Assembly (NCBI RefSeq): GCF_963682185.1
Contig: NZ_OY821667.1
Location: 3,919,501 to 3,983,500, forward strand
Origin: an uncultured Cohaesibacter sp.
Lineage (GTDB): Bacteria; Pseudomonadota; Alphaproteobacteria; Rhizobiales; Cohaesibacteraceae
Direction of reading: 5' to 3'
Length of the DNA: 64,000 bases
The notes beneath the pieces are model-generated. The model searched no databases, had not been told where the DNA came from, and saw only the letters and a program-made list of their open reading frames with translations. Shown piece by piece: positions 1-64,000 of this stretch (its first letter is position 1; every line of letters begins with the position of its first letter). Both the position numbers and the translations under genes were made by a program.

Positions 1-917
1 GTGTGGCTATGGCGGACGTGACCTTGAAGGTCGCCTATGAAAACAACCCTGGTGAGCCGATTGATTTGGTCTTTAAGAAATGGGCAAAAGACCTTGATGA
101 ACAGAGCGGTGGCACCATTAAGCTCGATCTGTATCCGAGCTCTCAGTTAGGGTCGCATCAGGACGTAACGGAACAGGCACTATTCGGCAGCAATATTGTG
201 ACCATCAGTGACGTTGGGTTCCTTGCTGATTTTATTCCTGATCTGAGCATCCTTTTTGGCCCCTATTTGTCAGATGATCCGGAAAAACTATTCGCAGTTT
301 ATGAAAGCGACTGGTTCAAGGAAAAGGAAAAAGAACTGGCAGATAAGGGTATTCACGTTGTGATGAAGAACTATCTGTACGGGGTTCGTCATCTGATTGC
401 CAATAAGCCGGTTAATACTCCTGATGATCTGCAGGGTATGAAAATTCGTACGCCAAACAATGACATGCAGATCAAGGCCATTGCTGCTATGGGGGGAACT
501 CCGACGCCAATGCCTCTTGGTGAAGCCTATACCGCCCTGACGCAGGGTATTGTGGATGGTGTCGAGAACCCGCTTGCGGTGATTGATGGGGCCAAGTTTC
601 AGGAAGCAGCGAAATATCTTTCCATGATCGGCTATTTGACCAACACATCTCTGATCATCGGTGGGGAAGCCTTCTTTAAGACACTCGATCCGAAGGATGT
701 TGAGCTTATTGAAAAGACGGCGTTTGATGCGGGCCTCTATTCTCAAGAGCTTGCTGCTAAAAATGATCAAGAACTGCTTGAGAAATTCAAAAAACAAGGC
801 GTAGAGGTAATCTATCCCGACACGAAGCCATTTAGGGAAAAATCCAAGGCTGTGTATAGCCAGTTCCCAGAGTGGAGCGATGGGCTTTACGAGAAAATTC
901 AGGAACAGTTGAAGTAG
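1..917 (+). CDS. dctP: TRAP transporter substrate-binding protein DctP (5' end outside window)
   Basis: Periplasmic solute receptor of a tripartite ATP-independent periplasmic (TRAP) transporter. It binds an organic acid and hands it to the QM membrane unit. About 304 residues are visible. The reading frame enters from the left edge, so the true start is missing. The first visible residues (VAMADVTLK) look like the end of a signal peptide with an AMA cleavage site, so nearly the whole mature protein is present. The family's ligand-binding arginine lies in the GMKIRTPNN segment, and GIVDGVENPL is the typical C-lobe motif. The dctQ and dctM genes follow at once, separated by a hairpin. The ligand is not readable; the neighbouring lactonase suggests a sugar acid. 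Family assignment is firm, ligand is inference. Confidence 0.93.
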   Translation, partial: VAMADVTLKVAYENNPGEPIDLVFKKWAKDLDEQSGGTIKLDLYPSSQLGSHQDVTEQALFGSNIVTISDVGFLADFIPDLSILFGPYLSDDPEKLFAVYESDWFKEKEKELADKGIHVVMKNYLYGVRHLIANKPVNTPDDLQGMKIRTPNNDMQIKAIAAMGGTPTPMPLGEAYTALTQGIVDGVENPLAVIDGAKFQEAAKYLSMIGYLTNTSLIIGGEAFFKTLDPKDVELIEKTAFDAGLYSQELAAKNDQELLEKFKKQGVEVIYPDTKPFREKSKAVYSQFPEWSDGLYEKIQEQLK

Positions 918-934
918 ATTCCATGCTTCACGAT

Positions 935-972
935 ACCCCACCGCTCTGAATGCTGAGGGGTGGGGTTTTTTG
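935..972 (+). terminator. Rho-independent-type hairpin between dctP and dctQ
   Basis: An imperfect 12-bp GC-rich stem (ACCCCACCGCTC against GAGGGGTGGGGT, one mismatch) with an 8-nt loop is followed by a run of six T. It sits 18 nt after the dctP stop and 30 nt before dctQ. In TRAP operons the receptor is needed in excess over the permease, so a partial terminator here would fit lower expression of dctQM. Confidence 0.8.
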
Positions 973-1002
973 TATCTTGCTTGACTTGCAGCGGAGCCCG
1001 TT

Positions 1003-1485
1003 ATGAATAACTTGCGTCGGCTTTTCACCATATTGCTGGGGTTGCCTTTGGCCTTTCTGGTTCTGGCAACGTCCTATTCTGTTTTTATGCGTTATTGGAT
1101 GGAGGACCCGATCCTGTGGATGGAAGAAACCTCTGGCTTGGCCATGATATGGGTGGTCATGATAGGGGCGATGTGCGCAGAAAAAGACAACGAAAATCTC
1201 TCGATTGCCTTCATCTGCGACTTGATGAGCGAAAAGGTTCGCTTTTATACCTCCATCGGGATGTCCGTCGTTTCGATTGGTCTGCTTCTCTATATTGCCT
1301 TCCTTGGGCTTAATCTGGCAGATCGGGTTGCTTTCAAACTGACCAGTGTTCTCAAACTCTCATGGTACTGGATTGATATCGCCGTTCCATTGGGAATGGT
1401 TGGCACTGCTCTGTTTGTTGCTGTGAACATGATCAAGACAATTCGTTCGCGAGATTGCAAGATGGGCAAGGAGGTTGTTTCATGA
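1003..1485 (+). CDS. dctQ: TRAP transporter small permease DctQ
   Basis: Small membrane subunit of the TRAP transporter, 160 residues with four predicted membrane helices (about residues 7-28, 43-60, 80-102 and 118-140). It contains the family's helix-2 region LWMEETSGLAMIWVVMIGA. It bridges the DctP receptor and the DctM channel subunit. The ATG at 1003 is preceded by a weak GGAG. The stop codon overlaps the dctM start as ATGA, indicating translational coupling. Part of the operon with the upstream dctP. Confidence 0.9.
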   Translation: MNNLRRLFTILLGLPLAFLVLATSYSVFMRYWMEDPILWMEETSGLAMIWVVMIGAMCAEKDNENLSIAFICDLMSEKVRFYTSIGMSVVSIGLLLYIAFLGLNLADRVAFKLTSVLKLSWYWIDIAVPLGMVGTALFVAVNMIKTIRSRDCKMGKEVVS

Positions 1486-2765
1486 CCTGGTTATGGATTG
1501 TACCCCTCATGTTGATCGCCTTCTCGCTCAACATGCGCCTATATCTTGGCATTATGCTAGCGGTGCTGTGCTATTTCACATTCTTTTCCTTTTCCCCGCC
1601 AGAGATTGCCATTCAGCGCTTTATTGCGCCTGCCCTTAACACCTCCTTGCTCGCCATTCCATTCTTCGTGATGCTTGGTACTTTGATGGCTCATTCGGGC
1701 GTCGCAGAACGCATCATCGATGTTGCTCTTCTTCTTGTCGGACGTGTCACGGGCGGCTTGGCTCTAACCAATATTCTTGTGTCCAGTTTGCTGGGCGGAC
1801 TCTCTGCTTCAAATTTGGCTGATAGCGCCATGCTGACCCGCATGATGGTGCCAGAAATGGAGCGCCACGGATATGATCGCGGCTTCTCTGCAGCAGTCAC
1901 AGCCGCAGGGTCACTGATTACGCCGATCATTCCTCCGGGAATTGCATTGATCATCTACGCCTTGATCGCAGATGTCTCTGTGGCAAACATGTTTATGGCT
2001 GGTGTCTTGCCTGGTGTTCTATGCGCTGCGATGCTGATGTTGACTGTGTATTTCGTCTCTGCCAAGCGTGGGTATCGGCCTCAGAATGTGCGTCGTCCTA
2101 CCAGAGCCGAGGCTGGAGTTACCCTGCTGCGATCATGGCCAGCGTTCGTCTTGATCCTAGTCATAATCGGCGGTATCCGGCTTGGTATCTTCACTCCGAC
2201 TGAGGCGGGTGCTGTTGCTGTTCTGGCAATTATCCTGATCGGTACGCTTCTGCATAGAACGATGACATTCGGCGATATATTGAATTCGCTCTACAATGCG
2301 GGAAAGTCGACGGCATCCGTCTTGCTGATTATCATGGCAAGTGGCGCACTTGCGTGGATTTTTTCTAACGAAAAAGCTGGCGTTGCCTTTGCTGAGTTCA
2401 TTACCAATATTACCGACAATAAATATCTGTTTCTTGTTGCTCTGAACATCGCATTACTATTCTTCGGAATGTTGATGGAAGGGACAGCGCTGATGATCAT
2501 TCTTGTTCCTTTGCTCAAACCGACACTGGCTGTGATGGGTATTGATCCGGTACATTTCGGGATTATTCTGATCCTTAACCTGTCAATCGGAACCCTAACG
2601 CCACCTGTCGGAACAGTCATGCTTGTTGTCTCTCAGTTGGCAAATGTGGACGTCATGCGCTTTACCAAAGCAGCAGTGCCTCTTTATATCGCCTTGTTTG
2701 TGGCGTTGGCGCTTGTGATTTTCATTCCCGGCATCTCTCTTTGGTTGCCTTACATGACGCATTAG
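1482..2765 (+). CDS. dctM: TRAP transporter large permease DctM
   Basis: Large permease, 427 residues from the ATG at 1482, with about twelve hydrophobic helices; it forms the Na+-coupled translocation path. Family motifs are visible: ANLADSAMLTRMMVPEM with GSLITPIIPPGIALIIYA in the first half and the mirrored FTPTEAGAVAV and LSIGTLTPPVGTVML in the second half. An upstream in-frame start at 1455 exists, but the ATG at 1482 overlaps the dctQ stop (ATGA) and gives the normal N-terminus MTWLWIVPL. Last gene of the first TRAP set; the lactonase gene starts 118 bp further on. Confidence 0.93.
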   Translation: MTWLWIVPLMLIAFSLNMRLYLGIMLAVLCYFTFFSFSPPEIAIQRFIAPALNTSLLAIPFFVMLGTLMAHSGVAERIIDVALLLVGRVTGGLALTNILVSSLLGGLSASNLADSAMLTRMMVPEMERHGYDRGFSAAVTAAGSLITPIIPPGIALIIYALIADVSVANMFMAGVLPGVLCAAMLMLTVYFVSAKRGYRPQNVRRPTRAEAGVTLLRSWPAFVLILVIIGGIRLGIFTPTEAGAVAVLAIILIGTLLHRTMTFGDILNSLYNAGKSTASVLLIIMASGALAWIFSNEKAGVAFAEFITNITDNKYLFLVALNIALLFFGMLMEGTALMIILVPLLKPTLAVMGIDPVHFGIILILNLSIGTLTPPVGTVMLVVSQLANVDVMRFTKAAVPLYIALFVALALVIFIPGISLWLPYMTH

Positions 2766-2883
2766 CTTTGGGGATAGGTGCCGATATCGGGTCAATTCAT
2801 AAGAGCACCTTGCATAATCTTGTGTGGGGCGCTCTTGTTCCGGTATGGATGATTAGAAAATATGAAGATTAGGAAGCTTGAAA

Positions 2884-3810
2884 ATGTGGACGTCTGCAGA
2901 CTATTACCCCGACCCGGCAATTGAAATTCTGGATGAGCGGTTCAATGATCTTTATGTCCAGCACGCATCTATAGAGCGGCTGCACACCGGTTTGCGGTGG
3001 GGCGAAGGGCCGGTATGGTTTGGAGATCATGGGGTCTTGTTGTTCAGCGATATTCCCAACGATCGCATTATGCGCTTTGAAGAATCAACCGGAACTGTGA
3101 GTGAATTTCGCAGAGGCCGCTTTACCAATGGCAATACACGTGATCGCATGGGGCGCCTGGTATCCTGTGAACACGGAACACGCTCCGTTACGCGAACAGA
3201 ATTTGATGGCACCATCACAACCATAGCGGATAGCTATCAGGGCAAACCTCTTAACTCGCCAAATGATGTGGTTGTCAAATCCGATGGATCCATTTGGTTC
3301 TCGGACCCTTGCTTTGGTATTGGTGACTATTATGAGGGGGTAAAGGCTGAGCCTGAGCTGCCTATGAATGTGTATCGCTTCGATCCAGATACCGGAGTTT
3401 TGCATTGCGTTGTCGAGGACTTTGTTAAACCCAATGGCCTGGCCTTTTCGGCAGATGAATCCAAGTTGTATCTGGTTGAAACGCGGGGCGGTATTCATGT
3501 GTTTGATGTCGTAGAAAACGGAGCCGCCCTTGCGAATGGTCACAAACTGATCGAAGCCGGAGACTTCGGGGCTCCAGATGGCATCAGACTAGATGTTCAA
3601 GGAAACATATGGGCTGGATGGGGTCTCGGTGTGGGCAACTTTGGTGTGCGCTGTTTCTCTCCCGAGGGGACCGCTCTTGGTCATATTCATTTGCCAGAAC
3701 GCTGTGCCAATATTTGCTTTGGCGGGCGAAATAGAACGCGCTTATTTATGGCTGCATCGCACTCTCTTTATTCGCTCTATGTCAAGGTTCCGGGGCAGCC
3801 CTATTTTTAG
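2884..3810 (+). CDS. SMP-30/gluconolactonase/LRE family lactonase
   Basis: Six-bladed beta-propeller enzyme of the senescence-marker-protein-30 family, 308 residues, probably cytoplasmic, hydrolysing a sugar lactone to the sugar acid. Metal and active-site positions of the family are visible: the Glu in WGEGPVWF, the Asn in LNSPNDVVV and the Asp in GAPDGIRLD. The ATG at 2884 has AGGAAG seven bases upstream; a TTG at 2878 lies too close to it. Located between two TRAP transporters on the same strand, it suggests the imported compounds are sugar acids or their lactones. The exact sugar (glucono-, xylono-, galactarolactone) cannot be told from sequence. Confidence 0.88.
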   Translation: MWTSADYYPDPAIEILDERFNDLYVQHASIERLHTGLRWGEGPVWFGDHGVLLFSDIPNDRIMRFEESTGTVSEFRRGRFTNGNTRDRMGRLVSCEHGTRSVTRTEFDGTITTIADSYQGKPLNSPNDVVVKSDGSIWFSDPCFGIGDYYEGVKAEPELPMNVYRFDPDTGVLHCVVEDFVKPNGLAFSADESKLYLVETRGGIHVFDVVENGAALANGHKLIEAGDFGAPDGIRLDVQGNIWAGWGLGVGNFGVRCFSPEGTALGHIHLPERCANICFGGRNRTRLFMAASHSLYSLYVKVPGQPYF

Positions 3811-4620
3811 GGCGCCCTAGGGAGTGTTTCTATCTATTTGAACGGACTTGGTGAGCGCGGTTTCTGCCGCGTTCTCTGATTGTGCTTTCATGCTTTGAAG
3901 GGAAAGCAATTGAGTTGTTCGCTGCTTATCAATAGCGAATTGTAAATTACAAATTTACACAATTGAAAATTTTTTGGCGAGCAAAAATATAAATGCACCT
4001 TATAATTGTTTTTCTGCTTGCGTTCTTGAGAATGCTCAAAGCGAGAAGTATTGTATTTATGTTTTAAAATCAGTAAGTTAAATTGATTTTATGCATTTAT
4101 TTCATTGATGGAAGGTGCGCGGTTTTTCAAATTTATAGATCTTCCAGCACCTAAAGAACTCACATTAGGCAAATTTTCCTCTTTTAATTTCAGTTATATT
4201 GGGCAGATTTTTGGGCCTTTTGTCCATGCTTTGAGTAATTATAATTGACAAATAAACAATTATTCCTCTATTTGTTATATTGTCTGAGGAAGTTGAGGGC
4301 AGGCTGGAGGATTTGGCGCCGACTTAGATGTGTCGGCATTCCATAATTTGATGTCTTTACCAAAGTGGAAGCTTGGTGAAGTACGGCTGCCTTTTCATTC
4401 TCTTTCGCTAAGTGATTGAATGTAAACTATTAAAATAGCCAAACTGTGAATGCAATAGCGAGATTTCTCTTTGGTGTTCAAAGAGAGATGATGGGGGCGG
4501 TGTGCCAAATTGGTTGCCTGCGCTTTTCGCATGATTTGTAAATTCGGTTTGCATCTCAAGCGGAGCAAGAGATGCTTAGGCAAAGAAGATAGCGAATTTC
4601 CATCGTGGAGGAATTAACAA
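3811..4620. other. 810-bp AT-rich intergenic region ahead of the second TRAP operon
   Basis: No convincing coding sequence is seen. An 8-bp stem hairpin (GAGCGCGG/CCGCGTTC, 3853-3874) just after the lactonase gene may end its transcript. From about 3900 to 4480 the DNA is markedly AT-rich and holds the candidate promoter and inverted repeat listed separately. A long untranslated leader (about 340 nt from that promoter) would precede dctP at 4621. Confidence 0.6.
4245..4275 (+). promoter_or_regulatory. Candidate promoter with overlapping inverted repeat
   Basis: A consensus -35 hexamer TTGACA (4245-4250) is followed after 17 bp by a weak -10 (CTATTT). The perfect inverted repeat ACAAATA (4248-4254) / TATTTGT (4269-4275) overlaps both, as an operator would. 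The GntR/FCD regulator encoded at 7832-8599 is the natural candidate ligand-responsive repressor, but its binding is an inference. Confidence 0.35.
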
Positions 4621-5625
4621 ATGAAACTGGAATTTTCCCGCAGAGCACTCTTGACCCGCGTCCTGCCAGCAACCGCAGCAACCGGATTGGCGCTGGCACG
4701 CCCCGGTATTTTGCGCGCTGCAGAGCCACTGCATCTAAAATTTGGCCACGTTGATAACGAACGCGCCGTGTTCCATGCTGCTGCGCTCAAATTCAAGGAA
4801 CAAATCGAGAGTCTGTCAAACGGCAGCATTGTAATCGACATCTTTCCGAACAGTCAGCTTGGAGGACTTCGTGAGCTGTTTGAAGGCCTTCAGATGGGTG
4901 TTATCGATTTCACCGCAACGGCTTCTTCGTTCGTATCCAACTTCGTGCCGGGCGTTTCCGTATACGATCTGCCTTGCCTGCTGGATGATTACGCTCATGC
5001 TCGCCGCACACTGGATGGTTCCGTTGGTGAAGAACTCAACGCATCCGTACAGAACAATGGTGTTGTTCCACTTGGATGGTGGGAAATTGGATTCCGGAAC
5101 CTTACGAGTAACAAAGACGTAAAGACTGTTGAAGACATCAAAGGTCTGCGTGTTCGCATCATGACCAGCAACATCTATCGAGACATGTTCCTCCAGCTCG
5201 GAGCAGATCCTGTTCCAATGGCATGGAGCGAACTGTTCACGGCTTTGCAGCAGAATGTCGTTGATGCTCAGGAGAACCCATATCCGCAGATTCTGGACAA
5301 CAACATGTTCGAAGTTCAGAAATATCTGATCGAGAGCGAGCACGCTTACTCGCCGGCGCTGTTCTCCATGTCCGCTATTTCTTGGGGGCGGCTCGACAAG
5401 TCCCAGCAGGATATCATCAAGGCTGCTGCCGAGGAGGCTACGGCTGTCGAGCGAGAAGCTACCGAAGAACGCGCAGCACTCAGCAAGACGTCTCTTGTTG
5501 AAGAGCATGGGATGGAGTTCCGCAAGCTGGACAAGGCAACCCTGCAGTCACTGCTGCGCCCGGTTTATGACAAATATCCTGACCTGGCCGAGTTGGTTAA
5601 GAAAGTTGATTCTTATCGCGCATAA
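4621..5625 (+). CDS. dctP: TRAP transporter substrate-binding protein DctP (second system)
   Basis: Periplasmic TRAP receptor, 334 residues, with a twin-arginine-type leader (FSRRALLTR followed by a hydrophobic stretch, cleavage near ILRAAEP), so it is probably exported folded by Tat. The family's ligand-binding Arg is in GLRVRIMTSN, with QQNVVDAQENPYPQI as the matching C-lobe motif. A strong ribosome site (GTGGAGGAAT) precedes the ATG at 4621. It heads the second P-Q-M set and is clearly not a recent copy of the first receptor: sequence and leader type differ. Ligand unknown. Confidence 0.93.
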   Translation: MKLEFSRRALLTRVLPATAATGLALARPGILRAAEPLHLKFGHVDNERAVFHAAALKFKEQIESLSNGSIVIDIFPNSQLGGLRELFEGLQMGVIDFTATASSFVSNFVPGVSVYDLPCLLDDYAHARRTLDGSVGEELNASVQNNGVVPLGWWEIGFRNLTSNKDVKTVEDIKGLRVRIMTSNIYRDMFLQLGADPVPMAWSELFTALQQNVVDAQENPYPQILDNNMFEVQKYLIESEHAYSPALFSMSAISWGRLDKSQQDIIKAAAEEATAVEREATEERAALSKTSLVEEHGMEFRKLDKATLQSLLRPVYDKYPDLAELVKKVDSYRA

Positions 5626-5641
5626 CTCCCGAAAGTGAATG

Positions 5642-5664
5642 GGGCCAGACGCCTCGTCTGGCCC
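5642..5664 (+). terminator. Perfect hairpin between dctP and dctQ (second system)
   Basis: A perfect 10-bp stem GGGCCAGACG/CGTCTGGCCC with a 3-nt loop begins 17 nt after the dctP stop. No immediate T-run follows, so it more likely blocks 3' exonucleases and stabilises the receptor mRNA than terminates. Its position also argues against the long in-frame N-terminal extension of dctQ that would read through it. Confidence 0.7.
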
Positions 5665-5727
5665 TCTGCTATTGGGCTGCTATTTTTCGCGCCTTGGGTC
5701 CTCCTGCTCCAAGTCAATGAGACAAAA

Positions 5728-6249
5728 ATGAAATCCTCCGCTGAAACAATCCAAAATTTTGGTTGTGTGCTGTATAAAATCCAGAAATACACCCTGATCA
5801 TTCTGTGTATCTTGGTTACAGCGATCAATATTTCGCAGATCATAGGTAGATATTTGTTCTTTTACAGTATTCCTTGGTCTGAACAGGTAAGCGTAATTCT
5901 GTTCGTATTCATTATCTTTTTAGGGCAGAGCCTCGCCACAATGAAGGATAATGAAATACGTATCGATGTATTCGTCGTTCCTGGCTATCGAGTGGGTGAC
6001 ATACTGCTCATTATTTCAGATATAATATGTCTGATCGTTCTGTTCTTCCTTTTCTTCAGTGCCACCGGTCTGGTCGGTAACGCTCTGCGCTTTCCTCAGG
6101 TCGTTTCTTCCATCAATCTTCCATATTATTTTGTTTTTTCTGTTATTCCTTTCGGGTTTTGCCTGATTTTTGTCACCCGCCTGCTCGTGCTCGTAAGGCG
6201 TATCCGTAGTCTTTCAGGCCGCAATGTAATGTCCAAAGGAAGTGAATAG
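5728..6249 (+). CDS. dctQ: TRAP transporter small permease DctQ (second system)
   Basis: Small TRAP permease, 173 residues from the ATG at 5728, with four predicted helices and the family-typical segment YSIPWSEQVSVILFVFIIFLG in the helix-2 region. An in-frame GTG at 5635 would add 31 residues encoded across the intergenic hairpin and is unlikely. The ribosome site for the chosen start is weak (TGAGA), consistent with lower expression than the receptor. It is followed after two bases by dctM. Confidence 0.88.
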   Translation: MKSSAETIQNFGCVLYKIQKYTLIILCILVTAINISQIIGRYLFFYSIPWSEQVSVILFVFIIFLGQSLATMKDNEIRIDVFVVPGYRVGDILLIISDIICLIVLFFLFFSATGLVGNALRFPQVVSSINLPYYFVFSVIPFGFCLIFVTRLLVLVRRIRSLSGRNVMSKGSE

Positions 6250-6251
6250 TT

Positions 6252-7529
6252 ATGAGCCCGACAGTAATTCTCTTCTCCACATTGGCGCTTTCATTGTTGA
6301 TTGGGGTTCCCTTCATTTGGTCAATGATGTTGTCCTGCCTGCTCGCAGTTCAGTTTATGGGGCATATCCCGCTTTCCTTCTTCGCCCAGAAAATGTTCAC
6401 GGGTGGTGAGAAATATATCTTCCTGGCCATCTTCTTCTTCCTGTTCGCCGGGTCGATCATGCAGCATGGGGGTATCTCGAGACGTTTGGTGAACTTTGCC
6501 AAAGCCTGGTTCGGACATATCAACGGCGGTCTTTCGATCGTTGTCCTTGTCGCCTGTATTTTCTTCGCTGCCCTGTGCGGATCGAACGTAGCAACAGTCG
6601 TGGCGATTGGGTCGATGCTTTACCCGTCTTTGGTGCAGGCTGGCTATCCCAAGGGATATGCGGCAGCACTCCCCGCAGTCGGCGGTACGCTTGGTATTGT
6701 TATACCGCCCAGCATTGTATTCGTTGTCTATGGCAGTGCTACCAATACCTCGATTTCCAAACTGCTGATTTCCGGTATCGGACCTGGCATTCTTGGCGGT
6801 TTGGCATTGTGCCTTTATGCCTATGGCTACGCCAAATATCACAAGATTCCCAGAAGCAACGAGTTCAATCTACGCGAGGCACTGATAGCGACCAAAGATG
6901 CTTTCTGGGCTTTGATGATGCCTGTGATTGTGCTCGGCGGTATCTATTCGGGGGTCTTCACCCCGACAGAATCTGCTGCCGCAGCTGTTTTCTATGGCTT
7001 GCTTGTCACTCTTGGATATGGCGATCTGCCAATCCGTGATTTTGGCAAGATCATGCTGTCCGCAGCGGAAGGAACGGCAAACATTCTGTTCCTGATTATG
7101 GCAGCAACCGCTTTTGGTTGGGTTCTGACCGCTAATGGTTTTCCTGTTGCGTTCAACTCATTCTTGGCCCAATTCATCCATGACAAGACGACATTCTTGC
7201 TAAGTCTAAATGTCATGCTTCTGCTTCTTGGAATGTTGATGGATACTGGTCCCATCATTCTGATCACTGCTCCCTTGATTTATCCGGTTGCGATGAAATT
7301 TGGGATCGATCCAATTCAATTGGGATGTATCGTGGTGTTTAACTTGTCTGTTGGGCAGGCGACACCTCCGTTCGGATTGTGTCTATTTGCCGCTTCGGGG
7401 GTGACCAAGCAGAGCGTTATGGCATTGGCGAAAAACTCTGCGCCATTCATCCTATTGCTTTATGTTTGCGTGCTTCTCACATCCTTCATTCCAGCTCTGT
7501 CTCTGGCTCTTGTGAATTGGATGTATTAG
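6252..7529 (+). CDS. dctM: TRAP transporter large permease DctM (second system)
   Basis: Large TRAP permease, 425 residues, about twelve helices. Paired motifs are visible in both halves: GSNVATVVAIGSMLYPSL and GGTLGIVIPPSIVFVVYG, then FTPTESAAAAVFYG and LSVGQATPPFGLCLF. It starts two bases after dctQ stops. With the Tat-exported DctP it forms a second Na+-driven organic-acid importer. The gene is followed by a strong hairpin that ends this transcript and by the convergent regulator gene. Confidence 0.93.
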   Translation: MSPTVILFSTLALSLLIGVPFIWSMMLSCLLAVQFMGHIPLSFFAQKMFTGGEKYIFLAIFFFLFAGSIMQHGGISRRLVNFAKAWFGHINGGLSIVVLVACIFFAALCGSNVATVVAIGSMLYPSLVQAGYPKGYAAALPAVGGTLGIVIPPSIVFVVYGSATNTSISKLLISGIGPGILGGLALCLYAYGYAKYHKIPRSNEFNLREALIATKDAFWALMMPVIVLGGIYSGVFTPTESAAAAVFYGLLVTLGYGDLPIRDFGKIMLSAAEGTANILFLIMAATAFGWVLTANGFPVAFNSFLAQFIHDKTTFLLSLNVMLLLLGMLMDTGPIILITAPLIYPVAMKFGIDPIQLGCIVVFNLSVGQATPPFGLCLFAASGVTKQSVMALAKNSAPFILLLYVCVLLTSFIPALSLALVNWMY

Positions 7530-7572
7530 GCGGGCGATTGCCGTCAGCACTGCATCTCGGTGGTGTATCGTT

Positions 7573-7608
7573 GTGGATGGGGCAGGACTTAAAGTCTGCC
7601 CCATCCAC
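7573..7608. terminator. Strong hairpin between convergent dctM and gntR-type gene
   Basis: A 36-nt near-perfect palindrome: outer stem GTGGATGGGGCA/TGCCCCATCCAC, 12 bp, with an inner GACTT/AAGTC stem. It lies 43 nt after the dctM stop, between convergent genes. There is no clean T-tract on either side, so termination could be Rho-assisted or the hairpin may protect the transcript's 3' end. Confidence 0.65.
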
Positions 7609-7831
7609 GGGCATACTGTTATCTCGGTTTTTGAAGCGTTGATGATATGAAACTTCTGGGCTGCATTCAGTTCTCTGCCACCAGAAAGGTAAAATGTCTA
7701 AGGTAAAAGGCGAGACTGGACGCAATGAAGGGACCTCATCGAAAAATCCCCCAAAAGACTGCTCGCAAACATGGTTTATGCCAAGTTGTTCAATCACGTT
7801 TTAAATAGCGGTAGCAAGGGGCAATTCAGAA

Positions 7832-8599
7832 TTAGGCCTGGTTCGCCCCATCGTCTGTTATTGACAGGTCAAGAAGTCGCCCTTCGAACAACCGGTCTCT
7901 GGAATGCTTGATATGTTGAAACATCAATTCCTTTGCCAGCTCAGGTTCTCTTCTCTTTATAGCATCGAATATGCCCAGATGCTCTTTGAAAACGCTTTCT
8001 AGACTGAAGACCGAATCGTCCAGAAGGGACTGACCATGCATGCGCATACCTGCGTGAATGTGGTCACGCAGTGCCCCCATGGATGCCTCAAAATAATGAT
8101 TATTGCAGGCTTTGGAAATAGCTACATGAAACGCATAGTCGGCATCTTCTTTGTGCACGTGATTGGTGGTTGCCGTTTCCATAAGACTGAGTGCAGACTG
8201 AATTTCTTGCAAAGATGAATCACTGCGTCGCATGCTTGCATTGTATGCGGCAATCGGCTCAAGCGACAGGCGGAATTCATAACAGCGTTGTATATCAGCG
8301 ATTGTTTCGATCTTGGAAAAACCGAGCGTTTGTTTCTGCCCAACTTTAACGAAACTTCCAGCCCCTTGACGAGAATAGATTAAGCCTTCTTCGCGCAGGC
8401 GATCGAGAGCTTCTCGTAGTACTGGGCGTGAAACACCAAATTCCTCGGTCATAACTGCTTCGGTAGGAAGCTTTTGGTTTTCAGTATATTCTCCGCTTGA
8501 AATTCTTGTATGTAATAAATTGTAAATGCGAGAGGATAGAGAATCGCGTGCCTTGCCTTTTCCTTTGAGTTCATCATTCTCTATGATTTGATCTTTCAT
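7832..8599 (-). CDS. GntR-family transcriptional regulator, FCD domain
   Basis: DNA-binding regulator of 255 residues. The winged helix-turn-helix is at about 20-85 (LPTEAVMTEEFGVSRPVLREALDRLREEGLIY), followed by an all-helical FCD ligand/metal domain at about 100-235 with FHVAISKACNNHYF, whose His is a usual metal ligand. FCD proteins usually sense sugar acids or other carboxylates and repress the adjacent uptake genes. It converges on the second TRAP operon and is the best candidate to control both TRAP sets and the lactonase. The start at 8599 is the natural ATG. Confidence 0.9.
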   Translation of the reverse strand: MKDQIIENDELKGKGKARDSLSSRIYNLLHTRISSGEYTENQKLPTEAVMTEEFGVSRPVLREALDRLREEGLIYSRQGAGSFVKVGQKQTLGFSKIETIADIQRCYEFRLSLEPIAAYNASMRRSDSSLQEIQSALSLMETATTNHVHKEDADYAFHVAISKACNNHYFEASMGALRDHIHAGMRMHGQSLLDDSVFSLESVFKEHLGIFDAIKRREPELAKELMFQHIKHSRDRLFEGRLLDLSITDDGANQA

Positions 8600-9162
8600 T
8601 AGTGTCGCCTTCAGTTACGTCCATTGGCCATGTGTTGCGACTTGGACGAGACTATTTGCCATCACTGTGTCTTTCTGGGGCGAAAAACTATCGGACAAAC
8701 GGAATTTTCTCGCTACTGAGTATTATGCGAAAACAGATGTAGCAAGCGAAAATGCCGATTTGGAAGTACGATTGTGAGGTCAGAGCTGTCAAATAGGCAC
8801 TTTTACCATAGAATTCAAATATTCGCTTTTGCGAGAACAGGTTTTTGCATAGGGCATCTGTATAATACCATTGACCTGATATATTGGATGCCTCTCTTCA
8901 ATCATCTTCTGGATATTGACATGGCGAGGTAGAGGTGGCTCGGGCATGTCCGTGATCAAAGAAAAAGGAACCAAGTTGGCTTAAAAATAAGGGAGACTTT
9001 GCGTTATCTGGTTATTGATATTATGCAGCGGCTTTGCGGTGAAGCACGCGTCTCGTTTCGAGTAATTGCTGTCGCCGGAGGGCTCGCTGGAGCAATGACC
9101 GTTCTGGCCGGGGTAGGGGCGTGGCGTTAACGTCTCTGAAGCAGGCAACGCGATGAGATCAG
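8600..9162. other. Intergenic region, no confident gene
   Basis: Upstream of the regulator gene. It should hold that gene's promoter, but no clear -35/-10 pair or operator was recognised. A 61-codon minus-strand frame (8974-8789) has a stretch faintly like the C-terminus of shikimate kinase (EERHPIYQ); this is too weak to call. Codon content and lack of start signals suggest non-coding or decayed DNA. Confidence 0.5.
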
Positions 9163-9775
9163 GTGTCCTTCGTCGCAACGCTTCAACACTATTTGATTAC
9201 GCTGTCGACGGGTACAGTCGTCGCGCGCGTGGTTGCTTCGCCAGATGCATGGCCGGTCCTTTCTGACATCGTTTGGTCTGGAATCTTGGCTGTCATGATT
9301 ATCGAAATGATTTTAGGATCAAAGCCGGCTCACGTGATGAGCGCAAGACATGCTGCTCAGTTGACCCTTTTGCTATTGCTTCTCGCAATCATCGAAAAAC
9401 GCGACGAAGATGATCGCCAAGCCTTTGCTGATGAACTGGGGGTGAAGCGAGAGGATCTCTATAGCGGGATCCCGAAGATCGAGCTTGAAGACGTGTGTGC
9501 GGCTATCGTCAAACGCAACGCTTCAACCCGAAATAGTCCGCCTTTATGCTTTGCTGAGCGACGAAGCGCTGCAGCCCAATCACCCCGTACATGACTATTT
9601 TGCCAAGCGAGAACAACAGGTGATCAATACCTTTAGTGAGATCAGCATGGCGCCTCAAGCACAAGGGCGCCTTCTGCTTTCGCTCATGGATGGTGTCCAA
9701 TTGAGGTGGCTGCGGGACATTGCAAATGTCGACCTGATTGCCGAATGGAAAGCTGCTTCTTCCTTTCTGTTTTGA
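9163..9775 (+). pseudogene. Frameshifted remnant of a TetR-family regulator
   Basis: Two overlapping frames together give a recognisable TetR-type C-terminal ligand domain. The first (9163-9594) contributes RDEDDRQAFADELGVKRE and EDVCAAIVKRNAS. The second (9485-9775) continues with PEIVRLYALLSDEALQP, HPVHDYFAKREQQV and the family-typical end LRDIANVDLIAEWKA. A single shift near 9515-9530 joins them. No intact helix-turn-helix is seen upstream, where the first frame instead reads a hydrophobic, unconvincing sequence. Most likely a decayed regulator that once served a neighbouring operon. A programmed frameshift is possible but there is no slippery site evident, and a sequencing error cannot be excluded. 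Confidence 0.55.
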
Positions 9776-10031
9776 AGTGATCAAATGGCCAGTCTCCGGC
9801 AGGAGCAATTCACCATTATATTTAACAGGCATGGGGTCGTTCGAGTATTCAACTTGTTCTTGCAGTAGGTGATGTCTCTATTGGGCATCTCGATGGATCA
9901 TGTGAGACGCTGCGTTGAATACTCGATACAAATCGCGACACGAGCATATAAGCGCACCTGCTTGCAAACCCGTGTCTTGCGTCTGAAACCAGTCAGCCTA
10001 GTCCTTGGGGAAAGATATTCACTTTGCCCGT

Positions 10032-10088
10032 TTGGCGCGTTGACTCTGTTTCAGTACAATCGGATGATCAGGAAAGGATTGTCTGATC
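10032..10088 (+). promoter_or_regulatory. Candidate promoter and inverted repeat upstream of dhaK
   Basis: A sigma70-like pair TTGGCG (10032-10037) - 17 bp - TACAAT (10055-10060) lies about 90 bp before dhaK. Just downstream is the inverted repeat GATCAG (10066-10071) / CTGATC (10083-10088), a possible operator. Intergenic bases 9776-10151 show no other recognisable feature apart from an 8-bp hairpin near 10094-10113. Confidence 0.35.
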
Positions 10089-10151
10089 CGAGAAGAGAGG
10101 GCTGTGCCCTCTTCGCGCCTGAGCCTCGGAAACATCCGATTGGGGGAAATC

Positions 10152-11219
10152 ATGAAAAAGCTAATCAACAACGCCGAAGATGTCATTGACGAGCAACTGA
10201 AGGGCCTTGCGAGTGCCCACGCGGAGCTTGATGTGCATTTTGATCCAAAATTTGTCTGTGTGGCAGAGGGTGTGAAGGATCGCGTCGCGATCGTGTCCGG
10301 TGGAGGAGCCGGCCATGAACCCTTGCATGCAGGGTATGTCGGCATGGGCATGCTAGACGCGGCCTGCCCCGGGCAGGTGTTCACCTCACCTACGCCCGAC
10401 CAGATGGTCGAAGCCTGCAAGGCGGTGAACGGCGGCAAGGGCATTCTTCAGATCGTGAAGAACTATACCGGCGACGTGATGAATTTCCAGATGGCAGCTG
10501 ATCTGCTCCGTGACGAGGGCATCGAGGTGCGCAATATCGTCATCGACGATGATGTCGCCTTGAAAGACTCGCTGTACACCGCAGGTCGCCGCGGTCTTGG
10601 AGCCACAGTGATCGCAGAGAAGGTCTGTGGGGCTGCCGCGCTGGAAGGCTATGATCTGGACCAACTTGCAGCTCTTTGCCGCAAGGTCAACACCTTCGGT
10701 AAGAGCATGGGCATGGCTCTTACCTCCTGCATGACACCCCAGAACGGCACGCCGAGTTTCGAGTTGCCAGAGGACGAAATGGAAATCGGCATCGGTATCC
10801 ATGGCGAACCCGGCACCGAGCGCGCAAAGATCAAGAGCGCGGACGAGGTGACGGAGATTCTGGCCAGCCGCATTCTTGAGGATGAGGCCTATACACGCTC
10901 CCTCAGCGAGTGGGATGCTGAGAGTGAATCCTGGGTCGATGTCGAGGTGACAGATATCTGCTTTGAGTCCGGCGACGAGGTTATCGCCATGGTCAACGGA
11001 ATGGGCGGAACGCCTTTGTCCGAACTCTACACCGTCTATGGCAAATTGGCAGAAGTGACTGAACGCCATGGCGTCAAGATCGTGCGCAATCTGGTCGGGA
11101 ACTATATCACTTCGCTTGAAATGGCTGGCATGTCGATCACTCTGGTCAAGGTTGATGAGGAAATCCTCCGGCTGTTCGATGCTCCGGTCAAGACACCTGC
11201 ACTGCGTTGGGGGATCTGA
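10152..11219 (+). CDS. dhaK: PTS-dependent dihydroxyacetone kinase, substrate-binding subunit DhaK
   Basis: DhaK covalently binds dihydroxyacetone as a hemiaminal and presents it to DhaL-ADP for phosphorylation to dihydroxyacetone phosphate; cytoplasmic. The 355 residues match the usual DhaK length. The [17 protein letters not shown] signature is near the N-terminus, and the substrate-binding histidine is His217 in GIGIHGEPG. The ATG at 10152 has GGGGGAAA upstream; the longer frame from 10104 lacks such a site. First gene of a dhaKLM operon; dhaL begins two bases after its stop. Confidence 0.96.
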
Positions 11220-11221
11220 AG

Positions 11222-11890
11222 ATGAATGATACTTCCTCTGGAACCGGGGTTATTACGGCCTCGGTGATTTGTACCTGGTTCGAGAAATCGGCTGAAGTCA
11301 TAGCGGACAATCGCGCCCATCTCACCGAGCTTGATGCGCCGATCGGGGATTCAGACCATGGCAACAACATGGATCGTGGCTATAAGGCAATTCTCGAGAA
11401 GCTTCCCCGGGTAGAGGATGGGGGTGGCGACATCGGTGCGATCTTCAAGCTCGTGGCGATGACGCTAATTTCCAAAGTTGGGGGGGCTTCTGGCCCCCTC
11501 TATGGAACCCTGTTTCTTGAAGGGGGAAAACCACTCTCTGGCAAGTCTGAGCTGACAGCCGAGGAGCTTGCCCGCTTCTTCGATGATGCCAGTGCTGGTG
11601 TCATCAAACGAGGCAGAGCAGAGGTCGGCATGAAAACGATGCTGGATTCGTTGGTGCCATCAGGCGAAGCCTTCAAGGCAGCGCTTTCTGCGGGCAATGA
11701 CATCCCATCAGCGCTTGCGGCTGCTGCCAATGCTGCGAGAGAAGGCATGGAGGCAACCATTCCGATGCTTGCCCAGAGAGGGCGCGCCAGCTATCTCGGC
11801 GAGCGTAGTATCGGGCATCAGGATCCCGGCGCCACGTCTTGGTATCTGATCCTGCAGGCTCTTGCTGATACAGTTGCCGAGGCATCCTGA
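11222..11890 (+). CDS. dhaL: Dihydroxyacetone kinase, ADP-binding subunit DhaL
   Basis: DhaL carries a permanently bound ADP that is recharged to ATP by phospho-DhaM and passes the phosphate to dihydroxyacetone on DhaK. It has 222 residues. The Mg-ADP-binding aspartates are in LDAPIGDSDHGNNMDRG, and KVGGASGPLYGTLF is the usual nucleotide-site motif. The ATG at 11222 is preceded by GGGGGAT inside the dhaK end; an in-frame TTG at 11207 overlapping dhaK is less likely. The stop overlaps the dhaM start (TGATG), so the two are translationally coupled. Confidence 0.95.
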   Translation: MNDTSSGTGVITASVICTWFEKSAEVIADNRAHLTELDAPIGDSDHGNNMDRGYKAILEKLPRVEDGGGDIGAIFKLVAMTLISKVGGASGPLYGTLFLEGGKPLSGKSELTAEELARFFDDASAGVIKRGRAEVGMKTMLDSLVPSGEAFKAALSAGNDIPSALAAAANAAREGMEATIPMLAQRGRASYLGERSIGHQDPGATSWYLILQALADTVAEAS

Positions 11891-14394
11891 TGATCGGTAT
11901 CGTCATCGTTTCGCACAGTCGCAAACTGTCCGACGGTCTCAAGGAAATCGCAGACGCGATGAGCGGGGCACCTGTGCCCATCGCGTCTGCTGGCGGCATT
12001 GATGATTCCGAAAATCCATTGGGTACCGACGGCATCCGTATTCTTGATGCTATCCGCGAGGTCATGTCCGACGAAGGAGTGCTCATCTTTGCTGATCTGG
12101 GGTCAGCCCGCCTGAACGCTGAAATGGCTCTTGATCTACTCGAGCCCGAAGAGCAGACAATGGTGCGTTTTTGCGATGCTCCGATTGTCGAGGGTGTCCT
12201 TGCTGCCACGGTCCAGATTGCGGCGGGGGGATCGATGCAGGAGGCGATGAAAGAAGCGCGCCAGTCCGTCCAGCTTGAGGCCGATGAGGAGCAGCCTGCG
12301 TCTGAACCATCAAATACCCTGTCGCGCAGTTTCACCATCAGGACCCTGTTGGGGCTGCATGCCCGTCCAGCTGCGCTGTTGGTAAGAAAGATGAATGCCT
12401 TTGCTGGCGATATCCGCATTGCCAATATCACAAAGGGCCGCAAAGCAGCCAATGCCAAAAGCATCAACGGCGTCATGCTCTCGGAAGTCACCGCAAATGA
12501 CACGATTTCGATTTCCACCGGTCCGGAACAGGCGGAGGCCGTCTTTGCTGCGGTTGAAGAGCTGGTCAAGGATAATTTCGGCGAGGAAGGCATGGCGCCT
12601 CCAAAGGCAGAACCGGCTTCTGTGCCCGAGCAGAAACAGTCTTCCACGCCCACTGGGGCAATCACACAAGGAGAATTGTCTGGTCTCTCGATTGCTCGTG
12701 GATTTGCAATCGGTCCGATCCATCATGTCGGAGGCGCTCTGCAAAGCGCCGAACCTGTCGCAATAGAGGATACCGGCGCTGAGATCGAACGATTTGTAAA
12801 GGCTCTCTCAGAAGCTGAGAACCAGATCCACCTGGCGATTTCGAATGCAGGAGATAGCATCAATGCCGATGATCGCAAGATCTTTGATGCCCATATAAGC
12901 TGTCTGCGAGACCCCGATCTAGTCTCCGCCGTCAAGACCAGAATTTCCAGCGAAGGCATCTGTGCCGAAGCGGTCTGGCGTGAGGAGATCATCAGGCTTT
13001 CCGGAATCTATTCCGCTCTTGATGATCGGTTGCTCAGAGAGCGGGCCGGGGACATAATTGATGTTGGTCGGCGGGTTCTTGCCATCCTTTATGGCAGCCA
13101 GAGCGATGACGGGCAGGTGACCGAGCCCGCAATCCTCGCCTATGAAGAATTGCGCCCCTCAGACATCCTGTCGCTTGATCACGGCGCAGTTCTTGGCATC
13201 TGCACCATGTTGGGTGGCGAAACGTCCCATGCTGCCATTCTCGCAAGTGCACTGGGAATTCCTGTTGTTTTTGCCCTTGGTGCCGATCTTGCCGGTGTGC
13301 CTGAAGGGCAACGGGCGCTGCTTGATGGAAGCGACGCACGGATCATTATTGACCCGGATGAGAAAACCATCGCTAGGGCAGAGCAGGAACGCAAGATCTT
13401 GAAAGACCGCCTTGCTCGCGCTGAAGAGGTCCGGCATCTGCCTGCCGAGATGCTTGATGGTCACAAGGTGCGTGCTGCGGCAAATATGGCATCCATCAGT
13501 GAGCTTGAAGGGATCACGGATAGCGGAGCCGAAGAAGTGGGGCTGCTGCGCACCGAATTTCTCTACATGCAACGCGACGTCGCGCCAGGGGAAGAAGAGC
13601 AGTATGATATCTATCGCTCGATCGTGACCGGACTTGCCGGGCGGCCCCTGACCATCCGCACTGCGGACATCGGGGGGGACAAGCCGGTCCCCTATCTTGA
13701 GCGTCCGACAGAGGATAACCCCAATCTCGGCTGGCGGGGCATACGCTACAGCCTTGCGATGCCAGATTTCTTCAAAACGCAACTTGCCGCCATTCTGCGT
13801 GCCAGTGCCCATGGTCCTGTGCGGATCATGTTCCCCCTTGTCAGCACGCTTGAGGAAGTGATGGCGGGCAAGGCTATGGTTCGGGACGTGATGGAGCTGT
13901 TGCGCGCGCGTGATCAGTCCTTTGACACCCATCTCGAAATCGGGTTGATGATCGAGGTTCCGGCAGCCGCTGACCTTGCAAGTCGGCTTGCGCGGGAGGT
14001 AGATTTCTTCAGCATCGGCACGAACGACCTGACCCAATATATGTTGGCTACGGATCGCGCGAACCCGAATGTCCGATCTCTTTATGATCCGCTTCACCCG
14101 GCTGTCCTGCATATGATAGCGAAGGTGATCAGGGCGGCTCACGATGAGGGCAAATGGGTCGGAATGTGCGGAGCTCTGGCTGGCGATACGGACGCTTTGC
14201 CACTGCTTGCAGGGCTAGGGCTTGACGAGTTCAGCATGCCGCCTTCTGGTATCGCCGAATTCAAGCTCGCGCTTTGTCAGCTACAGCTGCAGGATTGCCA
14301 GATGTTGGCAGAAACGGTCTTGCAATTGGACACAGCAAGCCGGGTCCGGGAACAGTTAAGCTTGTTCAGCAAGAGGCAACAGGCGCAGTCATAA
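11890..14394 (+). CDS. dhaM: Phosphoryl donor DhaM fused to HPr and full-length Enzyme I
   Basis: Multidomain phosphotransfer protein of 834 residues. Domains in order: EIIA-type DhaM (about 1-125, phosphohistidine His9 in VIVSHSRKL), HPr (about 145-235, His157 in GLHARPAALLV), then a complete PTS Enzyme I (about 260-834) with phosphohistidine His447 in GGETSHAAIL and the phosphoenolpyruvate-site Cys760 in GMCGALAGD. It takes phosphate from phosphoenolpyruvate and recharges the ADP on DhaL. In Escherichia coli the Enzyme I part of DhaM is truncated; here all Enzyme I regions are present, so the protein could run the whole relay alone. Third gene of dhaKLM, overlapping dhaL by one base. Confidence 0.94.
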   Translation: MIGIVIVSHSRKLSDGLKEIADAMSGAPVPIASAGGIDDSENPLGTDGIRILDAIREVMSDEGVLIFADLGSARLNAEMALDLLEPEEQTMVRFCDAPIVEGVLAATVQIAAGGSMQEAMKEARQSVQLEADEEQPASEPSNTLSRSFTIRTLLGLHARPAALLVRKMNAFAGDIRIANITKGRKAANAKSINGVMLSEVTANDTISISTGPEQAEAVFAAVEELVKDNFGEEGMAPPKAEPASVPEQKQSSTPTGAITQGELSGLSIARGFAIGPIHHVGGALQSAEPVAIEDTGAEIERFVKALSEAENQIHLAISNAGDSINADDRKIFDAHISCLRDPDLVSAVKTRISSEGICAEAVWREEIIRLSGIYSALDDRLLRERAGDIIDVGRRVLAILYGSQSDDGQVTEPAILAYEELRPSDILSLDHGAVLGICTMLGGETSHAAILASALGIPVVFALGADLAGVPEGQRALLDGSDARIIIDPDEKTIARAEQERKILKDRLARAEEVRHLPAEMLDGHKVRAAANMASISELEGITDSGAEEVGLLRTEFLYMQRDVAPGEEEQYDIYRSIVTGLAGRPLTIRTADIGGDKPVPYLERPTEDNPNLGWRGIRYSLAMPDFFKTQLAAILRASAHGPVRIMFPLVSTLEEVMAGKAMVRDVMELLRARDQSFDTHLEIGLMIEVPAAADLASRLAREVDFFSIGTNDLTQYMLATDRANPNVRSLYDPLHPAVLHMIAKVIRAAHDEGKWVGMCGALAGDTDALPLLAGLGLDEFSMPPSGIAEFKLALCQLQLQDCQMLAETVLQLDTASRVREQLSLFSKRQQAQS

Positions 14395-14563
14395 ACTCGA
14401 AACCCTTGATCGTTGGATAGGCAGCTTTCACCATCTTAATCCACGAACAGGCATGATCAGGCATGATCGGTTGCTACAACGGGCCAAGATCTTTCTCGTC
14501 GCGCTGACGGGGGACAATGGACAGTGAGGCTTGAGCCTTGCTCGGTCCCCATTCGGCAGCAAG

Positions 14564-15730
14564 TTATATGCCCAGTGCAGCTTTGACTTCGTTGATGCGC
14601 GTGCGGCTCACAGGAGCTGAAGACAGGGAAGTGATACCCTCGAAAATGCATTTCCCATTGTCTTTGCTGCGGGTAAAGCCTTTGACCTGACGAATATTGA
14701 CGATGAACGAGCGGTGGGTCTGAATGAAGTGGTCTGGTAATTGCTCGCGCGCTTCAGAAATAGACCATGAGCAGAAGTGCTTGCCGCTGCCTGTATGCAG
14801 CACGGTGTAACGCCCTTCGGCCTGAAAAGCGGCAACTTCTTCGGGCAAGATGAATTCTATCTGTCTGTTCTTGCGCTCAATCGGTATGCGGACAGGGTCT
14901 TTTCTGGTTGCGACAGGCGGCTGGCTGGGAGCGTCGTCCACCTTTGCCTGTTCGATTGCTGCCTCAGCGATCTGTGCTGCTGAGGGAGAGGAGGCTTCTG
15001 GCGTTGTAACGGGGTGGTCATGAGCTGGCACAAGAAATGTCGTTGCTGTGAACAGAAAGGCACCGCAGATAATGAAGGTGGCGAAAATCACCAGCAAGGC
15101 TAACGAACCATGGTCAATTGCCATGCTTATCGGCTCGTTGACCGGCAACACCGCAAAGCCTGTCCAGTAAATGCCTGCATAATGGATCAGTGACACGGAC
15201 ACGCCAAAAATGAATGTACCCAGAATGATGTTTCTTCTGGTTCTTTGCTTATAGGCGAGCCAGACCGCCAGAAAGCCCGTTGCCGGGCCGATGATGATGA
15301 TGACAGTCTGTCCCAAATAGTCAAAAACAGGGATACAGCCCTGAATACCCAATAGACCGACATAATGCATCGTGACGATGCCATAGCCAAGAAAGCAGCC
15401 GGCGATAATCGTATTGAGAAGACTGCGGCGAGCGAAATGCATGATGAGCAGTGCCGTGCCCGTCATCAGAATGGCAATGAGAATGGAGCTCAGTGTCCAT
15501 GGTGCATCGTAAGAAGTGGATACCGGCAATTCGAGCGCCAGAATCGCGACAAAATGCATTGACCAGATGCCACCGCCAAAGACAACAGCGGCCATTCCGA
15601 TCGACAGCTTTCGCTTGTTGATGGACAATTCCGAAATGCCATTTGTTACCGCAAAACCGGTAAAGGCTGCCAGTACCGACACCACGATAGAGGCAATCAC
15701 CAACGGCAGATTGTAGGAATAGGTTATCAT
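14564..15730 (-). CDS. Membrane MHYT-domain sensor with LytTR DNA-binding domain
   Basis: Transcription regulator of 388 residues from the ATG at 15730 (GGAGC 11 nt upstream); an in-frame GTG at 15808 lacks a ribosome site. The N-terminal part has about seven membrane helices with the three MHYT repeats (WSMHFVAI, VTMHYVGLL, SLIHYAGIYW). The His/Met residues of these repeats are proposed to bind copper and sense O2, CO or NO. The C-terminal about 100 residues are a LytTR DNA-binding domain (THRSFIVNIRQVKGF). The same MHYT-LytTR layout occurs in CoxC and CoxH of Oligotropha carboxidovorans, next to aerobic CO dehydrogenase genes. Divergent from the hypA-coo operon, it is the obvious candidate CO or redox regulator here. 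Its role is inference; the domain call is firm. Confidence 0.9.
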   Translation of the reverse strand: MITYSYNLPLVIASIVVSVLAAFTGFAVTNGISELSINKRKLSIGMAAVVFGGGIWSMHFVAILALELPVSTSYDAPWTLSSILIAILMTGTALLIMHFARRSLLNTIIAGCFLGYGIVTMHYVGLLGIQGCIPVFDYLGQTVIIIIGPATGFLAVWLAYKQRTRRNIILGTFIFGVSVSLIHYAGIYWTGFAVLPVNEPISMAIDHGSLALLVIFATFIICGAFLFTATTFLVPAHDHPVTTPEASSPSAAQIAEAAIEQAKVDDAPSQPPVATRKDPVRIPIERKNRQIEFILPEEVAAFQAEGRYTVLHTGSGKHFCSWSISEAREQLPDHFIQTHRSFIVNIRQVKGFTRSKDNGKCIFEGITSLSSAPVSRTRINEVKAALGI

Positions 15731-16130
15731 CCGCTCTAGTGCTCCGATGGTCACGTTTCTGCCTGTGAAACCGAACAGGTCCAAGGCTCGCGCACCATTT
15801 CCTTTCACAACAGTCTTAAATGGTCAACGGCATGTGCCCGACCATCGCTCCTTCCTCTCGAACAAGCCCGCAGACACTTTAGAATGAATCACGACATTAG
15901 TGAGTTGCTGGCAGCAAACATTGCTCTCCGTCAAAATGCGGTGCCAGAATGCCGCTGTGATGAAAATACCGACCAGAGTTTTCCTGAGTTGGCAGGCTCG
16001 CAAAACGAGATTTTTCAAATTTCACCCGTACTGATAGCAAATTTCGCTTTTTGCAGGGCTCCAAATAGAGACTGTTGCTACTCCTTCGTCCGCAGCACCA
16101 CGATTCTAAAAAATGCATGAAAAATGAACC

Positions 16131-16173
16131 GTTTTTCGTGCGCATTTCGTGCGGGCAAATTCGCATTTCGTGC
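16131..16173 (+). promoter_or_regulatory. Direct repeats, candidate LytTR-regulator operator
   Basis: The 11-mer GCATTTCGTGC occurs twice exactly (16142-16152 and 16163-16173), 21 bp apart, i.e. two helical turns. A third 9/11 copy (GTTTTTCGTGC) lies directly before the first (16131-16141). LytTR-type regulators such as AgrA read short direct repeats spaced this way. The repeats lie between the divergent MHYT-LytTR gene and hypA, about 160 bp before hypA. Binding by that protein is inference. Confidence 0.55.
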
Positions 16174-16198
16174 ATGGCCATCGCCTCCGAGCGGTCGA

Positions 16199-16212
16199 TT
16201 GATCCAAATCAT
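16199..16212 (+). promoter_or_regulatory. FNR/FixK-like box upstream of hypA
   Basis: TTGATCCAAATCAT matches the FNR/FixK consensus TTGAT-N4-ATCAA at nine of ten conserved positions. It is 120 bp upstream of hypA and 26 bp after the direct repeats. Such a site would tie the oxygen-sensitive CO dehydrogenase/hydrogenase operon to low oxygen. No good -10 could be fixed at the expected distance. Confidence 0.5.
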
Positions 16213-16331
16213 CAACGCAGATCCGGCTTATCGACAGTGTCTGCTTTGCCGGAAAGACCCCCGCAGCCTTTAACATGATCACGACCACGATCGGGCCGGG
16301 CTGGCAAGAAAGGACCAGGTGACTTGTCGTC

Positions 16332-16718
16332 ATGCACGAAGCAAGCATCGCGATGAGCATCTTGCGCATCGCAGTTACAGCAATGGAGGACCAGCACGAT
16401 GCTGAAGTGGATCTTATCAGAATTTCGATTGGCAAGTTGAAAGCGATCGAGCCCGAGTTGCTTGTCCATTCCTTCTCCGCTCTGTCCAAGGGAACGGTTT
16501 GCGAGAAGGCTCGGTTGGACTATCGCGAAATCCCGGTGACAGTGCGCTGCCACTCTTGTGAAGCGATCAGTGAAATCCAGCGCTTTCGCTTTCACTGTGC
16601 TGAATGCGGAGGGACCGACCTGGAAATCCTGACAGGACGGGAACTCAGGGTCGAGAAGATTTTAGCCATGCCCGTCCTGACACGGGGCCTTTCAAAACAT
16701 GTCTGTAGCTCATGCTAG
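16332..16718 (+). CDS. hypA: Hydrogenase nickel incorporation protein HypA
   Basis: Nickel metallochaperone of 128 residues that with HypB delivers Ni to the large subunit of [NiFe] hydrogenase. The N-terminal nickel site MHE is intact (MHEASIAMSI), and the structural zinc motif is two CxxC pairs (CHSC and CAEC). The ATG at 16332 is fixed by the required MHE terminus. It is the first gene of the long coo-hyp operon and cooF begins 14 bases after its stop. The 520 bp before it hold the divergent regulator's promoter, direct repeats and FNR-like box. Confidence 0.95.
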   Translation: MHEASIAMSILRIAVTAMEDQHDAEVDLIRISIGKLKAIEPELLVHSFSALSKGTVCEKARLDYREIPVTVRCHSCEAISEIQRFRFHCAECGGTDLEILTGRELRVEKILAMPVLTRGLSKHVCSSC

Positions 16719-16731
16719 AGAAAGCCGAACT

Positions 16732-17307
16732 ATGAGATCAAAAACACCAAACAAGATCATTTATGTGGACCCGCAAAAATGCCTCGGATGCCACAGTTGT
16801 GAATTTTCCTGTGCCATGGCGCACAGTGCCTCGACATCCATGTTCGATGTAGAAGCGATGAAAGATGCTGTCAGCCGCACTCATGTGGTGCGGGTGGATG
16901 ACATCAATGTGCCCATGCAATGCCGCCATTGCGAAGATGCGCCCTGTACGAAAGTGTGCCCGACTGGCGCGTTGCGTCAGGCAGAGGGGCAAGGGTCCGT
17001 TTCCATCAACGAGCAAAGCTGTATCGGCTGCAAACTGTGTTCCATGGTTTGTCCATTCGGAGTGATTTCGGTTGTTGCCCGTCCTGACCAGCAGGCCAAC
17101 GCCACCAGCAACAATGCAATCGCAACCAAATGCGACCTTTGCGAAGAATGGCGAGCACAGAATGGCGAAACCGAGACCGCTTGCGAGAAGGCTTGTCCCA
17201 CGGATGCCATCAAGCTTGTGGACCTCTACGAGTATCGCAACGCCCTGACCAGAGCCCGCGCAGCGGAAGTTGCCAAGGCTCACAAATCCATCCAGTTCTC
17301 TTTCTGA
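16732..17307 (+). CDS. cooF: CO dehydrogenase iron-sulfur electron-transfer subunit CooF
   Basis: Ferredoxin-like protein with four [4Fe-4S] motifs that takes electrons from CooS and passes them to the CooLXUH hydrogenase at the inner face of the membrane. It has 191 residues, essentially the length of Rhodospirillum rubrum CooF. Cysteine clusters in order: CLGCHSCEFSC, CRHCEDAPCTKVCP, CIGCKLCSMVCP and CDLC...CEKACP. The start was set at the ATG at 16732 (MRSKTPNKIIYVD); an ATG at 16699 overlapping hypA would add eleven atypical residues. A short coupled gene separates it from cooS. Confidence 0.95.
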   Translation: MRSKTPNKIIYVDPQKCLGCHSCEFSCAMAHSASTSMFDVEAMKDAVSRTHVVRVDDINVPMQCRHCEDAPCTKVCPTGALRQAEGQGSVSINEQSCIGCKLCSMVCPFGVISVVARPDQQANATSNNAIATKCDLCEEWRAQNGETETACEKACPTDAIKLVDLYEYRNALTRARAAEVAKAHKSIQFSF

Positions 17308-17329
17308 ACAACCGACCGGAATCCACTTC

Positions 17330-17545
17330 GTGACCGACAAATCTGACAGGGCCAATCCCACACAGCCGCCATTATGGGGGCCGGGAAGTTCCAGGCCAGA
17401 ACCGACGCTTGGGGCATGTGCAAGATGCTCTGGCATCTCCAAACTCCTATCCGAACTGGATCCGACCAACAGGCAAGCAGCCTCCTGCGAGGGATGCAAT
17501 CCTCTTGCCCAGACCCTTCGTTCCACGCAACGGGAAGACACATAA
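17330..17545 (+). CDS. Small double-CxxC protein between cooF and cooS
   Basis: Unrecognised 71-residue protein read from a GTG at 17330 (GGAA about 8 nt upstream), ending in a TAA one base before the cooS ATG, which suggests translational coupling. It has two CxxC pairs (CARC at 30-33 and CEGC at 53-56), which could hold a zinc ion or an iron-sulfur cluster, and a proline-rich N-terminus. In R. rubrum cooF and cooS are directly adjacent, so this is an insertion into the canonical order. A role in electron transfer or metal delivery to CooS is inference. It could also be just a leader with chance coding character; the tight fit and paired motifs argue otherwise. Confidence 0.5.
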   Translation: MTDKSDRANPTQPPLWGPGSSRPEPTLGACARCSGISKLLSELDPTNRQAASCEGCNPLAQTLRSTQREDT

Positions 17546-17546
17546 A

Positions 17547-19460
17547 ATGGACCAAAGAGTAAAAACCACCGACGCACCTGTCGCCGACATGATTACCCGG
17601 GCCGAAGCGCAAAATATCGAGACCGCCTATGATCGCTATCAGACGCAACAGCCACAGTGCGGATTCGGTACGCTTGGGCTATGTTGCCGCTTCTGCTGGA
17701 AAGGCCCTTGCCGGATTGATCCTTTTGGCAAAGGCCCGCAGCGCGGCATATGCGGCGCAGACCAGCACACGATTGTTGCCCGTCAACTGGCTCGCATGAT
17801 GGCAGCCGGTGCCAGTGCACACTCCGACCATGGTCGCCACATCCTGCATGCTCTGCGCAAGCTCGCCGATGGTGAAATCACCGACATGTATGAAATCAAG
17901 GATGAAGCGAAGCTCATTGCCACAGCCAAGCGCATGGGCATCAAGACCGATGATCGCGCCGTCATGGATGTCGCCAGGGATTTGGTCAAGTCGTCCTATG
18001 ATGACTTCGGCAATCAGGACGAAGACCGCGTAATGAGCTGGCTGAAGGTCTCTCTGCCGCAAAAACGCATTGATCTATTCAAGAAACTGGATGTACTCGC
18101 CCCCAACATCGACATGGCTATCGCCCAGACGGTATCGCGCACCAATGTGGGGTGTGATGCTGATCCGGCCAACATTATTCTGGGTGGCATTCGTGCTGCA
18201 ATCACCGACTTTGACGGTATGGTGCTGGCAACGGAACTCTCCGACATCCTGTTTGGCACCCCCAGCCCGGTTGTGAGTGAAGCTGATCTTGGCGTCATCA
18301 ACGAAAATGCCGTCAATATCGCGGTCAATGGACACAACCCGCTCGTTGCCGAGGCTGTCTGCGCGGTTGCCGCTCAGATGCAGGATCAGGCCAAGGCGCT
18401 TGGGGCCAAGGATGGCATCAACATCGTCGGCGTCTGCTGCACCGGCAACGAAGCGATGTTGCGTCACGGAGTGCCGATGGCTGCCAACTATCTCAGTCAG
18501 GAAATGGTGATGGTTACCGGCGCAATCGACGCGATGGTCGTCGACGTGCAGTGCATCATGCCAGGCATCGTGACCGTCGCTGACAACTTCCATACCGTTG
18601 TTATCACCACCCATGACGAGAACAAGATCCCGGGGGCCGTCCATAAGAGCGTGCATCCCGAGAATGCTCGCGCCGCAGCAGAGGATATCGTCAAGACCGC
18701 ACTTGAGGCCTATACCCGGCGCAATCCGGCCAATGTGTTGATACCCGAAGGCAAGGAAACCTGCATTGTCGGTTTCTCTACCGAGTCCATCGTTGAGGTT
18801 CTTCAGCGCATTAACGCGGAAGATCCGTTGAAGCCTCTGATCGATGCCATCGTGTCCGGCCAGATCAAGGGTGTCGCCCTCTTTGCGGGATGCAACACGA
18901 CCCAGATCGATCAGGACCGCAACTTCAAGGCCCTCGGTCGCGAATTGGCCAAGAAAGACGTGTTGCTGCTTGCCACCGGTTGCGGGGCAGGCGCGTTCGC
19001 CAAGGATGGCCTGATGACGCAGGAAGCGGTTGAAAAATTCGCAGGCCCCGGCCTCAAGTCTGTTCTCACAACCCTTGGAGAAGCCGCCGGTCTCAATGGC
19101 CCGCTGCCACTGGTTTTCCATATGGGATCCTGTGTTGACAACAGCCGCGCTGTAATGGTCGCCACCGCTCTGGCAGAAAAACTGGGCGTTGACCTGTCTG
19201 ACCTGCCGGTCGTTGCCAGTGCTCCGGAAGCCATGGCCGAGAAAGCCGTTGCCATCGGCAGCTGGTCTGTTGCTCTGGGCTTCCCAACCCATCTGGGCAA
19301 TATCCCGCAGATCATGGGCTCCGACCAGGTTGTTAAACTGGTCACCGAGACCAGCAAGGAACTGTTTGGTGGCTACTTCGTGGTGGATCCCGATCCAGAA
19401 AGCGCCGCCGAAACCCTCTATGAGGCCATTCTCGAGCGACGCAAGGCTTTGGGACTCTAA
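17547..19460 (+). CDS. cooS: Anaerobic Ni-Fe-S carbon monoxide dehydrogenase CooS
   Basis: Catalyses CO + H2O to CO2 + 2 e- + 2 H+ at the [NiFe4S] C-cluster. It has 637 residues from the ATG at 17547 (GGGAAG upstream); longer in-frame starts run through the preceding small gene. The D- and B-cluster cysteines are all present: Cys38 and Cys46 bridge the dimer D-cluster, and Cys47, Cys50, Cys55 and Cys69 ligate the B-cluster, matching the R. rubrum spacing with a three-residue offset. C-cluster region motifs such as FAGCNTTQIDQD, LATGCGAGAF and FHMGSCVDNSRA are intact. It is a monofunctional CODH, with no acetyl-CoA synthase genes nearby. Electrons go to CooF. Confidence 0.97.
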   Translation: MDQRVKTTDAPVADMITRAEAQNIETAYDRYQTQQPQCGFGTLGLCCRFCWKGPCRIDPFGKGPQRGICGADQHTIVARQLARMMAAGASAHSDHGRHILHALRKLADGEITDMYEIKDEAKLIATAKRMGIKTDDRAVMDVARDLVKSSYDDFGNQDEDRVMSWLKVSLPQKRIDLFKKLDVLAPNIDMAIAQTVSRTNVGCDADPANIILGGIRAAITDFDGMVLATELSDILFGTPSPVVSEADLGVINENAVNIAVNGHNPLVAEAVCAVAAQMQDQAKALGAKDGINIVGVCCTGNEAMLRHGVPMAANYLSQEMVMVTGAIDAMVVDVQCIMPGIVTVADNFHTVVITTHDENKIPGAVHKSVHPENARAAAEDIVKTALEAYTRRNPANVLIPEGKETCIVGFSTESIVEVLQRINAEDPLKPLIDAIVSGQIKGVALFAGCNTTQIDQDRNFKALGRELAKKDVLLLATGCGAGAFAKDGLMTQEAVEKFAGPGLKSVLTTLGEAAGLNGPLPLVFHMGSCVDNSRAVMVATALAEKLGVDLSDLPVVASAPEAMAEKAVAIGSWSVALGFPTHLGNIPQIMGSDQVVKLVTETSKELFGGYFVVDPDPESAAETLYEAILERRKALGL

Positions 19461-19477
19461 CTAAAAGCTCCCAAGAC

Positions 19478-19517
19478 GCAGGGCGGGTGCCTTTCAGGTC
19501 TTCTCAGCCCGCCCTGC
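19478..19517 (+). terminator. Intra-operon hairpin after cooS
   Basis: A perfect 10-bp GC stem GCAGGGCGGG/CCCGCCCTGC with a 20-nt loop begins 17 nt after the cooS stop. There is no T-run, so it probably stabilises the abundant cooS message and lowers downstream expression rather than ending the transcript. The remaining 66 bp before cooC show no promoter. Confidence 0.6.
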
Positions 19518-19583
19518 ATTCCACCGGATCTCCTCGATGAGGTCCTTTCGAGCAAAATTAAACTGATTGATGGGTGAAGCAGG

Positions 19584-20363
19584 ATGAAAATCGCGATTGC
19601 AGGCAAGGGGGGAGTGGGCAAAACGACCCTCACCAGCTTACTCGCCCGGTCTTTCTCCGCCGATGGCATTCGGGTTCTGGCAATTGATGCCGACCCGGAC
19701 GCCAATCTTGCCGGTGCAATCGGCATCGATGCAAATGTGCGCGAGACACTGGTGCCATTAGCGGACATGAAGGATTTGGCGGCTGAGCGAACCGGCCATG
19801 GCAGCGGCTTTGGCGGCTTTTTCAAGCTCAACCCGACCGTTGATGACTTGCCGGAAGAATTGTCGGTGAAATTCGAGGGCATCCGCGTGCTCTCCCTTGG
19901 CTTTATTCAGCACGGTGGCTCTGGCTGCGTCTGCCCGCAGCACACCATACTTCGCGCCCTTATGAGCCATATCCTGCTCAAGGAAGATGATGTCGTCCTG
20001 ATGGATATGGATGCGGGTGTTGAGCATCTGGGACGAGGAACCTCGGAAGCGGTGGATCTGCTGATCGTTGTCGTTGAACCGGGGCGCAGAAGCCTGGAAA
20101 CGGCGGCGCAAATCGAGCGCTTGGCGGCAGATCTCGGCATCGCAAAGATCGCCTATGTCGGCTCGAAGATCCGTGATGATGATGACCTCGATTTTCTCAC
20201 CAAGGCGCTTGAGAACAAGAATTTTCTTGGAGCCTTGCGGTTGAGCGAAGCCATCCGGGATGCCGATCGCAATGATCGCGCGCCTTTTGACCAAACCGGT
20301 GCTCCACTGGCCGAAATTCAATCGATCCGCGAACGCATAGAAGAACTCACGGCCGATGCGTGA
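19584..20363 (+). CDS. cooC: CO dehydrogenase nickel-insertion ATPase CooC
   Basis: MinD/ArsA-type ATPase that loads nickel into the CooS C-cluster. It has 259 residues. The deviant Walker A motif is at the N-terminus (AGKGGVGKTT), and the metal-binding CxC pair is Cys115 and Cys117 in GGSGCVCPQH, which bridges the dimer. DADPDANL is the switch region. The ATG at 19584 gives the standard MKIAIAGKGGVGK start. It is followed by cooT and cooJ as in R. rubrum, so the accessory set cooCTJ is complete. Confidence 0.96.
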   Translation: MKIAIAGKGGVGKTTLTSLLARSFSADGIRVLAIDADPDANLAGAIGIDANVRETLVPLADMKDLAAERTGHGSGFGGFFKLNPTVDDLPEELSVKFEGIRVLSLGFIQHGGSGCVCPQHTILRALMSHILLKEDDVVLMDMDAGVEHLGRGTSEAVDLLIVVVEPGRRSLETAAQIERLAADLGIAKIAYVGSKIRDDDDLDFLTKALENKNFLGALRLSEAIRDADRNDRAPFDQTGAPLAEIQSIRERIEELTADA

Positions 20364-20380
20364 CGTGAAAGGATACAGAC

Positions 20381-20596
20381 ATGTGCCTGATGAAACTTGA
20401 ATATACCCCCGAAGATGGAAATGCCATTCGCATCGAAAATGTCTTTAACGTCCGGACCACAGACGAGGGGCTTGTCGTTGAAACCCTGCTTGATGGTAGA
20501 CATATATTGCCCGCCTTCAAACTGGTCGCTCTGGATTGTTCGCAAGGCTGGATCAGAGTTTCTCCCGCGATGGCAGGAGAATTGGCACATGTGTGA
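20381..20596 (+). CDS. cooT: Nickel-binding CODH accessory protein CooT
   Basis: Small SH3-like nickel-binding protein of 71 residues, involved in nickel supply to CooS. The conserved Cys2, which ligates nickel in the R. rubrum dimer, is present (MCLMKLEYT). The start is fixed by that MC terminus, with AGGATACAG upstream. It lies 17 bases after cooC, and its end overlaps the cooJ start by eight bases. Identification rests on size, the MC start and its place between cooC and cooJ. Confidence 0.85.
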   Translation: MCLMKLEYTPEDGNAIRIENVFNVRTTDEGLVVETLLDGRHILPAFKLVALDCSQGWIRVSPAMAGELAHV

Positions 20597-20954
20597 CCAC
20601 GACCATGACCATAACCATGTCAATGGCTGCCACCATCAACACCCCGATGGCCATTCTCACGCCTCTCAGCAGTCGCACGATGACGCTTCGACAGAGGGAG
20701 CGGCTCAACCCGCTCCTTTGGACTTTCACCGCGCGGGCGCACTGGTTAGCCATTGGGCGATCCATCTGGAACAGCATGCGGGCGAAATAGAGCAAGTGTT
20801 GTTAGTGGCGCAAGGGGGCGACCGGTCTGTTTGGAACCGTTTGAAGGATGCCCAAATGAAAATGCTGGAAGCCTCAACTCTTCTGCAGCAAGCAGCAGAT
20901 CAGCTTACCTCCGACACGGATCTGCCTTCAGGGCCGGTCCATAATCATCGATAA
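20589..20954 (+). CDS. cooJ: Histidine-rich nickel chaperone CooJ, permuted layout
   Basis: Nickel-binding protein of 121 residues. The first about 30 residues are His/Asp-rich (MCDHDHDHNHVNGC and HHQHPDGHSH). Residues from about 50 to 110 are helical, with the high-affinity nickel motif HWxxHxxxH seen as HWAIHLEQH. In R. rubrum CooJ the His-rich segment is C-terminal, so the order of the two nickel-binding parts is reversed here; only a PVHNHR tail remains at the C-terminus. The ATG at 20589 overlaps the end of cooT. Confidence in CooJ identity comes from the nickel motif plus position. Confidence 0.82.
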   Translation: MCDHDHDHNHVNGCHHQHPDGHSHASQQSHDDASTEGAAQPAPLDFHRAGALVSHWAIHLEQHAGEIEQVLLVAQGGDRSVWNRLKDAQMKMLEASTLLQQAADQLTSDTDLPSGPVHNHR

Positions 20955-20969
20955 TCGGGGAGAGCGACC

Positions 20970-21731
20970 ATGTGCGGAAATTGCGGCTGCAGCCATCATG
21001 ACCATCCTCATCATCACGGTGGCCATCACCATCATCATGCCGATCATATAGTGGAGCCGGTGCTGGAAGTTGACGTTTTGGAAGACATTCTGGCAGGCAA
21101 TGATCAGATTGCTCTGGAAATTCGAGACGCACTCGCCGAAAGGGGCCTTTTGGGGCTCAATCTCATGTCGTCACCCGGTTCGGGCAAGACACGATTGCTC
21201 GAAGAGACCGCCGAGCGGATAGGCGCCAGTGCAATGGCGGTAATCGAAGGCGATCTGGAAACAGAAAATGACGCCAATCGCATTCGGGCCCGCGGCGTTC
21301 CTGCCTTTCAGATTTCAACCGGTTCAGCCTGTCATCTGGATGCGTCAATGGTCGCGCATGGCCTCGACCATCTTCAATGGCAGATGACCGATTATCTCTT
21401 CATCGAGAATGTTGGCAATCTGATCTGTCCGGCAACATTTGATCTCGGCCAGCATCGCAATGTGGTGCTGCTGTCCGTTACGGAAGGCGCGGACAAAGCG
21501 GAAAAATACCCTGTCATGTTTCGCGCCGCCGACTGTGTGCTGATCACAAAGGCTGACTTGCTGCCGGTGATCGAGGAGTTCGATCTTGAGGACGCCAAAC
21601 GGTCCATTCGGCAGGTCAACCCCGACGCTCCGATCATCACATTATCCAGTAAGTCCGGTGAGGGGGTCCAATCCTGGCTCGACTGGCTCGCAAGCCAATT
21701 GGCATCCACGATCAGAAAGACGAGTGACTAA
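20970..21731 (+). CDS. hypB: Hydrogenase nickel incorporation GTPase HypB
   Basis: SIMIBI-class GTPase of 253 residues that with HypA inserts nickel into the hydrogenase large subunit. It has an N-terminal CGNCGC high-affinity metal motif, then a histidine-rich stretch (about residues 8-30) for nickel storage. The P-loop is SSPGSGKT and the base-specificity motif is TKADL. Metal-site residues CHLDASMV of the G domain are intact. The gene follows cooJ by 15 bases and precedes cooM by two, which is unusual: hypB is embedded inside the coo genes, physically linking CODH and hydrogenase maturation. Confidence 0.96.
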   Translation: MCGNCGCSHHDHPHHHGGHHHHHADHIVEPVLEVDVLEDILAGNDQIALEIRDALAERGLLGLNLMSSPGSGKTRLLEETAERIGASAMAVIEGDLETENDANRIRARGVPAFQISTGSACHLDASMVAHGLDHLQWQMTDYLFIENVGNLICPATFDLGQHRNVVLLSVTEGADKAEKYPVMFRAADCVLITKADLLPVIEEFDLEDAKRSIRQVNPDAPIITLSSKSGEGVQSWLDWLASQLASTIRKTSD

Positions 21732-21733
21732 AG

Positions 21734-24700
21734 ATGCACACTCCTGAAATGTTAGTTTATCAGCCGTGGCTTGCCTATCTTGGTACTGCACTGCTGTTGG
21801 CGGGGGAATTGTTTGCCCTGTTGTACTGGCGCGATTTGAAGCGCGTCCTGTTCCTCTCGACCATTGCCGAGATAGGTTTCGCTCTCATCGGGTTTGCTCT
21901 TGCCGGCACCGGACCTCTGGCTGGTGGCATGCATATTGTCTATCAGCTCGTCATGCGGCTCCTGGTCATTCTGGCGGCAGGCCAGCTGGCATCTCGATCC
22001 GGTGGATGGCGCTGCGACACGCTTCGCGGCAGCGGGCGAGCCATGCCATTTTTCGGGATTTCTCTGGCTTTCGGTCTGTTTTCCCTGCTTGGACTCTCGC
22101 CCTTCAAGGGGGCTATGAGCCGGTTTCTTGTGGTTTACGAACTGGTGGGCGAAGACCTTTGGTTTCTCGCAGGCGCGGCCACATTGGCCAGTATCATTGC
22201 GGGGATCTATTCGATCCGCATCATTCAGGAGATCTGCTTTGCGCAGCCAGAGCAAGTTGAAACCTTGCCTCAATCCACACAGGCTTCTGCTCATAGTGAT
22301 TTTTCCTTCACCTCTCCGGTGAGCTGGTTCCTCATGCTGCTGTGCCTCTTGACGGCGCTGATGAATTTCTTTCCCGAACCGGTTGCCCATGTGGCCAAGT
22401 TGTTGTTCGGGCTGCATTCCGAGTTGCCGCATATTGAGGGGCCATGGCCGATGCTGTCGGTGCCGCCCTATGTCGGCGCCTTCGGTCTGCTCCTGATCGG
22501 CCTCTTCTCCGAGCGTCTGCGCAATGGGGCCGCGATCCTTCTTGCTGCGGCGACACTCGGGACAATTGTGCTGTCTGGCGGCCATGATCCGGTTTCCTAC
22601 CTGTTTGCCCTGTTGTTTGCAGTCGTGATGCTGGCTGTCACGGTCTATTCCGTTGCCTATATGGATCACGAGCGCGACAGAAACGCCTACTATTTCTTCC
22701 TCTTCCTGATGTCGGGCAGCCTGATCGGCCTTGCCATGGCCGAAGATATTGGTTCCTTCTACATGTTCTGGGAGCTGATGACCTGGTCAAGCTATCTGCT
22801 GATCGTCCAACCGCGCACGCGCGAGGCGCTCCTTGCCGGTGAGCGCTATTTTGTCATGTGTCTTGGCGGTGCCTATGTCATGCTGCTGGGGCTGATCTGG
22901 TTGGCCAGAGAGGTTGGCGGTTTCGACTTCTCCATCGTATACGCCCATGCCACTTCGCTTGAACCGATCACGGCAACCCTCATCGGCCTGTTGCTCTTTG
23001 TCGGCTTCGCGGTCAAGGCTGGCGTGGTGCCTCTGCATAGCTGGCTTCCTGTGGCGCATCCGGCCGCGCCATCGCCCGTTTCCGCGCCACTGTCCTCCAT
23101 TCTCACCAAGGCAGGACTTCTGGGAACCATCAAGTTGATTATTTTGGGACTGGCTCTTGTGAACCTTCACAGCCTGTCCATGGCGATCGTGGCACTCGGC
23201 ATCCTGTCGTTGCTATATGGGGAGATCATGGCGTGGCGGCAGTCTGACCTGAAGCGGATGCTGGCCTATTCAACCATCGCACAGGTTGGAGAGATCGTGG
23301 CTCTGGTCGGTTTGGCAACCACTCTGTCAACAACCGCCGGACTGACGCATATTCTGACCCATGGCATGATGAAGACGCTGTTGTTCCTTGGCGCGGGCGC
23401 ATTTATCTATCGTGCCGGATCACGCCAGATTGCAGATCTCGCCGGGATCGGCCGTGCCATGCCTGTCACCGCCTTGGCCTTTACCCTTGGCCTATTGGCG
23501 ATCATGGGGTTGCCGCCTTTTGCCGGATTTTACAGCAAGTTTCTGATGATCCATGCCAGCATTTCAGCTGGAATGCCTGCTGTCGCAGCTGCCTTGCTTG
23601 TGGGTGGTGTGATCGGAGTGCTTTACTATGGTCGCCTGATCAGGGTTATCCTTTTCGATCCAGCTTCCCAGAGCAGCGCATCTGGTACGCCCGCACCCTT
23701 GTTGATGCAATTGCCACTTGCTGCGTTGGCTCTTTTACTGCTCGCGGGCGGATTGATGCCTGATACGTTGCTTTCTCTGGCGGCGCAGGCAGGCCAGCGT
23801 ATCGCCGAAATTTTGGATGTTACTCCGGCCGCTGGCGATGCGCTGGGTGCGATCACCTTGCATGTCACTTGGCCATCGGCTGCGATTGCCTGCGCAATTG
23901 GTGCCGTGCTGACCTATCTCTGCCGTGGCAATCTTCGTCCCTTCGCGGCTCCTGTCGCCATCCTGACGCTGATTGTCGCCGGATTTCTTCTGTATGGCGA
24001 GCGCAGTATGTTCGAGCCGTTGACGCTGGCCTTTGCCTCGATTGTGCTGGGATTGGGCCTGCTCAACATTCTCTACACCGTGGGCTACTTTGCCCATCAC
24101 GGACATAGGATGGAACGGTTCCTTGCCAGCTTCATTCTCATGATCGGCGGTCTTGTGGGAATTGCCCGTGCCGATGATCTGTTCAGTTTCTTTTTCTTCT
24201 GGGAAATTATGAGCAGCTGGGCGCTCTATTTCGCCATCACCCACGAGGAAACCGCCGAGGCCTTGAGAGAGGGGTTCAAATACTTCCTGTTCAACATGAT
24301 CGGGGCGAGCTTCCTGTTCTTCGGTGTGGCAACACTCGCGGTGGGCGCCAAGTCCCTCTCGTTTGATGCAGTCCGGGTCGCAGCCCAAACCATGCCACTT
24401 TGGACCCTTGGTCTCGGCCTTGGTTCGGCCTTGCTCGGCTTTGCCATGAAGGCCGCGATGCTAACCGTGCGGGTTGATTATCAGATGCATCCGGCCACAG
24501 CGCCGACGCCTGTCTCTGGCTATATTTCGGCTGTGCTGCTCAAGAGCGGTCCGGTCTTTGCCTTCAAATTCCTGATGCTGATGGGTCTTGGTGTTCTTGC
24601 CAGCCGCTTCGGTCTGCTTGCCCGCATCGAGCCGTTTAACTACGCGCTCGTGCTGATCGGGGCAACGACAGCCCTCTATGCGGGGCTGATGGCTGTCATC

Positions 24701-25534
24701 CAGACCGGCATCAAGAGGCTGCTGATCTATTCCACCGTGGCCCAGCTCGGTTATGTGATGTGCGCGCTGGCTCTTGGTGACAGCTTGTCTGTTGCTGGCG
24801 GTTTGGCCCATATCGCAAACCACGCCTTGCTGAAGAATACGTTGTTTCTGGCAGCTGGTGCCATTCTGGCTCAGGCGCATGTTACCTCCCTTGATGATCT
24901 GGGAGGGCTTGCCAAAAGGATGCCTGTCACCTTCGCAATGTTCCTGTTCGCCGGGCTTTCGCTATCAGGCATACCCCCCTTCAATGGACTTGGCTCCAAG
25001 TGGCTGATCTATGAAGGCGCCATGCTATCGGGCCATCCCTTCGTCGCCATCATGCTGATGGGGGCAAGCCTGACGACACTTGCTGCCGTGCTCAAGTTTG
25101 CCCATGCAGGCTTCATGGGGGCGCCATCGGCAGTCTCGGCCAAAATGCATGAGGCTCCATGGACCATGTTGCTGCCAATGCTGGCCATGAATGGCGTGTC
25201 ACTTGCCATCAGCCTGTTTCCCGGACTTTTGCTCGTTCCTGTCTCCCGTATTCAGGTCGCGCTTGGTCTTGATCCGGTCACCGCGAGTTGGTTCGGTCCG
25301 CTGCCCGGCCCCTATGGTTGGCATCCGCTGGTGCTGATCATTCCATTTGCACTCATAATGCTCGCCGGATGGGCGCTGATGGTTCTGCCCGGCCGAGGCT
25401 TCAAACGAGTGCATTCCCACTCCTGCGGCGTCGATATTGACCCGCTGAAAACACGTGTCGCCTCCGCGGACCTCTACGCAACCCCGGATCGTCTCATTCG
25501 CAAAGTGCTATTCGTTCAAGGAGCAGGCAAATGA
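21734..25534 (+). CDS. cooM: CO-induced hydrogenase membrane subunit CooM
   Basis: Very large integral membrane protein, 1266 residues, the same size class as R. rubrum CooM. It is the ion-translocating arm of the Ech-type hydrogenase and is related to complex I NuoL/M/N and Mrp antiporters. Repeated antiporter signatures show a fused arrangement: a partial module (about 90-140, GLSPFKGAMSRFL), a complete one (about 300-620, LTHILTHGMMKTLLFLGAG then GLPPFAGFYSKFLM) and a second complete one (about 790-1110, GLAHIANHALLKNTLFLAAG then GIPPFNGLGSKWL). It starts two bases after hypB and overlaps cooK by ATGA. Confidence 0.95.
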   Translation: MHTPEMLVYQPWLAYLGTALLLAGELFALLYWRDLKRVLFLSTIAEIGFALIGFALAGTGPLAGGMHIVYQLVMRLLVILAAGQLASRSGGWRCDTLRGSGRAMPFFGISLAFGLFSLLGLSPFKGAMSRFLVVYELVGEDLWFLAGAATLASIIAGIYSIRIIQEICFAQPEQVETLPQSTQASAHSDFSFTSPVSWFLMLLCLLTALMNFFPEPVAHVAKLLFGLHSELPHIEGPWPMLSVPPYVGAFGLLLIGLFSERLRNGAAILLAAATLGTIVLSGGHDPVSYLFALLFAVVMLAVTVYSVAYMDHERDRNAYYFFLFLMSGSLIGLAMAEDIGSFYMFWELMTWSSYLLIVQPRTREALLAGERYFVMCLGGAYVMLLGLIWLAREVGGFDFSIVYAHATSLEPITATLIGLLLFVGFAVKAGVVPLHSWLPVAHPAAPSPVSAPLSSILTKAGLLGTIKLIILGLALVNLHSLSMAIVALGILSLLYGEIMAWRQSDLKRMLAYSTIAQVGEIVALVGLATTLSTTAGLTHILTHGMMKTLLFLGAGAFIYRAGSRQIADLAGIGRAMPVTALAFTLGLLAIMGLPPFAGFYSKFLMIHASISAGMPAVAAALLVGGVIGVLYYGRLIRVILFDPASQSSASGTPAPLLMQLPLAALALLLLAGGLMPDTLLSLAAQAGQRIAEILDVTPAAGDALGAITLHVTWPSAAIACAIGAVLTYLCRGNLRPFAAPVAILTLIVAGFLLYGERSMFEPLTLAFASIVLGLGLLNILYTVGYFAHHGHRMERFLASFILMIGGLVGIARADDLFSFFFFWEIMSSWALYFAITHEETAEALREGFKYFLFNMIGASFLFFGVATLAVGAKSLSFDAVRVAAQTMPLWTLGLGLGSALLGFAMKAAMLTVRVDYQMHPATAPTPVSGYISAVLLKSGPVFAFKFLMLMGLGVLASRFGLLARIEPFNYALVLIGATTALYAGLMAVIQTGIKRLLIYSTVAQLGYVMCALALGDSLSVAGGLAHIANHALLKNTLFLAAGAILAQAHVTSLDDLGGLAKRMPVTFAMFLFAGLSLSGIPPFNGLGSKWLIYEGAMLSGHPFVAIMLMGASLTTLAAVLKFAHAGFMGAPSAVSAKMHEAPWTMLLPMLAMNGVSLAISLFPGLLLVPVSRIQVALGLDPVTASWFGPLPGPYGWHPLVLIIPFALIMLAGWALMVLPGRGFKRVHSHSCGVDIDPLKTRVASADLYATPDRLIRKVLFVQGAGK

Positions 25535-26499
25535 CAAGCACCTTTTCAAGTGTCCTGTCCATGGAGACCCTTATCTCCTTCTTCGCGGCCAGCCTGTTCG
25601 GCATCGCCTTCAGCCTGTTTCTCAAAGGCGTAGATCGCAAGCTGATCGCACGCCTTCAGGGACGGCAGGGACCGCCCCTCGGGCAGCCCTTCCACGATGT
25701 CGCAAAACTGATGCGCAAACAGATCCTCATCCCCGATGACAGCGTCAGCATCCTGTTTTTGGCCGTGCCTATGCTGGGTGTTGCCTCTATGGTTCTGGCA
25801 GTCTGTTTGCTGCCGTTCCCTCTCTGGCATCCCCTGGCATTTGGCGGCGACCTTCTTGTGCTGCTCTATTTGATGACGGTGCCGGGCATTGCCATCATGC
25901 TCGCAGGGTCGTCTTCAGGCTCGGTCTATGGCTCACTCGGTTTCTCGCGGGAAATGTCGCTGATTCTTGCCTACGAGGGCCCACTGCTGTTTGCACTGGT
26001 CTCCGTTGCCATTTTCGTCGGCCAGTCCACGGGGTCCTTTGCGGTCTTCTCGCTCAGCGAAATTGTGGCCTATCAGAAAGCCCACGGCCCGTTGCTGCTC
26101 GAGCCCTTCATGTGGCCCGCTTTGCTGACCTATCTCGCTTGCCTTCCGGCAACGCTGGGTGTCGGGCCATTTGATATCGCCGAAGCGGAGACGGAAATTC
26201 TTGAAGGACCGCTAATCGAATATTCCGGTCCACCCCTTGCTTTCCTGCAGCTCATGCAAGCCATGCAGCGTCTTGTGGTGTTGGCTCTGGGTGTCATCCT
26301 GTTTGCGCCGAACGGACCCGATGGCGTTCTTGGGTTGCTGGTCTTTGTGGTCAAACTGTCTCTGTTTGCCGCCGTCGCGATCACCCTGTTGCGCGCGTCA
26401 ATGGGGCGTATGCGCATCGATCAGGCGTTTCTCTTCTTCTTCACATGGCCAGAAGCTCTTGGCTTCATTGGCCTGATCCTGATTTTCGCTTTTGTGTAG
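25531..26499 (+). CDS. cooK: CO-induced hydrogenase membrane subunit CooK (NuoH-like)
   Basis: Membrane anchor of 322 residues with about eight helices, homologous to complex I NuoH and EchB. The conserved cytoplasmic loop GRQGPPLGQPFHDVAKLMRK and the acidic segment GPFDIAEAETEILEGPLIEY, thought to couple electron transfer to proton movement, are intact. The ATG overlaps the cooM stop (ATGA). It links the hydrophilic CooLXUH module to CooM. Confidence 0.95.
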   Translation: MTSTFSSVLSMETLISFFAASLFGIAFSLFLKGVDRKLIARLQGRQGPPLGQPFHDVAKLMRKQILIPDDSVSILFLAVPMLGVASMVLAVCLLPFPLWHPLAFGGDLLVLLYLMTVPGIAIMLAGSSSGSVYGSLGFSREMSLILAYEGPLLFALVSVAIFVGQSTGSFAVFSLSEIVAYQKAHGPLLLEPFMWPALLTYLACLPATLGVGPFDIAEAETEILEGPLIEYSGPPLAFLQLMQAMQRLVVLALGVILFAPNGPDGVLGLLVFVVKLSLFAAVAITLLRASMGRMRIDQAFLFFFTWPEALGFIGLILIFAFV

Positions 26500-26509
26500 A
26501 GGTGTATGA

Positions 26510-26944
26510 ATGTTTAAGTCCCTTACCCCCTCTGCCGCCCGGTCGCCGTGGCTCTACCGCATCAATGCGGGGTCTTGCAACGGCTGCGATGTGGAACTGG
26601 CAACAACCGCGCTCATTCCCCGCTACGACGTTGAGCGATTGGGCTGCAAATATTGTGGCAGCCCGAAACATGCCGACATCGTGCTGATCACCGGGCTGAT
26701 GACCAAACCGCTCTATGACAAGGTTATGCGTCTTTATTCCGAGGTACCCGATCCTAAGGTAACCGTCGCTGTTGGCATCTGTCCGGTCAGTGGCTGTGTC
26801 TATGCAGACAGCTATCAGGTGGTCGGCCCCGTCGATAAGCACATCCCCATTGATGTCAATATTCTGGGCTGCCCACCCCGACCACAGGCCATCATCGCCG
26901 GACTGGCAGATGCGATCACTCTCTGGAAGGAGCGGATCTCATGA
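26510..26944 (+). CDS. cooL: CO-induced hydrogenase small subunit CooL (NuoB-like)
   Basis: [NiFe] hydrogenase small subunit of 144 residues, carrying the proximal [4Fe-4S] cluster next to the CooH active site. Cluster cysteines are in GSCNGCDVE, GICPVSGCVY and LGCPPRPQA. The short, single-cluster form is typical of energy-converting (Ech-type) hydrogenases and complex I NuoB. It begins ten bases after cooK and overlaps cooX by ATGA. Confidence 0.96.
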   Translation: MFKSLTPSAARSPWLYRINAGSCNGCDVELATTALIPRYDVERLGCKYCGSPKHADIVLITGLMTKPLYDKVMRLYSEVPDPKVTVAVGICPVSGCVYADSYQVVGPVDKHIPIDVNILGCPPRPQAIIAGLADAITLWKERIS

Positions 26945-27450
26945 GTTTCCTGACTAAAATTGTTTCCAACCTTTTCAAGCCGACCCGAACGCTTGCCTAC
27001 CCATTTGCTCCCGCCGAAACACCAGAAAGCTATCGCGGCAAGGTGGAGGTTGATGCTGCACGTTGTGTGGGCTGTTCCACCTGTGCCCAGGTCTGCGTCT
27101 CTAACGCAATTCGGCTGACCGAAGAGGAGAATGGCGTGGAAGTGGCCATCTGGCATGCCAAATGCACCTTCTGCGGCCTATGCGCCTATTACTGCCCGAC
27201 CGACGCCATGACCATGAGCAACGACTGGGAGCTTAGCCATCGTAACGCGCATAAATATGCCATGGCTGACGCGGTTCTCGCAGAATATCGCGTCTGTGTG
27301 GATTGCGGAGAGCATTTGATGGTGCCGCAGGAAGATGTCATGGCCTCCTCTATCATAGGCCACCTCCGATCCACCCAGAATGATGAACCAAGATGCGAGA
27401 AATGTCGCCGCAGCCAGAAAGCACGGCAGATCACGGGAGTTCGGATATGA
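26941..27450 (+). CDS. cooX: CO-induced hydrogenase ferredoxin-like subunit CooX
   Basis: Polyferredoxin subunit of 169 residues with two [4Fe-4S] motifs (CVGCSTCAQVC and CTFCGLCAYYCP, about residues 41-90), relaying electrons from CooF to CooL. Two more CxxC pairs near the C-terminus (CVDC and CEKC) look like a zinc ribbon. It is related to EchF and NuoI. Overlapped on both sides by four bases with cooL and cooU. Confidence 0.95.
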   Translation: MSFLTKIVSNLFKPTRTLAYPFAPAETPESYRGKVEVDAARCVGCSTCAQVCVSNAIRLTEEENGVEVAIWHAKCTFCGLCAYYCPTDAMTMSNDWELSHRNAHKYAMADAVLAEYRVCVDCGEHLMVPQEDVMASSIIGHLRSTQNDEPRCEKCRRSQKARQITGVRI

Positions 27451-28022
27451 ACCATCTGATTGAAAAAATCGAAGCGGTCTGCACAGGCTTTGCCTTGGAT
27501 GGCGAAGGAGCAAGGGTTGACGTCAGCCCACAAAAGCTGCCGTCCGTCTGGCTGGCACTATCCGACCGCTCTCAATTTGGTCGTCTGGCAACAGATCTAC
27601 GCGATGCGGGCTGTCGCCTCGCGACCACCACCGTCTATCGCCCCGATCCGACCAACAAGCCCCATCGCCACGAGGTGGCCTATCATTTTCTGCTCGAAGG
27701 GTTGCCGGTAACTGTCAAGCTCGCCGTCGACGAAAACCAGGCGCTTCCCTCCATCAGCGGGCTCTACCCCAATGCGGACTGGGAAGAGAGGGAATTGATG
27801 GAATTGTGCAATGTTGCGGTCGAGGGGCATCCAAACCCGCGCCGTCTGTTCCTTGATGAAAGCATCGAGGCTGGTGTTTTCGACCGCTATGTTCCCTTTT
27901 CGGAACTGACCAATCTTGCCAATGCAGACGCGGTATGGACGCGCATCCGTGCGGACAGCCGCGAACGGGAGCTTGGCGAAGGAGAAAATGTCGAGCCGTT
28001 GACTGAGGAGAGCCCACAATGA
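27447..28022 (+). CDS. cooU: CO-induced hydrogenase subunit CooU (NuoC-like)
   Basis: Hydrophilic subunit of 191 residues, equivalent to EchD/NuoC, supporting assembly of the CooLH core. The characteristic NuoC core is visible: YHFLLEGLPVTVKLAVDE followed by SISGLYPNADWEERELMEL. The ATG at 27447 overlaps the cooX stop (ATGA); an earlier in-frame ATG inside cooX is not credible. The stop likewise overlaps cooH. Confidence 0.93.
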   Translation: MNHLIEKIEAVCTGFALDGEGARVDVSPQKLPSVWLALSDRSQFGRLATDLRDAGCRLATTTVYRPDPTNKPHRHEVAYHFLLEGLPVTVKLAVDENQALPSISGLYPNADWEERELMELCNVAVEGHPNPRRLFLDESIEAGVFDRYVPFSELTNLANADAVWTRIRADSRERELGEGENVEPLTEESPQ

Positions 28023-29107
28023 CAACCGAAAGCTACGAAGTGCCCGTGGGGCCCCTGCATGTTGCCCTTGAAGAGCCGATGTATTTCAAGCTCGATGTTC
28101 GCGGGGATACGATCCGCGATGTCGATATCTTTGCCGGTCATCTCCACCGCGGTATCGAGCAGATAGCCCTGACGAAGAATTTTTTCCAGTGCATTGTGCT
28201 CACCGAACGCCTGTGTTCGCTCTGCTCCAACTCCCATCCGGCGACCTACTGTATGGCTGTCGAGTCCATCGCCGGAATCGAGCTGCCACCGCGCGCGCGC
28301 TATATCCGGGTGCTTGCCGAGGAGGTCAAACGCATTGCCTCGAACATGTTCAACGTTTCTCTTCTGGCGCATCTGGTGGGGTTCGACACCCTGTTTATGC
28401 ATCTGATGGAGCTGCGCGAGATCATGCAGGACGTCAAGGAAGTCCTGTGGGGCAACCGAATGAATATCGGTGTCAATGTGATCGGTGGGGTCCGTGTGGA
28501 TCTAAACGCCGACAAGATCGCCTACCTCAAGGCTCGCCTTGATGAACTGGAACCGCAGCTTGTCGAAGCGTTCAAAATCATCGAAACGCACAAATCCATC
28601 GCCCGCCGCACCAAGGAGATCGGCATCCTCAATCAGCAGGACGCGATCAAATACGGCGTCGTCGGGCCGGTTGCGCGCGCAGCGGGCGTTGCCAATGATG
28701 TTCGTGCCACAGCGCCTTATTATGCCTTTCCTGAACTGGAATTCGAGCAACATTTGCTCACTGACGGGGACGTCTATTCACGGGCGGTCGTCCGTGGTCG
28801 GGAAGCGCTGACCGCAATTGATCTGATCCGCCAATGTCTTGAGAAATTGCCAAAGGGCGAGATCGGCATCGGCCACATGCCCTATATTCCGGCCGGAGAG
28901 GCCGTTTCTCGCAGCGAAGCACCTCGTGGGGAATTGATCTATTATTTGCGCACCGATGGCGGCGATGGTCCGGCCCGCGTGAAATGGCGCGTGCCTTCCT
29001 ATCCCAATTGGGAAGCTCTAAGAGTGATGCTGCGCGAGGCTGATATCGCGGACGCGGCCATCATCATCGGTTCTATCGATCCATGCATTGCCTGCACGGA
29101 ACGGTGA
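28019..29107 (+). CDS. cooH: CO-induced [NiFe] hydrogenase large subunit CooH
   Basis: Catalytic subunit of 362 residues that reduces protons to H2 with electrons from CO oxidation. The nickel-iron ligands are the N-terminal CxxC (ERLCSLCSNSH) and the C-terminal CxxC (DPCIACTER). The protein stops three residues after the last cysteine, so there is no C-terminal extension for an endopeptidase to remove, as in R. rubrum CooH. No hydrogenase-specific protease gene is in the window. It is the last of cooMKLXUH, overlapping cooU by ATGA. Confidence 0.97.
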   Translation: MTTESYEVPVGPLHVALEEPMYFKLDVRGDTIRDVDIFAGHLHRGIEQIALTKNFFQCIVLTERLCSLCSNSHPATYCMAVESIAGIELPPRARYIRVLAEEVKRIASNMFNVSLLAHLVGFDTLFMHLMELREIMQDVKEVLWGNRMNIGVNVIGGVRVDLNADKIAYLKARLDELEPQLVEAFKIIETHKSIARRTKEIGILNQQDAIKYGVVGPVARAAGVANDVRATAPYYAFPELEFEQHLLTDGDVYSRAVVRGREALTAIDLIRQCLEKLPKGEIGIGHMPYIPAGEAVSRSEAPRGELIYYLRTDGGDGPARVKWRVPSYPNWEALRVMLREADIADAAIIIGSIDPCIACTER

Positions 29108-29128
29108 GGGCATTGGCGAGAACAGACC

Positions 29129-29146
29129 GCCTCAGGCGCCTGAGGC
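29129..29146. repeat. Perfect 18-bp palindrome downstream of cooH
   Basis: GCCTCAGGCGCCTGAGGC is a perfect inverted repeat beginning 22 nt after the cooH stop. It could form a short hairpin in the mRNA or be a protein-binding site. The AAAAGGAAAA stretch after it is not a terminator tail. It sits in the 291-bp gap between cooH and hypF, the widest gap of the operon. Confidence 0.6.
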
Positions 29147-29164
29147 AAAAGGAAAAGCGAAGCA

Positions 29165-29371
29165 ATGTTTGCCTATTTAAGTCTTGGGTCGCTGTACGGC
29201 GTAGTGCTGACATACATGGGGGCTCGGCCATTGCGTCCGGGCGCCCGTTCGACCCGGCATGCGTTTGGTTTCGTTCAATGGGCCGTCGGGTGTCTTGCCA
29301 GAACCATCGGAGGGCGCCTTGTGATGGAGACCGCTGCGCCGATTTTGCCTCTTCTCAAAGCCCCTCTGTGA
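29165..29371 (+). CDS. Possible small protein between cooH and hypF
   Basis: Unrecognised frame of 68 residues starting at an ATG with AAGGAAAA about 10 nt upstream and ending 27 bases before hypF. The N-terminus is moderately hydrophobic (FAYLSLGSLYGVVLTYMG), and there are several arginines. It neatly fills the gap between cooH and hypF, which is the main reason to list it. No family is recognised, and it could be non-coding spacer. Confidence 0.35.
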   Translation: MFAYLSLGSLYGVVLTYMGARPLRPGARSTRHAFGFVQWAVGCLARTIGGRLVMETAAPILPLLKAPL

Positions 29372-29398
29372 CCTGATCGGCAGGAACGAGCGTTCAAC

Positions 29399-31723
29399 AT
29401 GTCAGCCCAACATTTTATCATTCGCGGACAGGTACAAGGAGTTGGTTTTCGCCCAACGGTTTGTCGGCTTGCTCGGGCAAATGATTTGACCGGTGATGTG
29501 CGCAACACCGGCCAAGGCGTTGAAATCCGACTTTGGGGACAAAAGGCAGCGGCCTTCCCCGATCTGCTTCTGGCTAATCTACCGACACTGGCACGCATTG
29601 ATTGTGTTGAGCGACGCGATCTGGAAGGGCTGGCACCATCAAGCTTCGAAATCGTCTCTAGCACGCAAGGGGCGATGCATGCCGCCGTCACGCCCGATAT
29701 GGCGACCTGTCCAGAGTGTCTGGCTGAAATAAGAGATCCCGCTGACCGACGATATCGCTATCCCTTCAACAATTGCACCTGCTGTGGTCCACGCTTCAGT
29801 ATTTTGCGTGAAGGGCCCTATGATAGGGCCCGTACGACGATGCAGCCATTTGCCCTATGCCCAGATTGTGCGCGGGAATTCCATGATCCGGATGATCGCC
29901 GCTTTCATGCTCAACCTGTCGCCTGTCCCCGTTGCGGGCCTTCGGTCTGGATCGAAGATTTGAAAAGTGGTGCGCGCCTTGACAGTGGAGACCCGTTCAG
30001 CACATTGGCATCTCTGATAGGGCAGGGACATCTGGTGGCAATCCGTGGACTGGGCGGTGTGCATCTGGCTTGTGATGCCACCAACGCCAGCGCGGTCGAC
30101 GCCCTTCGCACGCGCAAACGGCGCAAGTCAAAGGCTTTTGCCTTGATGGCACGCGATCTTGATGTGATCCGGGCTCATGCGCATGTTTCGGATGCAGAAG
30201 AGGCGCTCCTTGCAGGCCCGGCGGCCCCCATCGTCCTTTTGCATCGCGTACAAGGCACGCAACATCAAGCGTTGCCGGAAGCTGTCGCACCTCTTCTCAA
30301 GACGCTCGGATTTATGCTACCCAGCACGCCTCTGCATCATTTGCTCATGGAAGATCTCGACCAGCCCCTGATCATGACTTCCGGCAATGTTTCCGGTCAC
30401 CCTCAATGCGTGAGTAATCAGGAGATCCGTGACAGGCTCGCAGAGATCGCTGATTTTGCCCTTATGCACAATCGCGATATCGCCAACCGGCTGGATGACA
30501 GCGTCATGCGCGTTGATCTCGGCAAGCCCCGTATGCTCCGACGGGCCCGTGGCTTTGCGCCAGAAGCTCTGCCGTTGCCAAAGGGCTTACCGACCGACCA
30601 CTCAATTCTGGCGATGGGAGCGGATCTCAAGAACACTTTTTGCCTCGTTCGAGGAGGAGAGGCCATCCTCTCTCAGCATATGGGGGATCTTGAAGATATT
30701 GCGACAAATGATGAACAGCATCGTTCTCTGGATCTGTTCACGAAACTGTTTCATTGCCAGCCCGATATGATCGCTGTTGATAGCCATCCCGATCACCATG
30801 CCACCCGACATGGGCGTGCGATAGCCAATGGTGCAATGGTTGTCGAAACCCAGCATCATCATGCCCACATCGCCTCCTGTCTTGCAGAAAACGGGGTCGA
30901 CCTGTCCGATGGGCCTGTTCTTGGTATCGCTCTTGATGGCACGGGCCTGGGATCGGACGGTACGATATGGGGCGGTGAATTTCTGCTCGCCGACTATACC
31001 AAGGCTTCACGCCTTGCCCATCTCAAAGCCGTGCCGCTGCCTGGCGGAGAAGCCGCTGTGCGCGAACCCTGGCGCAACGCCTTTGCCCAGATCCATAGGG
31101 CGCTTGGATGGCGAAGCTTTGCGCACCATTTTAGCGGCTCTGATATTGTGGACCGGTTCGAACAAGAACCACTCGCAGTGCTTCAGGCGATGATGGAACG
31201 TAACATCAATGCGCCGCTTTCTTCTTCCTGCGGTCGCCTGTTTGATGCCGCTGCTGCTCTATCCGGCATCGCTTGGGGCAAGCAGTCCTATGAAGGAGAG
31301 GCGGCAATCTGCTTTGAAGCGGCCATCGATCAACCGTCTTTAATGGAACAGGCGCATTTTGCCTATTCCTTTGGAGTTGAAGCCGGCGATGGTTTGATCC
31401 TCGATCCTGCCCCGGCATTGTTGGCCCTATTCCAAGATCGGATGAACGGCGTTGCACCGGGGCTTCTCTCTGCCCGTTTTCATCTTGGTCTCTCCAAAGG
31501 AATTGCGAACATGGCAGCCGATCTCTCTCAAAGGCACGCGCTCGACACCGTGGCGCTCTCGGGCGGATGTTTCCAGAATGCCACGCTGCTGGCGCTGATC
31601 TCCCAAAATCTTACCGCAAGCGGTCTGCGGGTGCTCAGCCATTCCAGAGTGCCATGTAATGATGGCGGTCTTTCACTGGGCCAAGCGATGATCGCTCTGG
31701 CTCGCACCATAAAAGGAGTTTGA
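29399..31723 (+). CDS. hypF: Carbamoyltransferase HypF
   Basis: Converts carbamoyl phosphate to carbamoyl-adenylate and transfers the carbamoyl group to the HypE C-terminal cysteine, for making the CN ligands of the Ni-Fe site. It has 774 residues. In order: acylphosphatase domain (about 1-90, GQVQGVGFRPTV), two zinc-finger pairs (about 100-185, CPECLAEI, CTCCGP, CPDCAREF, CPRCGP), a YrdC-like domain (about 200-370) and a Kae1-like domain with HHHAHIASCLAEN as metal site. hypC begins one base after its stop. Confidence 0.97.
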   Translation: MSAQHFIIRGQVQGVGFRPTVCRLARANDLTGDVRNTGQGVEIRLWGQKAAAFPDLLLANLPTLARIDCVERRDLEGLAPSSFEIVSSTQGAMHAAVTPDMATCPECLAEIRDPADRRYRYPFNNCTCCGPRFSILREGPYDRARTTMQPFALCPDCAREFHDPDDRRFHAQPVACPRCGPSVWIEDLKSGARLDSGDPFSTLASLIGQGHLVAIRGLGGVHLACDATNASAVDALRTRKRRKSKAFALMARDLDVIRAHAHVSDAEEALLAGPAAPIVLLHRVQGTQHQALPEAVAPLLKTLGFMLPSTPLHHLLMEDLDQPLIMTSGNVSGHPQCVSNQEIRDRLAEIADFALMHNRDIANRLDDSVMRVDLGKPRMLRRARGFAPEALPLPKGLPTDHSILAMGADLKNTFCLVRGGEAILSQHMGDLEDIATNDEQHRSLDLFTKLFHCQPDMIAVDSHPDHHATRHGRAIANGAMVVETQHHHAHIASCLAENGVDLSDGPVLGIALDGTGLGSDGTIWGGEFLLADYTKASRLAHLKAVPLPGGEAAVREPWRNAFAQIHRALGWRSFAHHFSGSDIVDRFEQEPLAVLQAMMERNINAPLSSSCGRLFDAAAALSGIAWGKQSYEGEAAICFEAAIDQPSLMEQAHFAYSFGVEAGDGLILDPAPALLALFQDRMNGVAPGLLSARFHLGLSKGIANMAADLSQRHALDTVALSGGCFQNATLLALISQNLTASGLRVLSHSRVPCNDGGLSLGQAMIALARTIKGV

Positions 31724-31724
31724 G

Positions 31725-32018
31725 ATGTGTTTGGGTATCCCCGGTCAGATCGTGGAAATCATCGATGAGGATCGCAAACTGGCGATGATTGACATCTCCG
31801 GCGTCCGCCGCTCTGTCAGTGTGGCCTGTGTTGCGGGCAACCGCCCGCTTGCCCAACTGGTCGGAGCCTGGACGTTGGTGCATGTGGGATTTGCCATGAG
31901 CCTGATTGATGAAGCAGAGGCTGCCGAGACCCTCAGAACCCTCAACAATATGGGAGAAGTGGGGGAAGAACTGGCCGCAATCCATGCCACGGAAGCGATG
32001 ATGGGAGCGCACGGATGA
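31725..32018 (+). CDS. hypC: Hydrogenase maturation chaperone HypC
   Basis: Small chaperone of 97 residues that carries the Fe(CN)2CO unit with HypD to the large subunit. It begins MCLGIPGQIV, with the essential Cys2 that binds iron. ATG one base after the hypF stop; its own stop overlaps the hypD ATG (ATGA). It is slightly longer than typical HypC, with an acidic C-terminal tail. Confidence 0.96.
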   Translation: MCLGIPGQIVEIIDEDRKLAMIDISGVRRSVSVACVAGNRPLAQLVGAWTLVHVGFAMSLIDEAEAAETLRTLNNMGEVGEELAAIHATEAMMGAHG

Positions 32019-33154
32019 AGTTTGTTACCGAATTCAGAGATCCCGTTGCGGCAAAGCGTCTGCTTGCAGCCATTGAACGGGTTTGCAAGAGGATTGGTGC
32101 CGATGCCGACAATCCCGTGCGTATCATGGAGATTTGCGGCGGACATACGCATGCAATCTTTCGCTATGGTTTGGATCGACTGACCCCACCGGGTCTTGAA
32201 TTTATTCATGGTCCGGGTTGCCCGGTTTGCGTTCTTCCGATGAGCCGCGTCGACGAATGCGTCGCAATCGCCATGCTACCGGGCGTGATCTTCACAACAT
32301 TTGGGGATGCAATGCGGGTGCCGGGACGACGCAAATCTCTGTTTGATGCGAAATCCGAAGGTGCTGATGTGCGGATGGTCTACTCACCGCTCGATGCATT
32401 GGAACTTGCGCGCCGCCACCCGGACCGCGATGTTGTTTTCTTCGGTCTCGGATTTGAAACGACGACCCCGTCTACGGCGCTGACAATTCTGCAGGCTGCG
32501 AGTGAGGGAATCGAGAATTTTTCCGTCTTCTGCAACCATATCACTGTAACGCCAGCCCTTAAGGTCTTGCTCGAAGACGCGGACATGAAGCTGGATGGAT
32601 TTATCGGGCCGGGGCATGTCTCGATGGTCATCGGCATTCGCCCTTATGATTTCATCGCCGCCGATTATGGCAAGCCGGTCGTCGTGGCGGGGTTTGAGCC
32701 GCTGGACCTTTTGCAATCGATTCTTATGGTGCTTCGGCAGATTGAGTCCGGACGGGCTGAGATTGAAAATCAATATGCGCGCATCGTTCCCGATGATGGA
32801 AATCCGACATCCATCGCCGCCATCCATGAAGTCTATGAACCTCGCCCCAGCTTTGAGTGGCGGGGCTTGGGAGAGTTGGACCAATCAGGCCTGCGCATTC
32901 GCCCCGCCTATGTAGCCTATGACGCAGAGCAGAAATTTGGCGTCGGATATGGAGCGCCAAACCGCGCAGAGCCAGACGTGGAAACTCACGCCTGCGGGGC
33001 GGTCATGACGGGGCGCATGAAGCCTTTTGTCTGTCCCGAATTCGGCAAAGGCTGCACACCGGAGCGCCCACTGGGAGCATTGATGGTTTCATCAGAAGGT
33101 GCTTGTGCGGCCTATTATCAATATGCAGATATGCGCCCGGAGGCTGCAGAATGA
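32015..33154 (+). CDS. hypD: Hydrogenase maturation iron-sulfur protein HypD
   Basis: Scaffold for assembling the Fe(CN)2CO group, 379 residues with a [4Fe-4S] cluster. The family motifs are present: MEICGGHTHAIFRYG, HGPGCPVCVLP, GFETTTPSTAL, FIGPGHVSMVIG and the C-terminal cluster cysteines in CPEFGKGCTP. It is coupled by ATGA overlaps to hypC upstream and hypE downstream. Confidence 0.97.
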   Translation: MKFVTEFRDPVAAKRLLAAIERVCKRIGADADNPVRIMEICGGHTHAIFRYGLDRLTPPGLEFIHGPGCPVCVLPMSRVDECVAIAMLPGVIFTTFGDAMRVPGRRKSLFDAKSEGADVRMVYSPLDALELARRHPDRDVVFFGLGFETTTPSTALTILQAASEGIENFSVFCNHITVTPALKVLLEDADMKLDGFIGPGHVSMVIGIRPYDFIAADYGKPVVVAGFEPLDLLQSILMVLRQIESGRAEIENQYARIVPDDGNPTSIAAIHEVYEPRPSFEWRGLGELDQSGLRIRPAYVAYDAEQKFGVGYGAPNRAEPDVETHACGAVMTGRMKPFVCPEFGKGCTPERPLGALMVSSEGACAAYYQYADMRPEAAE

Positions 33155-34185
33155 ACCAGACGACCGATATCCGTGCTGACCGAATTGCCCTGTCTCATGG
33201 CGGTGGCGGCAAGGCGATGCATGATCTCATTGACAGCATCTTCGCCCCTCGCTTTCAACCGGACAGTCGGGAAGATCAGGCCCGACTGATGCATCCGGCC
33301 CTGACCGAACCGGGCGCGCAACTGGCCTTCACCACCGATTCCTTCGTCGTTTCACCGCTGGAGTTTCCCGGCGGAGACATTGGAAAAATCGCCATCTGCG
33401 GCACGGTCAATGATCTGGCTGTCGGCGGTGCGCGACCTTTGTGGTTGTCAGCAGGTTTCATACTGGAAGAAGGATTCGACGTTGCAACCCTTATCCGGAT
33501 TGTCGACAGCATGGCCCGCACCGCGAAGGAGGCTGGCGTTCGTATTGTCACAGGGGACACCAAGGTCGTCGACAAAGGCAAGGGGGATGGCGTTTTTATC
33601 AATACTGCTGGTGTCGGAGTGATCCCCCCGGGGCGAACCCTTGAGGCTGCTCGGGTACAGGCCGGTGACGTGGTTCTTGTTAATCACAGGCTTGGGGATC
33701 ATGGAGCCGCCATTCTGGCTGCACGTGGAGATCTGGCCCTTGACGCCCAAATAGAAAGCGATTGCCAGCCGCTTAACAGCTTGATGGAAGCGGTCCTGGA
33801 TAAGGCACCCAACGTCCATGCTGCCCGAGATGCAACCCGCGGAGGCCTTGCGTCCTGCCTGAATGAAATCGCGAAAGATTCGGGCAATGGAATCGTTATC
33901 CAAGAAGAGGCCTTGCCCATACATCCTGAAGTGCGCGCCGTGTCCGAAATTCTCGGACTGGATCCTTTGTATCTCGCCAACGAAGGAACGATGGTCCTTT
34001 TTGCTCCTGCTGATGAGGCCGAAGCTTGCCTCAAAGCCATGCGAGGCCACAAGGCAGGAGAGGGTGCCGCGATTATCGGCAAGGTCGTGGTGGATCATCC
34101 CGGCCGAGTGGTGATGAATACTCTCTTTGGTGGCAGTCGTATTGTCGATATGCTGACCGGAGAGCAATTGCCTCGTATCTGCTGA
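33151..34185 (+). CDS. hypE: Hydrogenase maturation dehydratase HypE
   Basis: PurM-like ATPase of 344 residues that dehydrates the carbamoyl group on its C-terminal cysteine to a thiocyanate, donating CN to HypCD. The protein ends in PRIC, so the required terminal Cys is present. Glycine-rich LSHGGGGKAM near the N-terminus and DATRGGLASCLNEIA are family motifs. The start at 33151 overlaps the hypD stop (ATGA); an upstream in-frame start at 33103 lies deep in hypD. Last gene of the coo-hyp operon. Confidence 0.97.
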   Translation: MNQTTDIRADRIALSHGGGGKAMHDLIDSIFAPRFQPDSREDQARLMHPALTEPGAQLAFTTDSFVVSPLEFPGGDIGKIAICGTVNDLAVGGARPLWLSAGFILEEGFDVATLIRIVDSMARTAKEAGVRIVTGDTKVVDKGKGDGVFINTAGVGVIPPGRTLEAARVQAGDVVLVNHRLGDHGAAILAARGDLALDAQIESDCQPLNSLMEAVLDKAPNVHAARDATRGGLASCLNEIAKDSGNGIVIQEEALPIHPEVRAVSEILGLDPLYLANEGTMVLFAPADEAEACLKAMRGHKAGEGAAIIGKVVVDHPGRVVMNTLFGGSRIVDMLTGEQLPRIC

Positions 34186-34212
34186 AGACTGCCGTCTCGC
34201 CAGAGGTTAAGC

Positions 34213-34248
34213 GGCACGGCTGCGATCAATCACAAGCACAGCCGTGTC
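34213..34248 (+). terminator. Weak terminator-like hairpin after hypE
   Basis: Stem CACGGCTG/CAGCCGTG (8 bp) with a 16-nt loop begins 30 nt after the hypE stop and is followed by TCCCTT only. It is the first possible end of the long coo-hyp transcript. The bases from here to the riboswitch (34249-34469) show nothing else recognisable. Confidence 0.45.
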
Positions 34249-34469
34249 CCTTCTCAACGATATTGGAGCCAAGCGGGCTCTGGAACAACAGAGACTTTGT
34301 TTCATCTGCTTGTTGATTCATGTCGCGGCCTTGCGGCCGGTTACTGCGCACCATTGCGCCGCCAAGTACCTCCAATCTCCGTGCTTTATGGCAGACTGCC
34401 TTTCGTTGAAAACAAGGTTGGTCATTTGGTTGCTTGTGTGTTTTGGATGCCTTTGTTAGTGTGCCCACG

Positions 34470-34652
34470 CATGTGGTTCCGCAAGTAGACGCGGATCAAA
34501 AGGGAACACGGTGCGGATTACCCAAAAGGGGCCAATACCGGGGCTGCCCTCGCAACTGTAAACGGTGAGCAATTCTTCAATACCACTGAGATCCTCGGAT
34601 CTTGGGAAGGGAAGAAAAGCGAAACAGCCGTGAGCCAGGAGACCTGCCACAG
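34470..34652 (+). ncRNA. Cobalamin riboswitch
   Basis: Class-typical adenosylcobalamin riboswitch. The signature elements occur in order: GGGAACACGGTGCGGATTACC, split across 34502-34522, then GGGGCTGCCCTCGCAACTGTA at 34540-34560, ACGGTGAG, CCACTG, CTTGGGAAGG, and the B12 box AGCCAGGAGACCTGCC at 34633-34648. TGTGG (34472-34476) and CCACA (34647-34651) can close the outer P1 stem. A small stem CCGGA/TCCGG (about 34669-34686) follows and may belong to the expression platform. It precedes the ABC importer genes, which it should switch off when cobalamin is plentiful. Confidence 0.95.
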
Positions 34653-34867
34653 CTTCAACCCACGCAAACCGGACGAGGGAATCCGGCAGGAGAATAATTT
34701 GGTACAGACCATCCCGAGTTTTCAAACTCTTTAATATGCCTTCATATTGGATTGAACAGAGAGCCCATACTCCTGTTGTTTCCAACTCTAGCATCTTGGC
34801 CAACGTTCCATTGTTTCTTTGCCAGATTCAAGGTCTCAAACTCTATTGACTTTGGATATCTATAAAA

Positions 34868-35869
34868 ATGTATCTTACACTTAGAACCAGATATGCCGTC
34901 GCTTTGACGGCAGTTTTGCTCACATCTGCCACGTCTTGCGGCGCGTCTTGGGCAGAGGAAACGCAATACCCTGTCACGATCGAAAATTGTGGTTATGAGA
35001 CCACTTTTGATGCAGCCCCAACCCATGCCGTCACCTTGAGCAACAACGCAACCGAACTCATGCTGGCGTTGGGCCTTCAAGATCACATGGCCGGAACATC
35101 CTATATGGCCAATCTGACGATAAGCCCGGAATATGCCGAAGCCTACAAAAAGGTGCCCATCCTTTCACCGCTTGTCGCGACAACAGAACAGCTGATTGAT
35201 GCCGAGGCTGATTTTGTTTATGCAGGTTATCCTGACGGCTTCAGCAAGAAGCGTCACTCACGAGAGCAACTTCAGGATTTGGGCATGAAAACCCACCTGA
35301 ACACGGAAGGCTGCAATCTGGGCAAGTATGGCTTCGACCAGCTCTATGCCGAGATCCGTACCATTGCCAAGATCTTCAACGTCAATGACCGTGGCGAAGC
35401 GCTGGTTTCAGAGTTGTCAGCACGCGTTGCTGACGTCGAAGAAAAACTTAAAGATGCCGAGGCCATTCCGGTCTTCATTTTCAATGGCGGAGAGTCTGCG
35501 CCTCGCGCAGTTTTGGGCAATACCATGCACTCCACTGTCGTGGAGCTTGCCAAGGGCGACAATATCTTCGGTGACATGCCCAAACGCTATGGTACCGTCT
35601 CTTGGGAGCAAATCGCGGAACGCAACCCTGCCTTCATCGACATATTCTATTCAGGCACAGCGAGCGGCAAGGTTGTCGACAATCCAACCAAGGACTTGGG
35701 GGATGTTCGGATCAGCATTCTGAAGTCCAATCCCACGATTGCAGAAACAACGGCCGTCAAACAGGACAATTTCGTTACGATTGACTCGGTCATGGGGCAG
35801 CCCGGCCCAAGCTCCGTTCATGCACTGGAGCGCCTTGCCAAGGCTTTTCATCCGGACGCTTTCAAATAA
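34868..35869 (+). CDS. ABC transporter substrate-binding protein, BtuF/FecB type
   Basis: Periplasmic metal-chelate binding protein of 333 residues with an N-terminal signal peptide (hydrophobic to about residue 28, cleavage near SWAEE). It shows the helical-backbone two-lobe layout of cobalamin and siderophore receptors, with the typical TLSNNATELMLALGL and LIDAEADFVYAGY segments. A stop codon lies in frame 21 bases upstream, so the ATG at 34868 is the first usable start, though its ribosome site is poor. The cobalamin riboswitch upstream makes a corrinoid or cobalt-chelate the likely ligand; ligand identity is inference. Confidence 0.88.
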   Translation: MYLTLRTRYAVALTAVLLTSATSCGASWAEETQYPVTIENCGYETTFDAAPTHAVTLSNNATELMLALGLQDHMAGTSYMANLTISPEYAEAYKKVPILSPLVATTEQLIDAEADFVYAGYPDGFSKKRHSREQLQDLGMKTHLNTEGCNLGKYGFDQLYAEIRTIAKIFNVNDRGEALVSELSARVADVEEKLKDAEAIPVFIFNGGESAPRAVLGNTMHSTVVELAKGDNIFGDMPKRYGTVSWEQIAERNPAFIDIFYSGTASGKVVDNPTKDLGDVRISILKSNPTIAETTAVKQDNFVTIDSVMGQPGPSSVHALERLAKAFHPDAFK

Positions 35870-35924
35870 TCCAGATCGGCTGTGGCGCTTCCCTAAGCCA
35901 TCGCCGTTCCATTAAGAGCTCATC

Positions 35925-37106
35925 ATGCCCTTCCTCCAAACTCAAAATGCGTCCAAGCCCGATCGGCAAGCTCATTTGATTGCTGCCTTGCAGACACCGG
36001 CATCTGCATCTCATGCCGGGACGAAAAAGCTTTCTGTCTCTGATCAGGCCAAGCAACGCACGATTGCTCAGCACCGTTATTTTGCTGTTCTTGTGGGTCT
36101 ATGTCTCCTGTTGGGGCTGGTGTCCCTTGCGGGGCTTATGCTTGGCTCGGTTCATATTCCGGCAACCACGGCGATAAAGATATTGGCCAATGCACTCTTG
36201 GGCGACGGTGTGATTGCGCCGGACTGGCGTCATGCTCACGAAATTATCGTCATCCAGTCCCGTGTGCCTCGCGTCATCCTCGCTGCAATTGTTGGCGGCA
36301 GTCTCGGGGCGACCGGCATGACGATTCAGGCGATAGTCCGCAACCCCCTTGCAGGTCCAAGCATCCTGGGGGTGTCGTCCGGTGCCGCAACTGGCGCGGT
36401 GATCGTCATGCGCTGGGGCTTGATTGGGTTTGGTGTTTTCACCTTGCATATCTCTGCCTTTTTAGGCGGATTGATCACATTGGCGATCGTTTTCTGGGTT
36501 GCCAGAACAGGCGGGCAGATCACGCCAACACGCCTTGTTTTGGCAGGCGTCGCCATGAGCGCCATCCTCTCCGCACTCACAAGCATGATCGTCCTGACCT
36601 CGCCAGACCCCCAATTGGCTTCTCGGGTTCTGTTCTGGACTCTGGGTGGTTTCGGCACCGCGCAATGGAAGCTCTTGCCTTTGCCAACTATTACGCTGTT
36701 CGTCGGGCTGATTATCATGCTTTTGCAAGCAAGGCGCCTCAATCTTCTGCTGGCTGGAGATGAGAGTGCCATTGCTCTTGGGCTGGATGTGGTGAGATTT
36801 CGGAAACTGATGTTTCTGCTGACGGCCGCCATGACTGGCATTATGGTTTCACTTGCCGGTGTAATCAGTTTTGTCGGGCTGGTCATGCCTCATATCGTCC
36901 GGTTTCTGGTGGGGGCGGACCATCGGCGGGCCTTGATCGCTGTCACCTTGCTGGGGGCGAGCTTCACCGTGGCCGCTGACCTCCTTGCCCGCACCATAAT
37001 TTCACCTCTGGAATTGCCCGTTGGCATTGTTACGTCTCTTGTGGGCGGCCCCTTCTTCATCTGGCTGCTGCGTCGGGATGCAAGATCGCATGGATTGCAG
37101 AAATGA
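35925..37106 (+). CDS. ABC transporter permease, BtuC/FecCD family
   Basis: Membrane subunit of 393 residues with about ten helices. The family signatures RVPRVILAAIVGGSLGATG, RNPLAGPSILGVSSGAA, GVISFVGLVMPHIVRFLVG and the LRRD near the end are intact. The N-terminus carries about 45 polar residues before the first helix, which is longer than usual; an internal start is possible, but the ATG at 35925 is the clearest. Its stop overlaps the ATPase gene (ATGA). Works with the preceding receptor. Confidence 0.92.
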   Translation: MPFLQTQNASKPDRQAHLIAALQTPASASHAGTKKLSVSDQAKQRTIAQHRYFAVLVGLCLLLGLVSLAGLMLGSVHIPATTAIKILANALLGDGVIAPDWRHAHEIIVIQSRVPRVILAAIVGGSLGATGMTIQAIVRNPLAGPSILGVSSGAATGAVIVMRWGLIGFGVFTLHISAFLGGLITLAIVFWVARTGGQITPTRLVLAGVAMSAILSALTSMIVLTSPDPQLASRVLFWTLGGFGTAQWKLLPLPTITLFVGLIIMLLQARRLNLLLAGDESAIALGLDVVRFRKLMFLLTAAMTGIMVSLAGVISFVGLVMPHIVRFLVGADHRRALIAVTLLGASFTVAADLLARTIISPLELPVGIVTSLVGGPFFIWLLRRDARSHGLQK

Positions 37107-37876
37107 CGATTGAACCCGGCACGCTATTGATGAAGTCCGTGACCTATCAGGTTGGTGATGCAAAGCTCGTGAACAATGTTTCTCTGGAGGTCTCCGCGGG
37201 CGAAATTGTTGGTATTCTGGGCCCCAATGGTGCAGGAAAATCTTCGCTGCTTGGAACCATCTATCATCTTAATCGCCCTTCAAAGGGAACCATCAAGGTC
37301 AACGGCAAGGATGTCTGGCAACAAACAACCGAATGGGCTGCGCAGAATATCGGTGCAGTATTGCAGGACATGCCGACGGACTTTCCCCTGACGACAAGGG
37401 ATATCATCGCGATGGGGCGATCAGCCCACAAGCGCCTGCTCTCTCATGATACCCCTCACGACCATATGCTCATAGATAGTGCGATCGAGTTGCTCAATCT
37501 GGGGGCGCTTGAAGATCGGTCCTTTTCGACTCTATCGGGCGGAGAGCGTCAACGGGCCTTGCTGGCCAGAACGCTTGTTCAGCAGCCGCGCATTCTTGTC
37601 CTTGATGAGCCGACCAACCATCTTGATATCCATCATCAGCTTCAGTTGCTGCAGCTTGTGAAGGCCCTGAAGACAACTGTCATTGCAGCCTTGCATGATC
37701 TCAATCTCGCCGCCAATTTCTGTGATCGGTTGTGTATTCTGAACAAGGGGCAGTTGGTGGCATCGGGTGCACCTGAAACGGTGCTGACCAAAGAGCTCTT
37801 GAGAGAAATCTATCGGATCGAAGCTACAATCGACAGGCATCCGGCAACAGGGCAGTTATGGATCTTTCCCTACTGA
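37103..37876 (+). CDS. ABC transporter ATP-binding protein, BtuD/FecE type
   Basis: Cytoplasmic ATPase of 257 residues powering the importer. Walker A GPNGAGKSS, Q-loop LQDMPTDFPLT, signature LSGGERQRALLA, Walker B LVLDEPTNHLD and switch His in ALHDLNLAA are all present. Coupled to the permease by ATGA. It ends 37 bases before the convergent methyltransferase gene; no clear terminator was seen between them. The transporter is probably for corrinoids given the riboswitch, but siderophore transporters share the family. Confidence 0.93.
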   Translation: MTIEPGTLLMKSVTYQVGDAKLVNNVSLEVSAGEIVGILGPNGAGKSSLLGTIYHLNRPSKGTIKVNGKDVWQQTTEWAAQNIGAVLQDMPTDFPLTTRDIIAMGRSAHKRLLSHDTPHDHMLIDSAIELLNLGALEDRSFSTLSGGERQRALLARTLVQQPRILVLDEPTNHLDIHHQLQLLQLVKALKTTVIAALHDLNLAANFCDRLCILNKGQLVASGAPETVLTKELLREIYRIEATIDRHPATGQLWIFPY

Positions 37877-37912
37877 GAAGAGCTGGTGGCCGGTCTTGTC
37901 TTGCTGGCAATC

Positions 37913-38608
37913 TCAATCAAGGGCGGTTGGGTGCCAATCAATCAGACCCACAGAACAAGGCATATTGTTTCGTATGACCTGATAGACGCGAAAGCGATGC
38001 TCGATATTCATCTCGCTCAGGATATCAGACATAGCATGCGCGCGTTCTCGCTCAATGATGGTGTCTGCTATCTTCACTTCAAGCGGACTGGCGTGAGGAC
38101 GGCCGATTGTCTGAACCATGATCACTCGCCGACGTGCCGTGTTGTTCAGGCGCGTGAGACATGTGCGCATGTCACGAACGCGATAGACAGCATTGGCTGT
38201 GAAAACCACATCCGCAGCAGTAACTTTGCATTCCTCCCATCTGGATGGCACCAGATCAGGCATGCGCCCCAGTTCAGATGGCCACAAACGAGCAAACTCG
38301 CGACGCATCGACGCAGAAGGTTCAACACCCCTCCAAGAGGCTACGTGCGGATAAAGTCGCTTGGTGAAGGCTCCGCTCCCCGGACCGATTTCAAGCACTT
38401 CATCTCTTGGCTCAAGCATGTCGATAACATCCGCGATAAGATCGCCAGCGAGTGCGGCCAGAGGACTTCTAACATCGTAGCCTGGTGCAAACTCTTGCCA
38501 GAATGCTTCCTCGGCGTCATGACTGGCGGTTCTGTCAAGCTTTGATGCCGAATAGTGCCACGCATCCAACCAAAATTGGCTTGCGGTTTCGGAATAGACA
38601 TCACTCAT
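37913..38608 (-). CDS. Class I SAM-dependent methyltransferase
   Basis: Protein of 231 residues from the ATG at 38608 (AAGGATC upstream); an earlier in-frame ATG at 38647 has no ribosome site. SAM-binding motif I is EVLEIGPGSGAFTKRL, and GVEPSASMRREFAR and VVFTANAVYRVRD fit motifs II and III/IV. The substrate cannot be inferred. It is convergent with the corrinoid-type ABC transporter and may or may not belong with it. Confidence 0.8.
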   Translation of the reverse strand: MSDVYSETASQFWLDAWHYSASKLDRTASHDAEEAFWQEFAPGYDVRSPLAALAGDLIADVIDMLEPRDEVLEIGPGSGAFTKRLYPHVASWRGVEPSASMRREFARLWPSELGRMPDLVPSRWEECKVTAADVVFTANAVYRVRDMRTCLTRLNNTARRRVIMVQTIGRPHASPLEVKIADTIIERERAHAMSDILSEMNIEHRFRVYQVIRNNMPCSVGLIDWHPTALD

Positions 38609-39057
38609 TTTCGACGATCCTTCTGATACGACTATATTGACCATCATTCCAAAGAACGCGCCCTATAAATGCATTGCCATTGCATGAAACCGGACTGGAT
38701 TCCCCGGGCTCGCGGGGGACCGTCAAGACAGCATTCTTGCGCCTCTTTTGCTGCCTTCAGTTGACCGGCACGAGTATGAAAGACAAGACCAGAACCCTAG
38801 TCCTGTGTGGTGGGCTGGGCTTAGGCACTCGCCAAGGGGGCGTGCCCAAAGAAATCCATCCCATATGCTCGGTAACCCTCAAATGAGACAGATGTTTCTC
38901 CTGTTATAGAGGAGACGGCTGGCCGATAGCAATGGCTTCAAACGCCCCGGAAATGACAGAGAATGGAGTATGAGCGAACCTTTTGCCTTCAAGACGGTAC
39001 CTACAGATGAAACAGACACTCGGTATTGCTTTTTCCGCATGAAAATAGGAGGAGACG
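38609..39057. other. Intergenic region upstream of the b561 gene
   Basis: No convincing gene. A 70-codon plus-strand frame (38674-38886) has no ribosome site and an unprotein-like composition. GGCAC/GTGCC arms near 38822-38850 can form a small hairpin. Promoters for the divergent methyltransferase and the b561 gene should lie here but were not resolved. No FMN riboswitch is present despite the riboflavin-type genes downstream. Confidence 0.5.
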
Positions 39058-39636
39058 TTGCAGGTGAAGGACACTCAATCAAATTTTCTGTTGCAAAGCA
39101 TGCAACCAACTCAGAAACAGGTGAATACTGAAAGTTACCCAGCAACCTCGCGTATCCTGCATTGGGCTGTCGCTTTGTTGGTACTTGTGACCTGGCCGCT
39201 TGGATTTGTCATTCATCTGATAAAGAATGACGCTGTCATGACCTTCTATATGCTGCATGAAGGCTTTGGCTTTCTGGTGTTGTGGCTGATGCTTTTGCGC
39301 GTTGGCAACAAGTTGCTCAGCCGCAGTCCAGAAGCGGAAGGGCATCGTCTCGAACAGATCGCCGCTCACTCGGTGCATGGCCTGCTTTATCTGCTTCTGA
39401 TCGTGATGCCCGTCAGTGGCTTTCTGGCAACCAACGCGCATGGCTTTCCTTTGCAATGGTTCGGTCTGATCGAGATCTGGAGCCCGATTGGCAAATCACC
39501 CGATATCGCCGGATTTCTATCCGGAATCCACTTCTGGAGTGCATGGTTGCTGCTTGGGCTGTTTGCTCTGCACATGGGAGCCGTGCTGATGCATCATGTC
39601 ATCAAACGGGACTTTACGCTCTACAAGATACTCTGA
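39058..39636 (+). CDS. Cytochrome b561-family membrane protein
   Basis: Four-helix haem-b membrane protein of 192 residues, probably a quinol or superoxide oxidoreductase. Candidate haem histidines are in SRILHWAVALL, FYMLHEGFGF, LHMGAVLMHH and IAAHSVHGLLY. A perfect AGGAGG five bases upstream selects the TTG at 39058; the GTG at 39064 is also possible and the first ATG is only at 39100. It lies 17 bases ahead of the RibD-type reductase gene, in the same direction, so the two are probably co-transcribed. Confidence 0.83.
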   Translation: MQVKDTQSNFLLQSMQPTQKQVNTESYPATSRILHWAVALLVLVTWPLGFVIHLIKNDAVMTFYMLHEGFGFLVLWLMLLRVGNKLLSRSPEAEGHRLEQIAAHSVHGLLYLLLIVMPVSGFLATNAHGFPLQWFGLIEIWSPIGKSPDIAGFLSGIHFWSAWLLLGLFALHMGAVLMHHVIKRDFTLYKIL

Positions 39637-39653
39637 CAAAAGGGGCTTTTGTT

Positions 39654-40505
39654 TTGGCTATTCAATCGATCGAGATGACAAGCAAAGCATGGGACGGCGT
39701 TTTGGCCTTGCGACAAGGTCGGATGGACGAAGCCAAGCCATGCGGCGCCGTTTTCGAGCTTTACGGAACCCTTGCTCAAAAGACAGGGCCATTTGTTCTT
39801 GCGCAAGTGGGCCAGTCTCTGGATGGGCGGGTCGCAACCCCAACAGGGGATGCGCGGGACATATCCGGACCAGATGGCCTTGCCCATTTGCACCGGTGCC
39901 GGGCTCTGGTCGATGCTGTCATCGTGGGTGAGAACACCGTCACGACCGACAATCCGCGCCTCTCTGTGCGCATCGTCAAGGGGGGCGATCCGGTCCGCGT
40001 CGTCATTGATTGCCATGCAAGGCTTTCCGGAGAGGAAGGCATTTTTCATGATGGGGGAACACCTGTGATCTTGTTCCAGTCCGTGGCGGCCAGACCCAGA
40101 CATTTGCCCAACACGGAAGTGATAAGCCTTGTGCCTGAAGCTGGCACAGGGCTTCGGCCCGAGGAGATATTAAAGGAGCTGGCTGTGCGCGGCTATGCGC
40201 GTATTCTGGTGGAAGGCGGAGCCAAAACCATTGCCCGCTTTGTCGATGCCGGTCTGGTCGATCACCTTCATGTGGCCGTTTCTCCGATCATCATCGGGTC
40301 TGGCCCAACGGGCATAAGTCTTCCGCCGATCGAAAAGCTCACAGCGGCTCATCGACCCGATACGAAGGTCTTCAATCTGGGAAGCGATATCCTGTTTGAT
40401 TGCCGGTTCTCGCCTCAAAATCTTTCAGATAGGCAGAGCGATGAGATCAGTGTGCCCCACGGAGCAAAGGCTTCCCGCCTTTTCAATGGCATCAAGACGG
40501 TATGA
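39654..40505 (+). CDS. RibD-type pyrimidine reductase domain protein (no deaminase domain)
   Basis: Protein of about 283 residues with only the C-terminal reductase half of RibD, related to fungal/archaeal Rib7. Motifs are FVLAQVGQSLDGRVA, VDAVIVGENTVTTDNPRL, RILVEGGAKTIARF and VAVSPIIIGSG. Such enzymes reduce the ribose of 2,5-diamino-6-ribosylamino-pyrimidinone phosphate with NADPH. A TTG at 39654 has AGGGG nine to ten bases upstream and is preferred; an ATG at 39675 is the alternative. The 3' end overlaps the convergent methyltransferase gene by 81 bases. With the RibA homologue nearby it defines a riboflavin-like but separate pathway. Confidence 0.85.
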   Translation: MAIQSIEMTSKAWDGVLALRQGRMDEAKPCGAVFELYGTLAQKTGPFVLAQVGQSLDGRVATPTGDARDISGPDGLAHLHRCRALVDAVIVGENTVTTDNPRLSVRIVKGGDPVRVVIDCHARLSGEEGIFHDGGTPVILFQSVAARPRHLPNTEVISLVPEAGTGLRPEEILKELAVRGYARILVEGGAKTIARFVDAGLVDHLHVAVSPIIIGSGPTGISLPPIEKLTAAHRPDTKVFNLGSDILFDCRFSPQNLSDRQSDEISVPHGAKASRLFNGIKTV

Positions 40506-41219
40506 CAGCCAGTCTTCCACTTCGCACTCCTCTAGCGAGCCCATCGCCCTGATGGGCTCCGGAAACCCCTTCAGAAATGCTCTTTGCAGGTCGTTCTGCT
40601 CCGCAGACATGTGCCATGGGCTCGGCTTTGTCTTCACCAGATAATTATTCTCGCGCAGCATTTGTGCAAGATACAGGCTTGCTTCTGGTCCCAAAGCCTC
40701 TCCAAATCCTTTATCAGTGCGCTGGTGGCGATTGAACAGCGCGACGATCTTGCTATCAAGCGGATGAGAATGCGACCAGTGTGTGGTTCCATCATAATTA
40801 AGCGCCGCATACAGACCACAGTGTTTGCGCTTCAACATGTCGATCATTTTCTCGCAGAAGGCTGGTGACGCCAGGTCAAAGAAAGCTGATGCCGTGACAA
40901 TCGCACTTTCTTTCATTGGCAGTTGGTCCAGATCACTGAGGTCGAACTGATGGAAAGAAACGGATTTTGATGAGCCGATCTGCTCTTTTGCAGTAGCCAA
41001 CAACTCTGCATCATAATCCAGAAGCAACCAATCCATCTCGCTGGGCAAATGGGGCGCAAGAGCGCGCCAAGTGGATCCCGTTCCGCAGCCGATATCTATG
41101 ATAGTGGAGAGATGCTTCTGGCTGATATGGTTCGATAAATCCGTCATCAAGGATCGATCGCGGGCGGCCCTGTCGGCCGGTTCGCGCAGGGCAAGCCATT
41201 CCTTGTCAAATCCGCTCAT
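40425..41219 (-). CDS. Class I SAM-dependent methyltransferase
   Basis: Protein of 264 residues. Motif I is IIDIGCGTGSTWRALA, followed by DWLLLDYDAELLATAKEQ and SAFFDLASPAFCEKM. The N-terminus SGFDKEWLALREPADRAARD is a recognisable leading segment in this cluster-type methyltransferase. The ATG at 41219 overlaps the glycosyltransferase stop (ATGA), so it is the last gene of a four-gene minus-strand operon with the dehydrogenase, PTPS-like and glycosyltransferase genes. Substrate unknown, presumably the pathway's pteridine- or pyrimidine-type product. Confidence 0.83.
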   Translation of the reverse strand: MSGFDKEWLALREPADRAARDRSLMTDLSNHISQKHLSTIIDIGCGTGSTWRALAPHLPSEMDWLLLDYDAELLATAKEQIGSSKSVSFHQFDLSDLDQLPMKESAIVTASAFFDLASPAFCEKMIDMLKRKHCGLYAALNYDGTTHWSHSHPLDSKIVALFNRHQRTDKGFGEALGPEASLYLAQMLRENNYLVKTKPSPWHMSAEQNDLQRAFLKGFPEPIRAMGSLEECEVEDWLSYRLDAIEKAGSLCSVGHTDLIALPI

Positions 41220-42271
41220 CGAAGGGTCTCCAGTCTTTTCGAGATGATTTGGGCGCTGTCTGCCCAACCGGGAAGCCCTCTGCTTACTTCTCTAGCGGCT
41301 GCTGCCATTTGTTTTCGCAAGGTAGGGCTTTCAAGCAAGGCGCGCAGAGCGGATGCAAAGGCTTCCGTGTCATCAATGGGCACGAGATGGCCTGCTCCTG
41401 CTGGCACGACTTCGGGAATGGCGCCTGCCTTGCACGCAACAATGGGTAGGCCATGCGAAAGGGCTTCCGCAAAGACCATTCCATAGCCTTCATACCGGCT
41501 GGCAAGGGTAAAGATATCGGCTTTTGACAGGATTTTGCTGGTATCCTCTATCTCTCCTACAAGCCTGATCCTGTCACCGAGGTTGGAGGTGCGGATCAGG
41601 TCTTCGAGCGCCATTGCTGTTTGCGGCGCCAATCTTTTGCTGCCAACAATGGTTGCCTGCCATGGGAGATCTTCCACCTCTTTTAGAGAGGCAATGAGGA
41701 TGTCGTGTCCCTTTCGTGGTATCAGCGATCCGATCGAGACGATGTGGGCAAGAGTGCCGTTGCCAGTAGCAGACGGGGCTGGATCTGTGCCGGGCAGGGC
41801 GATGGTGATTTTATCTTCGGCGACAGCATAGTGCGTGATCAGTTCGCGCTTCGTGTTGGGGGATGTTACGATGACATGGCGGCAGAAAGAGAGGGCTCTT
41901 TTCTCCAGCCGCAATAACCTGTCATGCTCGTCCGCATCCAGCCCTGTCTCCAGCGCCAACGGGTGGTGGACCAGCGCAACGATTGTGAGGCGGTCGGCCT
42001 CTTTTGACGCCCAGTCGTCCATGATGCCGAAGGCCAGCCCATCGATGATAACGAGCGCATCATCGGGCAAGGCCGAAAGCTTGTCTTCCGCTTCTCTTCT
42101 GGTTTGAAGTGAGGGCGCGGGAAAGCCTTCCCCCAGCGCCAAACGGTTGACCGTCCAGTCGGATGCGTCAAGCTCTGCAAGGATCCGGCGATCATAGCCA
42201 TAGCCGCCGGTCTTGAGGTCAAGATTGCCGGGATAGGCAAAGGTTAGCGTGCCGATGATGGACTGGTTCAA
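41216..42271 (-). CDS. Glycosyltransferase family 4-like protein
   Basis: GT-B glycosyltransferase of 351 residues. The acceptor half begins GTLTFAYPGNLDLKTGGYGYD. The donor half has VSIGSLIPRKGHDILIASL and the E-x7-E region SRYEGYGMVFAEALSHGLP that binds the nucleotide-sugar. A TTG start at 42271 overlaps the PTPS-like gene's stop (TTGA); no better start is near. It suggests the pathway's product is glycosylated. Glycosylated pterins are known from cyanobacteria, which makes this partner list suggestive but not proof. Confidence 0.86.
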   Translation of the reverse strand: MNQSIIGTLTFAYPGNLDLKTGGYGYDRRILAELDASDWTVNRLALGEGFPAPSLQTRREAEDKLSALPDDALVIIDGLAFGIMDDWASKEADRLTIVALVHHPLALETGLDADEHDRLLRLEKRALSFCRHVIVTSPNTKRELITHYAVAEDKITIALPGTDPAPSATGNGTLAHIVSIGSLIPRKGHDILIASLKEVEDLPWQATIVGSKRLAPQTAMALEDLIRTSNLGDRIRLVGEIEDTSKILSKADIFTLASRYEGYGMVFAEALSHGLPIVACKAGAIPEVVPAGAGHLVPIDDTEAFASALRALLESPTLRKQMAAAAREVSRGLPGWADSAQIISKRLETLR

Positions 42272-42666
42272 AGATCGGCCTCATACCAGCCTTTGGCCAC
42301 ATGGGATTCGTGCAAGGTGACCCTGATCTTGCAAATTCTGCGGCTGCCGGGGCCAAATCTTTCTTCATGCACGGCAGTGGCGAGCTGGTCGAAGATATAT
42401 TTGGCGATCACTTCAGTCGTCGAGATTTTATGTCTGAAAACTTCAATCTCATCCAGATTTTGGTAATTGAGAGGATTGAGCACATCGTTGAGAGCTGTGG
42501 TTGCTTCGCCGATGTCGACGGCAAGGCCGTCACTATCGACATCGCGCGTAAAGAAGGTCGCATCAACAACAAAGGTGGCTCCATGTATGCCTTGTGCGGG
42601 CCCGAATACAGGGCGGGGCAAACTGTGGGCGATCATGATGTGATCGCGAACTTCAACTGCAAACAT
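42268..42666 (-). CDS. 6-pyruvoyl-tetrahydropterin synthase/QueD homologue lacking active-site residues
   Basis: T-fold protein of 132 residues. The first zinc histidine (His14 in IMIAHSL) and the pterin-binding Glu (LHESHVAKGWYE) are present. The catalytic Cys and a zinc His of the canonical C-x3-HGH are replaced: the segment reads A24-Q-G-I-H28-G-A30. The usual DH of the catalytic triad is also changed, to NY in NPLNYQNLD. Zinc binding and canonical lyase activity are therefore doubtful; it may bind a pterin or catalyse something else. Sits between the dehydrogenase and glycosyltransferase genes, overlapping the latter. Confidence 0.84.
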   Translation of the reverse strand: MFAVEVRDHIMIAHSLPRPVFGPAQGIHGATFVVDATFFTRDVDSDGLAVDIGEATTALNDVLNPLNYQNLDEIEVFRHKISTTEVIAKYIFDQLATAVHEERFGPGSRRICKIRVTLHESHVAKGWYEADL

Positions 42667-42678
42667 AGGCGAGCTCCT

Positions 42679-43677
42679 TTAATAACGAATGCGGTGGCAA
42701 AGGGTTGAGTGATTGGCAAGAATGGCTGGATAATCTTCAGCGATGGAAGCAAAGGGGGTTTCGCCTGAAATAAGGGCGTCCAGTCGGGCGTCGACCAGCA
42801 GGTCCATTGCTTTGGAGAGGCGGCGCGAAAATGACCAACGAGAACGCCTGTCAGTTGGCACCGCACCGACCTGTGAGCTGATAAGTGACAGCCTTTTTGA
42901 ATGGAAGGCCCCACCAAGGGGCACCGTCACGGGCGCGGCTCCATACCAGCTTGCTTCCACGATGACCGCTTCAAACGAGGCATGGTCCAGTGCGTTGGCG
43001 AGGGCTTCCTGTGAGGCGGAGGCATTGATCAGGATGTCATAGTCGTTGGTAATCGCATCGCTATGCAGAAAGGAAAGCCCGAGCGCTTTAGCAATGGAGC
43101 TGCGCTCCCTGTTACTGTCTATGAGCTCCACTTCGGTGCCGATGATGCGCGATGCAAGATAGGCGACCAACGACCCCACCACCCCGGCACCAAACACGGC
43201 CACCCTGTCTCCGGGCTGAATATGCGCGTCCCAGACGATATTGAGGGCCGTTTCCATGTTGGCTGCGAGAATGGCCCGGTCTGGTGAAACGCCATCGGGC
43301 AGTATGGTCACCATGTCTTTGTTGATGATGCATGCCGTTTGGTGAGGGTGCAGGCAAAAGACAGCTTTACCGAGCAAGTCCGGCGCACCCTCTTCAACCA
43401 CCCCAACAAGGCAGTAGCCATATTTGACCGGAAAGCAGAAGTCGCCAGCCATGTGCGGGCCTCGCATTCGTTTGGCTTCTTCGCACGGCACCTTACCTTG
43501 AAAAACAAGCGCTTCTGTGCCGCGGCTGATACCGCTGAAAAGCGTTCTGATAAGAACCTGATCCTGTTCAGGCCTGCTCAGAGGGTCCTTGCGTATTTCG
43601 CAGGTTTGTTTCGCAGAGAGCCAAAGCGCAAGAGCATGAGTAGCGTCTTTGTTGTCTGCATAAATCGGCTTGCTCAA
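42679..43677 (-). CDS. MDR-family dehydrogenase, BchC-like
   Basis: Medium-chain dehydrogenase/reductase of 332 residues. The dinucleotide fold is AVFGAGVVGSLVAYLAS. The usual catalytic-zinc cysteine is replaced, as the segment reads SGISRGTEAL, a form also seen in the bacteriochlorophyll enzyme BchC. The TTG start at 43677 has a strong GGGGAGGA seven bases upstream. First gene of the minus-strand operon, divergent from ribA across 217 bp that must hold both promoters. Probably oxidises or reduces the pathway intermediate; substrate unknown. Confidence 0.8.
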   Translation of the reverse strand: MSKPIYADNKDATHALALWLSAKQTCEIRKDPLSRPEQDQVLIRTLFSGISRGTEALVFQGKVPCEEAKRMRGPHMAGDFCFPVKYGYCLVGVVEEGAPDLLGKAVFCLHPHQTACIINKDMVTILPDGVSPDRAILAANMETALNIVWDAHIQPGDRVAVFGAGVVGSLVAYLASRIIGTEVELIDSNRERSSIAKALGLSFLHSDAITNDYDILINASASQEALANALDHASFEAVIVEASWYGAAPVTVPLGGAFHSKRLSLISSQVGAVPTDRRSRWSFSRRLSKAMDLLVDARLDALISGETPFASIAEDYPAILANHSTLCHRIRY

Positions 43678-43894
43678 CAGGCATCCTCCCCAAGAGCGTG
43701 AGAGTCAGGTCATCTGTAAGTGCCTTCATGCAGCGAAAGGGTTTGGCATCGAGAAGATTTTTATTTGCACGACAGCTCTGCCCCTTTGAGAGGTTAAAGC
43801 ACCAACTGTCGCGGGCCATGAACCTTCCGGGCTTTGACGGGAACTAACCAAATATCATTCAAGATGGTGCATCCAGACAGTCGGGAACCAATTC

Positions 43895-45019
43895 ATGCTC
43901 AAGTCGGCTCATTTTACCTTTCAACATACAACAGCTCAGATGGACGTTGAACGCGCTGTCGCGGAATTGAGGTTCGGTCGTCCGGTTATTTTGAAAGATA
44001 ACAAACGACAGCTTGCCGTGCTTGCCCTCGACTGCGTGACACCTGCAATCTACGATTTGTTTTCTCAGGCAGTCGATGACCAACATAGGCTTTTTCTCTC
44101 CGCCCCCCGTGCAGAGCGCCTGGGTATCACAAGTAAAGCAGGCATTGCCGTTCCTCTATCTGGAAGGAGCTTCGAAGGTGCCGCTCGGCTTTCCTACGTT
44201 CTTGATGTTGACGCTCCGCAAAACTGGAACCATCCAGATCAGCTCATGGTGTCAGGCGCAGAGCTGGCCCGCAACGCGCTTCTGCTACCTGCTGTGGTCT
44301 GTGCCGAAATCGGATCAGACAACCAGCATTTCGATGCCTGTTTACGGCTCGATGCCGAAGCTCTTTGCCGAGCTGGCGACATGCGCCAATCTTTTGAAAT
44401 CATTGCGCGAACACAGGTTCCCTTGAAGGACGTGGGAGACGCGGAATTTGTCGTTTTTCGCGGAGGGCTCGCGCAGAGAGACCAGATCGCTATCGTGGTG
44501 GGCAAGCCGGACACAAACGGCCCCGTGCCGGTCCGGATACACTCATCTTGCATCACCGGGGATTTGTGTGGGTCTCTCAAATGTGATTGTGGCGACCAGC
44601 TTTGCAACGGATTGGCCCATCTGAAAGAGGAGGGCGGAGGGGTTCTCCTCTATCTGGATCAGGAAGGACGTGGTACGGGGATCGGCGCGAAAATGCGAGC
44701 TTACGACTATCAGTATTTGGGGATCGATACCATTGATGCCGATGCCGAGCTCGGGTTCGAAGCCGATCATCGTCGTTATGAGGCTGCTGTTGCTATGCTA
44801 GAGTTGCTTGCAATCTCCCGTGTTGTGCTTTTCACCAACAACCCGACAAAAATCGCGGCATTGCGCGCCGGAGGTATTCGGGTCGAGGAGAGAAAACCGG
44901 TGTTGGGCGAAGTCACCGCCGAGAATATGAATTATCTGCGCACGAAAATGCTGCGAGCCGATCACATGCTTGATATCGAGATGTTGGCCAGCTTGGGGGC
45001 TGGGGGGAAAACGTCATGA
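43895..45019 (+). CDS. ribA: GTP cyclohydrolase II-type protein with N-terminal extension
   Basis: Protein of 374 residues. The C-terminal about 200 residues are GTP cyclohydrolase II: zinc cysteines in SSCITGDLCGSLKCDCGDQL, catalytic region LDQEGRGTGIGAKMRAYDYQ and FTNNPTKIAALRAGGI. It opens GTP to 2,5-diamino-6-ribosylamino-pyrimidinone phosphate with loss of formate. The first about 170 residues are a separate region, not a normal RibB; perhaps a degenerate one. With no ribB, ribE or ribH here, it probably serves the specialised pathway rather than housekeeping riboflavin synthesis. It overlaps the next gene by ATGA. Confidence 0.87.
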   Translation: MLKSAHFTFQHTTAQMDVERAVAELRFGRPVILKDNKRQLAVLALDCVTPAIYDLFSQAVDDQHRLFLSAPRAERLGITSKAGIAVPLSGRSFEGAARLSYVLDVDAPQNWNHPDQLMVSGAELARNALLLPAVVCAEIGSDNQHFDACLRLDAEALCRAGDMRQSFEIIARTQVPLKDVGDAEFVVFRGGLAQRDQIAIVVGKPDTNGPVPVRIHSSCITGDLCGSLKCDCGDQLCNGLAHLKEEGGGVLLYLDQEGRGTGIGAKMRAYDYQYLGIDTIDADAELGFEADHRRYEAAVAMLELLAISRVVLFTNNPTKIAALRAGGIRVEERKPVLGEVTAENMNYLRTKMLRADHMLDIEMLASLGAGGKTS

Positions 45020-45807
45020 AAGCCGCAATCATTGAGGCGCCGGGCGCAGGCAATCATTCGCGTGATCCGGAGCTCTTCAGACGTCTGAAGATCAATGCAC
45101 TTGCGATATTGGCAGTGCTCTTCGGCTTCGCGCTTGGCGTCTATTATATTGCAGCCCCACATCTTGCTCTTGCTGAGGAAGCGATCATTCCGGCGGCTTT
45201 CTTGCTGCTTGTCATCTTTTCTCTCGTACTCAGAGGACTTCCCAACCATCCGCACCAACGGTTTGGGGTCGCCAATGTCGTTACGTCCTTTCGGGCGGTC
45301 ATTGTATGTCTTGTTGCGGCAACGGTCTTTTGCGCAAGGGATTTGTCCGATGCTTCTTCGCCTCTATGGTTGCTGGTCTGCCTTGTCGGCTTTGCTCTGC
45401 TGCTGGATGGTGTCGATGGCTACTTGGCCCGCACGCTGAATCTGGTATCGGAATTGGGGGCTCGTTTCGATATGGAGGTGGATGCTCTCCTCCTTCTCGT
45501 CCTCTCAATTGCGGTCTATATGCTCGATAAGGCGGGGGGGTGGGTCATTGCCATTGGCATGATGCGCTATTGCTTTGTGTTCGCTCAGATTTTCTTCCCG
45601 TCCCTCAAGAGGGACCTACCGGCCTCGTTTCGCAGGAAGCTGGTCTGTGTCATTCAGGGGGGCGTCTTGTGTTTCTGTCTTATGCCTGTTGTTTCCCCTC
45701 ATCTTTCCGGCTCTCTGGCTTTCATGGCTTTGGCCCTGTTAAGCTATTCCTTCGGGGTCGACACGCTCCATCTGCTGCGCAAGGACCAGTTGGAGCGGAC
45801 CCGATGA
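45016..45807 (+). CDS. CDP-alcohol phosphatidyltransferase family protein
   Basis: Integral membrane enzyme of 263 residues with about six helices. The catalytic signature D-x2-DG-x2-AR-x8-G-x3-D-x3-D is complete in LLDGVDGYLARTLNL followed by ELGARFDMEVD. It transfers a phospho-group from a CDP-activated lipid or alcohol to a hydroxyl acceptor. The first about 20 residues before the helices include IIEAPGAGNHSRD. Coupled by ATGA overlaps to ribA and the FkbM gene, so it is presumably part of the same pathway and could lipid-link or membrane-anchor the product. This role is inference. Confidence 0.85.
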   Translation: MKAAIIEAPGAGNHSRDPELFRRLKINALAILAVLFGFALGVYYIAAPHLALAEEAIIPAAFLLLVIFSLVLRGLPNHPHQRFGVANVVTSFRAVIVCLVAATVFCARDLSDASSPLWLLVCLVGFALLLDGVDGYLARTLNLVSELGARFDMEVDALLLLVLSIAVYMLDKAGGWVIAIGMMRYCFVFAQIFFPSLKRDLPASFRRKLVCVIQGGVLCFCLMPVVSPHLSGSLAFMALALLSYSFGVDTLHLLRKDQLERTR

Positions 45808-46550
45808 ACACCAGTTTCAACACCGCCTTCGGCATAGGGCGCTCTTTGCTTGTCTATTACGGGCAGCCGTGGCGCCGAAGGGCCTTGAAGCGTTTTTACA
45901 ATGCACTCATCGAGCCGGGAGATCTTGTTTTTGATATCGGAGCCCATGTCGGCAACCGAAGCAAAAGCATGTTGTCATTGGGGGCGGAGGTTGTTGCCGT
46001 TGAACCGCAACCGGCCTTTGCCGAGTTGCTGGATAGAATATTTGCATCAAGGTTGAGGGGGCTTGAACGGTGTGCTCTGGGGGCCGCCGAAGGGCAGGTG
46101 ACGCTGAGGATTTCCAGTCAGCATCCAACCGTCAGCAGCATATCGAGCGCCTTCGTTGATGGGGTTCAGAACAATAAAGGATTTCGCCAGGTTGTCTGGG
46201 ATCGCGAAATGTCCGTGCCAATGACCACGCTTGATGCGCTGATCGATCGATATGGCATACCGTCCTTTTGCAAAATTGATTGCGAGGGCGCTGAAGCCGA
46301 GATTCTGAGAGGGCTTTCACAACCGATCAGGCTCGTTGCCTTTGAATATACTCCAGCCATGCCAGCGCTGGCTCAAGAGGCCATCGCGCGGCTTGGGGAA
46401 CTTGGGCGTTATCGGTTCAATCGTGTGATTGGCGAGAGCCATCGCTTTGTTGAAACGGACTGGAAAGACGAGGCCGCAATGCTTGAGGATCTGGCCTTGC
46501 TATCTCCGTCAAGTCCGTTTGGCGATATATATGCCCGCCTTGAAAGCTGA
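45804..46550 (+). CDS. FkbM-family SAM-dependent methyltransferase
   Basis: O-methyltransferase-like protein of 248 residues. Motif I is DLVFDIGAHVGNRSKSML, the acidic residue is in VVAVEPQPAFAELL, and the FkbM signature CKIDCEGAEAEILRGL is intact. FkbM proteins usually methylate hydroxyls on sugars or polyketides. The ATG at 45804 overlaps the CDP-alcohol transferase stop. Third gene of ribA-pgsA-like-fkbM, converging on the UPF0104 gene 30 bp away. Confidence 0.85.
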   Translation: MNTSFNTAFGIGRSLLVYYGQPWRRRALKRFYNALIEPGDLVFDIGAHVGNRSKSMLSLGAEVVAVEPQPAFAELLDRIFASRLRGLERCALGAAEGQVTLRISSQHPTVSSISSAFVDGVQNNKGFRQVVWDREMSVPMTTLDALIDRYGIPSFCKIDCEGAEAEILRGLSQPIRLVAFEYTPAMPALAQEAIARLGELGRYRFNRVIGESHRFVETDWKDEAAMLEDLALLSPSSPFGDIYARLES

Positions 46551-46579
46551 TGCCAGTGTTTGTGACGCCAACGGACCTT

Positions 46580-47512
46580 TCATGCTCTGACGAGACGTCC
46601 TTTCGCAAGAGCGATAACAATGGCCAACGCGCCCGGAATCGCCGCTCCTGCGAGGGAAAGCACTCCGTAAAGCAGGCTTGCAGCCAGCCCCTGAGTGCTG
46701 GCGAAGCCCAAAAGCGGCCAGAGGGCAGCCGCTGCGGCTTCCCGTGTTCCCCATCCGCCAATACCCGCTGGGATCAACATCGTCAGAAGGCAAAGTGGAA
46801 GGATGGTGAAGGCCGCGATTGGAGGCAGCGGAGCGCCCACAGCATCCGACGCGATGAGAAATGTTGCGATATAGCCGCTCACGATGACGAGGTTCAGCCC
46901 CGCTTGCACGATCCATGCTCCATCGTGCCAAAAGACTTTGGCAAGGGCTGGCTTGAGATTGCGAAACCTTGCAGGAAGGTGACTTTGCTTCACGCCCAGT
47001 GCCAAGCCGAGAAAAGCAAGCAGCAATGCAACTGCCGCCCAAAGAGCGAGGCTGATGCCTTGGGGCAGTTGATCCTTCAACAGAAACGGCCAAGCCCAAA
47101 GCCCCATTGCGCTAAGGATGAAGAAGGCAATCTGTCCGGACAGCCTTTCAAGAAAAACTGCGGTCGCAGGCCTTTTCCAGCCGCCTTTCCCTTCGGTTCT
47201 GTTGCGATAGGCTCTGATCGCGTCGCCAGCCATGCCTCCGGGCAGAACAAGGTTGAGCGCGCTGCTCACATAATATTCGCGAATGGCGAGCCCTGCCTCT
47301 ATCTCGTGTCCCAGCCGACCAGCCGTAAAACGCCATCGATAGGCAGAGGCAAGGATCTGGATCTGAACCACCACAAAGGCCGCAACCACATGGCCAGCCG
47401 GTACACGCTTGAGCATGTCAACAAGGCGAATGGGCTCCGTCGCCGTGACAAGGAGCGCGAGCAAAGCAAGGCTGGCGAGGGCAGAGAATGTGGCAAATTT
47501 TCGCAAATCCAT
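46580..47512 (-). CDS. UPF0104/lysylphosphatidylglycerol-synthase-type membrane protein
   Basis: Polytopic protein of 310 residues with about eight helices, in the family of the membrane half of MprF and related flippases. The typical motif LVLPGGMAGDAIRAYRNR and the C-terminal IPAGIGGWGTREAAAAAL are present. There is no cytosolic synthase domain. The start at the ATG at 47512 is chosen; an in-frame start at 47572 would overlap the divergent sulfatase gene. It may move a lipid-linked compound across the membrane; specificity unknown. Confidence 0.82.
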   Translation of the reverse strand: MDLRKFATFSALASLALLALLVTATEPIRLVDMLKRVPAGHVVAAFVVVQIQILASAYRWRFTAGRLGHEIEAGLAIREYYVSSALNLVLPGGMAGDAIRAYRNRTEGKGGWKRPATAVFLERLSGQIAFFILSAMGLWAWPFLLKDQLPQGISLALWAAVALLLAFLGLALGVKQSHLPARFRNLKPALAKVFWHDGAWIVQAGLNLVIVSGYIATFLIASDAVGAPLPPIAAFTILPLCLLTMLIPAGIGGWGTREAAAAALWPLLGFASTQGLAASLLYGVLSLAGAAIPGALAIVIALAKGRLVRA

Positions 47513-47542
47513 TTCTTTCTTTGGTGACGGGAGAAGGTGACC

Positions 47543-49222
47543 TTGTTTCGTGATTTTCAAAATACCCCGCAAGCCTCAAGAGCAAGCCTTGGTGCAAAAA
47601 GGGCCAAATCCGGAAGGGATAGACCCCTTACGCGGCTTTTGCCTTTCCTGTTAGTGCTCATAATCAGCTTTGTGGTTCTCTCGCTGCCAGATCATCCCGG
47701 TGCTTTTTATTGGAATAGTTTCTTGCGTCTGCCGCTTGAGATGCCGCTCATCATCCTTGTTCTTTGCCTTTTGCCAAGAAAACTGGCGGCCGCCAGCGCC
47801 TTCGCTATCGCTTTGACATTGTTTCTGCTGCTCTTTCTCAAAGCTGCTGACATCGGTGTTCAGTCTGCCTTTCAAAGGCAATTCAACCCGTATCTGGATC
47901 TGAAAATGCTGAAAGATGGGTGGAATCTTCTTTCCGGTACCATCGGCAAGGGCCACGGCGGGCTGATATTGGTGAGCTTGGGTATCATCTATCTGGCTCT
48001 TTTTGTGGTGTTCCTAAAGGCTGAAAACCGCCTGATCAACGCTGAAGACGGATTGAAAAGAGCCTATGTGCGCCTGAGTTTGGGTCTTCTTGCGGCAGGA
48101 GCAGGTCTTCTTTTTGTTGGGCCATTTCCCTTTGCGCGGTCTGACCTTCAGGCTCTGCCTTATCTGGGTAAAAGGCTGGTATTGGTCAGGCAGTCCATTT
48201 TCGACATGCAGACTTTTGAGCGCGAGATCACAAGCTTCGACGGGGTCGCCTCAAAAAACAACCTCTTTGCGGAAATCAAGGGGCGAGATGTCATTCTGGT
48301 ATTCGTTGAATCCTATGGACGTAGCGCCATTGAAGACCCTCTTTATAGCCCTCTGATCGGTCCAAGGCTCGAAAAGGTGGAAAGTCAGTTGGATGAGGCC
48401 GGGTTTGCGTCTGCCAGCGGATGGCTAAAATCTCCAACAGTGGGTGGGGTGAGCTGGCTGGCACATGGCACTTTTCTCTCAGGTCTTTGGGTGGATAATC
48501 AGGCACGCTATGACCGGCTCATGATCAGTCAACGCAAGAGCCTCAACCGGCTTTTTCAAAAGGCAGGGTGGCAAACGGCGGCCATCATGCCCGCCATAAC
48601 AATGGATTGGCCTGAAGCTGACTATTTTGGCTACGATCAGGTGTTCGCCGCCAAGGATCTTGGCTATAAGGGCAAACCGTTCAACTGGATCACGATGCCA
48701 GATCAGTATAGCTTGGCAGCCTTTGATCGTCTGGTCCGGCAGCCCGCTCGAAAAGAGGGGAACCCTGTTATGGCAGAGATGGCGCTTGTATCCAGCCATG
48801 CCCCCTGGACGCCGGTTGCAAGGTTGATTGACTGGAAGTCTGTCGGCGATGGTACCGTCTTCAATGAGCAAGCCACAAGCGATCAGTCCCCAAAGGTTGT
48901 CTGGGCGGATCGGGATAACATCCGGGATCACTATATCCGCACGATAGACTATTCAATCCAGACGCTTGGAGACTATGTTTCCCGCTTTGGTGACGATGCC
49001 ATATTCATCATTCTGGGCGACCATCAACCGGCTCCACTGATAACCGGCGAAAAGGCCTCTCGCGCCGTGCCGGTCCATATCATCAGTCGGGATCAGACGC
49101 TGGTGGGTAGGTTTGAGGGCGAAGGCTTCTCGCGAGGTATGACGCCGGCAAAGGCAGCGCCCGTGTTGCCTATGGACAGCATGCGAAAGCGTCTTGTCCG
49201 TCTCTTCAGTCAATCAGAATAG
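47543..49222 (+). CDS. Membrane-anchored sulfatase/LTA-synthase-like protein
   Basis: Protein of about 559 residues: four to five N-terminal helices (to about residue 195) then an exported alkaline-phosphatase-superfamily domain. Catalytic-type segments are ILVFVESYGRSAIED, VGGVSWLAHGTFLSG (nucleophile Ser/Thr region), SSHAPWTP and FIILGDHQPAPLI (metal His/Asp). Such enzymes transfer phosphoglycerol or phosphoethanolamine to envelope glycans. GGGAGAAG at 47529-47536 fits a TTG start at 47543 better than the GTG at 47537, which touches it. The start is only 30 bp from the divergent UPF0104 start. Confidence 0.82.
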   Translation: MFRDFQNTPQASRASLGAKRAKSGRDRPLTRLLPFLLVLIISFVVLSLPDHPGAFYWNSFLRLPLEMPLIILVLCLLPRKLAAASAFAIALTLFLLLFLKAADIGVQSAFQRQFNPYLDLKMLKDGWNLLSGTIGKGHGGLILVSLGIIYLALFVVFLKAENRLINAEDGLKRAYVRLSLGLLAAGAGLLFVGPFPFARSDLQALPYLGKRLVLVRQSIFDMQTFEREITSFDGVASKNNLFAEIKGRDVILVFVESYGRSAIEDPLYSPLIGPRLEKVESQLDEAGFASASGWLKSPTVGGVSWLAHGTFLSGLWVDNQARYDRLMISQRKSLNRLFQKAGWQTAAIMPAITMDWPEADYFGYDQVFAAKDLGYKGKPFNWITMPDQYSLAAFDRLVRQPARKEGNPVMAEMALVSSHAPWTPVARLIDWKSVGDGTVFNEQATSDQSPKVVWADRDNIRDHYIRTIDYSIQTLGDYVSRFGDDAIFIILGDHQPAPLITGEKASRAVPVHIISRDQTLVGRFEGEGFSRGMTPAKAAPVLPMDSMRKRLVRLFSQSE

Positions 49223-49336
49223 ACTGCCAATTCTCATGCATTTGATCTTGTTGGGGGTGAACCATAAGTCACCCAATGAGAACTCACTCATAGATGCCTG
49301 CAGTCGCAGGACTGTCGGAAATAGAGAGAGGCTCTC

Positions 49337-49423
49337 ATGAACAAGCCAATTGATACCAATCATTTAGACCATGCTGCAATGCTGCTCTACTGGACGGCCT
49401 TTGCTGGCGAGGGTCTGGCCTGA
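49337..49423 (+). CDS. 28-residue peptide gene coupled to the M15 peptidase gene
   Basis: A very short frame (MNKPIDTNHLDHAAMLLYW..., 28 residues) with a good ribosome site (GAGAGAGG, ending five nt before the ATG). Its TGA overlaps the ATG of the next gene as TGATG. The arrangement is that of a leader peptide or a real micro-protein providing translational coupling. No homologue is recognised. The rest of the 49223-49422 gap is unremarkable apart from small repeats near 49300 (CCTGCAGTCGCAGG). Confidence 0.45.
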   Translation: MNKPIDTNHLDHAAMLLYWTAFAGEGLA

Positions 49424-50253
49424 TGATCCGTATCCTTTCCGCTTTGCTGATTGCAGTCGCCATCGCCATTACGCCTCTCACTTGGCATTATGGGCAAAAA
49501 TATTTTCAATCGCCGCAGCCCGCACCGGTCACGCCTCGCGATGATACCGCACTAAGGGCAGAGATTGAGGCCCTGCGCAATCATGTCAGCGAATTGCAAA
49601 CCCGGATTGATGGGCTTGATGCGCGTCTCTCGCTTGGTCTGCTGGGCAGCGCCAGAGACGCTGCTCCAGAAAGCGAGGGTATTGCGCCAGCATCGGATAG
49701 CCTCAAGGATTCTTTCGCTCAAGTCGTGCTGATTGCAGATCGGCGCAACGCCAACAATGGGCTGACTGTTGCTTCGCCATCCTTTCTGTCAAACCTGCTT
49801 GGGCTTCCGCGCGAAAACTTGACCGATGATTGCCAACAGATGACCAATCCCAAATTGGCGAAGCTGCTTAAAACAGAGAATGTCGGCCCGATCACGGTGC
49901 GCATGCTGGAACCAGCTCTCATTTCACTTCGTCAGGTTTTCGCCAATGTCCAGGTTTTCGAGCCAGAGCTCTACGCGCGCGTCAAGAGCGCCGGATCTCT
50001 ATGTGTGCGGCGTATTAGAGGATCCACCACTTCGGCTTCCGCGCATGCTTATGGATTGGCTCTGGATATAAATATTGATGGAGTGCTCGACAGTCTGGCG
50101 GATGGCAAAACCCAGCTCGGTCTCATTCTACTGGCTGATTTCTTCAAGAAAGAAGGCTGGATTTGGGGGGCTGGCTTCGGCCGCGAGGATTCCATGCATT
50201 TTGAAGTCAGCCGTGAAAAGCTGCAACAGTGGCGACGGTTGGGCGAAATCTAG
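49423..50253 (+). CDS. M15-type peptidase (VanY/endolysin-like) with membrane anchor
   Basis: Protein of 276 residues. An N-terminal helix (about 5-22) anchors it or acts as signal, a short coiled coil follows (about 40-72, ALRAEIEALRNHVSELQTRI), and the C-terminal domain has the zinc-peptidase pattern SAHAYGLALDINIDG and WGAGFGREDSMHFEVS (ligands His, Asp, His). It is likely a murein peptidase acting on stem peptides in the periplasm. ATG at 49423 overlaps the short upstream frame. It lies next to the T6SS locus but on the opposite strand; the anchor argues against it being a secreted effector. Confidence 0.82.
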   Translation: MIRILSALLIAVAIAITPLTWHYGQKYFQSPQPAPVTPRDDTALRAEIEALRNHVSELQTRIDGLDARLSLGLLGSARDAAPESEGIAPASDSLKDSFAQVVLIADRRNANNGLTVASPSFLSNLLGLPRENLTDDCQQMTNPKLAKLLKTENVGPITVRMLEPALISLRQVFANVQVFEPELYARVKSAGSLCVRRIRGSTTSASAHAYGLALDINIDGVLDSLADGKTQLGLILLADFFKKEGWIWGAGFGREDSMHFEVSREKLQQWRRLGEI

Positions 50254-50305
50254 CGAGCCCTTGGTGCAGGAACGTTTTGTCCAATAAGCAAGATCATTGG
50301 CGAGC

Positions 50306-51409
50306 TTATGTGAAGGGGCAGTGACTGCACATGTCGAAAGGGGCTATCTCCAGCACTTTCTGAAAAGATCCGCTGAGTGCCTGTGTCAGATTGAGAAACG
50401 GGGTTATTGCCAACTCCGGCGGAGAGAAACTGGAGTCAAGGGTCACCATGGCCATGGCGGCCTCCTGAGCTGCTTCCTGTCCCAATTTCATGGCTTCCAG
50501 TGAAGGCAAGCTGTCGAGTTTTGCGTTGAGCGCCAAGGGCTCTAGCGGCGGTAGCGGCAAGGAGAAGCCGTTCCAGACCGCCAGCATGGTCTCTATCCGA
50601 TCAAGCATCCATGGCCCGAATGCCTCCGGGCCAAAGGCTTCCTCGATGGTATCCAGAGACTGGATGACCAATGCCAACTTTTGCAGCTCCGGAAACTGGA
50701 TAGCCAGATTGGGCGGGGTCACCGCTGCAAGGTCTGACATATAGCCATACATCAACTCAAGGCTGCCCGGTTCACTCAGAGGCGGCAGGCTCAGCGTTTC
50801 ATCCAGCGACATGATGTTGGGTATGCCCGCAACAATTCGCGCCATGGATACTTGCGGTGCGGTCAGAGCAAAGTCGAAATGCGGAAAGGACGCCTGCGGG
50901 TAAGACGGGAATGAGTCCACGGCGAATGGATCAATGCCCAAGGATTGGAGATCGAGCGTCAGCTGTGCGATGTTCGCAAAATTGAGGAGCGGTTCCATTC
51001 TGAAAGAGGTCAGCCGACCCAACTGCGGCCAGACATTGCTTTCTATGCTCTGGGCAGCCTCGGCCATTTCCATTTCCAGCGTGGGCAGATCATCCAGCGT
51101 GAATGTTTCCGATAGCATCGAGAGGGTCTGCGCCAACAGGAGCATGGGCATGCTGCCGAGGTTGAGGGACGGCAAGCCAGATCGATTCAATGCCATGCCA
51201 AAGATCGGCTTTTCGCCGAAATATAATGGAGGCAGAACCGATGGATCAAAGCCTGCTGCGATTTGCATATCGAGCCGGTTCTCTGGCGTAAGAGAGGGTA
51301 GAGCCACCCCCAAAGCCATGGAAAGAGGAGGCGGAGGAAGGATCGGTAAGACCCCCATATAGAGGCTCTTTTGCATTTCTGTGACGGAGGATTCGCAGAA
51401 ACAGGGCAT
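50306..51409 (-). CDS. Unrecognised protein at the end of the T6SS operon
   Basis: Protein of 367 residues with no family recognised. It is rich in Leu, Pro, Met and Ser, with recurring LPxL-type segments (GLPSLNLGSMPMLLLA, DDLPTLEMEMAEAAQS, KLDSLPSLEAMKLGQ), suggesting a repetitive amphipathic-helical fold. Cysteines cluster only at the two ends: CFC at the N-terminus and CSHC four residues from the C-terminus. It starts two bases after the PP2C gene stops, so it belongs to the tssK-tssL-tssM-tagF-PP2C operon. It could be an effector, adaptor or structural accessory; which cannot be decided. Confidence 0.6.
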   Translation of the reverse strand: MPCFCESSVTEMQKSLYMGVLPILPPPPLSMALGVALPSLTPENRLDMQIAAGFDPSVLPPLYFGEKPIFGMALNRSGLPSLNLGSMPMLLLAQTLSMLSETFTLDDLPTLEMEMAEAAQSIESNVWPQLGRLTSFRMEPLLNFANIAQLTLDLQSLGIDPFAVDSFPSYPQASFPHFDFALTAPQVSMARIVAGIPNIMSLDETLSLPPLSEPGSLELMYGYMSDLAAVTPPNLAIQFPELQKLALVIQSLDTIEEAFGPEAFGPWMLDRIETMLAVWNGFSLPLPPLEPLALNAKLDSLPSLEAMKLGQEAAQEAAMAMVTLDSSFSPPELAITPFLNLTQALSGSFQKVLEIAPFDMCSHCPFT

Positions 51410-51411
51410 GG

Positions 51412-52149
51412 TTAAACCTCGACAACGATGATGGAGACATTGTCAGCGGCACCCGCATCGAGCGCGAATTGCAGTAGATCATCGCTCACAGTGTCAATCG
51501 GCTTTTCATCAAGATAATGAAGCAGGGTATCCTCGTTCGCATATTTTGAAAGGCCATCCGAACAGAGCAGGAAGCGATCGCCAGACCGGATTTCACCGCG
51601 TCGCTTGTCGATTTCCAGAACATCACTCACGCCAACCGCACGCGTGATCTGGTTGGACTGCGGATGGTTTTCCGCTTCTTCCCACGTCAAATAGCCTTGC
51701 TCGACAAGCTCGCCCACGACCGAGTGATCCGAACTGATAATCTCGATTGCACCATCACGATATCGATAAAGACGGCTGTCTCCCACCCAGAGGCACAGGA
51801 AGTTGGTCTCTGACAGGGCTAGAATAACAGCGGTTGCCCCAATCGTGCCAATGGACCGGCGCGCGGCCTCGGCTTTGATCTCGCAATGGGCGCGATGAAG
51901 CGCCTGTCGCGCCTTGCACATCACCTCTGTCGGCTCGAGATGATCGGCAAGAGACTGGAGAGACTGAACCACAGTCTGACTGGCAAAGTCGCCCGCAACA
52001 TGCCCTCCCATTCCATCGGAAATGGCCCATAGATCCAGCTCCGGGCGAGAAAGAATTGCGTCTTCATTGACCTTTCTTACCAAGCCGGTATGGGTTATGG
52101 CGCTGCTCTTTCTTGTCGTCTGTTCAGGCGGTGCGTATGTATCAGTCAT
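51412..52149 (-). CDS. PP2C-family serine/threonine phosphatase (PppA-like)
   Basis: Protein phosphatase of 245 residues. Metal-binding motifs in order: NEDAIL, ISDGMGGHVAGDFAS, GTIGATAVILAL, LWVGDSRLYRYRDG, LLCSDGLSKY and ADNVSIIVVEV. In threonine-phosphorylation-controlled T6SSs, PppA reverses PpkA phosphorylation of the FHA protein; TagF and the FHA protein are both encoded nearby, which supports that role. The ATG at 52149 has AGGAAA five bases upstream; an in-frame start at 52188 lies inside tagF. The kinase gene is not in the window. Confidence 0.9.
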   Translation of the reverse strand: MTDTYAPPEQTTRKSSAITHTGLVRKVNEDAILSRPELDLWAISDGMGGHVAGDFASQTVVQSLQSLADHLEPTEVMCKARQALHRAHCEIKAEAARRSIGTIGATAVILALSETNFLCLWVGDSRLYRYRDGAIEIISSDHSVVGELVEQGYLTWEEAENHPQSNQITRAVGVSDVLEIDKRRGEIRSGDRFLLCSDGLSKYANEDTLLHYLDEKPIDTVSDDLLQFALDAGAADNVSIIVVEV

Positions 52150-52159
52150 CGTTTTCCTG

Positions 52160-52840
52160 TCAGGCTCGGTTGTTCCATATAGGAGCATTCAGGTCGAATA
52201 TGGCGTGCGCCATTTCAGAGCCACTGGGCATCTGAGGCGTCAGAAGAATGCGGTTGTCTTCGTCAACCGACGAGATCCAGAGAGTTGCCTGGTCATGCTG
52301 CGCCATTGCCGCAAGGGCTTCTTCTTCACTGCCCGTAAAATGGCAAGGCAAGCGGCTCTTTTGCAGGCTCGGCTCAGGAATAGAAAAGACACTCTCTTCT
52401 GATGGCAGTCGTTGAGGAATTTGCTGCAACAGATCCAACTTTGCCGTCTCTTCCAACATGGCCAATGCGACATCTTCCAGCATGGGCATAGCAGGCGAGA
52501 GGCGCTTGTAGAGGTCTCCGGCGGGTTCATCTGTTTCAACGGCAAGGCAGAGCGGGAATTGTCGCCCAACCCGATCCACACTCGGCATGACAAGCCCCGC
52601 GACGGAATGGCTTCCACATATGCCGAAAGGCAGAGCAAACCGCCAGATGGGCGCGCTCATGTAGCAGGTCTGCCATTGGTCAAGCAGTGTTTCCCGTCCG
52701 GTGATCATCAGGCCTTGCAGCCAGCGGTCCCAGCTCTGAACGAAACCGGGTGACAGACCTGAGCGGACAAAATCACCAACGCAAGGGACTTTGCCATACC
52801 AGCCGACAGCAGCTTTTGTTGTCACAGAGAACTCGGGCAT
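52160..52840 (-). CDS. tagF: T6SS regulatory protein TagF
   Basis: Protein of 226 residues of the TagF family (type VI secretion-associated, formerly DUF2094), a post-translational repressor of T6SS assembly. The family start is visible: VGWYGKVPCVGDFVRSGLSPGF and WDRWLQ, then SAPIWRFALPFGICG and MPSVDRVGRQFPL. It overlaps the 3' end of tssM by 19 bases and ends ten bases before the PP2C gene. In Agrobacterium and Serratia TagF acts through the FHA protein, also present here. Confidence 0.92.
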   Translation of the reverse strand: MPEFSVTTKAAVGWYGKVPCVGDFVRSGLSPGFVQSWDRWLQGLMITGRETLLDQWQTCYMSAPIWRFALPFGICGSHSVAGLVMPSVDRVGRQFPLCLAVETDEPAGDLYKRLSPAMPMLEDVALAMLEETAKLDLLQQIPQRLPSEESVFSIPEPSLQKSRLPCHFTGSEEEALAAMAQHDQATLWISSVDEDNRILLTPQMPSGSEMAHAIFDLNAPIWNNRA

Positions 52841-55800
52841 GAGAAGTCCTTGAGAGCTGAGATGGTGAACGGGTTCAGCGCCGAGCCCGCGCGGATCTGA
52901 AAAATGGCTATCCTGCCTCCAAGGTTGAAGATCACACTATTCCTGTCGGTGACATTGGTCCGTCTGATCTCGGCTGCATCAAGCAGGCGGAACCAGCCCC
53001 AAGGGCCATCACGCTGGATGTCATTCTTGATACCCGCCTGTGATGGGGTGAAGGCAACACGGTTGCGGCGTGGTCCATTCTGTCCCGGCCAGGTGATCGG
53101 GGTGACCTCGGGTGGACCGTGGGCATAGATGACCGGTTGGCCATCAATCTCGACAGTCACCTGCTCGACATTGGGGTCAAGGGCCACAGGGGTCATATCG
53201 AATGTGATGGCTGGCAGGCCGGAAGACAGGAAAAAGCTGTCGCGGATTTCATTCGCCTTCTGGAACTGGGCGATAACGGAATTCGAGATACCGATATCAA
53301 CACCATTGACCCGCTTGAGACGCCATGGATTGGCAGCGGTATCGACAAACTGGGCGAGATTCTCATTGAAGAACTTGTCTATGAGACCGCTTGGACCAAA
53401 TAGCCGGCCAAAATCCTGCAAGGCAACATCGGCCTTGGCTTGTCGGTTGAACGGATAGCGCCCCTCGATTGCCCGGGTGCAGAAAGGGAGAACCTGTGCC
53501 TGCCATTTGGCGTTGATATCGGCGCGCGCCCCCCCAACAGCCGCCCCCGATGAGGCCGCAACAATCTGCGTTGCCCACCGTTGCAACGGGTTCGGCAGGC
53601 GCGTCGTCGCAGCCTGCAATTCTGCTGCTGCATTGCCATTTTTGCCGACAATGGCTGCGCCCGTATTTTGGCCAAGAGAAAGACGGTTCAACTCGTTGAA
53701 AATGTCTCCAAATCGTGTGATTACCTCATCGAGTTGTGAGGGAACGCCTTCAGGACTATCGACTAGCGTGTGCAAATCGGCGAACCTTTGTTCGACAAAT
53801 TGCCCTGGCAGTTGCTCAGAGGCAGCATCCGAGCTATTGGCTGCGGCCGACCCAAGAGCATTGAAAATGGCCTGACCGTCAGAATCAAGATTCTCCAGGA
53901 TCGTTTCTTTTGCGATGCTCGAAGCCTCGGCGCCGACCTTGTTTGCAGCAGCCTGACCTTGGGTTGCCTTGGTAAGCTTGGTTTCTGCCGACACCGCTTC
54001 AAGGATGTTGCGGATCGGAGAGGCCGGACCTGAGAGAATATTGATGACCTGCGTTGCCTGCCCGATGCTGTCCATCGGTATGATGTCGATATCGCCAAGC
54101 AATTGGTCATATTGGGTGACATAGTCGCTTTCATACAGGGCAAGGACATCGCGCCCCAACGTTTTAAGCGCTTGCGGTGTCACCTCTTCGGCACGAGAGC
54201 CTAGAACCAGATTTTCGAATTTTGCTCTCTCTCCAACACTCGCCAATTGCGGTACAAAATAGGAAAGAAACCCTTTGCGCGTGTAGACGCCATCAACGCC
54301 GGAACTCAAGGGTTTGCCAGATGGGCGAAGCATCACGCGCGAAACGGCTGGACCTCCCACGTCAGTTATTCGTAAAGGTGCGAGCTGTTTGGCAACCGGT
54401 GCGTTGATAATGCCCTTGTAGATGCGCTCGGCCAGAGGGGTCTCGGCAAGCAATGCCTGAATCTGATCGACCAAGGGGCCGTTGAGCGCAATCTGCTGCA
54501 TGGGTTGATTGATCATTGCATCCAGATGCCCCAGCAAATCATTCTGAAGCTGTTCGTCGCCAGAAAAGGCCACGGCCCAGTCTGCCTTCATCCACTGCTT
54601 TACCGTTTGCGCATCCATAGGGCCTTGAAGACCGAGCATGAGATAGACCTTGAGAGCCTCAAACAGCAGATCCTGGTTGTTCAAGTTGGCCTGCATCTGG
54701 TCTTCCAGACGGAACAACAGGCGGGGAAGAAGCATCGTGTTCAGGGCGCCCCGATAGGTTTGGGCTGTCTCTGTCCCGATCGCGTCGCCCTGATAGAGAC
54801 CGAATGTGAGGTCGATCGGTGGCTCGGCATCATTGGCGGCAGGGTTGCCCGGCAGGTCACGCAATATGTTGAGCGCCGGTACTGTGGCGGCGATATCTGC
54901 GTCGGCAATCGGACTGCGCGGGATTCGGTCGGAAATCTTGCTGAAAGTCTCCACCTGAGCGCTTGCTGAGGAGATCAAAGCCTTGTTGCCAAAGAAGCTG
55001 TTGCCGAGGGCTGCACCGGTTGCTCCAAGGGCAATGATGCTGGCCGTTATGGCTGCACCCTTGATCCAGCGATAGCGCCGTTCAACCTTGTCATTGTTCG
55101 AGACGAGGCCGGATTCCTTGAAAATGACGCCGGTCAACAGGCGGGTGAGGAAATAGCTGCGGCCTTGCCCTTTGCCTGTCCCAATCGCCTGACGCCCGAT
55201 GCCAAATTCGCGCGCCATACCCATCATGAGACGGTCTATGGGCGTGCCTTCCTGCGTCCCGGATGAGAAATAGACCCCGCGCAGGAACTGGTTGTCCTCG
55301 TAGCGGCTTTCCTGAAAGATATCGCCAAGGAAGGACTTGGCTACCGAGCGTAAGGAGGCAATCTGGTTTGGAAAACCGGAGATCAGGCTACGCCGCTGAT
55401 AGTCTGTTTCCGCCTGCATTCGCTCAAGGCTTCTGTTAGAAAGCTGTGCCAGCAAGCTATCGAATTCCTTCTCGAAGCCGGCCAGAAGATCACTGGAAGA
55501 GGTGGCCTCTTCATAGGGCAGTGTGAAGCCCCACACCTGCGCCCGCTCTTCAGAGCCAAGATTGTCGAAAAATTCCTGAAAACCAGCGATCAGATCCGCC
55601 TTGGTGAACATGATATAGATCGGGAAACGGACTCCAAGCCGTTCGCGCAGCTCGTGTAGACGCGTGCGAATGGCACGCGCATGAGCACGACGGGTTTCTT
55701 CATCCTGCATGGATAGATCAGAAAGGCTGATGGAGACGATGGCCCCATTGATCGGCTGCCTCTTACGGTATTTCTTGAGCATGTCAAGGAAGCCGGTCCA

Positions 55801-56415
55801 TGCTTTGGCATCGGCATCCTGATTGCTGTCCTGGGTGGTGTAGCGACCAGCCGTATCCAGCAAAACGGCTTCGTTGGTGAACCACCAGTCGCAGTTACGC
55901 GTGCCACCAACACCGCCAATTGCCTTCTTGCCCATGCTCTCGGCCAGCGGAAAGTTGAGGCCTGAGTTGACAATCGCGGTGGTTTTCCCTGCCCCGGGCG
56001 GTCCGATGATGACATACCAGGGAAGCTGGTAGAGGGGAACCGAGCCAAAGCGCCCACCCAGTTTTGACTTGCGCAGAAACACGAGGGCTTCATTCATGCG
56101 GTCTCGGAGTTCAGCGAGCTCTGCTTTTACGGTCTCATCTTCTTTGGACGCATCATTGACGCTGCTGCGCGTCATCTCATGCGCCATTTCTTGATCTTTA
56201 CTGCGGCGGCGCAAAAGAATGGCCAATATGGCAATGATGAGGCCGGCCAGAATGCAGCCTATGGCGATAAGGCGCGAACTGATCAGATCAAACGGACGAA
56301 AAGACCCAATTACCAGCAGCGGGCCCAGATACCAGACAGCAAGGGCCAGAATGACGCTGAACACAGCCAAAATAGTGAAGATGTTGAACAGATAGGGGCG
56401 TATGGTCTTGAACAT
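52822..56415 (-). CDS. tssM: T6SS membrane-complex protein TssM (IcmF)
   Basis: Inner-membrane protein of 1197 residues that with TssJ and TssL forms the trans-envelope complex. Two N-terminal helices (about 9-30 and 42-66), a cytoplasmic NTPase-like domain with intact Walker A (GPPGAGKTTAIVNSG, about 135-150), a third helix near 455-475, then the large periplasmic part with the IcmF-related domains. ATPase residues appear complete. It starts three bases after tssL. Confidence 0.96.
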   Translation of the reverse strand: MFKTIRPYLFNIFTILAVFSVILALAVWYLGPLLVIGSFRPFDLISSRLIAIGCILAGLIIAILAILLRRRSKDQEMAHEMTRSSVNDASKEDETVKAELAELRDRMNEALVFLRKSKLGGRFGSVPLYQLPWYVIIGPPGAGKTTAIVNSGLNFPLAESMGKKAIGGVGGTRNCDWWFTNEAVLLDTAGRYTTQDSNQDADAKAWTGFLDMLKKYRKRQPINGAIVSISLSDLSMQDEETRRAHARAIRTRLHELRERLGVRFPIYIMFTKADLIAGFQEFFDNLGSEERAQVWGFTLPYEEATSSSDLLAGFEKEFDSLLAQLSNRSLERMQAETDYQRRSLISGFPNQIASLRSVAKSFLGDIFQESRYEDNQFLRGVYFSSGTQEGTPIDRLMMGMAREFGIGRQAIGTGKGQGRSYFLTRLLTGVIFKESGLVSNNDKVERRYRWIKGAAITASIIALGATGAALGNSFFGNKALISSASAQVETFSKISDRIPRSPIADADIAATVPALNILRDLPGNPAANDAEPPIDLTFGLYQGDAIGTETAQTYRGALNTMLLPRLLFRLEDQMQANLNNQDLLFEALKVYLMLGLQGPMDAQTVKQWMKADWAVAFSGDEQLQNDLLGHLDAMINQPMQQIALNGPLVDQIQALLAETPLAERIYKGIINAPVAKQLAPLRITDVGGPAVSRVMLRPSGKPLSSGVDGVYTRKGFLSYFVPQLASVGERAKFENLVLGSRAEEVTPQALKTLGRDVLALYESDYVTQYDQLLGDIDIIPMDSIGQATQVINILSGPASPIRNILEAVSAETKLTKATQGQAAANKVGAEASSIAKETILENLDSDGQAIFNALGSAAANSSDAASEQLPGQFVEQRFADLHTLVDSPEGVPSQLDEVITRFGDIFNELNRLSLGQNTGAAIVGKNGNAAAELQAATTRLPNPLQRWATQIVAASSGAAVGGARADINAKWQAQVLPFCTRAIEGRYPFNRQAKADVALQDFGRLFGPSGLIDKFFNENLAQFVDTAANPWRLKRVNGVDIGISNSVIAQFQKANEIRDSFFLSSGLPAITFDMTPVALDPNVEQVTVEIDGQPVIYAHGPPEVTPITWPGQNGPRRNRVAFTPSQAGIKNDIQRDGPWGWFRLLDAAEIRRTNVTDRNSVIFNLGGRIAIFQIRAGSALNPFTISALKDFSCPSSL

Positions 56416-56418
56416 GGC

Positions 56419-57804
56419 TCAGCTCGCCTTCACTAGAATAACTTCGATGCGACGGTTCTTGGCGCGCCCTTCTGCGGTTTCGTTTGACGCGATGGGTTCC
56501 TTGTCGGCGCGCCCTTCCGCAGAGATACGGTCTTTGTCGGATAGCTTTTCCGAAATGCGGTTCATGACCGATTTCGCTCTGGCCAGTGACAACGCCAGAT
56601 TGGAGGGAAAGCGCGCCGTGCTGATGGGAATATTGTCCGAATGACCGGCGACAATGATTTTCCCGTCTTCGTTATCAAGGGCTTCGGCAACACGATCAAC
56701 AACGGTTTCAAAGCGTGTCTCAAGGCTATCGGAGGCAGATGGGAACATGCCTTTGCCTGCCAGCCGGACAACCAGTGTATTGCCATTTTTTTCGACGGAA
56801 ACGAGCCCTTCCTTGATTTCCGGTTCAAGGAAGGCCGAGACGGTTTCGATCGCTTCGACTTCCTTTGGGGCTGGCGGCGGAGGTGGTGGCGGCGGTGCAG
56901 GACGCTCCAGAACAACCGGCCCGCTGACATTGAGCGCCGTGATCTTGCCGCGCAGAAGATCTGTGTCTTGGCTCAATGCAAAAGAAAAACCGAAGAACAA
57001 TAGGCACATGCCCGCGAGAACAACAGCTCCGGTGCTCCACACCGGTACCCAGTTGGACAGGATCCTGTGAGCCACGTTGGCCCCTCGCCAATGCGGAGAG
57101 AGATCGCGATCCGTGTCACCTCTGTGCGTTCGGATGAGGCGAGCCAGTCCGTCTCTGATGGAGAGGTGCTTTTCCGAGCCGCGCGGCTCCACTCTCAAGC
57201 GTCCTTCAAAGCCCAGGCTAAGGCACATATAGAGGAATTCGAGCAAGTCGAGATTCTGAGAGGGCGCTTTTTCCAGACTGGAGAGCAATTCGTAGAAGCG
57301 GTCGCCGCCATGGGTCTCCTTGTGGAAGGTGCCAACCATGCTTTGTTGCGCCCAAATGCTCTGGCCGCCCCAAGGGGTGTTGAGCACGACATCGTCAATC
57401 GTTGCGCATATGGCATAACGTGCAGCGCGAATTGACTGGACAGGGACACCATTCTGCTGGGCGGTATTTCCGAATGCCCGAATTTCATTGACAACGCTTT
57501 GGCGCAGCGCAGCCGGGTCGGAATGCTGGGCCCGGTTCCTGATGCGCGCCACAAGGGAAAAAAGTGTCGAGGCCGCTGCGTTAAGCGGGTTCATCCCGGT
57601 TGTCGCCGCGCTGGTGGGCACAACAGGTATGGTGCCTCCAGTACCAACAGGTGGAGCGGCAGATGGCGCGCGCGCAGAGTGTGCCGGTTGCTGCTTCGGG
57701 GTTGCCTGCTTGGCCGTCGTTAGGCGGCGCCCTCCGGGATTGGGCCGGATCACGGTCTTGTCTGTATCGAACGGCTCTGCAAAAGGATCATCGGACGTCA
57801 TCAT
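56419..57804 (-). CDS. tssL: T6SS protein TssL with C-terminal OmpA peptidoglycan-binding domain
   Basis: Inner-membrane protein of 461 residues. Cytoplasmic IcmH/DotU domain (about 70-235, MCLSLGFEGRLRVEPRGS is typical), one membrane helix (about 250-275), a proline-rich linker (PPPPPPPPAPKEV), then an OmpA-like domain (about 335-460) with IIVAGHSDNIPIST and RAKSVMNRISEKL, which should bind peptidoglycan and anchor the complex. It starts with two ATGs in tandem (57804, 57801). Part of the tssK-tssL-tssM run. Confidence 0.95.
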   Translation of the reverse strand: MMTSDDPFAEPFDTDKTVIRPNPGGRRLTTAKQATPKQQPAHSARAPSAAPPVGTGGTIPVVPTSAATTGMNPLNAAASTLFSLVARIRNRAQHSDPAALRQSVVNEIRAFGNTAQQNGVPVQSIRAARYAICATIDDVVLNTPWGGQSIWAQQSMVGTFHKETHGGDRFYELLSSLEKAPSQNLDLLEFLYMCLSLGFEGRLRVEPRGSEKHLSIRDGLARLIRTHRGDTDRDLSPHWRGANVAHRILSNWVPVWSTGAVVLAGMCLLFFGFSFALSQDTDLLRGKITALNVSGPVVLERPAPPPPPPPPAPKEVEAIETVSAFLEPEIKEGLVSVEKNGNTLVVRLAGKGMFPSASDSLETRFETVVDRVAEALDNEDGKIIVAGHSDNIPISTARFPSNLALSLARAKSVMNRISEKLSDKDRISAEGRADKEPIASNETAEGRAKNRRIEVILVKAS

Positions 57805-57818
57805 GCGCTCCTTGGGGG

Positions 57819-59153
57819 CTATCGAATGGCCCAGAGTTCCATTTCAAGGTCGGGGAATTCACCAGATACATGCACAGCAAGTCCGCCAGACGTCGTGATC
57901 TGCTTCCAGTAGGTACTCGTGTTATCGAGTTCGAAATACACAACGCCTGAATGATAAGGCACCTGACGAGGCGCAACTGGAAGCGGTCTGAGGCCAATAC
58001 CGGGCAGAGCCGAGTTGACCAACTGGCGAATGTCTTCCACCGGGCCCAGTTTCGCCTGTGTCGGGAAGTGCCGCCTGATGCTTTCAAGCGGTACGCTGGC
58101 TTTGGCGGCGAGTATGAAGGTAGCGGAGGTAACAAGGCGCTTGTCTGAAATCATCGCAACAGAGACGCCGTACTTTCTCGCTTCGATCGGAATGGAAACC
58201 GCATTTTGCTCTAGGACAGCGCTCAAATGCCTGCGCAATGTCTGGAATAGAGGCTGGAAAATATTGGTCAGATCATCATGGCGATAGGGGGCAAACTGAG
58301 GCGCAAGCTTTTGTGCTGCCATAAAGGTTGATAGCTCACCGGCAAGGCTCGCCAGCGTCTGATAAACAATATGCGGATGGATATTCTCAATCGACAAAAG
58401 GTGCCGGATGGATGGCAAGGCCCTATTGATAGAAATGAGCAGGAGGAAATCGGAGATTTCGGAAACGCCCTTGGCGCTGCCATCCTGATTCAACCGTCCG
58501 GCCAACGCCTCCGCACGATGGCTTAGAAGGCCTTCCAGTTCATGCAGAAAGCCATGCAACGGACGCGCTGCCCGTATGTCTGTGCAAGTGGGGATGAAGG
58601 CGTTATCCAGAATGATTTCCTTGTCCTGCCGCACCTCGATGATCCGTGCGATAGGAATAACGATCTGATCGGTCAGTTCATCAAGGTCCAGAGCAAATTG
58701 CAGGCGCAACTTGCAAATCGCCATTTGCACGGCTCGACCATCGCGGCCCATGCTATCGGTAATCTCTATTTCTTCGGGACGGTAGCGGGACGCCGATTGC
58801 TGCGCGTCGCTCATGTCGACCTCGACGGCACCATGGCGGCGAATAGGGACAGCCAGATAGACAATGGAATTCTTGACTGTGGTTGGCACGTCCAGAGCAG
58901 GCGGGTGGTCTTCTGTTTGTGGAACCTTGAAGGTCACTCCGTCAGGGGTCAGGCCCGTGCAGCTTTTCACCGCGATCTTGCCCAGTTTGAGGAGATCTTC
59001 ATCCAGCGTCAGTTCGCGCAAGCCCCAAACATAGGGGGAGACAGCTGATGTTACCCCGTCCACCAATGCCTCGACATAGCGATCATGCTGCTGGAAGTGA
59101 TGCGGTTGGAGGAAAAGTCCTTCCTGCCATACAACCTTGTTTTCCCAGGACAC
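57819..59153 (-). CDS. tssK: T6SS baseplate protein TssK
   Basis: Cytoplasmic baseplate component of 444 residues that links the baseplate to the TssJLM complex. The family N-terminus WENKVVWQEGLFLQPHHFQQHDRY is present. A GTG start at 59153 with AGGAG ten bases upstream gives MSWENKVVW, the normal TssK beginning; the earlier in-frame ATG at 59207 adds eighteen atypical residues. First gene after the terminator hairpin, so it may have its own promoter in 59154-59284. Confidence 0.94.
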   Translation of the reverse strand: MSWENKVVWQEGLFLQPHHFQQHDRYVEALVDGVTSAVSPYVWGLRELTLDEDLLKLGKIAVKSCTGLTPDGVTFKVPQTEDHPPALDVPTTVKNSIVYLAVPIRRHGAVEVDMSDAQQSASRYRPEEIEITDSMGRDGRAVQMAICKLRLQFALDLDELTDQIVIPIARIIEVRQDKEIILDNAFIPTCTDIRAARPLHGFLHELEGLLSHRAEALAGRLNQDGSAKGVSEISDFLLLISINRALPSIRHLLSIENIHPHIVYQTLASLAGELSTFMAAQKLAPQFAPYRHDDLTNIFQPLFQTLRRHLSAVLEQNAVSIPIEARKYGVSVAMISDKRLVTSATFILAAKASVPLESIRRHFPTQAKLGPVEDIRQLVNSALPGIGLRPLPVAPRQVPYHSGVVYFELDNTSTYWKQITTSGGLAVHVSGEFPDLEMELWAIR

Positions 59154-59284
59154 GCGTACTTTTCTCCTCTGGCAATTTACTCTCAGCCCTGTTGCCTGCA
59201 AAGGCATAGGCTGACTGTAAGTACCGCAGAGTATGGCTAGGGTTCATTGGATCTGATCTGAAAATGCTTTTTGGTATAAATAAA

Positions 59285-59310
59285 CCCGCTCGGCTTTTTG
59301 CTCGAGCGGG
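59285..59310 (-). terminator. Terminator between tssJ and tssK
   Basis: An 8-bp stem (CCCGCTCG/CGAGCGGG) with a 10-nt loop is followed on the minus strand by TTTATTTATA. It begins 28 nt after the tssJ stop and divides the T6SS genes into an upstream unit (vgrG to tssJ) and a downstream one (tssK onward). Confidence 0.75.
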
Positions 59311-59337
59311 CTTTGTGCTTTAGGGGTGCAAATTTTT

Positions 59338-59769
59338 CTATCGGATCGAAACGCTATTTCCGGATACGATGACCTTGAGGTTGTTCTCCTGACCGGGAGA
59401 GATCCGGCGCACTGCCGAGAATTTTGCTGCGCCAATATCACGAAAGGCGGCCACTACCCCCACGGCTGTCGGTTCGGTTGCAAGGCTGCGGCTTTTGTTG
59501 GCTGTTCTTCCCGGCACCATCTGGATGTCGTCCGTGCCAAGGAGATTATCTCCAAGCGTTTCGCTCCCCTTGTTAAAGAGGGCGAAGAAATCGGATGAGG
59601 CAAAATTACCTGCAGATTTCAGATAGAAGACCTTGAGTTTTACAGGAGCGCCCCCGTTCATGTTGGCACTACCGGCCGCAGAGATGTTGACCGTAGTGGC
59701 CGAAGGGCCGTTGCAGCCTGCAAGGGCCAGTGAAGCTGCGGCTACGATAATCATAAGTCTGGTACGCAT
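59338..59769 (-). CDS. tssJ: T6SS outer-membrane lipoprotein TssJ
   Basis: Lipoprotein of 143 residues with signal peptide and lipobox LALAGC (Cys19). The mature part is a small transthyretin-like fold (VKLKVFYLKSAGNFASSDFFALF). It anchors TssM to the outer membrane. Position between tagH and tssK, size and lipobox support the call. Confidence 0.9.
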   Translation of the reverse strand: MRTRLMIIVAAASLALAGCNGPSATTVNISAAGSANMNGGAPVKLKVFYLKSAGNFASSDFFALFNKGSETLGDNLLGTDDIQMVPGRTANKSRSLATEPTAVGVVAAFRDIGAAKFSAVRRISPGQENNLKVIVSGNSVSIR

Positions 59770-59780
59770 GGTTCATCCTT

Positions 59781-61298
59781 TCAGAGTTTTTTCAGCTGTT
59801 CTTCATAGGCCCGTGCAAATTCCCTCCCGAATGTTGACTGGAAGTCATCTTCGGTTTCTCGGGCTATCTGGGCGTACATTTTTTCGTAGGCTTCCCAATA
59901 TTTGGCTTTTCTGCCGCCAAGGAGACCGCCAAGGGTCGAGCCGGATTCGATCCTCTGGGAGAGCTGATCGGGGCCAAGGCGAAACAGCAAATCTTTGAGA
60001 GCAGCCTCCATGCCGGACATCATCGCCACTTCGTGGGCCTTGATATCATTCAGCGCTTCTGTGGTTGCCGTTTCCGCATCCTGATAGCCGTGCACAGTTG
60101 GCCGGATCATGGCTTCTACGGCTTGTTCGGCACTGATTGAGAATTTAAGAGGATTGTTGCCTCCCTGATTGACCATAGTGCGCTCCATGCGCAATTCGCT
60201 TTTGATTGAGGCGCGGGTCATCAGGATCTCGCGCATGCCACTCACCATTGCTGCGAAGACACGTCCCATGCTGGCCATGGTTTGTTCCATTTCGTGCGGA
60301 GGGATATCGAGATGCTCCATGCCTGCTCCGCCGAGAAAAGCGCGCGCCGCATCCTCGGTGTCACCTTGTGGGCGCTCCGGTTGTCTTGGTGCCTCAGCTG
60401 TTGGCTGTGAAGCTTGCACCGGCGGGGCGGCTGGGGCTGGCGGTGTGCCTAGTGCTGGCGGGGTGTCTGGCATCGGCGCGGCAGGGGTATCTTGCGCTGC
60501 CATGGAAGGGGATGGCTCCGCCTTCGGAGCAAACATCTCATCCCAGTCGTCCGGGATAATCGGAGCCTGCACGGCCGGGCGCACAAAATGGTCCTGTGAA
60601 GAAGGGGAGTGATCCTTGAGGCTTTCTCCAGCATCTATCGGTGGCAAGGGGGGGGCGTCGAATGAAAAGTCTTCCGGTGCAGGGGCTTGGGCAAAAGGAT
60701 CATCAGAGACCGAGATATCTTCAAAAGGGTCGAGTGGCTCTGAAAGTGGATCGCCAGAGAATGGGTCATCAGGAATGGTTTGCCGTTTCCACACCGGAGC
60801 ATCTTCTTGATGGGGGTGGTCGGTGGCGGTTGAGGCGCTGATGATGTCGTCCCACGGAGCGTCGATGTCATCTAGCGAATCCTGAATATCCGATGGTGCC
60901 TGCCCGCTTCTTGCTGCCTGTGGGATGATCTCGCTTGCCTCTGCTGGAGGCATAGGCAGTGCGTCATTGACGTCCAGTCGGTTGGTGTCGACAGTGACGA
61001 CCAGTTCATAGGACCCCAACTGGATAACATCGCCATTGTTGAGTGGAGTCGGGATATTGCCTATTCGCTCTGAGCCATAGTTGAGATATGTGCCGTTGGT
61101 GCTGATGTCGACGATGAGATAGTCGCCATTCCTTTCTTCGACCACGCAATGGCGTTTGGACAGGGCGCGTTCCGGATCAGGTAGGGAGAGATCATTGTCT
61201 TCACCGCGTCCGATCGTTACGGTGCCATCCACCATTTCAACCATGGTTTTGTCGCCCGGCATCGCGCCTGAATTCATCAACTTGAGTGTCAGCCCCAT
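59781..61298 (-). CDS. tagH: T6SS FHA-domain protein TagH
   Basis: Protein of 505 residues. N-terminal forkhead-associated domain (about 1-100, VTIGRGEDNDLSL, SKRHCVV and STNGTYLN), a long acidic, proline-rich, probably disordered linker (about 115-320), and the conserved type VI C-terminal domain (about 325-505, AFLGGAGMEHLDIP and NPLKFSISAEQAVEAM). It binds threonine-phosphorylated partners in the PpkA/PppA pathway and promotes T6SS assembly. It begins four bases after the PAAR gene. Confidence 0.95.
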   Translation of the reverse strand: MGLTLKLMNSGAMPGDKTMVEMVDGTVTIGRGEDNDLSLPDPERALSKRHCVVEERNGDYLIVDISTNGTYLNYGSERIGNIPTPLNNGDVIQLGSYELVVTVDTNRLDVNDALPMPPAEASEIIPQAARSGQAPSDIQDSLDDIDAPWDDIISASTATDHPHQEDAPVWKRQTIPDDPFSGDPLSEPLDPFEDISVSDDPFAQAPAPEDFSFDAPPLPPIDAGESLKDHSPSSQDHFVRPAVQAPIIPDDWDEMFAPKAEPSPSMAAQDTPAAPMPDTPPALGTPPAPAAPPVQASQPTAEAPRQPERPQGDTEDAARAFLGGAGMEHLDIPPHEMEQTMASMGRVFAAMVSGMREILMTRASIKSELRMERTMVNQGGNNPLKFSISAEQAVEAMIRPTVHGYQDAETATTEALNDIKAHEVAMMSGMEAALKDLLFRLGPDQLSQRIESGSTLGGLLGGRKAKYWEAYEKMYAQIARETEDDFQSTFGREFARAYEEQLKKL

Positions 61299-61302
61299 GC
61301 TG

Positions 61303-61593
61303 CTATCCTCCTACCAAAACGGTTGGACAGCCCATGACGATGACGCCTCCATGGGCGCATGTGTCCCCCAATCGCGCCTGCGGCTTCTTGCCTGTCAGCA
61401 CCTTGGTGGAGCCTTTGGCCACCATATCGGGAGGACCGACACAGACCGCCATGGAGGTTGCTGTTGCGGCAGGCATTTTGCCTATGAGCACAGTTGGGCA
61501 GGCGGTGACGATGGGACCTCCGATATGAGGAATGATGCCAGTCACCATAGGGCAAACGTGATTGTCCCCGATGCGGGCTGCAGGGAGTGTCAT
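61303..61593 (-). CDS. PAAR-domain spike-tip protein
   Basis: Protein of 96 residues that sharpens the VgrG spike. Two copies of the PAAR-like pattern are seen (ARIGDNHVCPMVTG, HIGGPIVTACPTVLIG and ARLGDTCAHGGVIVMGCPTVLVGG), with zinc-type His/Cys residues. It is only the PAAR core, with no effector extension. ATG overlaps the preceding gene's stop (ATGA). It pairs with the vgrG just upstream. Confidence 0.94.
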   Translation of the reverse strand: MTLPAARIGDNHVCPMVTGIIPHIGGPIVTACPTVLIGKMPAATATSMAVCVGPPDMVAKGSTKVLTGKKPQARLGDTCAHGGVIVMGCPTVLVGG

Positions 61594-62213
61594 GATCTGG
61601 TCTCCTTATCGGATGGAATTGGCGCAGGCTCAGCAACATTGCCGTTGCCACCGCGCGCAATATTGAGCGCGCTCTCCAAGAGCAATGGACCATTGGTTTC
61701 CACCTGATCTTCGTCATGAAAGAGTGCGTCCAGCACCATTCCGAATACAGCAAAACCAACGGCCCCTGGTGGTGCGTCATAGTCATTCAAATGGCCAGGG
61801 CCCAGAGTGCCTACTGCAAAACTCGCTGCCATTGCGCAAAAAGCGGTGTTGTCTTCGTTTCCCGCCCGATCAAGAGCTGCTCTGGCAAGGGTTCTGGTTT
61901 CAACGCCGGGGTGTCTTACCCATGCTTCGGCGGCTTGCACCGAAGCGGGCACGAGGGCGCCCGAAGCGAGGGTTTCCCGCGCGGCTAGGCATGCCCACCA
62001 TGTCGCCTCTCTGGCCGGCAATGCGTGGGCCAACAGTTGCAGCATATCGACAAGGGCGCCCTTTGCTTCCAATTCGGTGAGAACTTCGGGTATGGAGGCA
62101 CTTGCGTGGGCCTCAAGCGATGTTTGCAAAACGACGTTTCCGGTTGCCAGCGCCTTTGCCGCAGGAATTTCTGGCAGTTTTTTCAAATCTGAAAATCGTG
62201 TGCTGATCGTCAT
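61590..62213 (-). CDS. T6SS-linked helical protein of unknown function, between vgrG and PAAR
   Basis: Protein of 207 residues from the ATG at 62213, which has a perfect AGGAGG six bases upstream; the longer in-frame start lies inside vgrG. It is alanine-rich and probably all-helical (ARETLASGALVPASVQAAEAW, TRTLARAALDRAG). Its position between vgrG and the PAAR gene, overlapping the latter, fits a loading adaptor or chaperone for the spike, but no known adaptor family was recognised. Confidence 0.7.
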   Translation of the reverse strand: MTISTRFSDLKKLPEIPAAKALATGNVVLQTSLEAHASASIPEVLTELEAKGALVDMLQLLAHALPAREATWWACLAARETLASGALVPASVQAAEAWVRHPGVETRTLARAALDRAGNEDNTAFCAMAASFAVGTLGPGHLNDYDAPPGAVGFAVFGMVLDALFHDEDQVETNGPLLLESALNIARGGNGNVAEPAPIPSDKETRS

Positions 62214-62224
62214 GTTGCCTCCTG

Positions 62225-64000
62225 CTAATTGATCATCGTCAAAGCGCCTTTGACGAGCAGCATTCCGGAAGATTTCACCTGCGTCATGCCTCCGCCTTCG
62301 AGCTTCAACATGCCGCCGCCCTTGAGGGAGGCCTGGCCTTTGCCTTCCATCTTCAACTGGGCTCCGGCGGTGAATTTGGCAGTGGCCTTTGCCTTGAATT
62401 CGATCTGGGTGGTAGAAATGGTGACCTTCGTCGGGGTCATCTCGATGGTCGAGCCACCGCATTTGAGCGTGATTCTGGATTTGGCCGTGATCTTCAGAGC
62501 ATCTCCCACGTCGATATCGTAATTGTCTGAAATCTCGTCGGATTTGGCGCCAAGAACGTGGACGGATTGATTCTTGTCGACACGCAAATGATCTTCCCCG
62601 CCGATGCCGGTCTTGCGCGTCTGGGCAACCGAAATATCTTCCTTGCCCTTGGCCACAGTGAAGCTGTGATCTCCTTCGCGGATGGTCTCGGTTTTTGTGC
62701 CATGGATCGTCTGGGTGAAGGTGCCGCCCTTCTTATGTTCGAGCCCGACGGTTACCTCGGCATTGTTCTTGATGATCTGCTTATAGTCGCGCTCGGACTG
62801 GAAACGGACAAACTCTGCGTTTTTCTTGTCTTCAAACACCAGCTCATTAAAGCCGCCACCGCCCTTGGAGGAGTTCGTCTTCAATCCGCTTTGTGTCTGA
62901 TTGGCTGGTAGTTTGTAGGGCAGCTTGGTGTCGCCATTATAAACCATGCCGGTTACGATCGGGCGATCCGGATCGCCATCCTCGAACTGAACAACCACTT
63001 CCTGTCCCATGCGTGGCACGCCCACCATGCCCCAGCCCTTGCCGCTCCATGGAACTGTGGTGCGAATCCAGCATGAGGATTTGTCGTCCCTCTTACCCTC
63101 GCGATCCCAATGGAACTGAACCTTGATCCGGCCATATTCATCGGTCCAGATTTCTTCGCCCTTTTTGCCCACGACAACTGCGGTTTGAATGCCCGGATGA
63201 GGCGGGCGAGGCGTGATCTGTGGCGCGCGGAAGGCGACGCTGATAGGCTGAACTTCAAAGGAACATCTGTAGATATCGATGGTGTTCGTATGATCGAAGG
63301 TGAGGGTCGGGCCCAGAATTGCGTCGATAATTTCCCTGTCATCGATATCTGCATCAATCTGTAGCTGGTGGCTGGCGGAAAGAACGAGATATTCCGCATT
63401 TTCAGCCTTGCGAGGATGCTTTTTGAGCTTGAATTTCCCTCCTGCCATCATCTGCTGCACATTACACACGCCCATGGCCCGTTGGGCCTGAGCCGCGATG
63501 CCTTCAATCTTGACACGGGCGTGATGTTCGCCAAGACGAAGTTCTCTGTGGCGACCTGGATATTGATAGACTTCGTAAGACTTATATGGGTGCTTGCCGC
63601 GTGGCAGAGCTTTTACCGTTCGAAGGTCTGATTTCGGTTTCTCGAAATCATAGTCTTGCAGCGTAACCTTGCCGGACTGGATGCTCTCGCTCCCGCGCCA
63701 CTCAAAGATATGATCATCGGCGCGACGATAGTGTGGTTCACGAAAATAGAACTCGATCTCTGCATTGTCCTCAACTGCTTTATGCGTGCTTGCATCGTCA
63801 GCCAGAACAAGGGTCTCTTTCGACTTTTCGTGCGTGATGTAATAATAGATGCCTTCCTCTTCCATCAGGCGAGAGACGAAGGCAAAGTCCGTTTCCTGAT
63901 ATTGAACGCAATAGTCGCGCGGTTTGTAACTCTGCTTGGTTGAATCCTTGAGATCAGAGAAACCGTGCTGATTGAAGATCTCCTTGATGACATCGATGAC
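62225..64000 (-). CDS. vgrG: T6SS spike protein VgrG (5' end outside window)
   Basis: Type VI spike trimer subunit, here at least 591 residues; the frame is open to the right edge, so the N-terminus is missing. The gp27-like part (RDYCVQYQETDFAFVSRLMEEE), the gp5 OB-fold region (DEYGRIKVQFHWDREG and WAGKGWG-type site SGKGWGMVGVPRMGQEVVV) and the beta-helix needle at the end (STIEMTPTKVTISTT then KGGGMLKLEGGG) are present. It ends shortly after the needle, so there is no C-terminal effector domain. Confidence 0.95.
   Translation of the reverse strand, partial: VIDVIKEIFNQHGFSDLKDSTKQSYKPRDYCVQYQETDFAFVSRLMEEEGIYYYITHEKSKETLVLADDASTHKAVEDNAEIEFYFREPHYRRADDHIFEWRGSESIQSGKVTLQDYDFEKPKSDLRTVKALPRGKHPYKSYEVYQYPGRHRELRLGEHHARVKIEGIAAQAQRAMGVCNVQQMMAGGKFKLKKHPRKAENAEYLVLSASHQLQIDADIDDREIIDAILGPTLTFDHTNTIDIYRCSFEVQPISVAFRAPQITPRPPHPGIQTAVVVGKKGEEIWTDEYGRIKVQFHWDREGKRDDKSSCWIRTTVPWSGKGWGMVGVPRMGQEVVVQFEDGDPDRPIVTGMVYNGDTKLPYKLPANQTQSGLKTNSSKGGGGFNELVFEDKKNAEFVRFQSERDYKQIIKNNAEVTVGLEHKKGGTFTQTIHGTKTETIREGDHSFTVAKGKEDISVAQTRKTGIGGEDHLRVDKNQSVHVLGAKSDEISDNYDIDVGDALKITAKSRITLKCGGSTIEMTPTKVTISTTQIEFKAKATAKFTAGAQLKMEGKGQASLKGGGMLKLEGGGMTQVKSSGMLLVKGALTMIN

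Follow-up and report, generated by a model that had tools for sequence, protein, structure and literature searches.

Which protein controls the genes for oxygen-sensitive, hydrogen-producing CO oxidation in this marine Cohaesibacter? The window, by which we mean the whole stretch of 64,000 nucleotides analysed, contains an R. rubrum-type cluster in the order hypA-cooFSC-T/J-like-hypB-cooMKLXUH-hypFCDE, divergent from a gene for an MHYT-LytTR protein. In R. rubrum the CODH genes are directly succeeded by cooA (PMC4257681), in the window by hypB. The genes of the cluster are as follows.

16332-16718, plus strand: hypA (PF01155)
16699-17307, plus strand: cooF, ferredoxin-like (4Fe-4S families), named by its position beside cooS
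17409-19460, plus strand: cooS, the Ni-CODH (TIGR01702, 733.7 bits against a cut-off of 478)
19584-20363, plus strand: cooC (P-loop ATPase families), named by position
20381-20596, plus strand: cooT-like gene, 71 amino acids (PF10133, 20.2 bits, below the cut-off of 27)
20589-20954, plus strand: cooJ-like His-rich open reading frame, 121 amino acids, named by composition and position only, with no family matched
20970-21731, plus strand: hypB (TIGR00073)
21734-29107, plus strand: cooM, K, L, X, U and H, an Ech-type hydrogenase, with subunit names from family and order
29399-34185, plus strand: hypF, hypC, hypD and hypE (family matches)

Apart from cooS, the individual coo names rest on family plus position. 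The nearest solved structure to CooS is 1jqk (851 bits), the R. rubrum enzyme, and the coo operon that CooA regulates in Rhodospirillum rubrum is of the same type as the one in the window. The hyp genes are followed by genes for a periplasmic binding protein and a FecCD permease (34868-37106). Relatives of these two proteins (33% and 42% identity) adjoin an MHYT-LytTR gene without coxL in Shimia abyssi (L123). On the other side of the cluster, the upstream neighbours at 10104-14394 are dihydroxyacetone kinase genes (Dak1, Dak2) and a multi-domain PTS phosphotransferase (EIIA-man, HPr, PEP-utilisers).

The divergent gene has two possible starts.

14564-15808, minus strand: MHYT-LytTR one-component membrane regulator (Pfam domains), longest open reading frame, GTG start, 414 amino acids
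15730, minus strand: probable true start of the regulator, an ATG

The ATG is probably the start used because the nearest relatives begin to align from about residue 21-27. The intergenic region between the regulator and hypA, which ends at 16331, is accordingly 523 or 601 bp long. The reading frame is intact. Pfam places an N-terminal MHYT domain in two stretches (PF03707, 5.1e-22) before a C-terminal LytTR domain (PF04397, 1.1e-17), both above cut-off, and detects neither a PAS (haem) domain ahead of LytTR nor the Crp/FNR fold with haem effector domain by which CooA is recognized. The sequence-only reading, in which a membrane MHYT-LytTR gene diverges from hypA-cooF-cooS, is thus confirmed by the open reading frame, Pfam and the gene layout. 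A Kyte-Doolittle profile gave six peaks above threshold, where a CoxC-type protein has seven transmembrane segments. No relative was returned by a PDB search with the regulator protein (E up to 0.01) or by a PADLOC search.

The only MHYT-LytTR protein that we found characterised in the open-licence literature is CoxC of Afipia carboxidovorans OM5, which answers CO with copper required and with O2 competing (PMC11347149). CO releases the DNA binding of CoxC, which was tested on PcoxB; the published operator before coxB is TTNNNGCN with 18-21 bp gaps, and CoxC and RcoM sites are both described with three repeats (PMC11347149). The window regulator and CoxC have the same domain order, a similar size (402 amino acids for CoxC), MHYT motifs, a LytTR output and a direct-repeat operator, which is a candidate in the window. 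Their identity is 29.7% over the matched part. CoxC governs an aerobic Mo-CODH, whereas the window regulator sits at a Ni-CODH and has fewer methionines in its MHYT motifs.

These motifs were compared in an alignment of 102 proteins including the one from the window, which was also used for the tree; two broken or short frame reads (L089, L146) were excluded. All three motif histidines are retained in the window regulator, in the motifs MHF, MHY and IHY. The second-Met columns read I89, L152 and I213, making it the sole protein of the 102 without Met at all three. Met is kept among the 101 relatives in 95 at column 89, in 99 at column 152 and in 53 at column 213, and the first of these, in motif 1, is also missing in the three cox-linked Cohaesibacteraceae relatives. 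Only 2 of the 6 motif methionines are present in the window regulator, against 3 to 6 in the others. These losses may matter because CoxC requires copper to answer CO and O2 competes; judged from the alignment, CO or copper binding may be altered. Within LytTR, R333 replaces a His that is kept in 99 of the 101 relatives. Both changes count against the main reading given below.

The genome, one contig of 5.39 Mb, was searched for other CO regulators. Searches for cNMP-binding domains gave 8 matches and those for Crp-type HTH domains 19, eight of them above the HTH cut-off, and five proteins had both domains. Three further HTH matches just above the cut-off (L189-L191, 28.5-29.3 bits) are partial, and three proteins have a cNMP match only; the PDB comparison covered the five two-domain proteins. 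The best matches were FixK2 for two of the five (L007, L008), an FNR-type protein for one (L009) and Crp/FNR-family proteins for the others (L010, L011). CooA entries were matched by L011 alone, at 25.7 and 22.2 bits against 73.6 bits for its best match, 3d0s. No CooA was found in the 5.39 Mb by these searches and comparisons. At an E value of 0.001 or better, the sole other LytTR protein of the genome is a response regulator with a receiver domain, and therefore no RcoM was found; an MHYT domain was found in no protein of the genome besides the regulator. That the window lacks cooA, as had been noted from the sequence alone, holds for the whole genome as far as tested, the five candidates resembling FixK2, FNR or Crp. 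The same reading had named a cooA or rcoM gene elsewhere, with a matching site at the coo promoter, as the finding that would speak against it, and the genome-wide search found neither gene.

Between the two divergent genes we found the following elements.

16135-16141, plus strand: extra half-site TTCGTGC, preceding the tandem pair by 11 bp (repeat family, spacing 11 and 21)
16146-16173, plus strand: candidate operator TTCGTGC-N14-TTCGTGC, period 21, repeats starting at 16146 and 16167, facing the coo genes
16199-16212, plus strand: weak FNR-like box TTGATCCAAATCAT, 1 mismatch, between the candidate operator and hypA

The repeats read CGTTTTTCGTGC at 16130 and CGCATTTCGTGC at 16141 and again at 16162, and the tandem pair starts 186 bp before hypA. 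The 5.39 Mb genome contains a single exact match to TTCGTGC-N12-15-TTCGTGC, in this intergenic region, and a reversed control pattern occurs 0 times. In 2000 two-base-block shuffles of the region the best had 2 mismatches (11 shuffles), against 0 in the real sequence. FNR-like boxes number 4 in the 64 kb against 3.4 expected; the one here is suggestive at most. A search of 15700-16400 gave neither a sigma-70 promoter nor a terminator.

The search for this operator was based on TTCNNGC, the RcoM form quoted in PMC11347149, and on conservation across loci. The published OM5-type operator, written as TTNNNGC triples 18-22 bp start to start, had given no match, OM5 itself included; the published OM5 motifs are about 26-29 bp apart start to start, as counted by eye. 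A scan for the CooA box was also set aside, with 67 places in 64 kb at up to 2 mismatches against 53.7 expected. The intergenic region holds no such box with at most 1 mismatch and one with 2, at 15950.

The survey covered 103 loci, namely 102 MHYT-LytTR loci plus OM5. In 78 of the 103, the MHYT-LytTR gene is directly followed by a tandem with at most 2 of 14 mismatches; the reverse strand shows such a tandem in 1 of 103, and the sequences shuffled once each in 0 of 103. Exact TTCGTGC is found downstream of the gene in 61/103 (9/103 on the other strand) and before the gene in 2/103; control stretches taken 2.5 kb further along have it in 3/97. The 8-mers of TCGCATTTCGTG are among the commonest downstream of the gene across the 103 loci, beside 8-mers that look like coding sequence. 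A following frame of at least 240 amino acids, presumably coxM by the annotation of OM5, was found in 77 tandem loci; the median distance from the second repeat to its start is 106 bp. The tandem points toward the gene downstream of the regulator in the relatives and toward coo in the window. The consensus of 54 period-20 loci, made from non-identical operator stretches only, is TCGCA-n-TTCGTGCAG...TTCGCATTTCGTG; the window reads GCATTTCGTGCGGGCAAATTCGCATTTCGTGC there and has the stretch TTCGCATTTCGTG to the letter. The pair also agrees with the RcoM consensus TTCNNGCA quoted in PMC11347149. The published CoxC operator lies upstream of coxB with wider spacing and consists of three direct repeats, whereas the window has two full copies of TTCGTGC at period 21 plus the half-site; it has no third repeat spaced at period 20-22, and in the relatives such a repeat is mildly enriched at most. 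A point against the operator is that the two nearest relatives (L084 with L178; L094) have cox loci without a clear TTCGTGC tandem; in L178/L084 this applies to the stretch before coxM. The cox locus of G426 does carry the tandem. Another LytTR protein could be what reads the tandem in cox loci.

How unusual is the pairing with coo? The class draw gave some match to the regulator in 86 of 385 genomes, many of them to the MHYT or LytTR part alone. We took the loci of the 13 best MHYT-LytTR matches from these 86, of the 9 best besides this genome from the 60 matching genomes of the order draw, and of the best 80 of 581 relatives in the genome collection. The counts over 102 or 103 loci retain three same-genome pairs with identical proteins (L091/L137, L092/L152, L090/L151); L086 was excluded from the MHYT counts, having been fetched for cooS, and L196, on the same contig as L094, was not counted. 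Among these best-match loci, coxL is carried by 91 of 102 and cooS by 0 of 102 (tblastn in the fetched flanks). The sequence-only reading knew of no MHYT-LytTR regulator tied to a Ni-CODH. A position near cox is usual in the family without defining it structurally, and the window regulator, beside cooFS, departs from this usage.

For the class-draw loci, coxL lies within about 9 kb in 12 of 13, and the contig of the thirteenth (G007) ends 827 bp past the gene. Eleven loci are without coxL (L047, L089, L103-L106, L111, L123, L149, L157, L163), several of them short or ending nearby. With flanks of about 9-10 kb to either side and no coxL in them, L089, L104-L106 and L123 look like real exceptions; the MHYT-LytTR genes of L104, L105 and L106, from position 10001 onward, are from Roseovarius, with long flanks and coxL not nearby.

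A cooS above the family cut-off was found in 1 of 385 genomes in the class draw, 1 of 297 in the order draw and 3 of 398 in the phylum draw, this genome being among them each time. Ten other genomes of the same genus in the order draw gave no cooS match. The regulator occurs in 3 of 18 genomes of the genus; the other two are cox-linked, and linkage to coo is seen in one genome only. In a tree made by a quick method, the window protein is sister to two cox-linked Cohaesibacter regulators (SH-aLRT 100), and G426, of the same family and cox-linked, joins next (SH-aLRT 97). In one genome of the genus (G636, L178/L084) the regulator gene lies about 5.5 kb after coxL, at the downstream end of the cox cluster, and the upstream genes, judged by eye, resemble those for a LysR-type regulator and for sugar-phosphate enzymes.

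The phylum draw yielded two further cooS loci, and in both of them cooF is divergent from a gene for a PAS-LytTR protein of the RcoM type (L181:11495-12247 and L182:6730-7701). Inspection by eye of the gap in L181 shows, on the cooF strand, TTCGTGCG and TTCGTGAA at a spacing of 20 bp; L182 is less clear. Rubrivivax gelatinosus CBS likewise has RcoM in its coo cluster (PMC4257681). RcoM resembles the window regulator in its LytTR output, in its divergence from cooF in L181 and L182 and in the TTCGTG tandem of L181, whereas its sensor is a PAS domain and that of the window regulator a membrane MHYT domain. CooA, a Crp/FNR-type haem protein, was not found in the window genome.

We give our main reading a probability of roughly 0.74. 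A CoxC-family regulator of the otherwise cox-linked Cohaesibacteraceae stock has probably been put in charge of an R. rubrum-type coo operon, replacing CooA, with CO altering its binding and inducing coo. The conserved tandem, found also in loci of the cox-linked relatives, links the regulator to the coo promoter. Together with the lack of any cooA or rcoM found, this supports the suggestion made from the sequence that an MHYT-LytTR protein stands in for CooA at a Ni-CODH/Ech-type operon. CO would reach the membrane MHYT sensor, the LytTR domain would bind the TTCGTGC tandem, and CO would change its hold on the repeats; hypA-cooFS and the downstream hydrogenase genes would then be induced. The FNR-like box at 16199-16212 may, on slender grounds, add anaerobic control. 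CO as the signal, the binding of the repeats and the direction of control are inferred by analogy with CoxC (PMC11347149) and RcoM. As for direction, we slightly favour release of repression by CO, as for CoxC, at about even odds, while CO-dependent activation as in RcoM appears plausible but rather less probable.

Three other explanations were weighed against this reading. The regulator may act on coo through the tandem while its MHYT domain no longer reads CO, serving instead as an O2/redox or copper sensor that would keep the O2-sensitive Ni-CODH off in air. We regard this as unlikely: it would fit the loss of Met at all three second-Met columns, the competition of O2 with CO at CoxC (PMC11347149) and the nearby FNR-like box, which weakly suggests that oxygen matters at the coo promoter, but all three motif histidines are retained, the motif-1 Met is missing in the three cox-linked Cohaesibacteraceae relatives as well, the operon uses CO as its substrate, and the near kin are mostly found in loci for CO oxidation. 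Alternatively, the gene could be a leftover of a lost cox cluster, beside coo by chance, with coo under FNR/FixK control only. No form-I aerobic CO dehydrogenase was found in the genome, the best match to the CoxL model scoring 110 bits against a cut-off of 991; FixK2- and FNR-like proteins exist in it, an FNR-like box lies at 16199, and 80 Ni-CODH/ECH genomes lack a known CO regulator beside the locus (PMC13077300). This is nevertheless very unlikely in our view, as the single exact tandem of the genome sits in the coo promoter and points to coo, the reading frame is intact, and no cox gene was seen among the window neighbours examined.

Least probable, and hardly to be credited, is control of coo by an unrecognised CooA- or RcoM-like protein elsewhere, with the MHYT-LytTR protein regulating itself or other targets. 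The candidate site is in a divergent region common to both genes, so autoregulation is possible, and the Crp-like L011 has weak CooA matches. Yet L011 fits 3d0s far better (73.6 against 25.7 bits), the intergenic region has one CooA box at 2 mismatches and none closer, the one other LytTR protein found has a receiver domain, and the relatives have their tandem downstream of the regulator gene, not upstream.

Returning to the CoxC-family regulator as the proposed successor of CooA, an MHYT sensor seems to have taken the place of haem-PAS or CooA on a common LytTR operator, since the other two cooS loci have PAS-LytTR proteins, one with the same tandem. A bolder form of this idea, which we hold tentatively and at slightly under even odds, is that RcoM and CoxC have one operator code (tandem TTCGTGC, period 20-21), so that a membrane copper/gas sensor from the aerobic CO pathway could capture an anaerobic Ni-CODH/Ech operon in a single step; its MHYT metal site, alone in having lost all the second methionines, would since have been retuned for anoxic CO sensing. 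If so, coo operons would have a fourth regulator class in addition to CooA, RcoM and CorQR, the three named for Ni-CODH/ECH in PMC13077300, where MHYT is not mentioned in the main text. CooA is mentioned in PMC6344411 and PMC13240472, neither of which contains the word MHYT. Among the open-licence papers listed, we found none that ties MHYT to Ni-CODH, and MHYT together with CooA, RcoM or CO dehydrogenase only in PMC11347149.

At the level of sequence, the pairing of a CoxC-family regulator with a Ni-CODH/hydrogenase operon is real and well supported in one genome, and we found no earlier description of it. The locus offers a concrete candidate regulator class with a candidate binding site, and the control circuit is directly testable because the promoter carries matching candidate sites. 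It suggests that the LytTR regulators of CO pathways may have one operator code, letting sensors swap between aerobic and anaerobic CO oxidation.

Some minor observations were made on the way. The cooS of G414 (L086) from the order draw was set aside as a comparison, since it scores below the family cut-off and, at 32% identity, belongs to a distant type; at 8071-10815 it forms a cooC-cooS pair, with no relatives of the hydrogenase genes in its 19.9 kb. Plasmids gave two distant CooS matches (E up to 1e-25). In OM5, the gap between coxC and coxM on pHCG3 (L174:15166-15212) reads TTCGTGCA, and weaker copies can be made out by eye at +20 and +40. These repeats are a candidate for a second CoxC/CoxH operator, located before coxM and additional to the one published for coxB.
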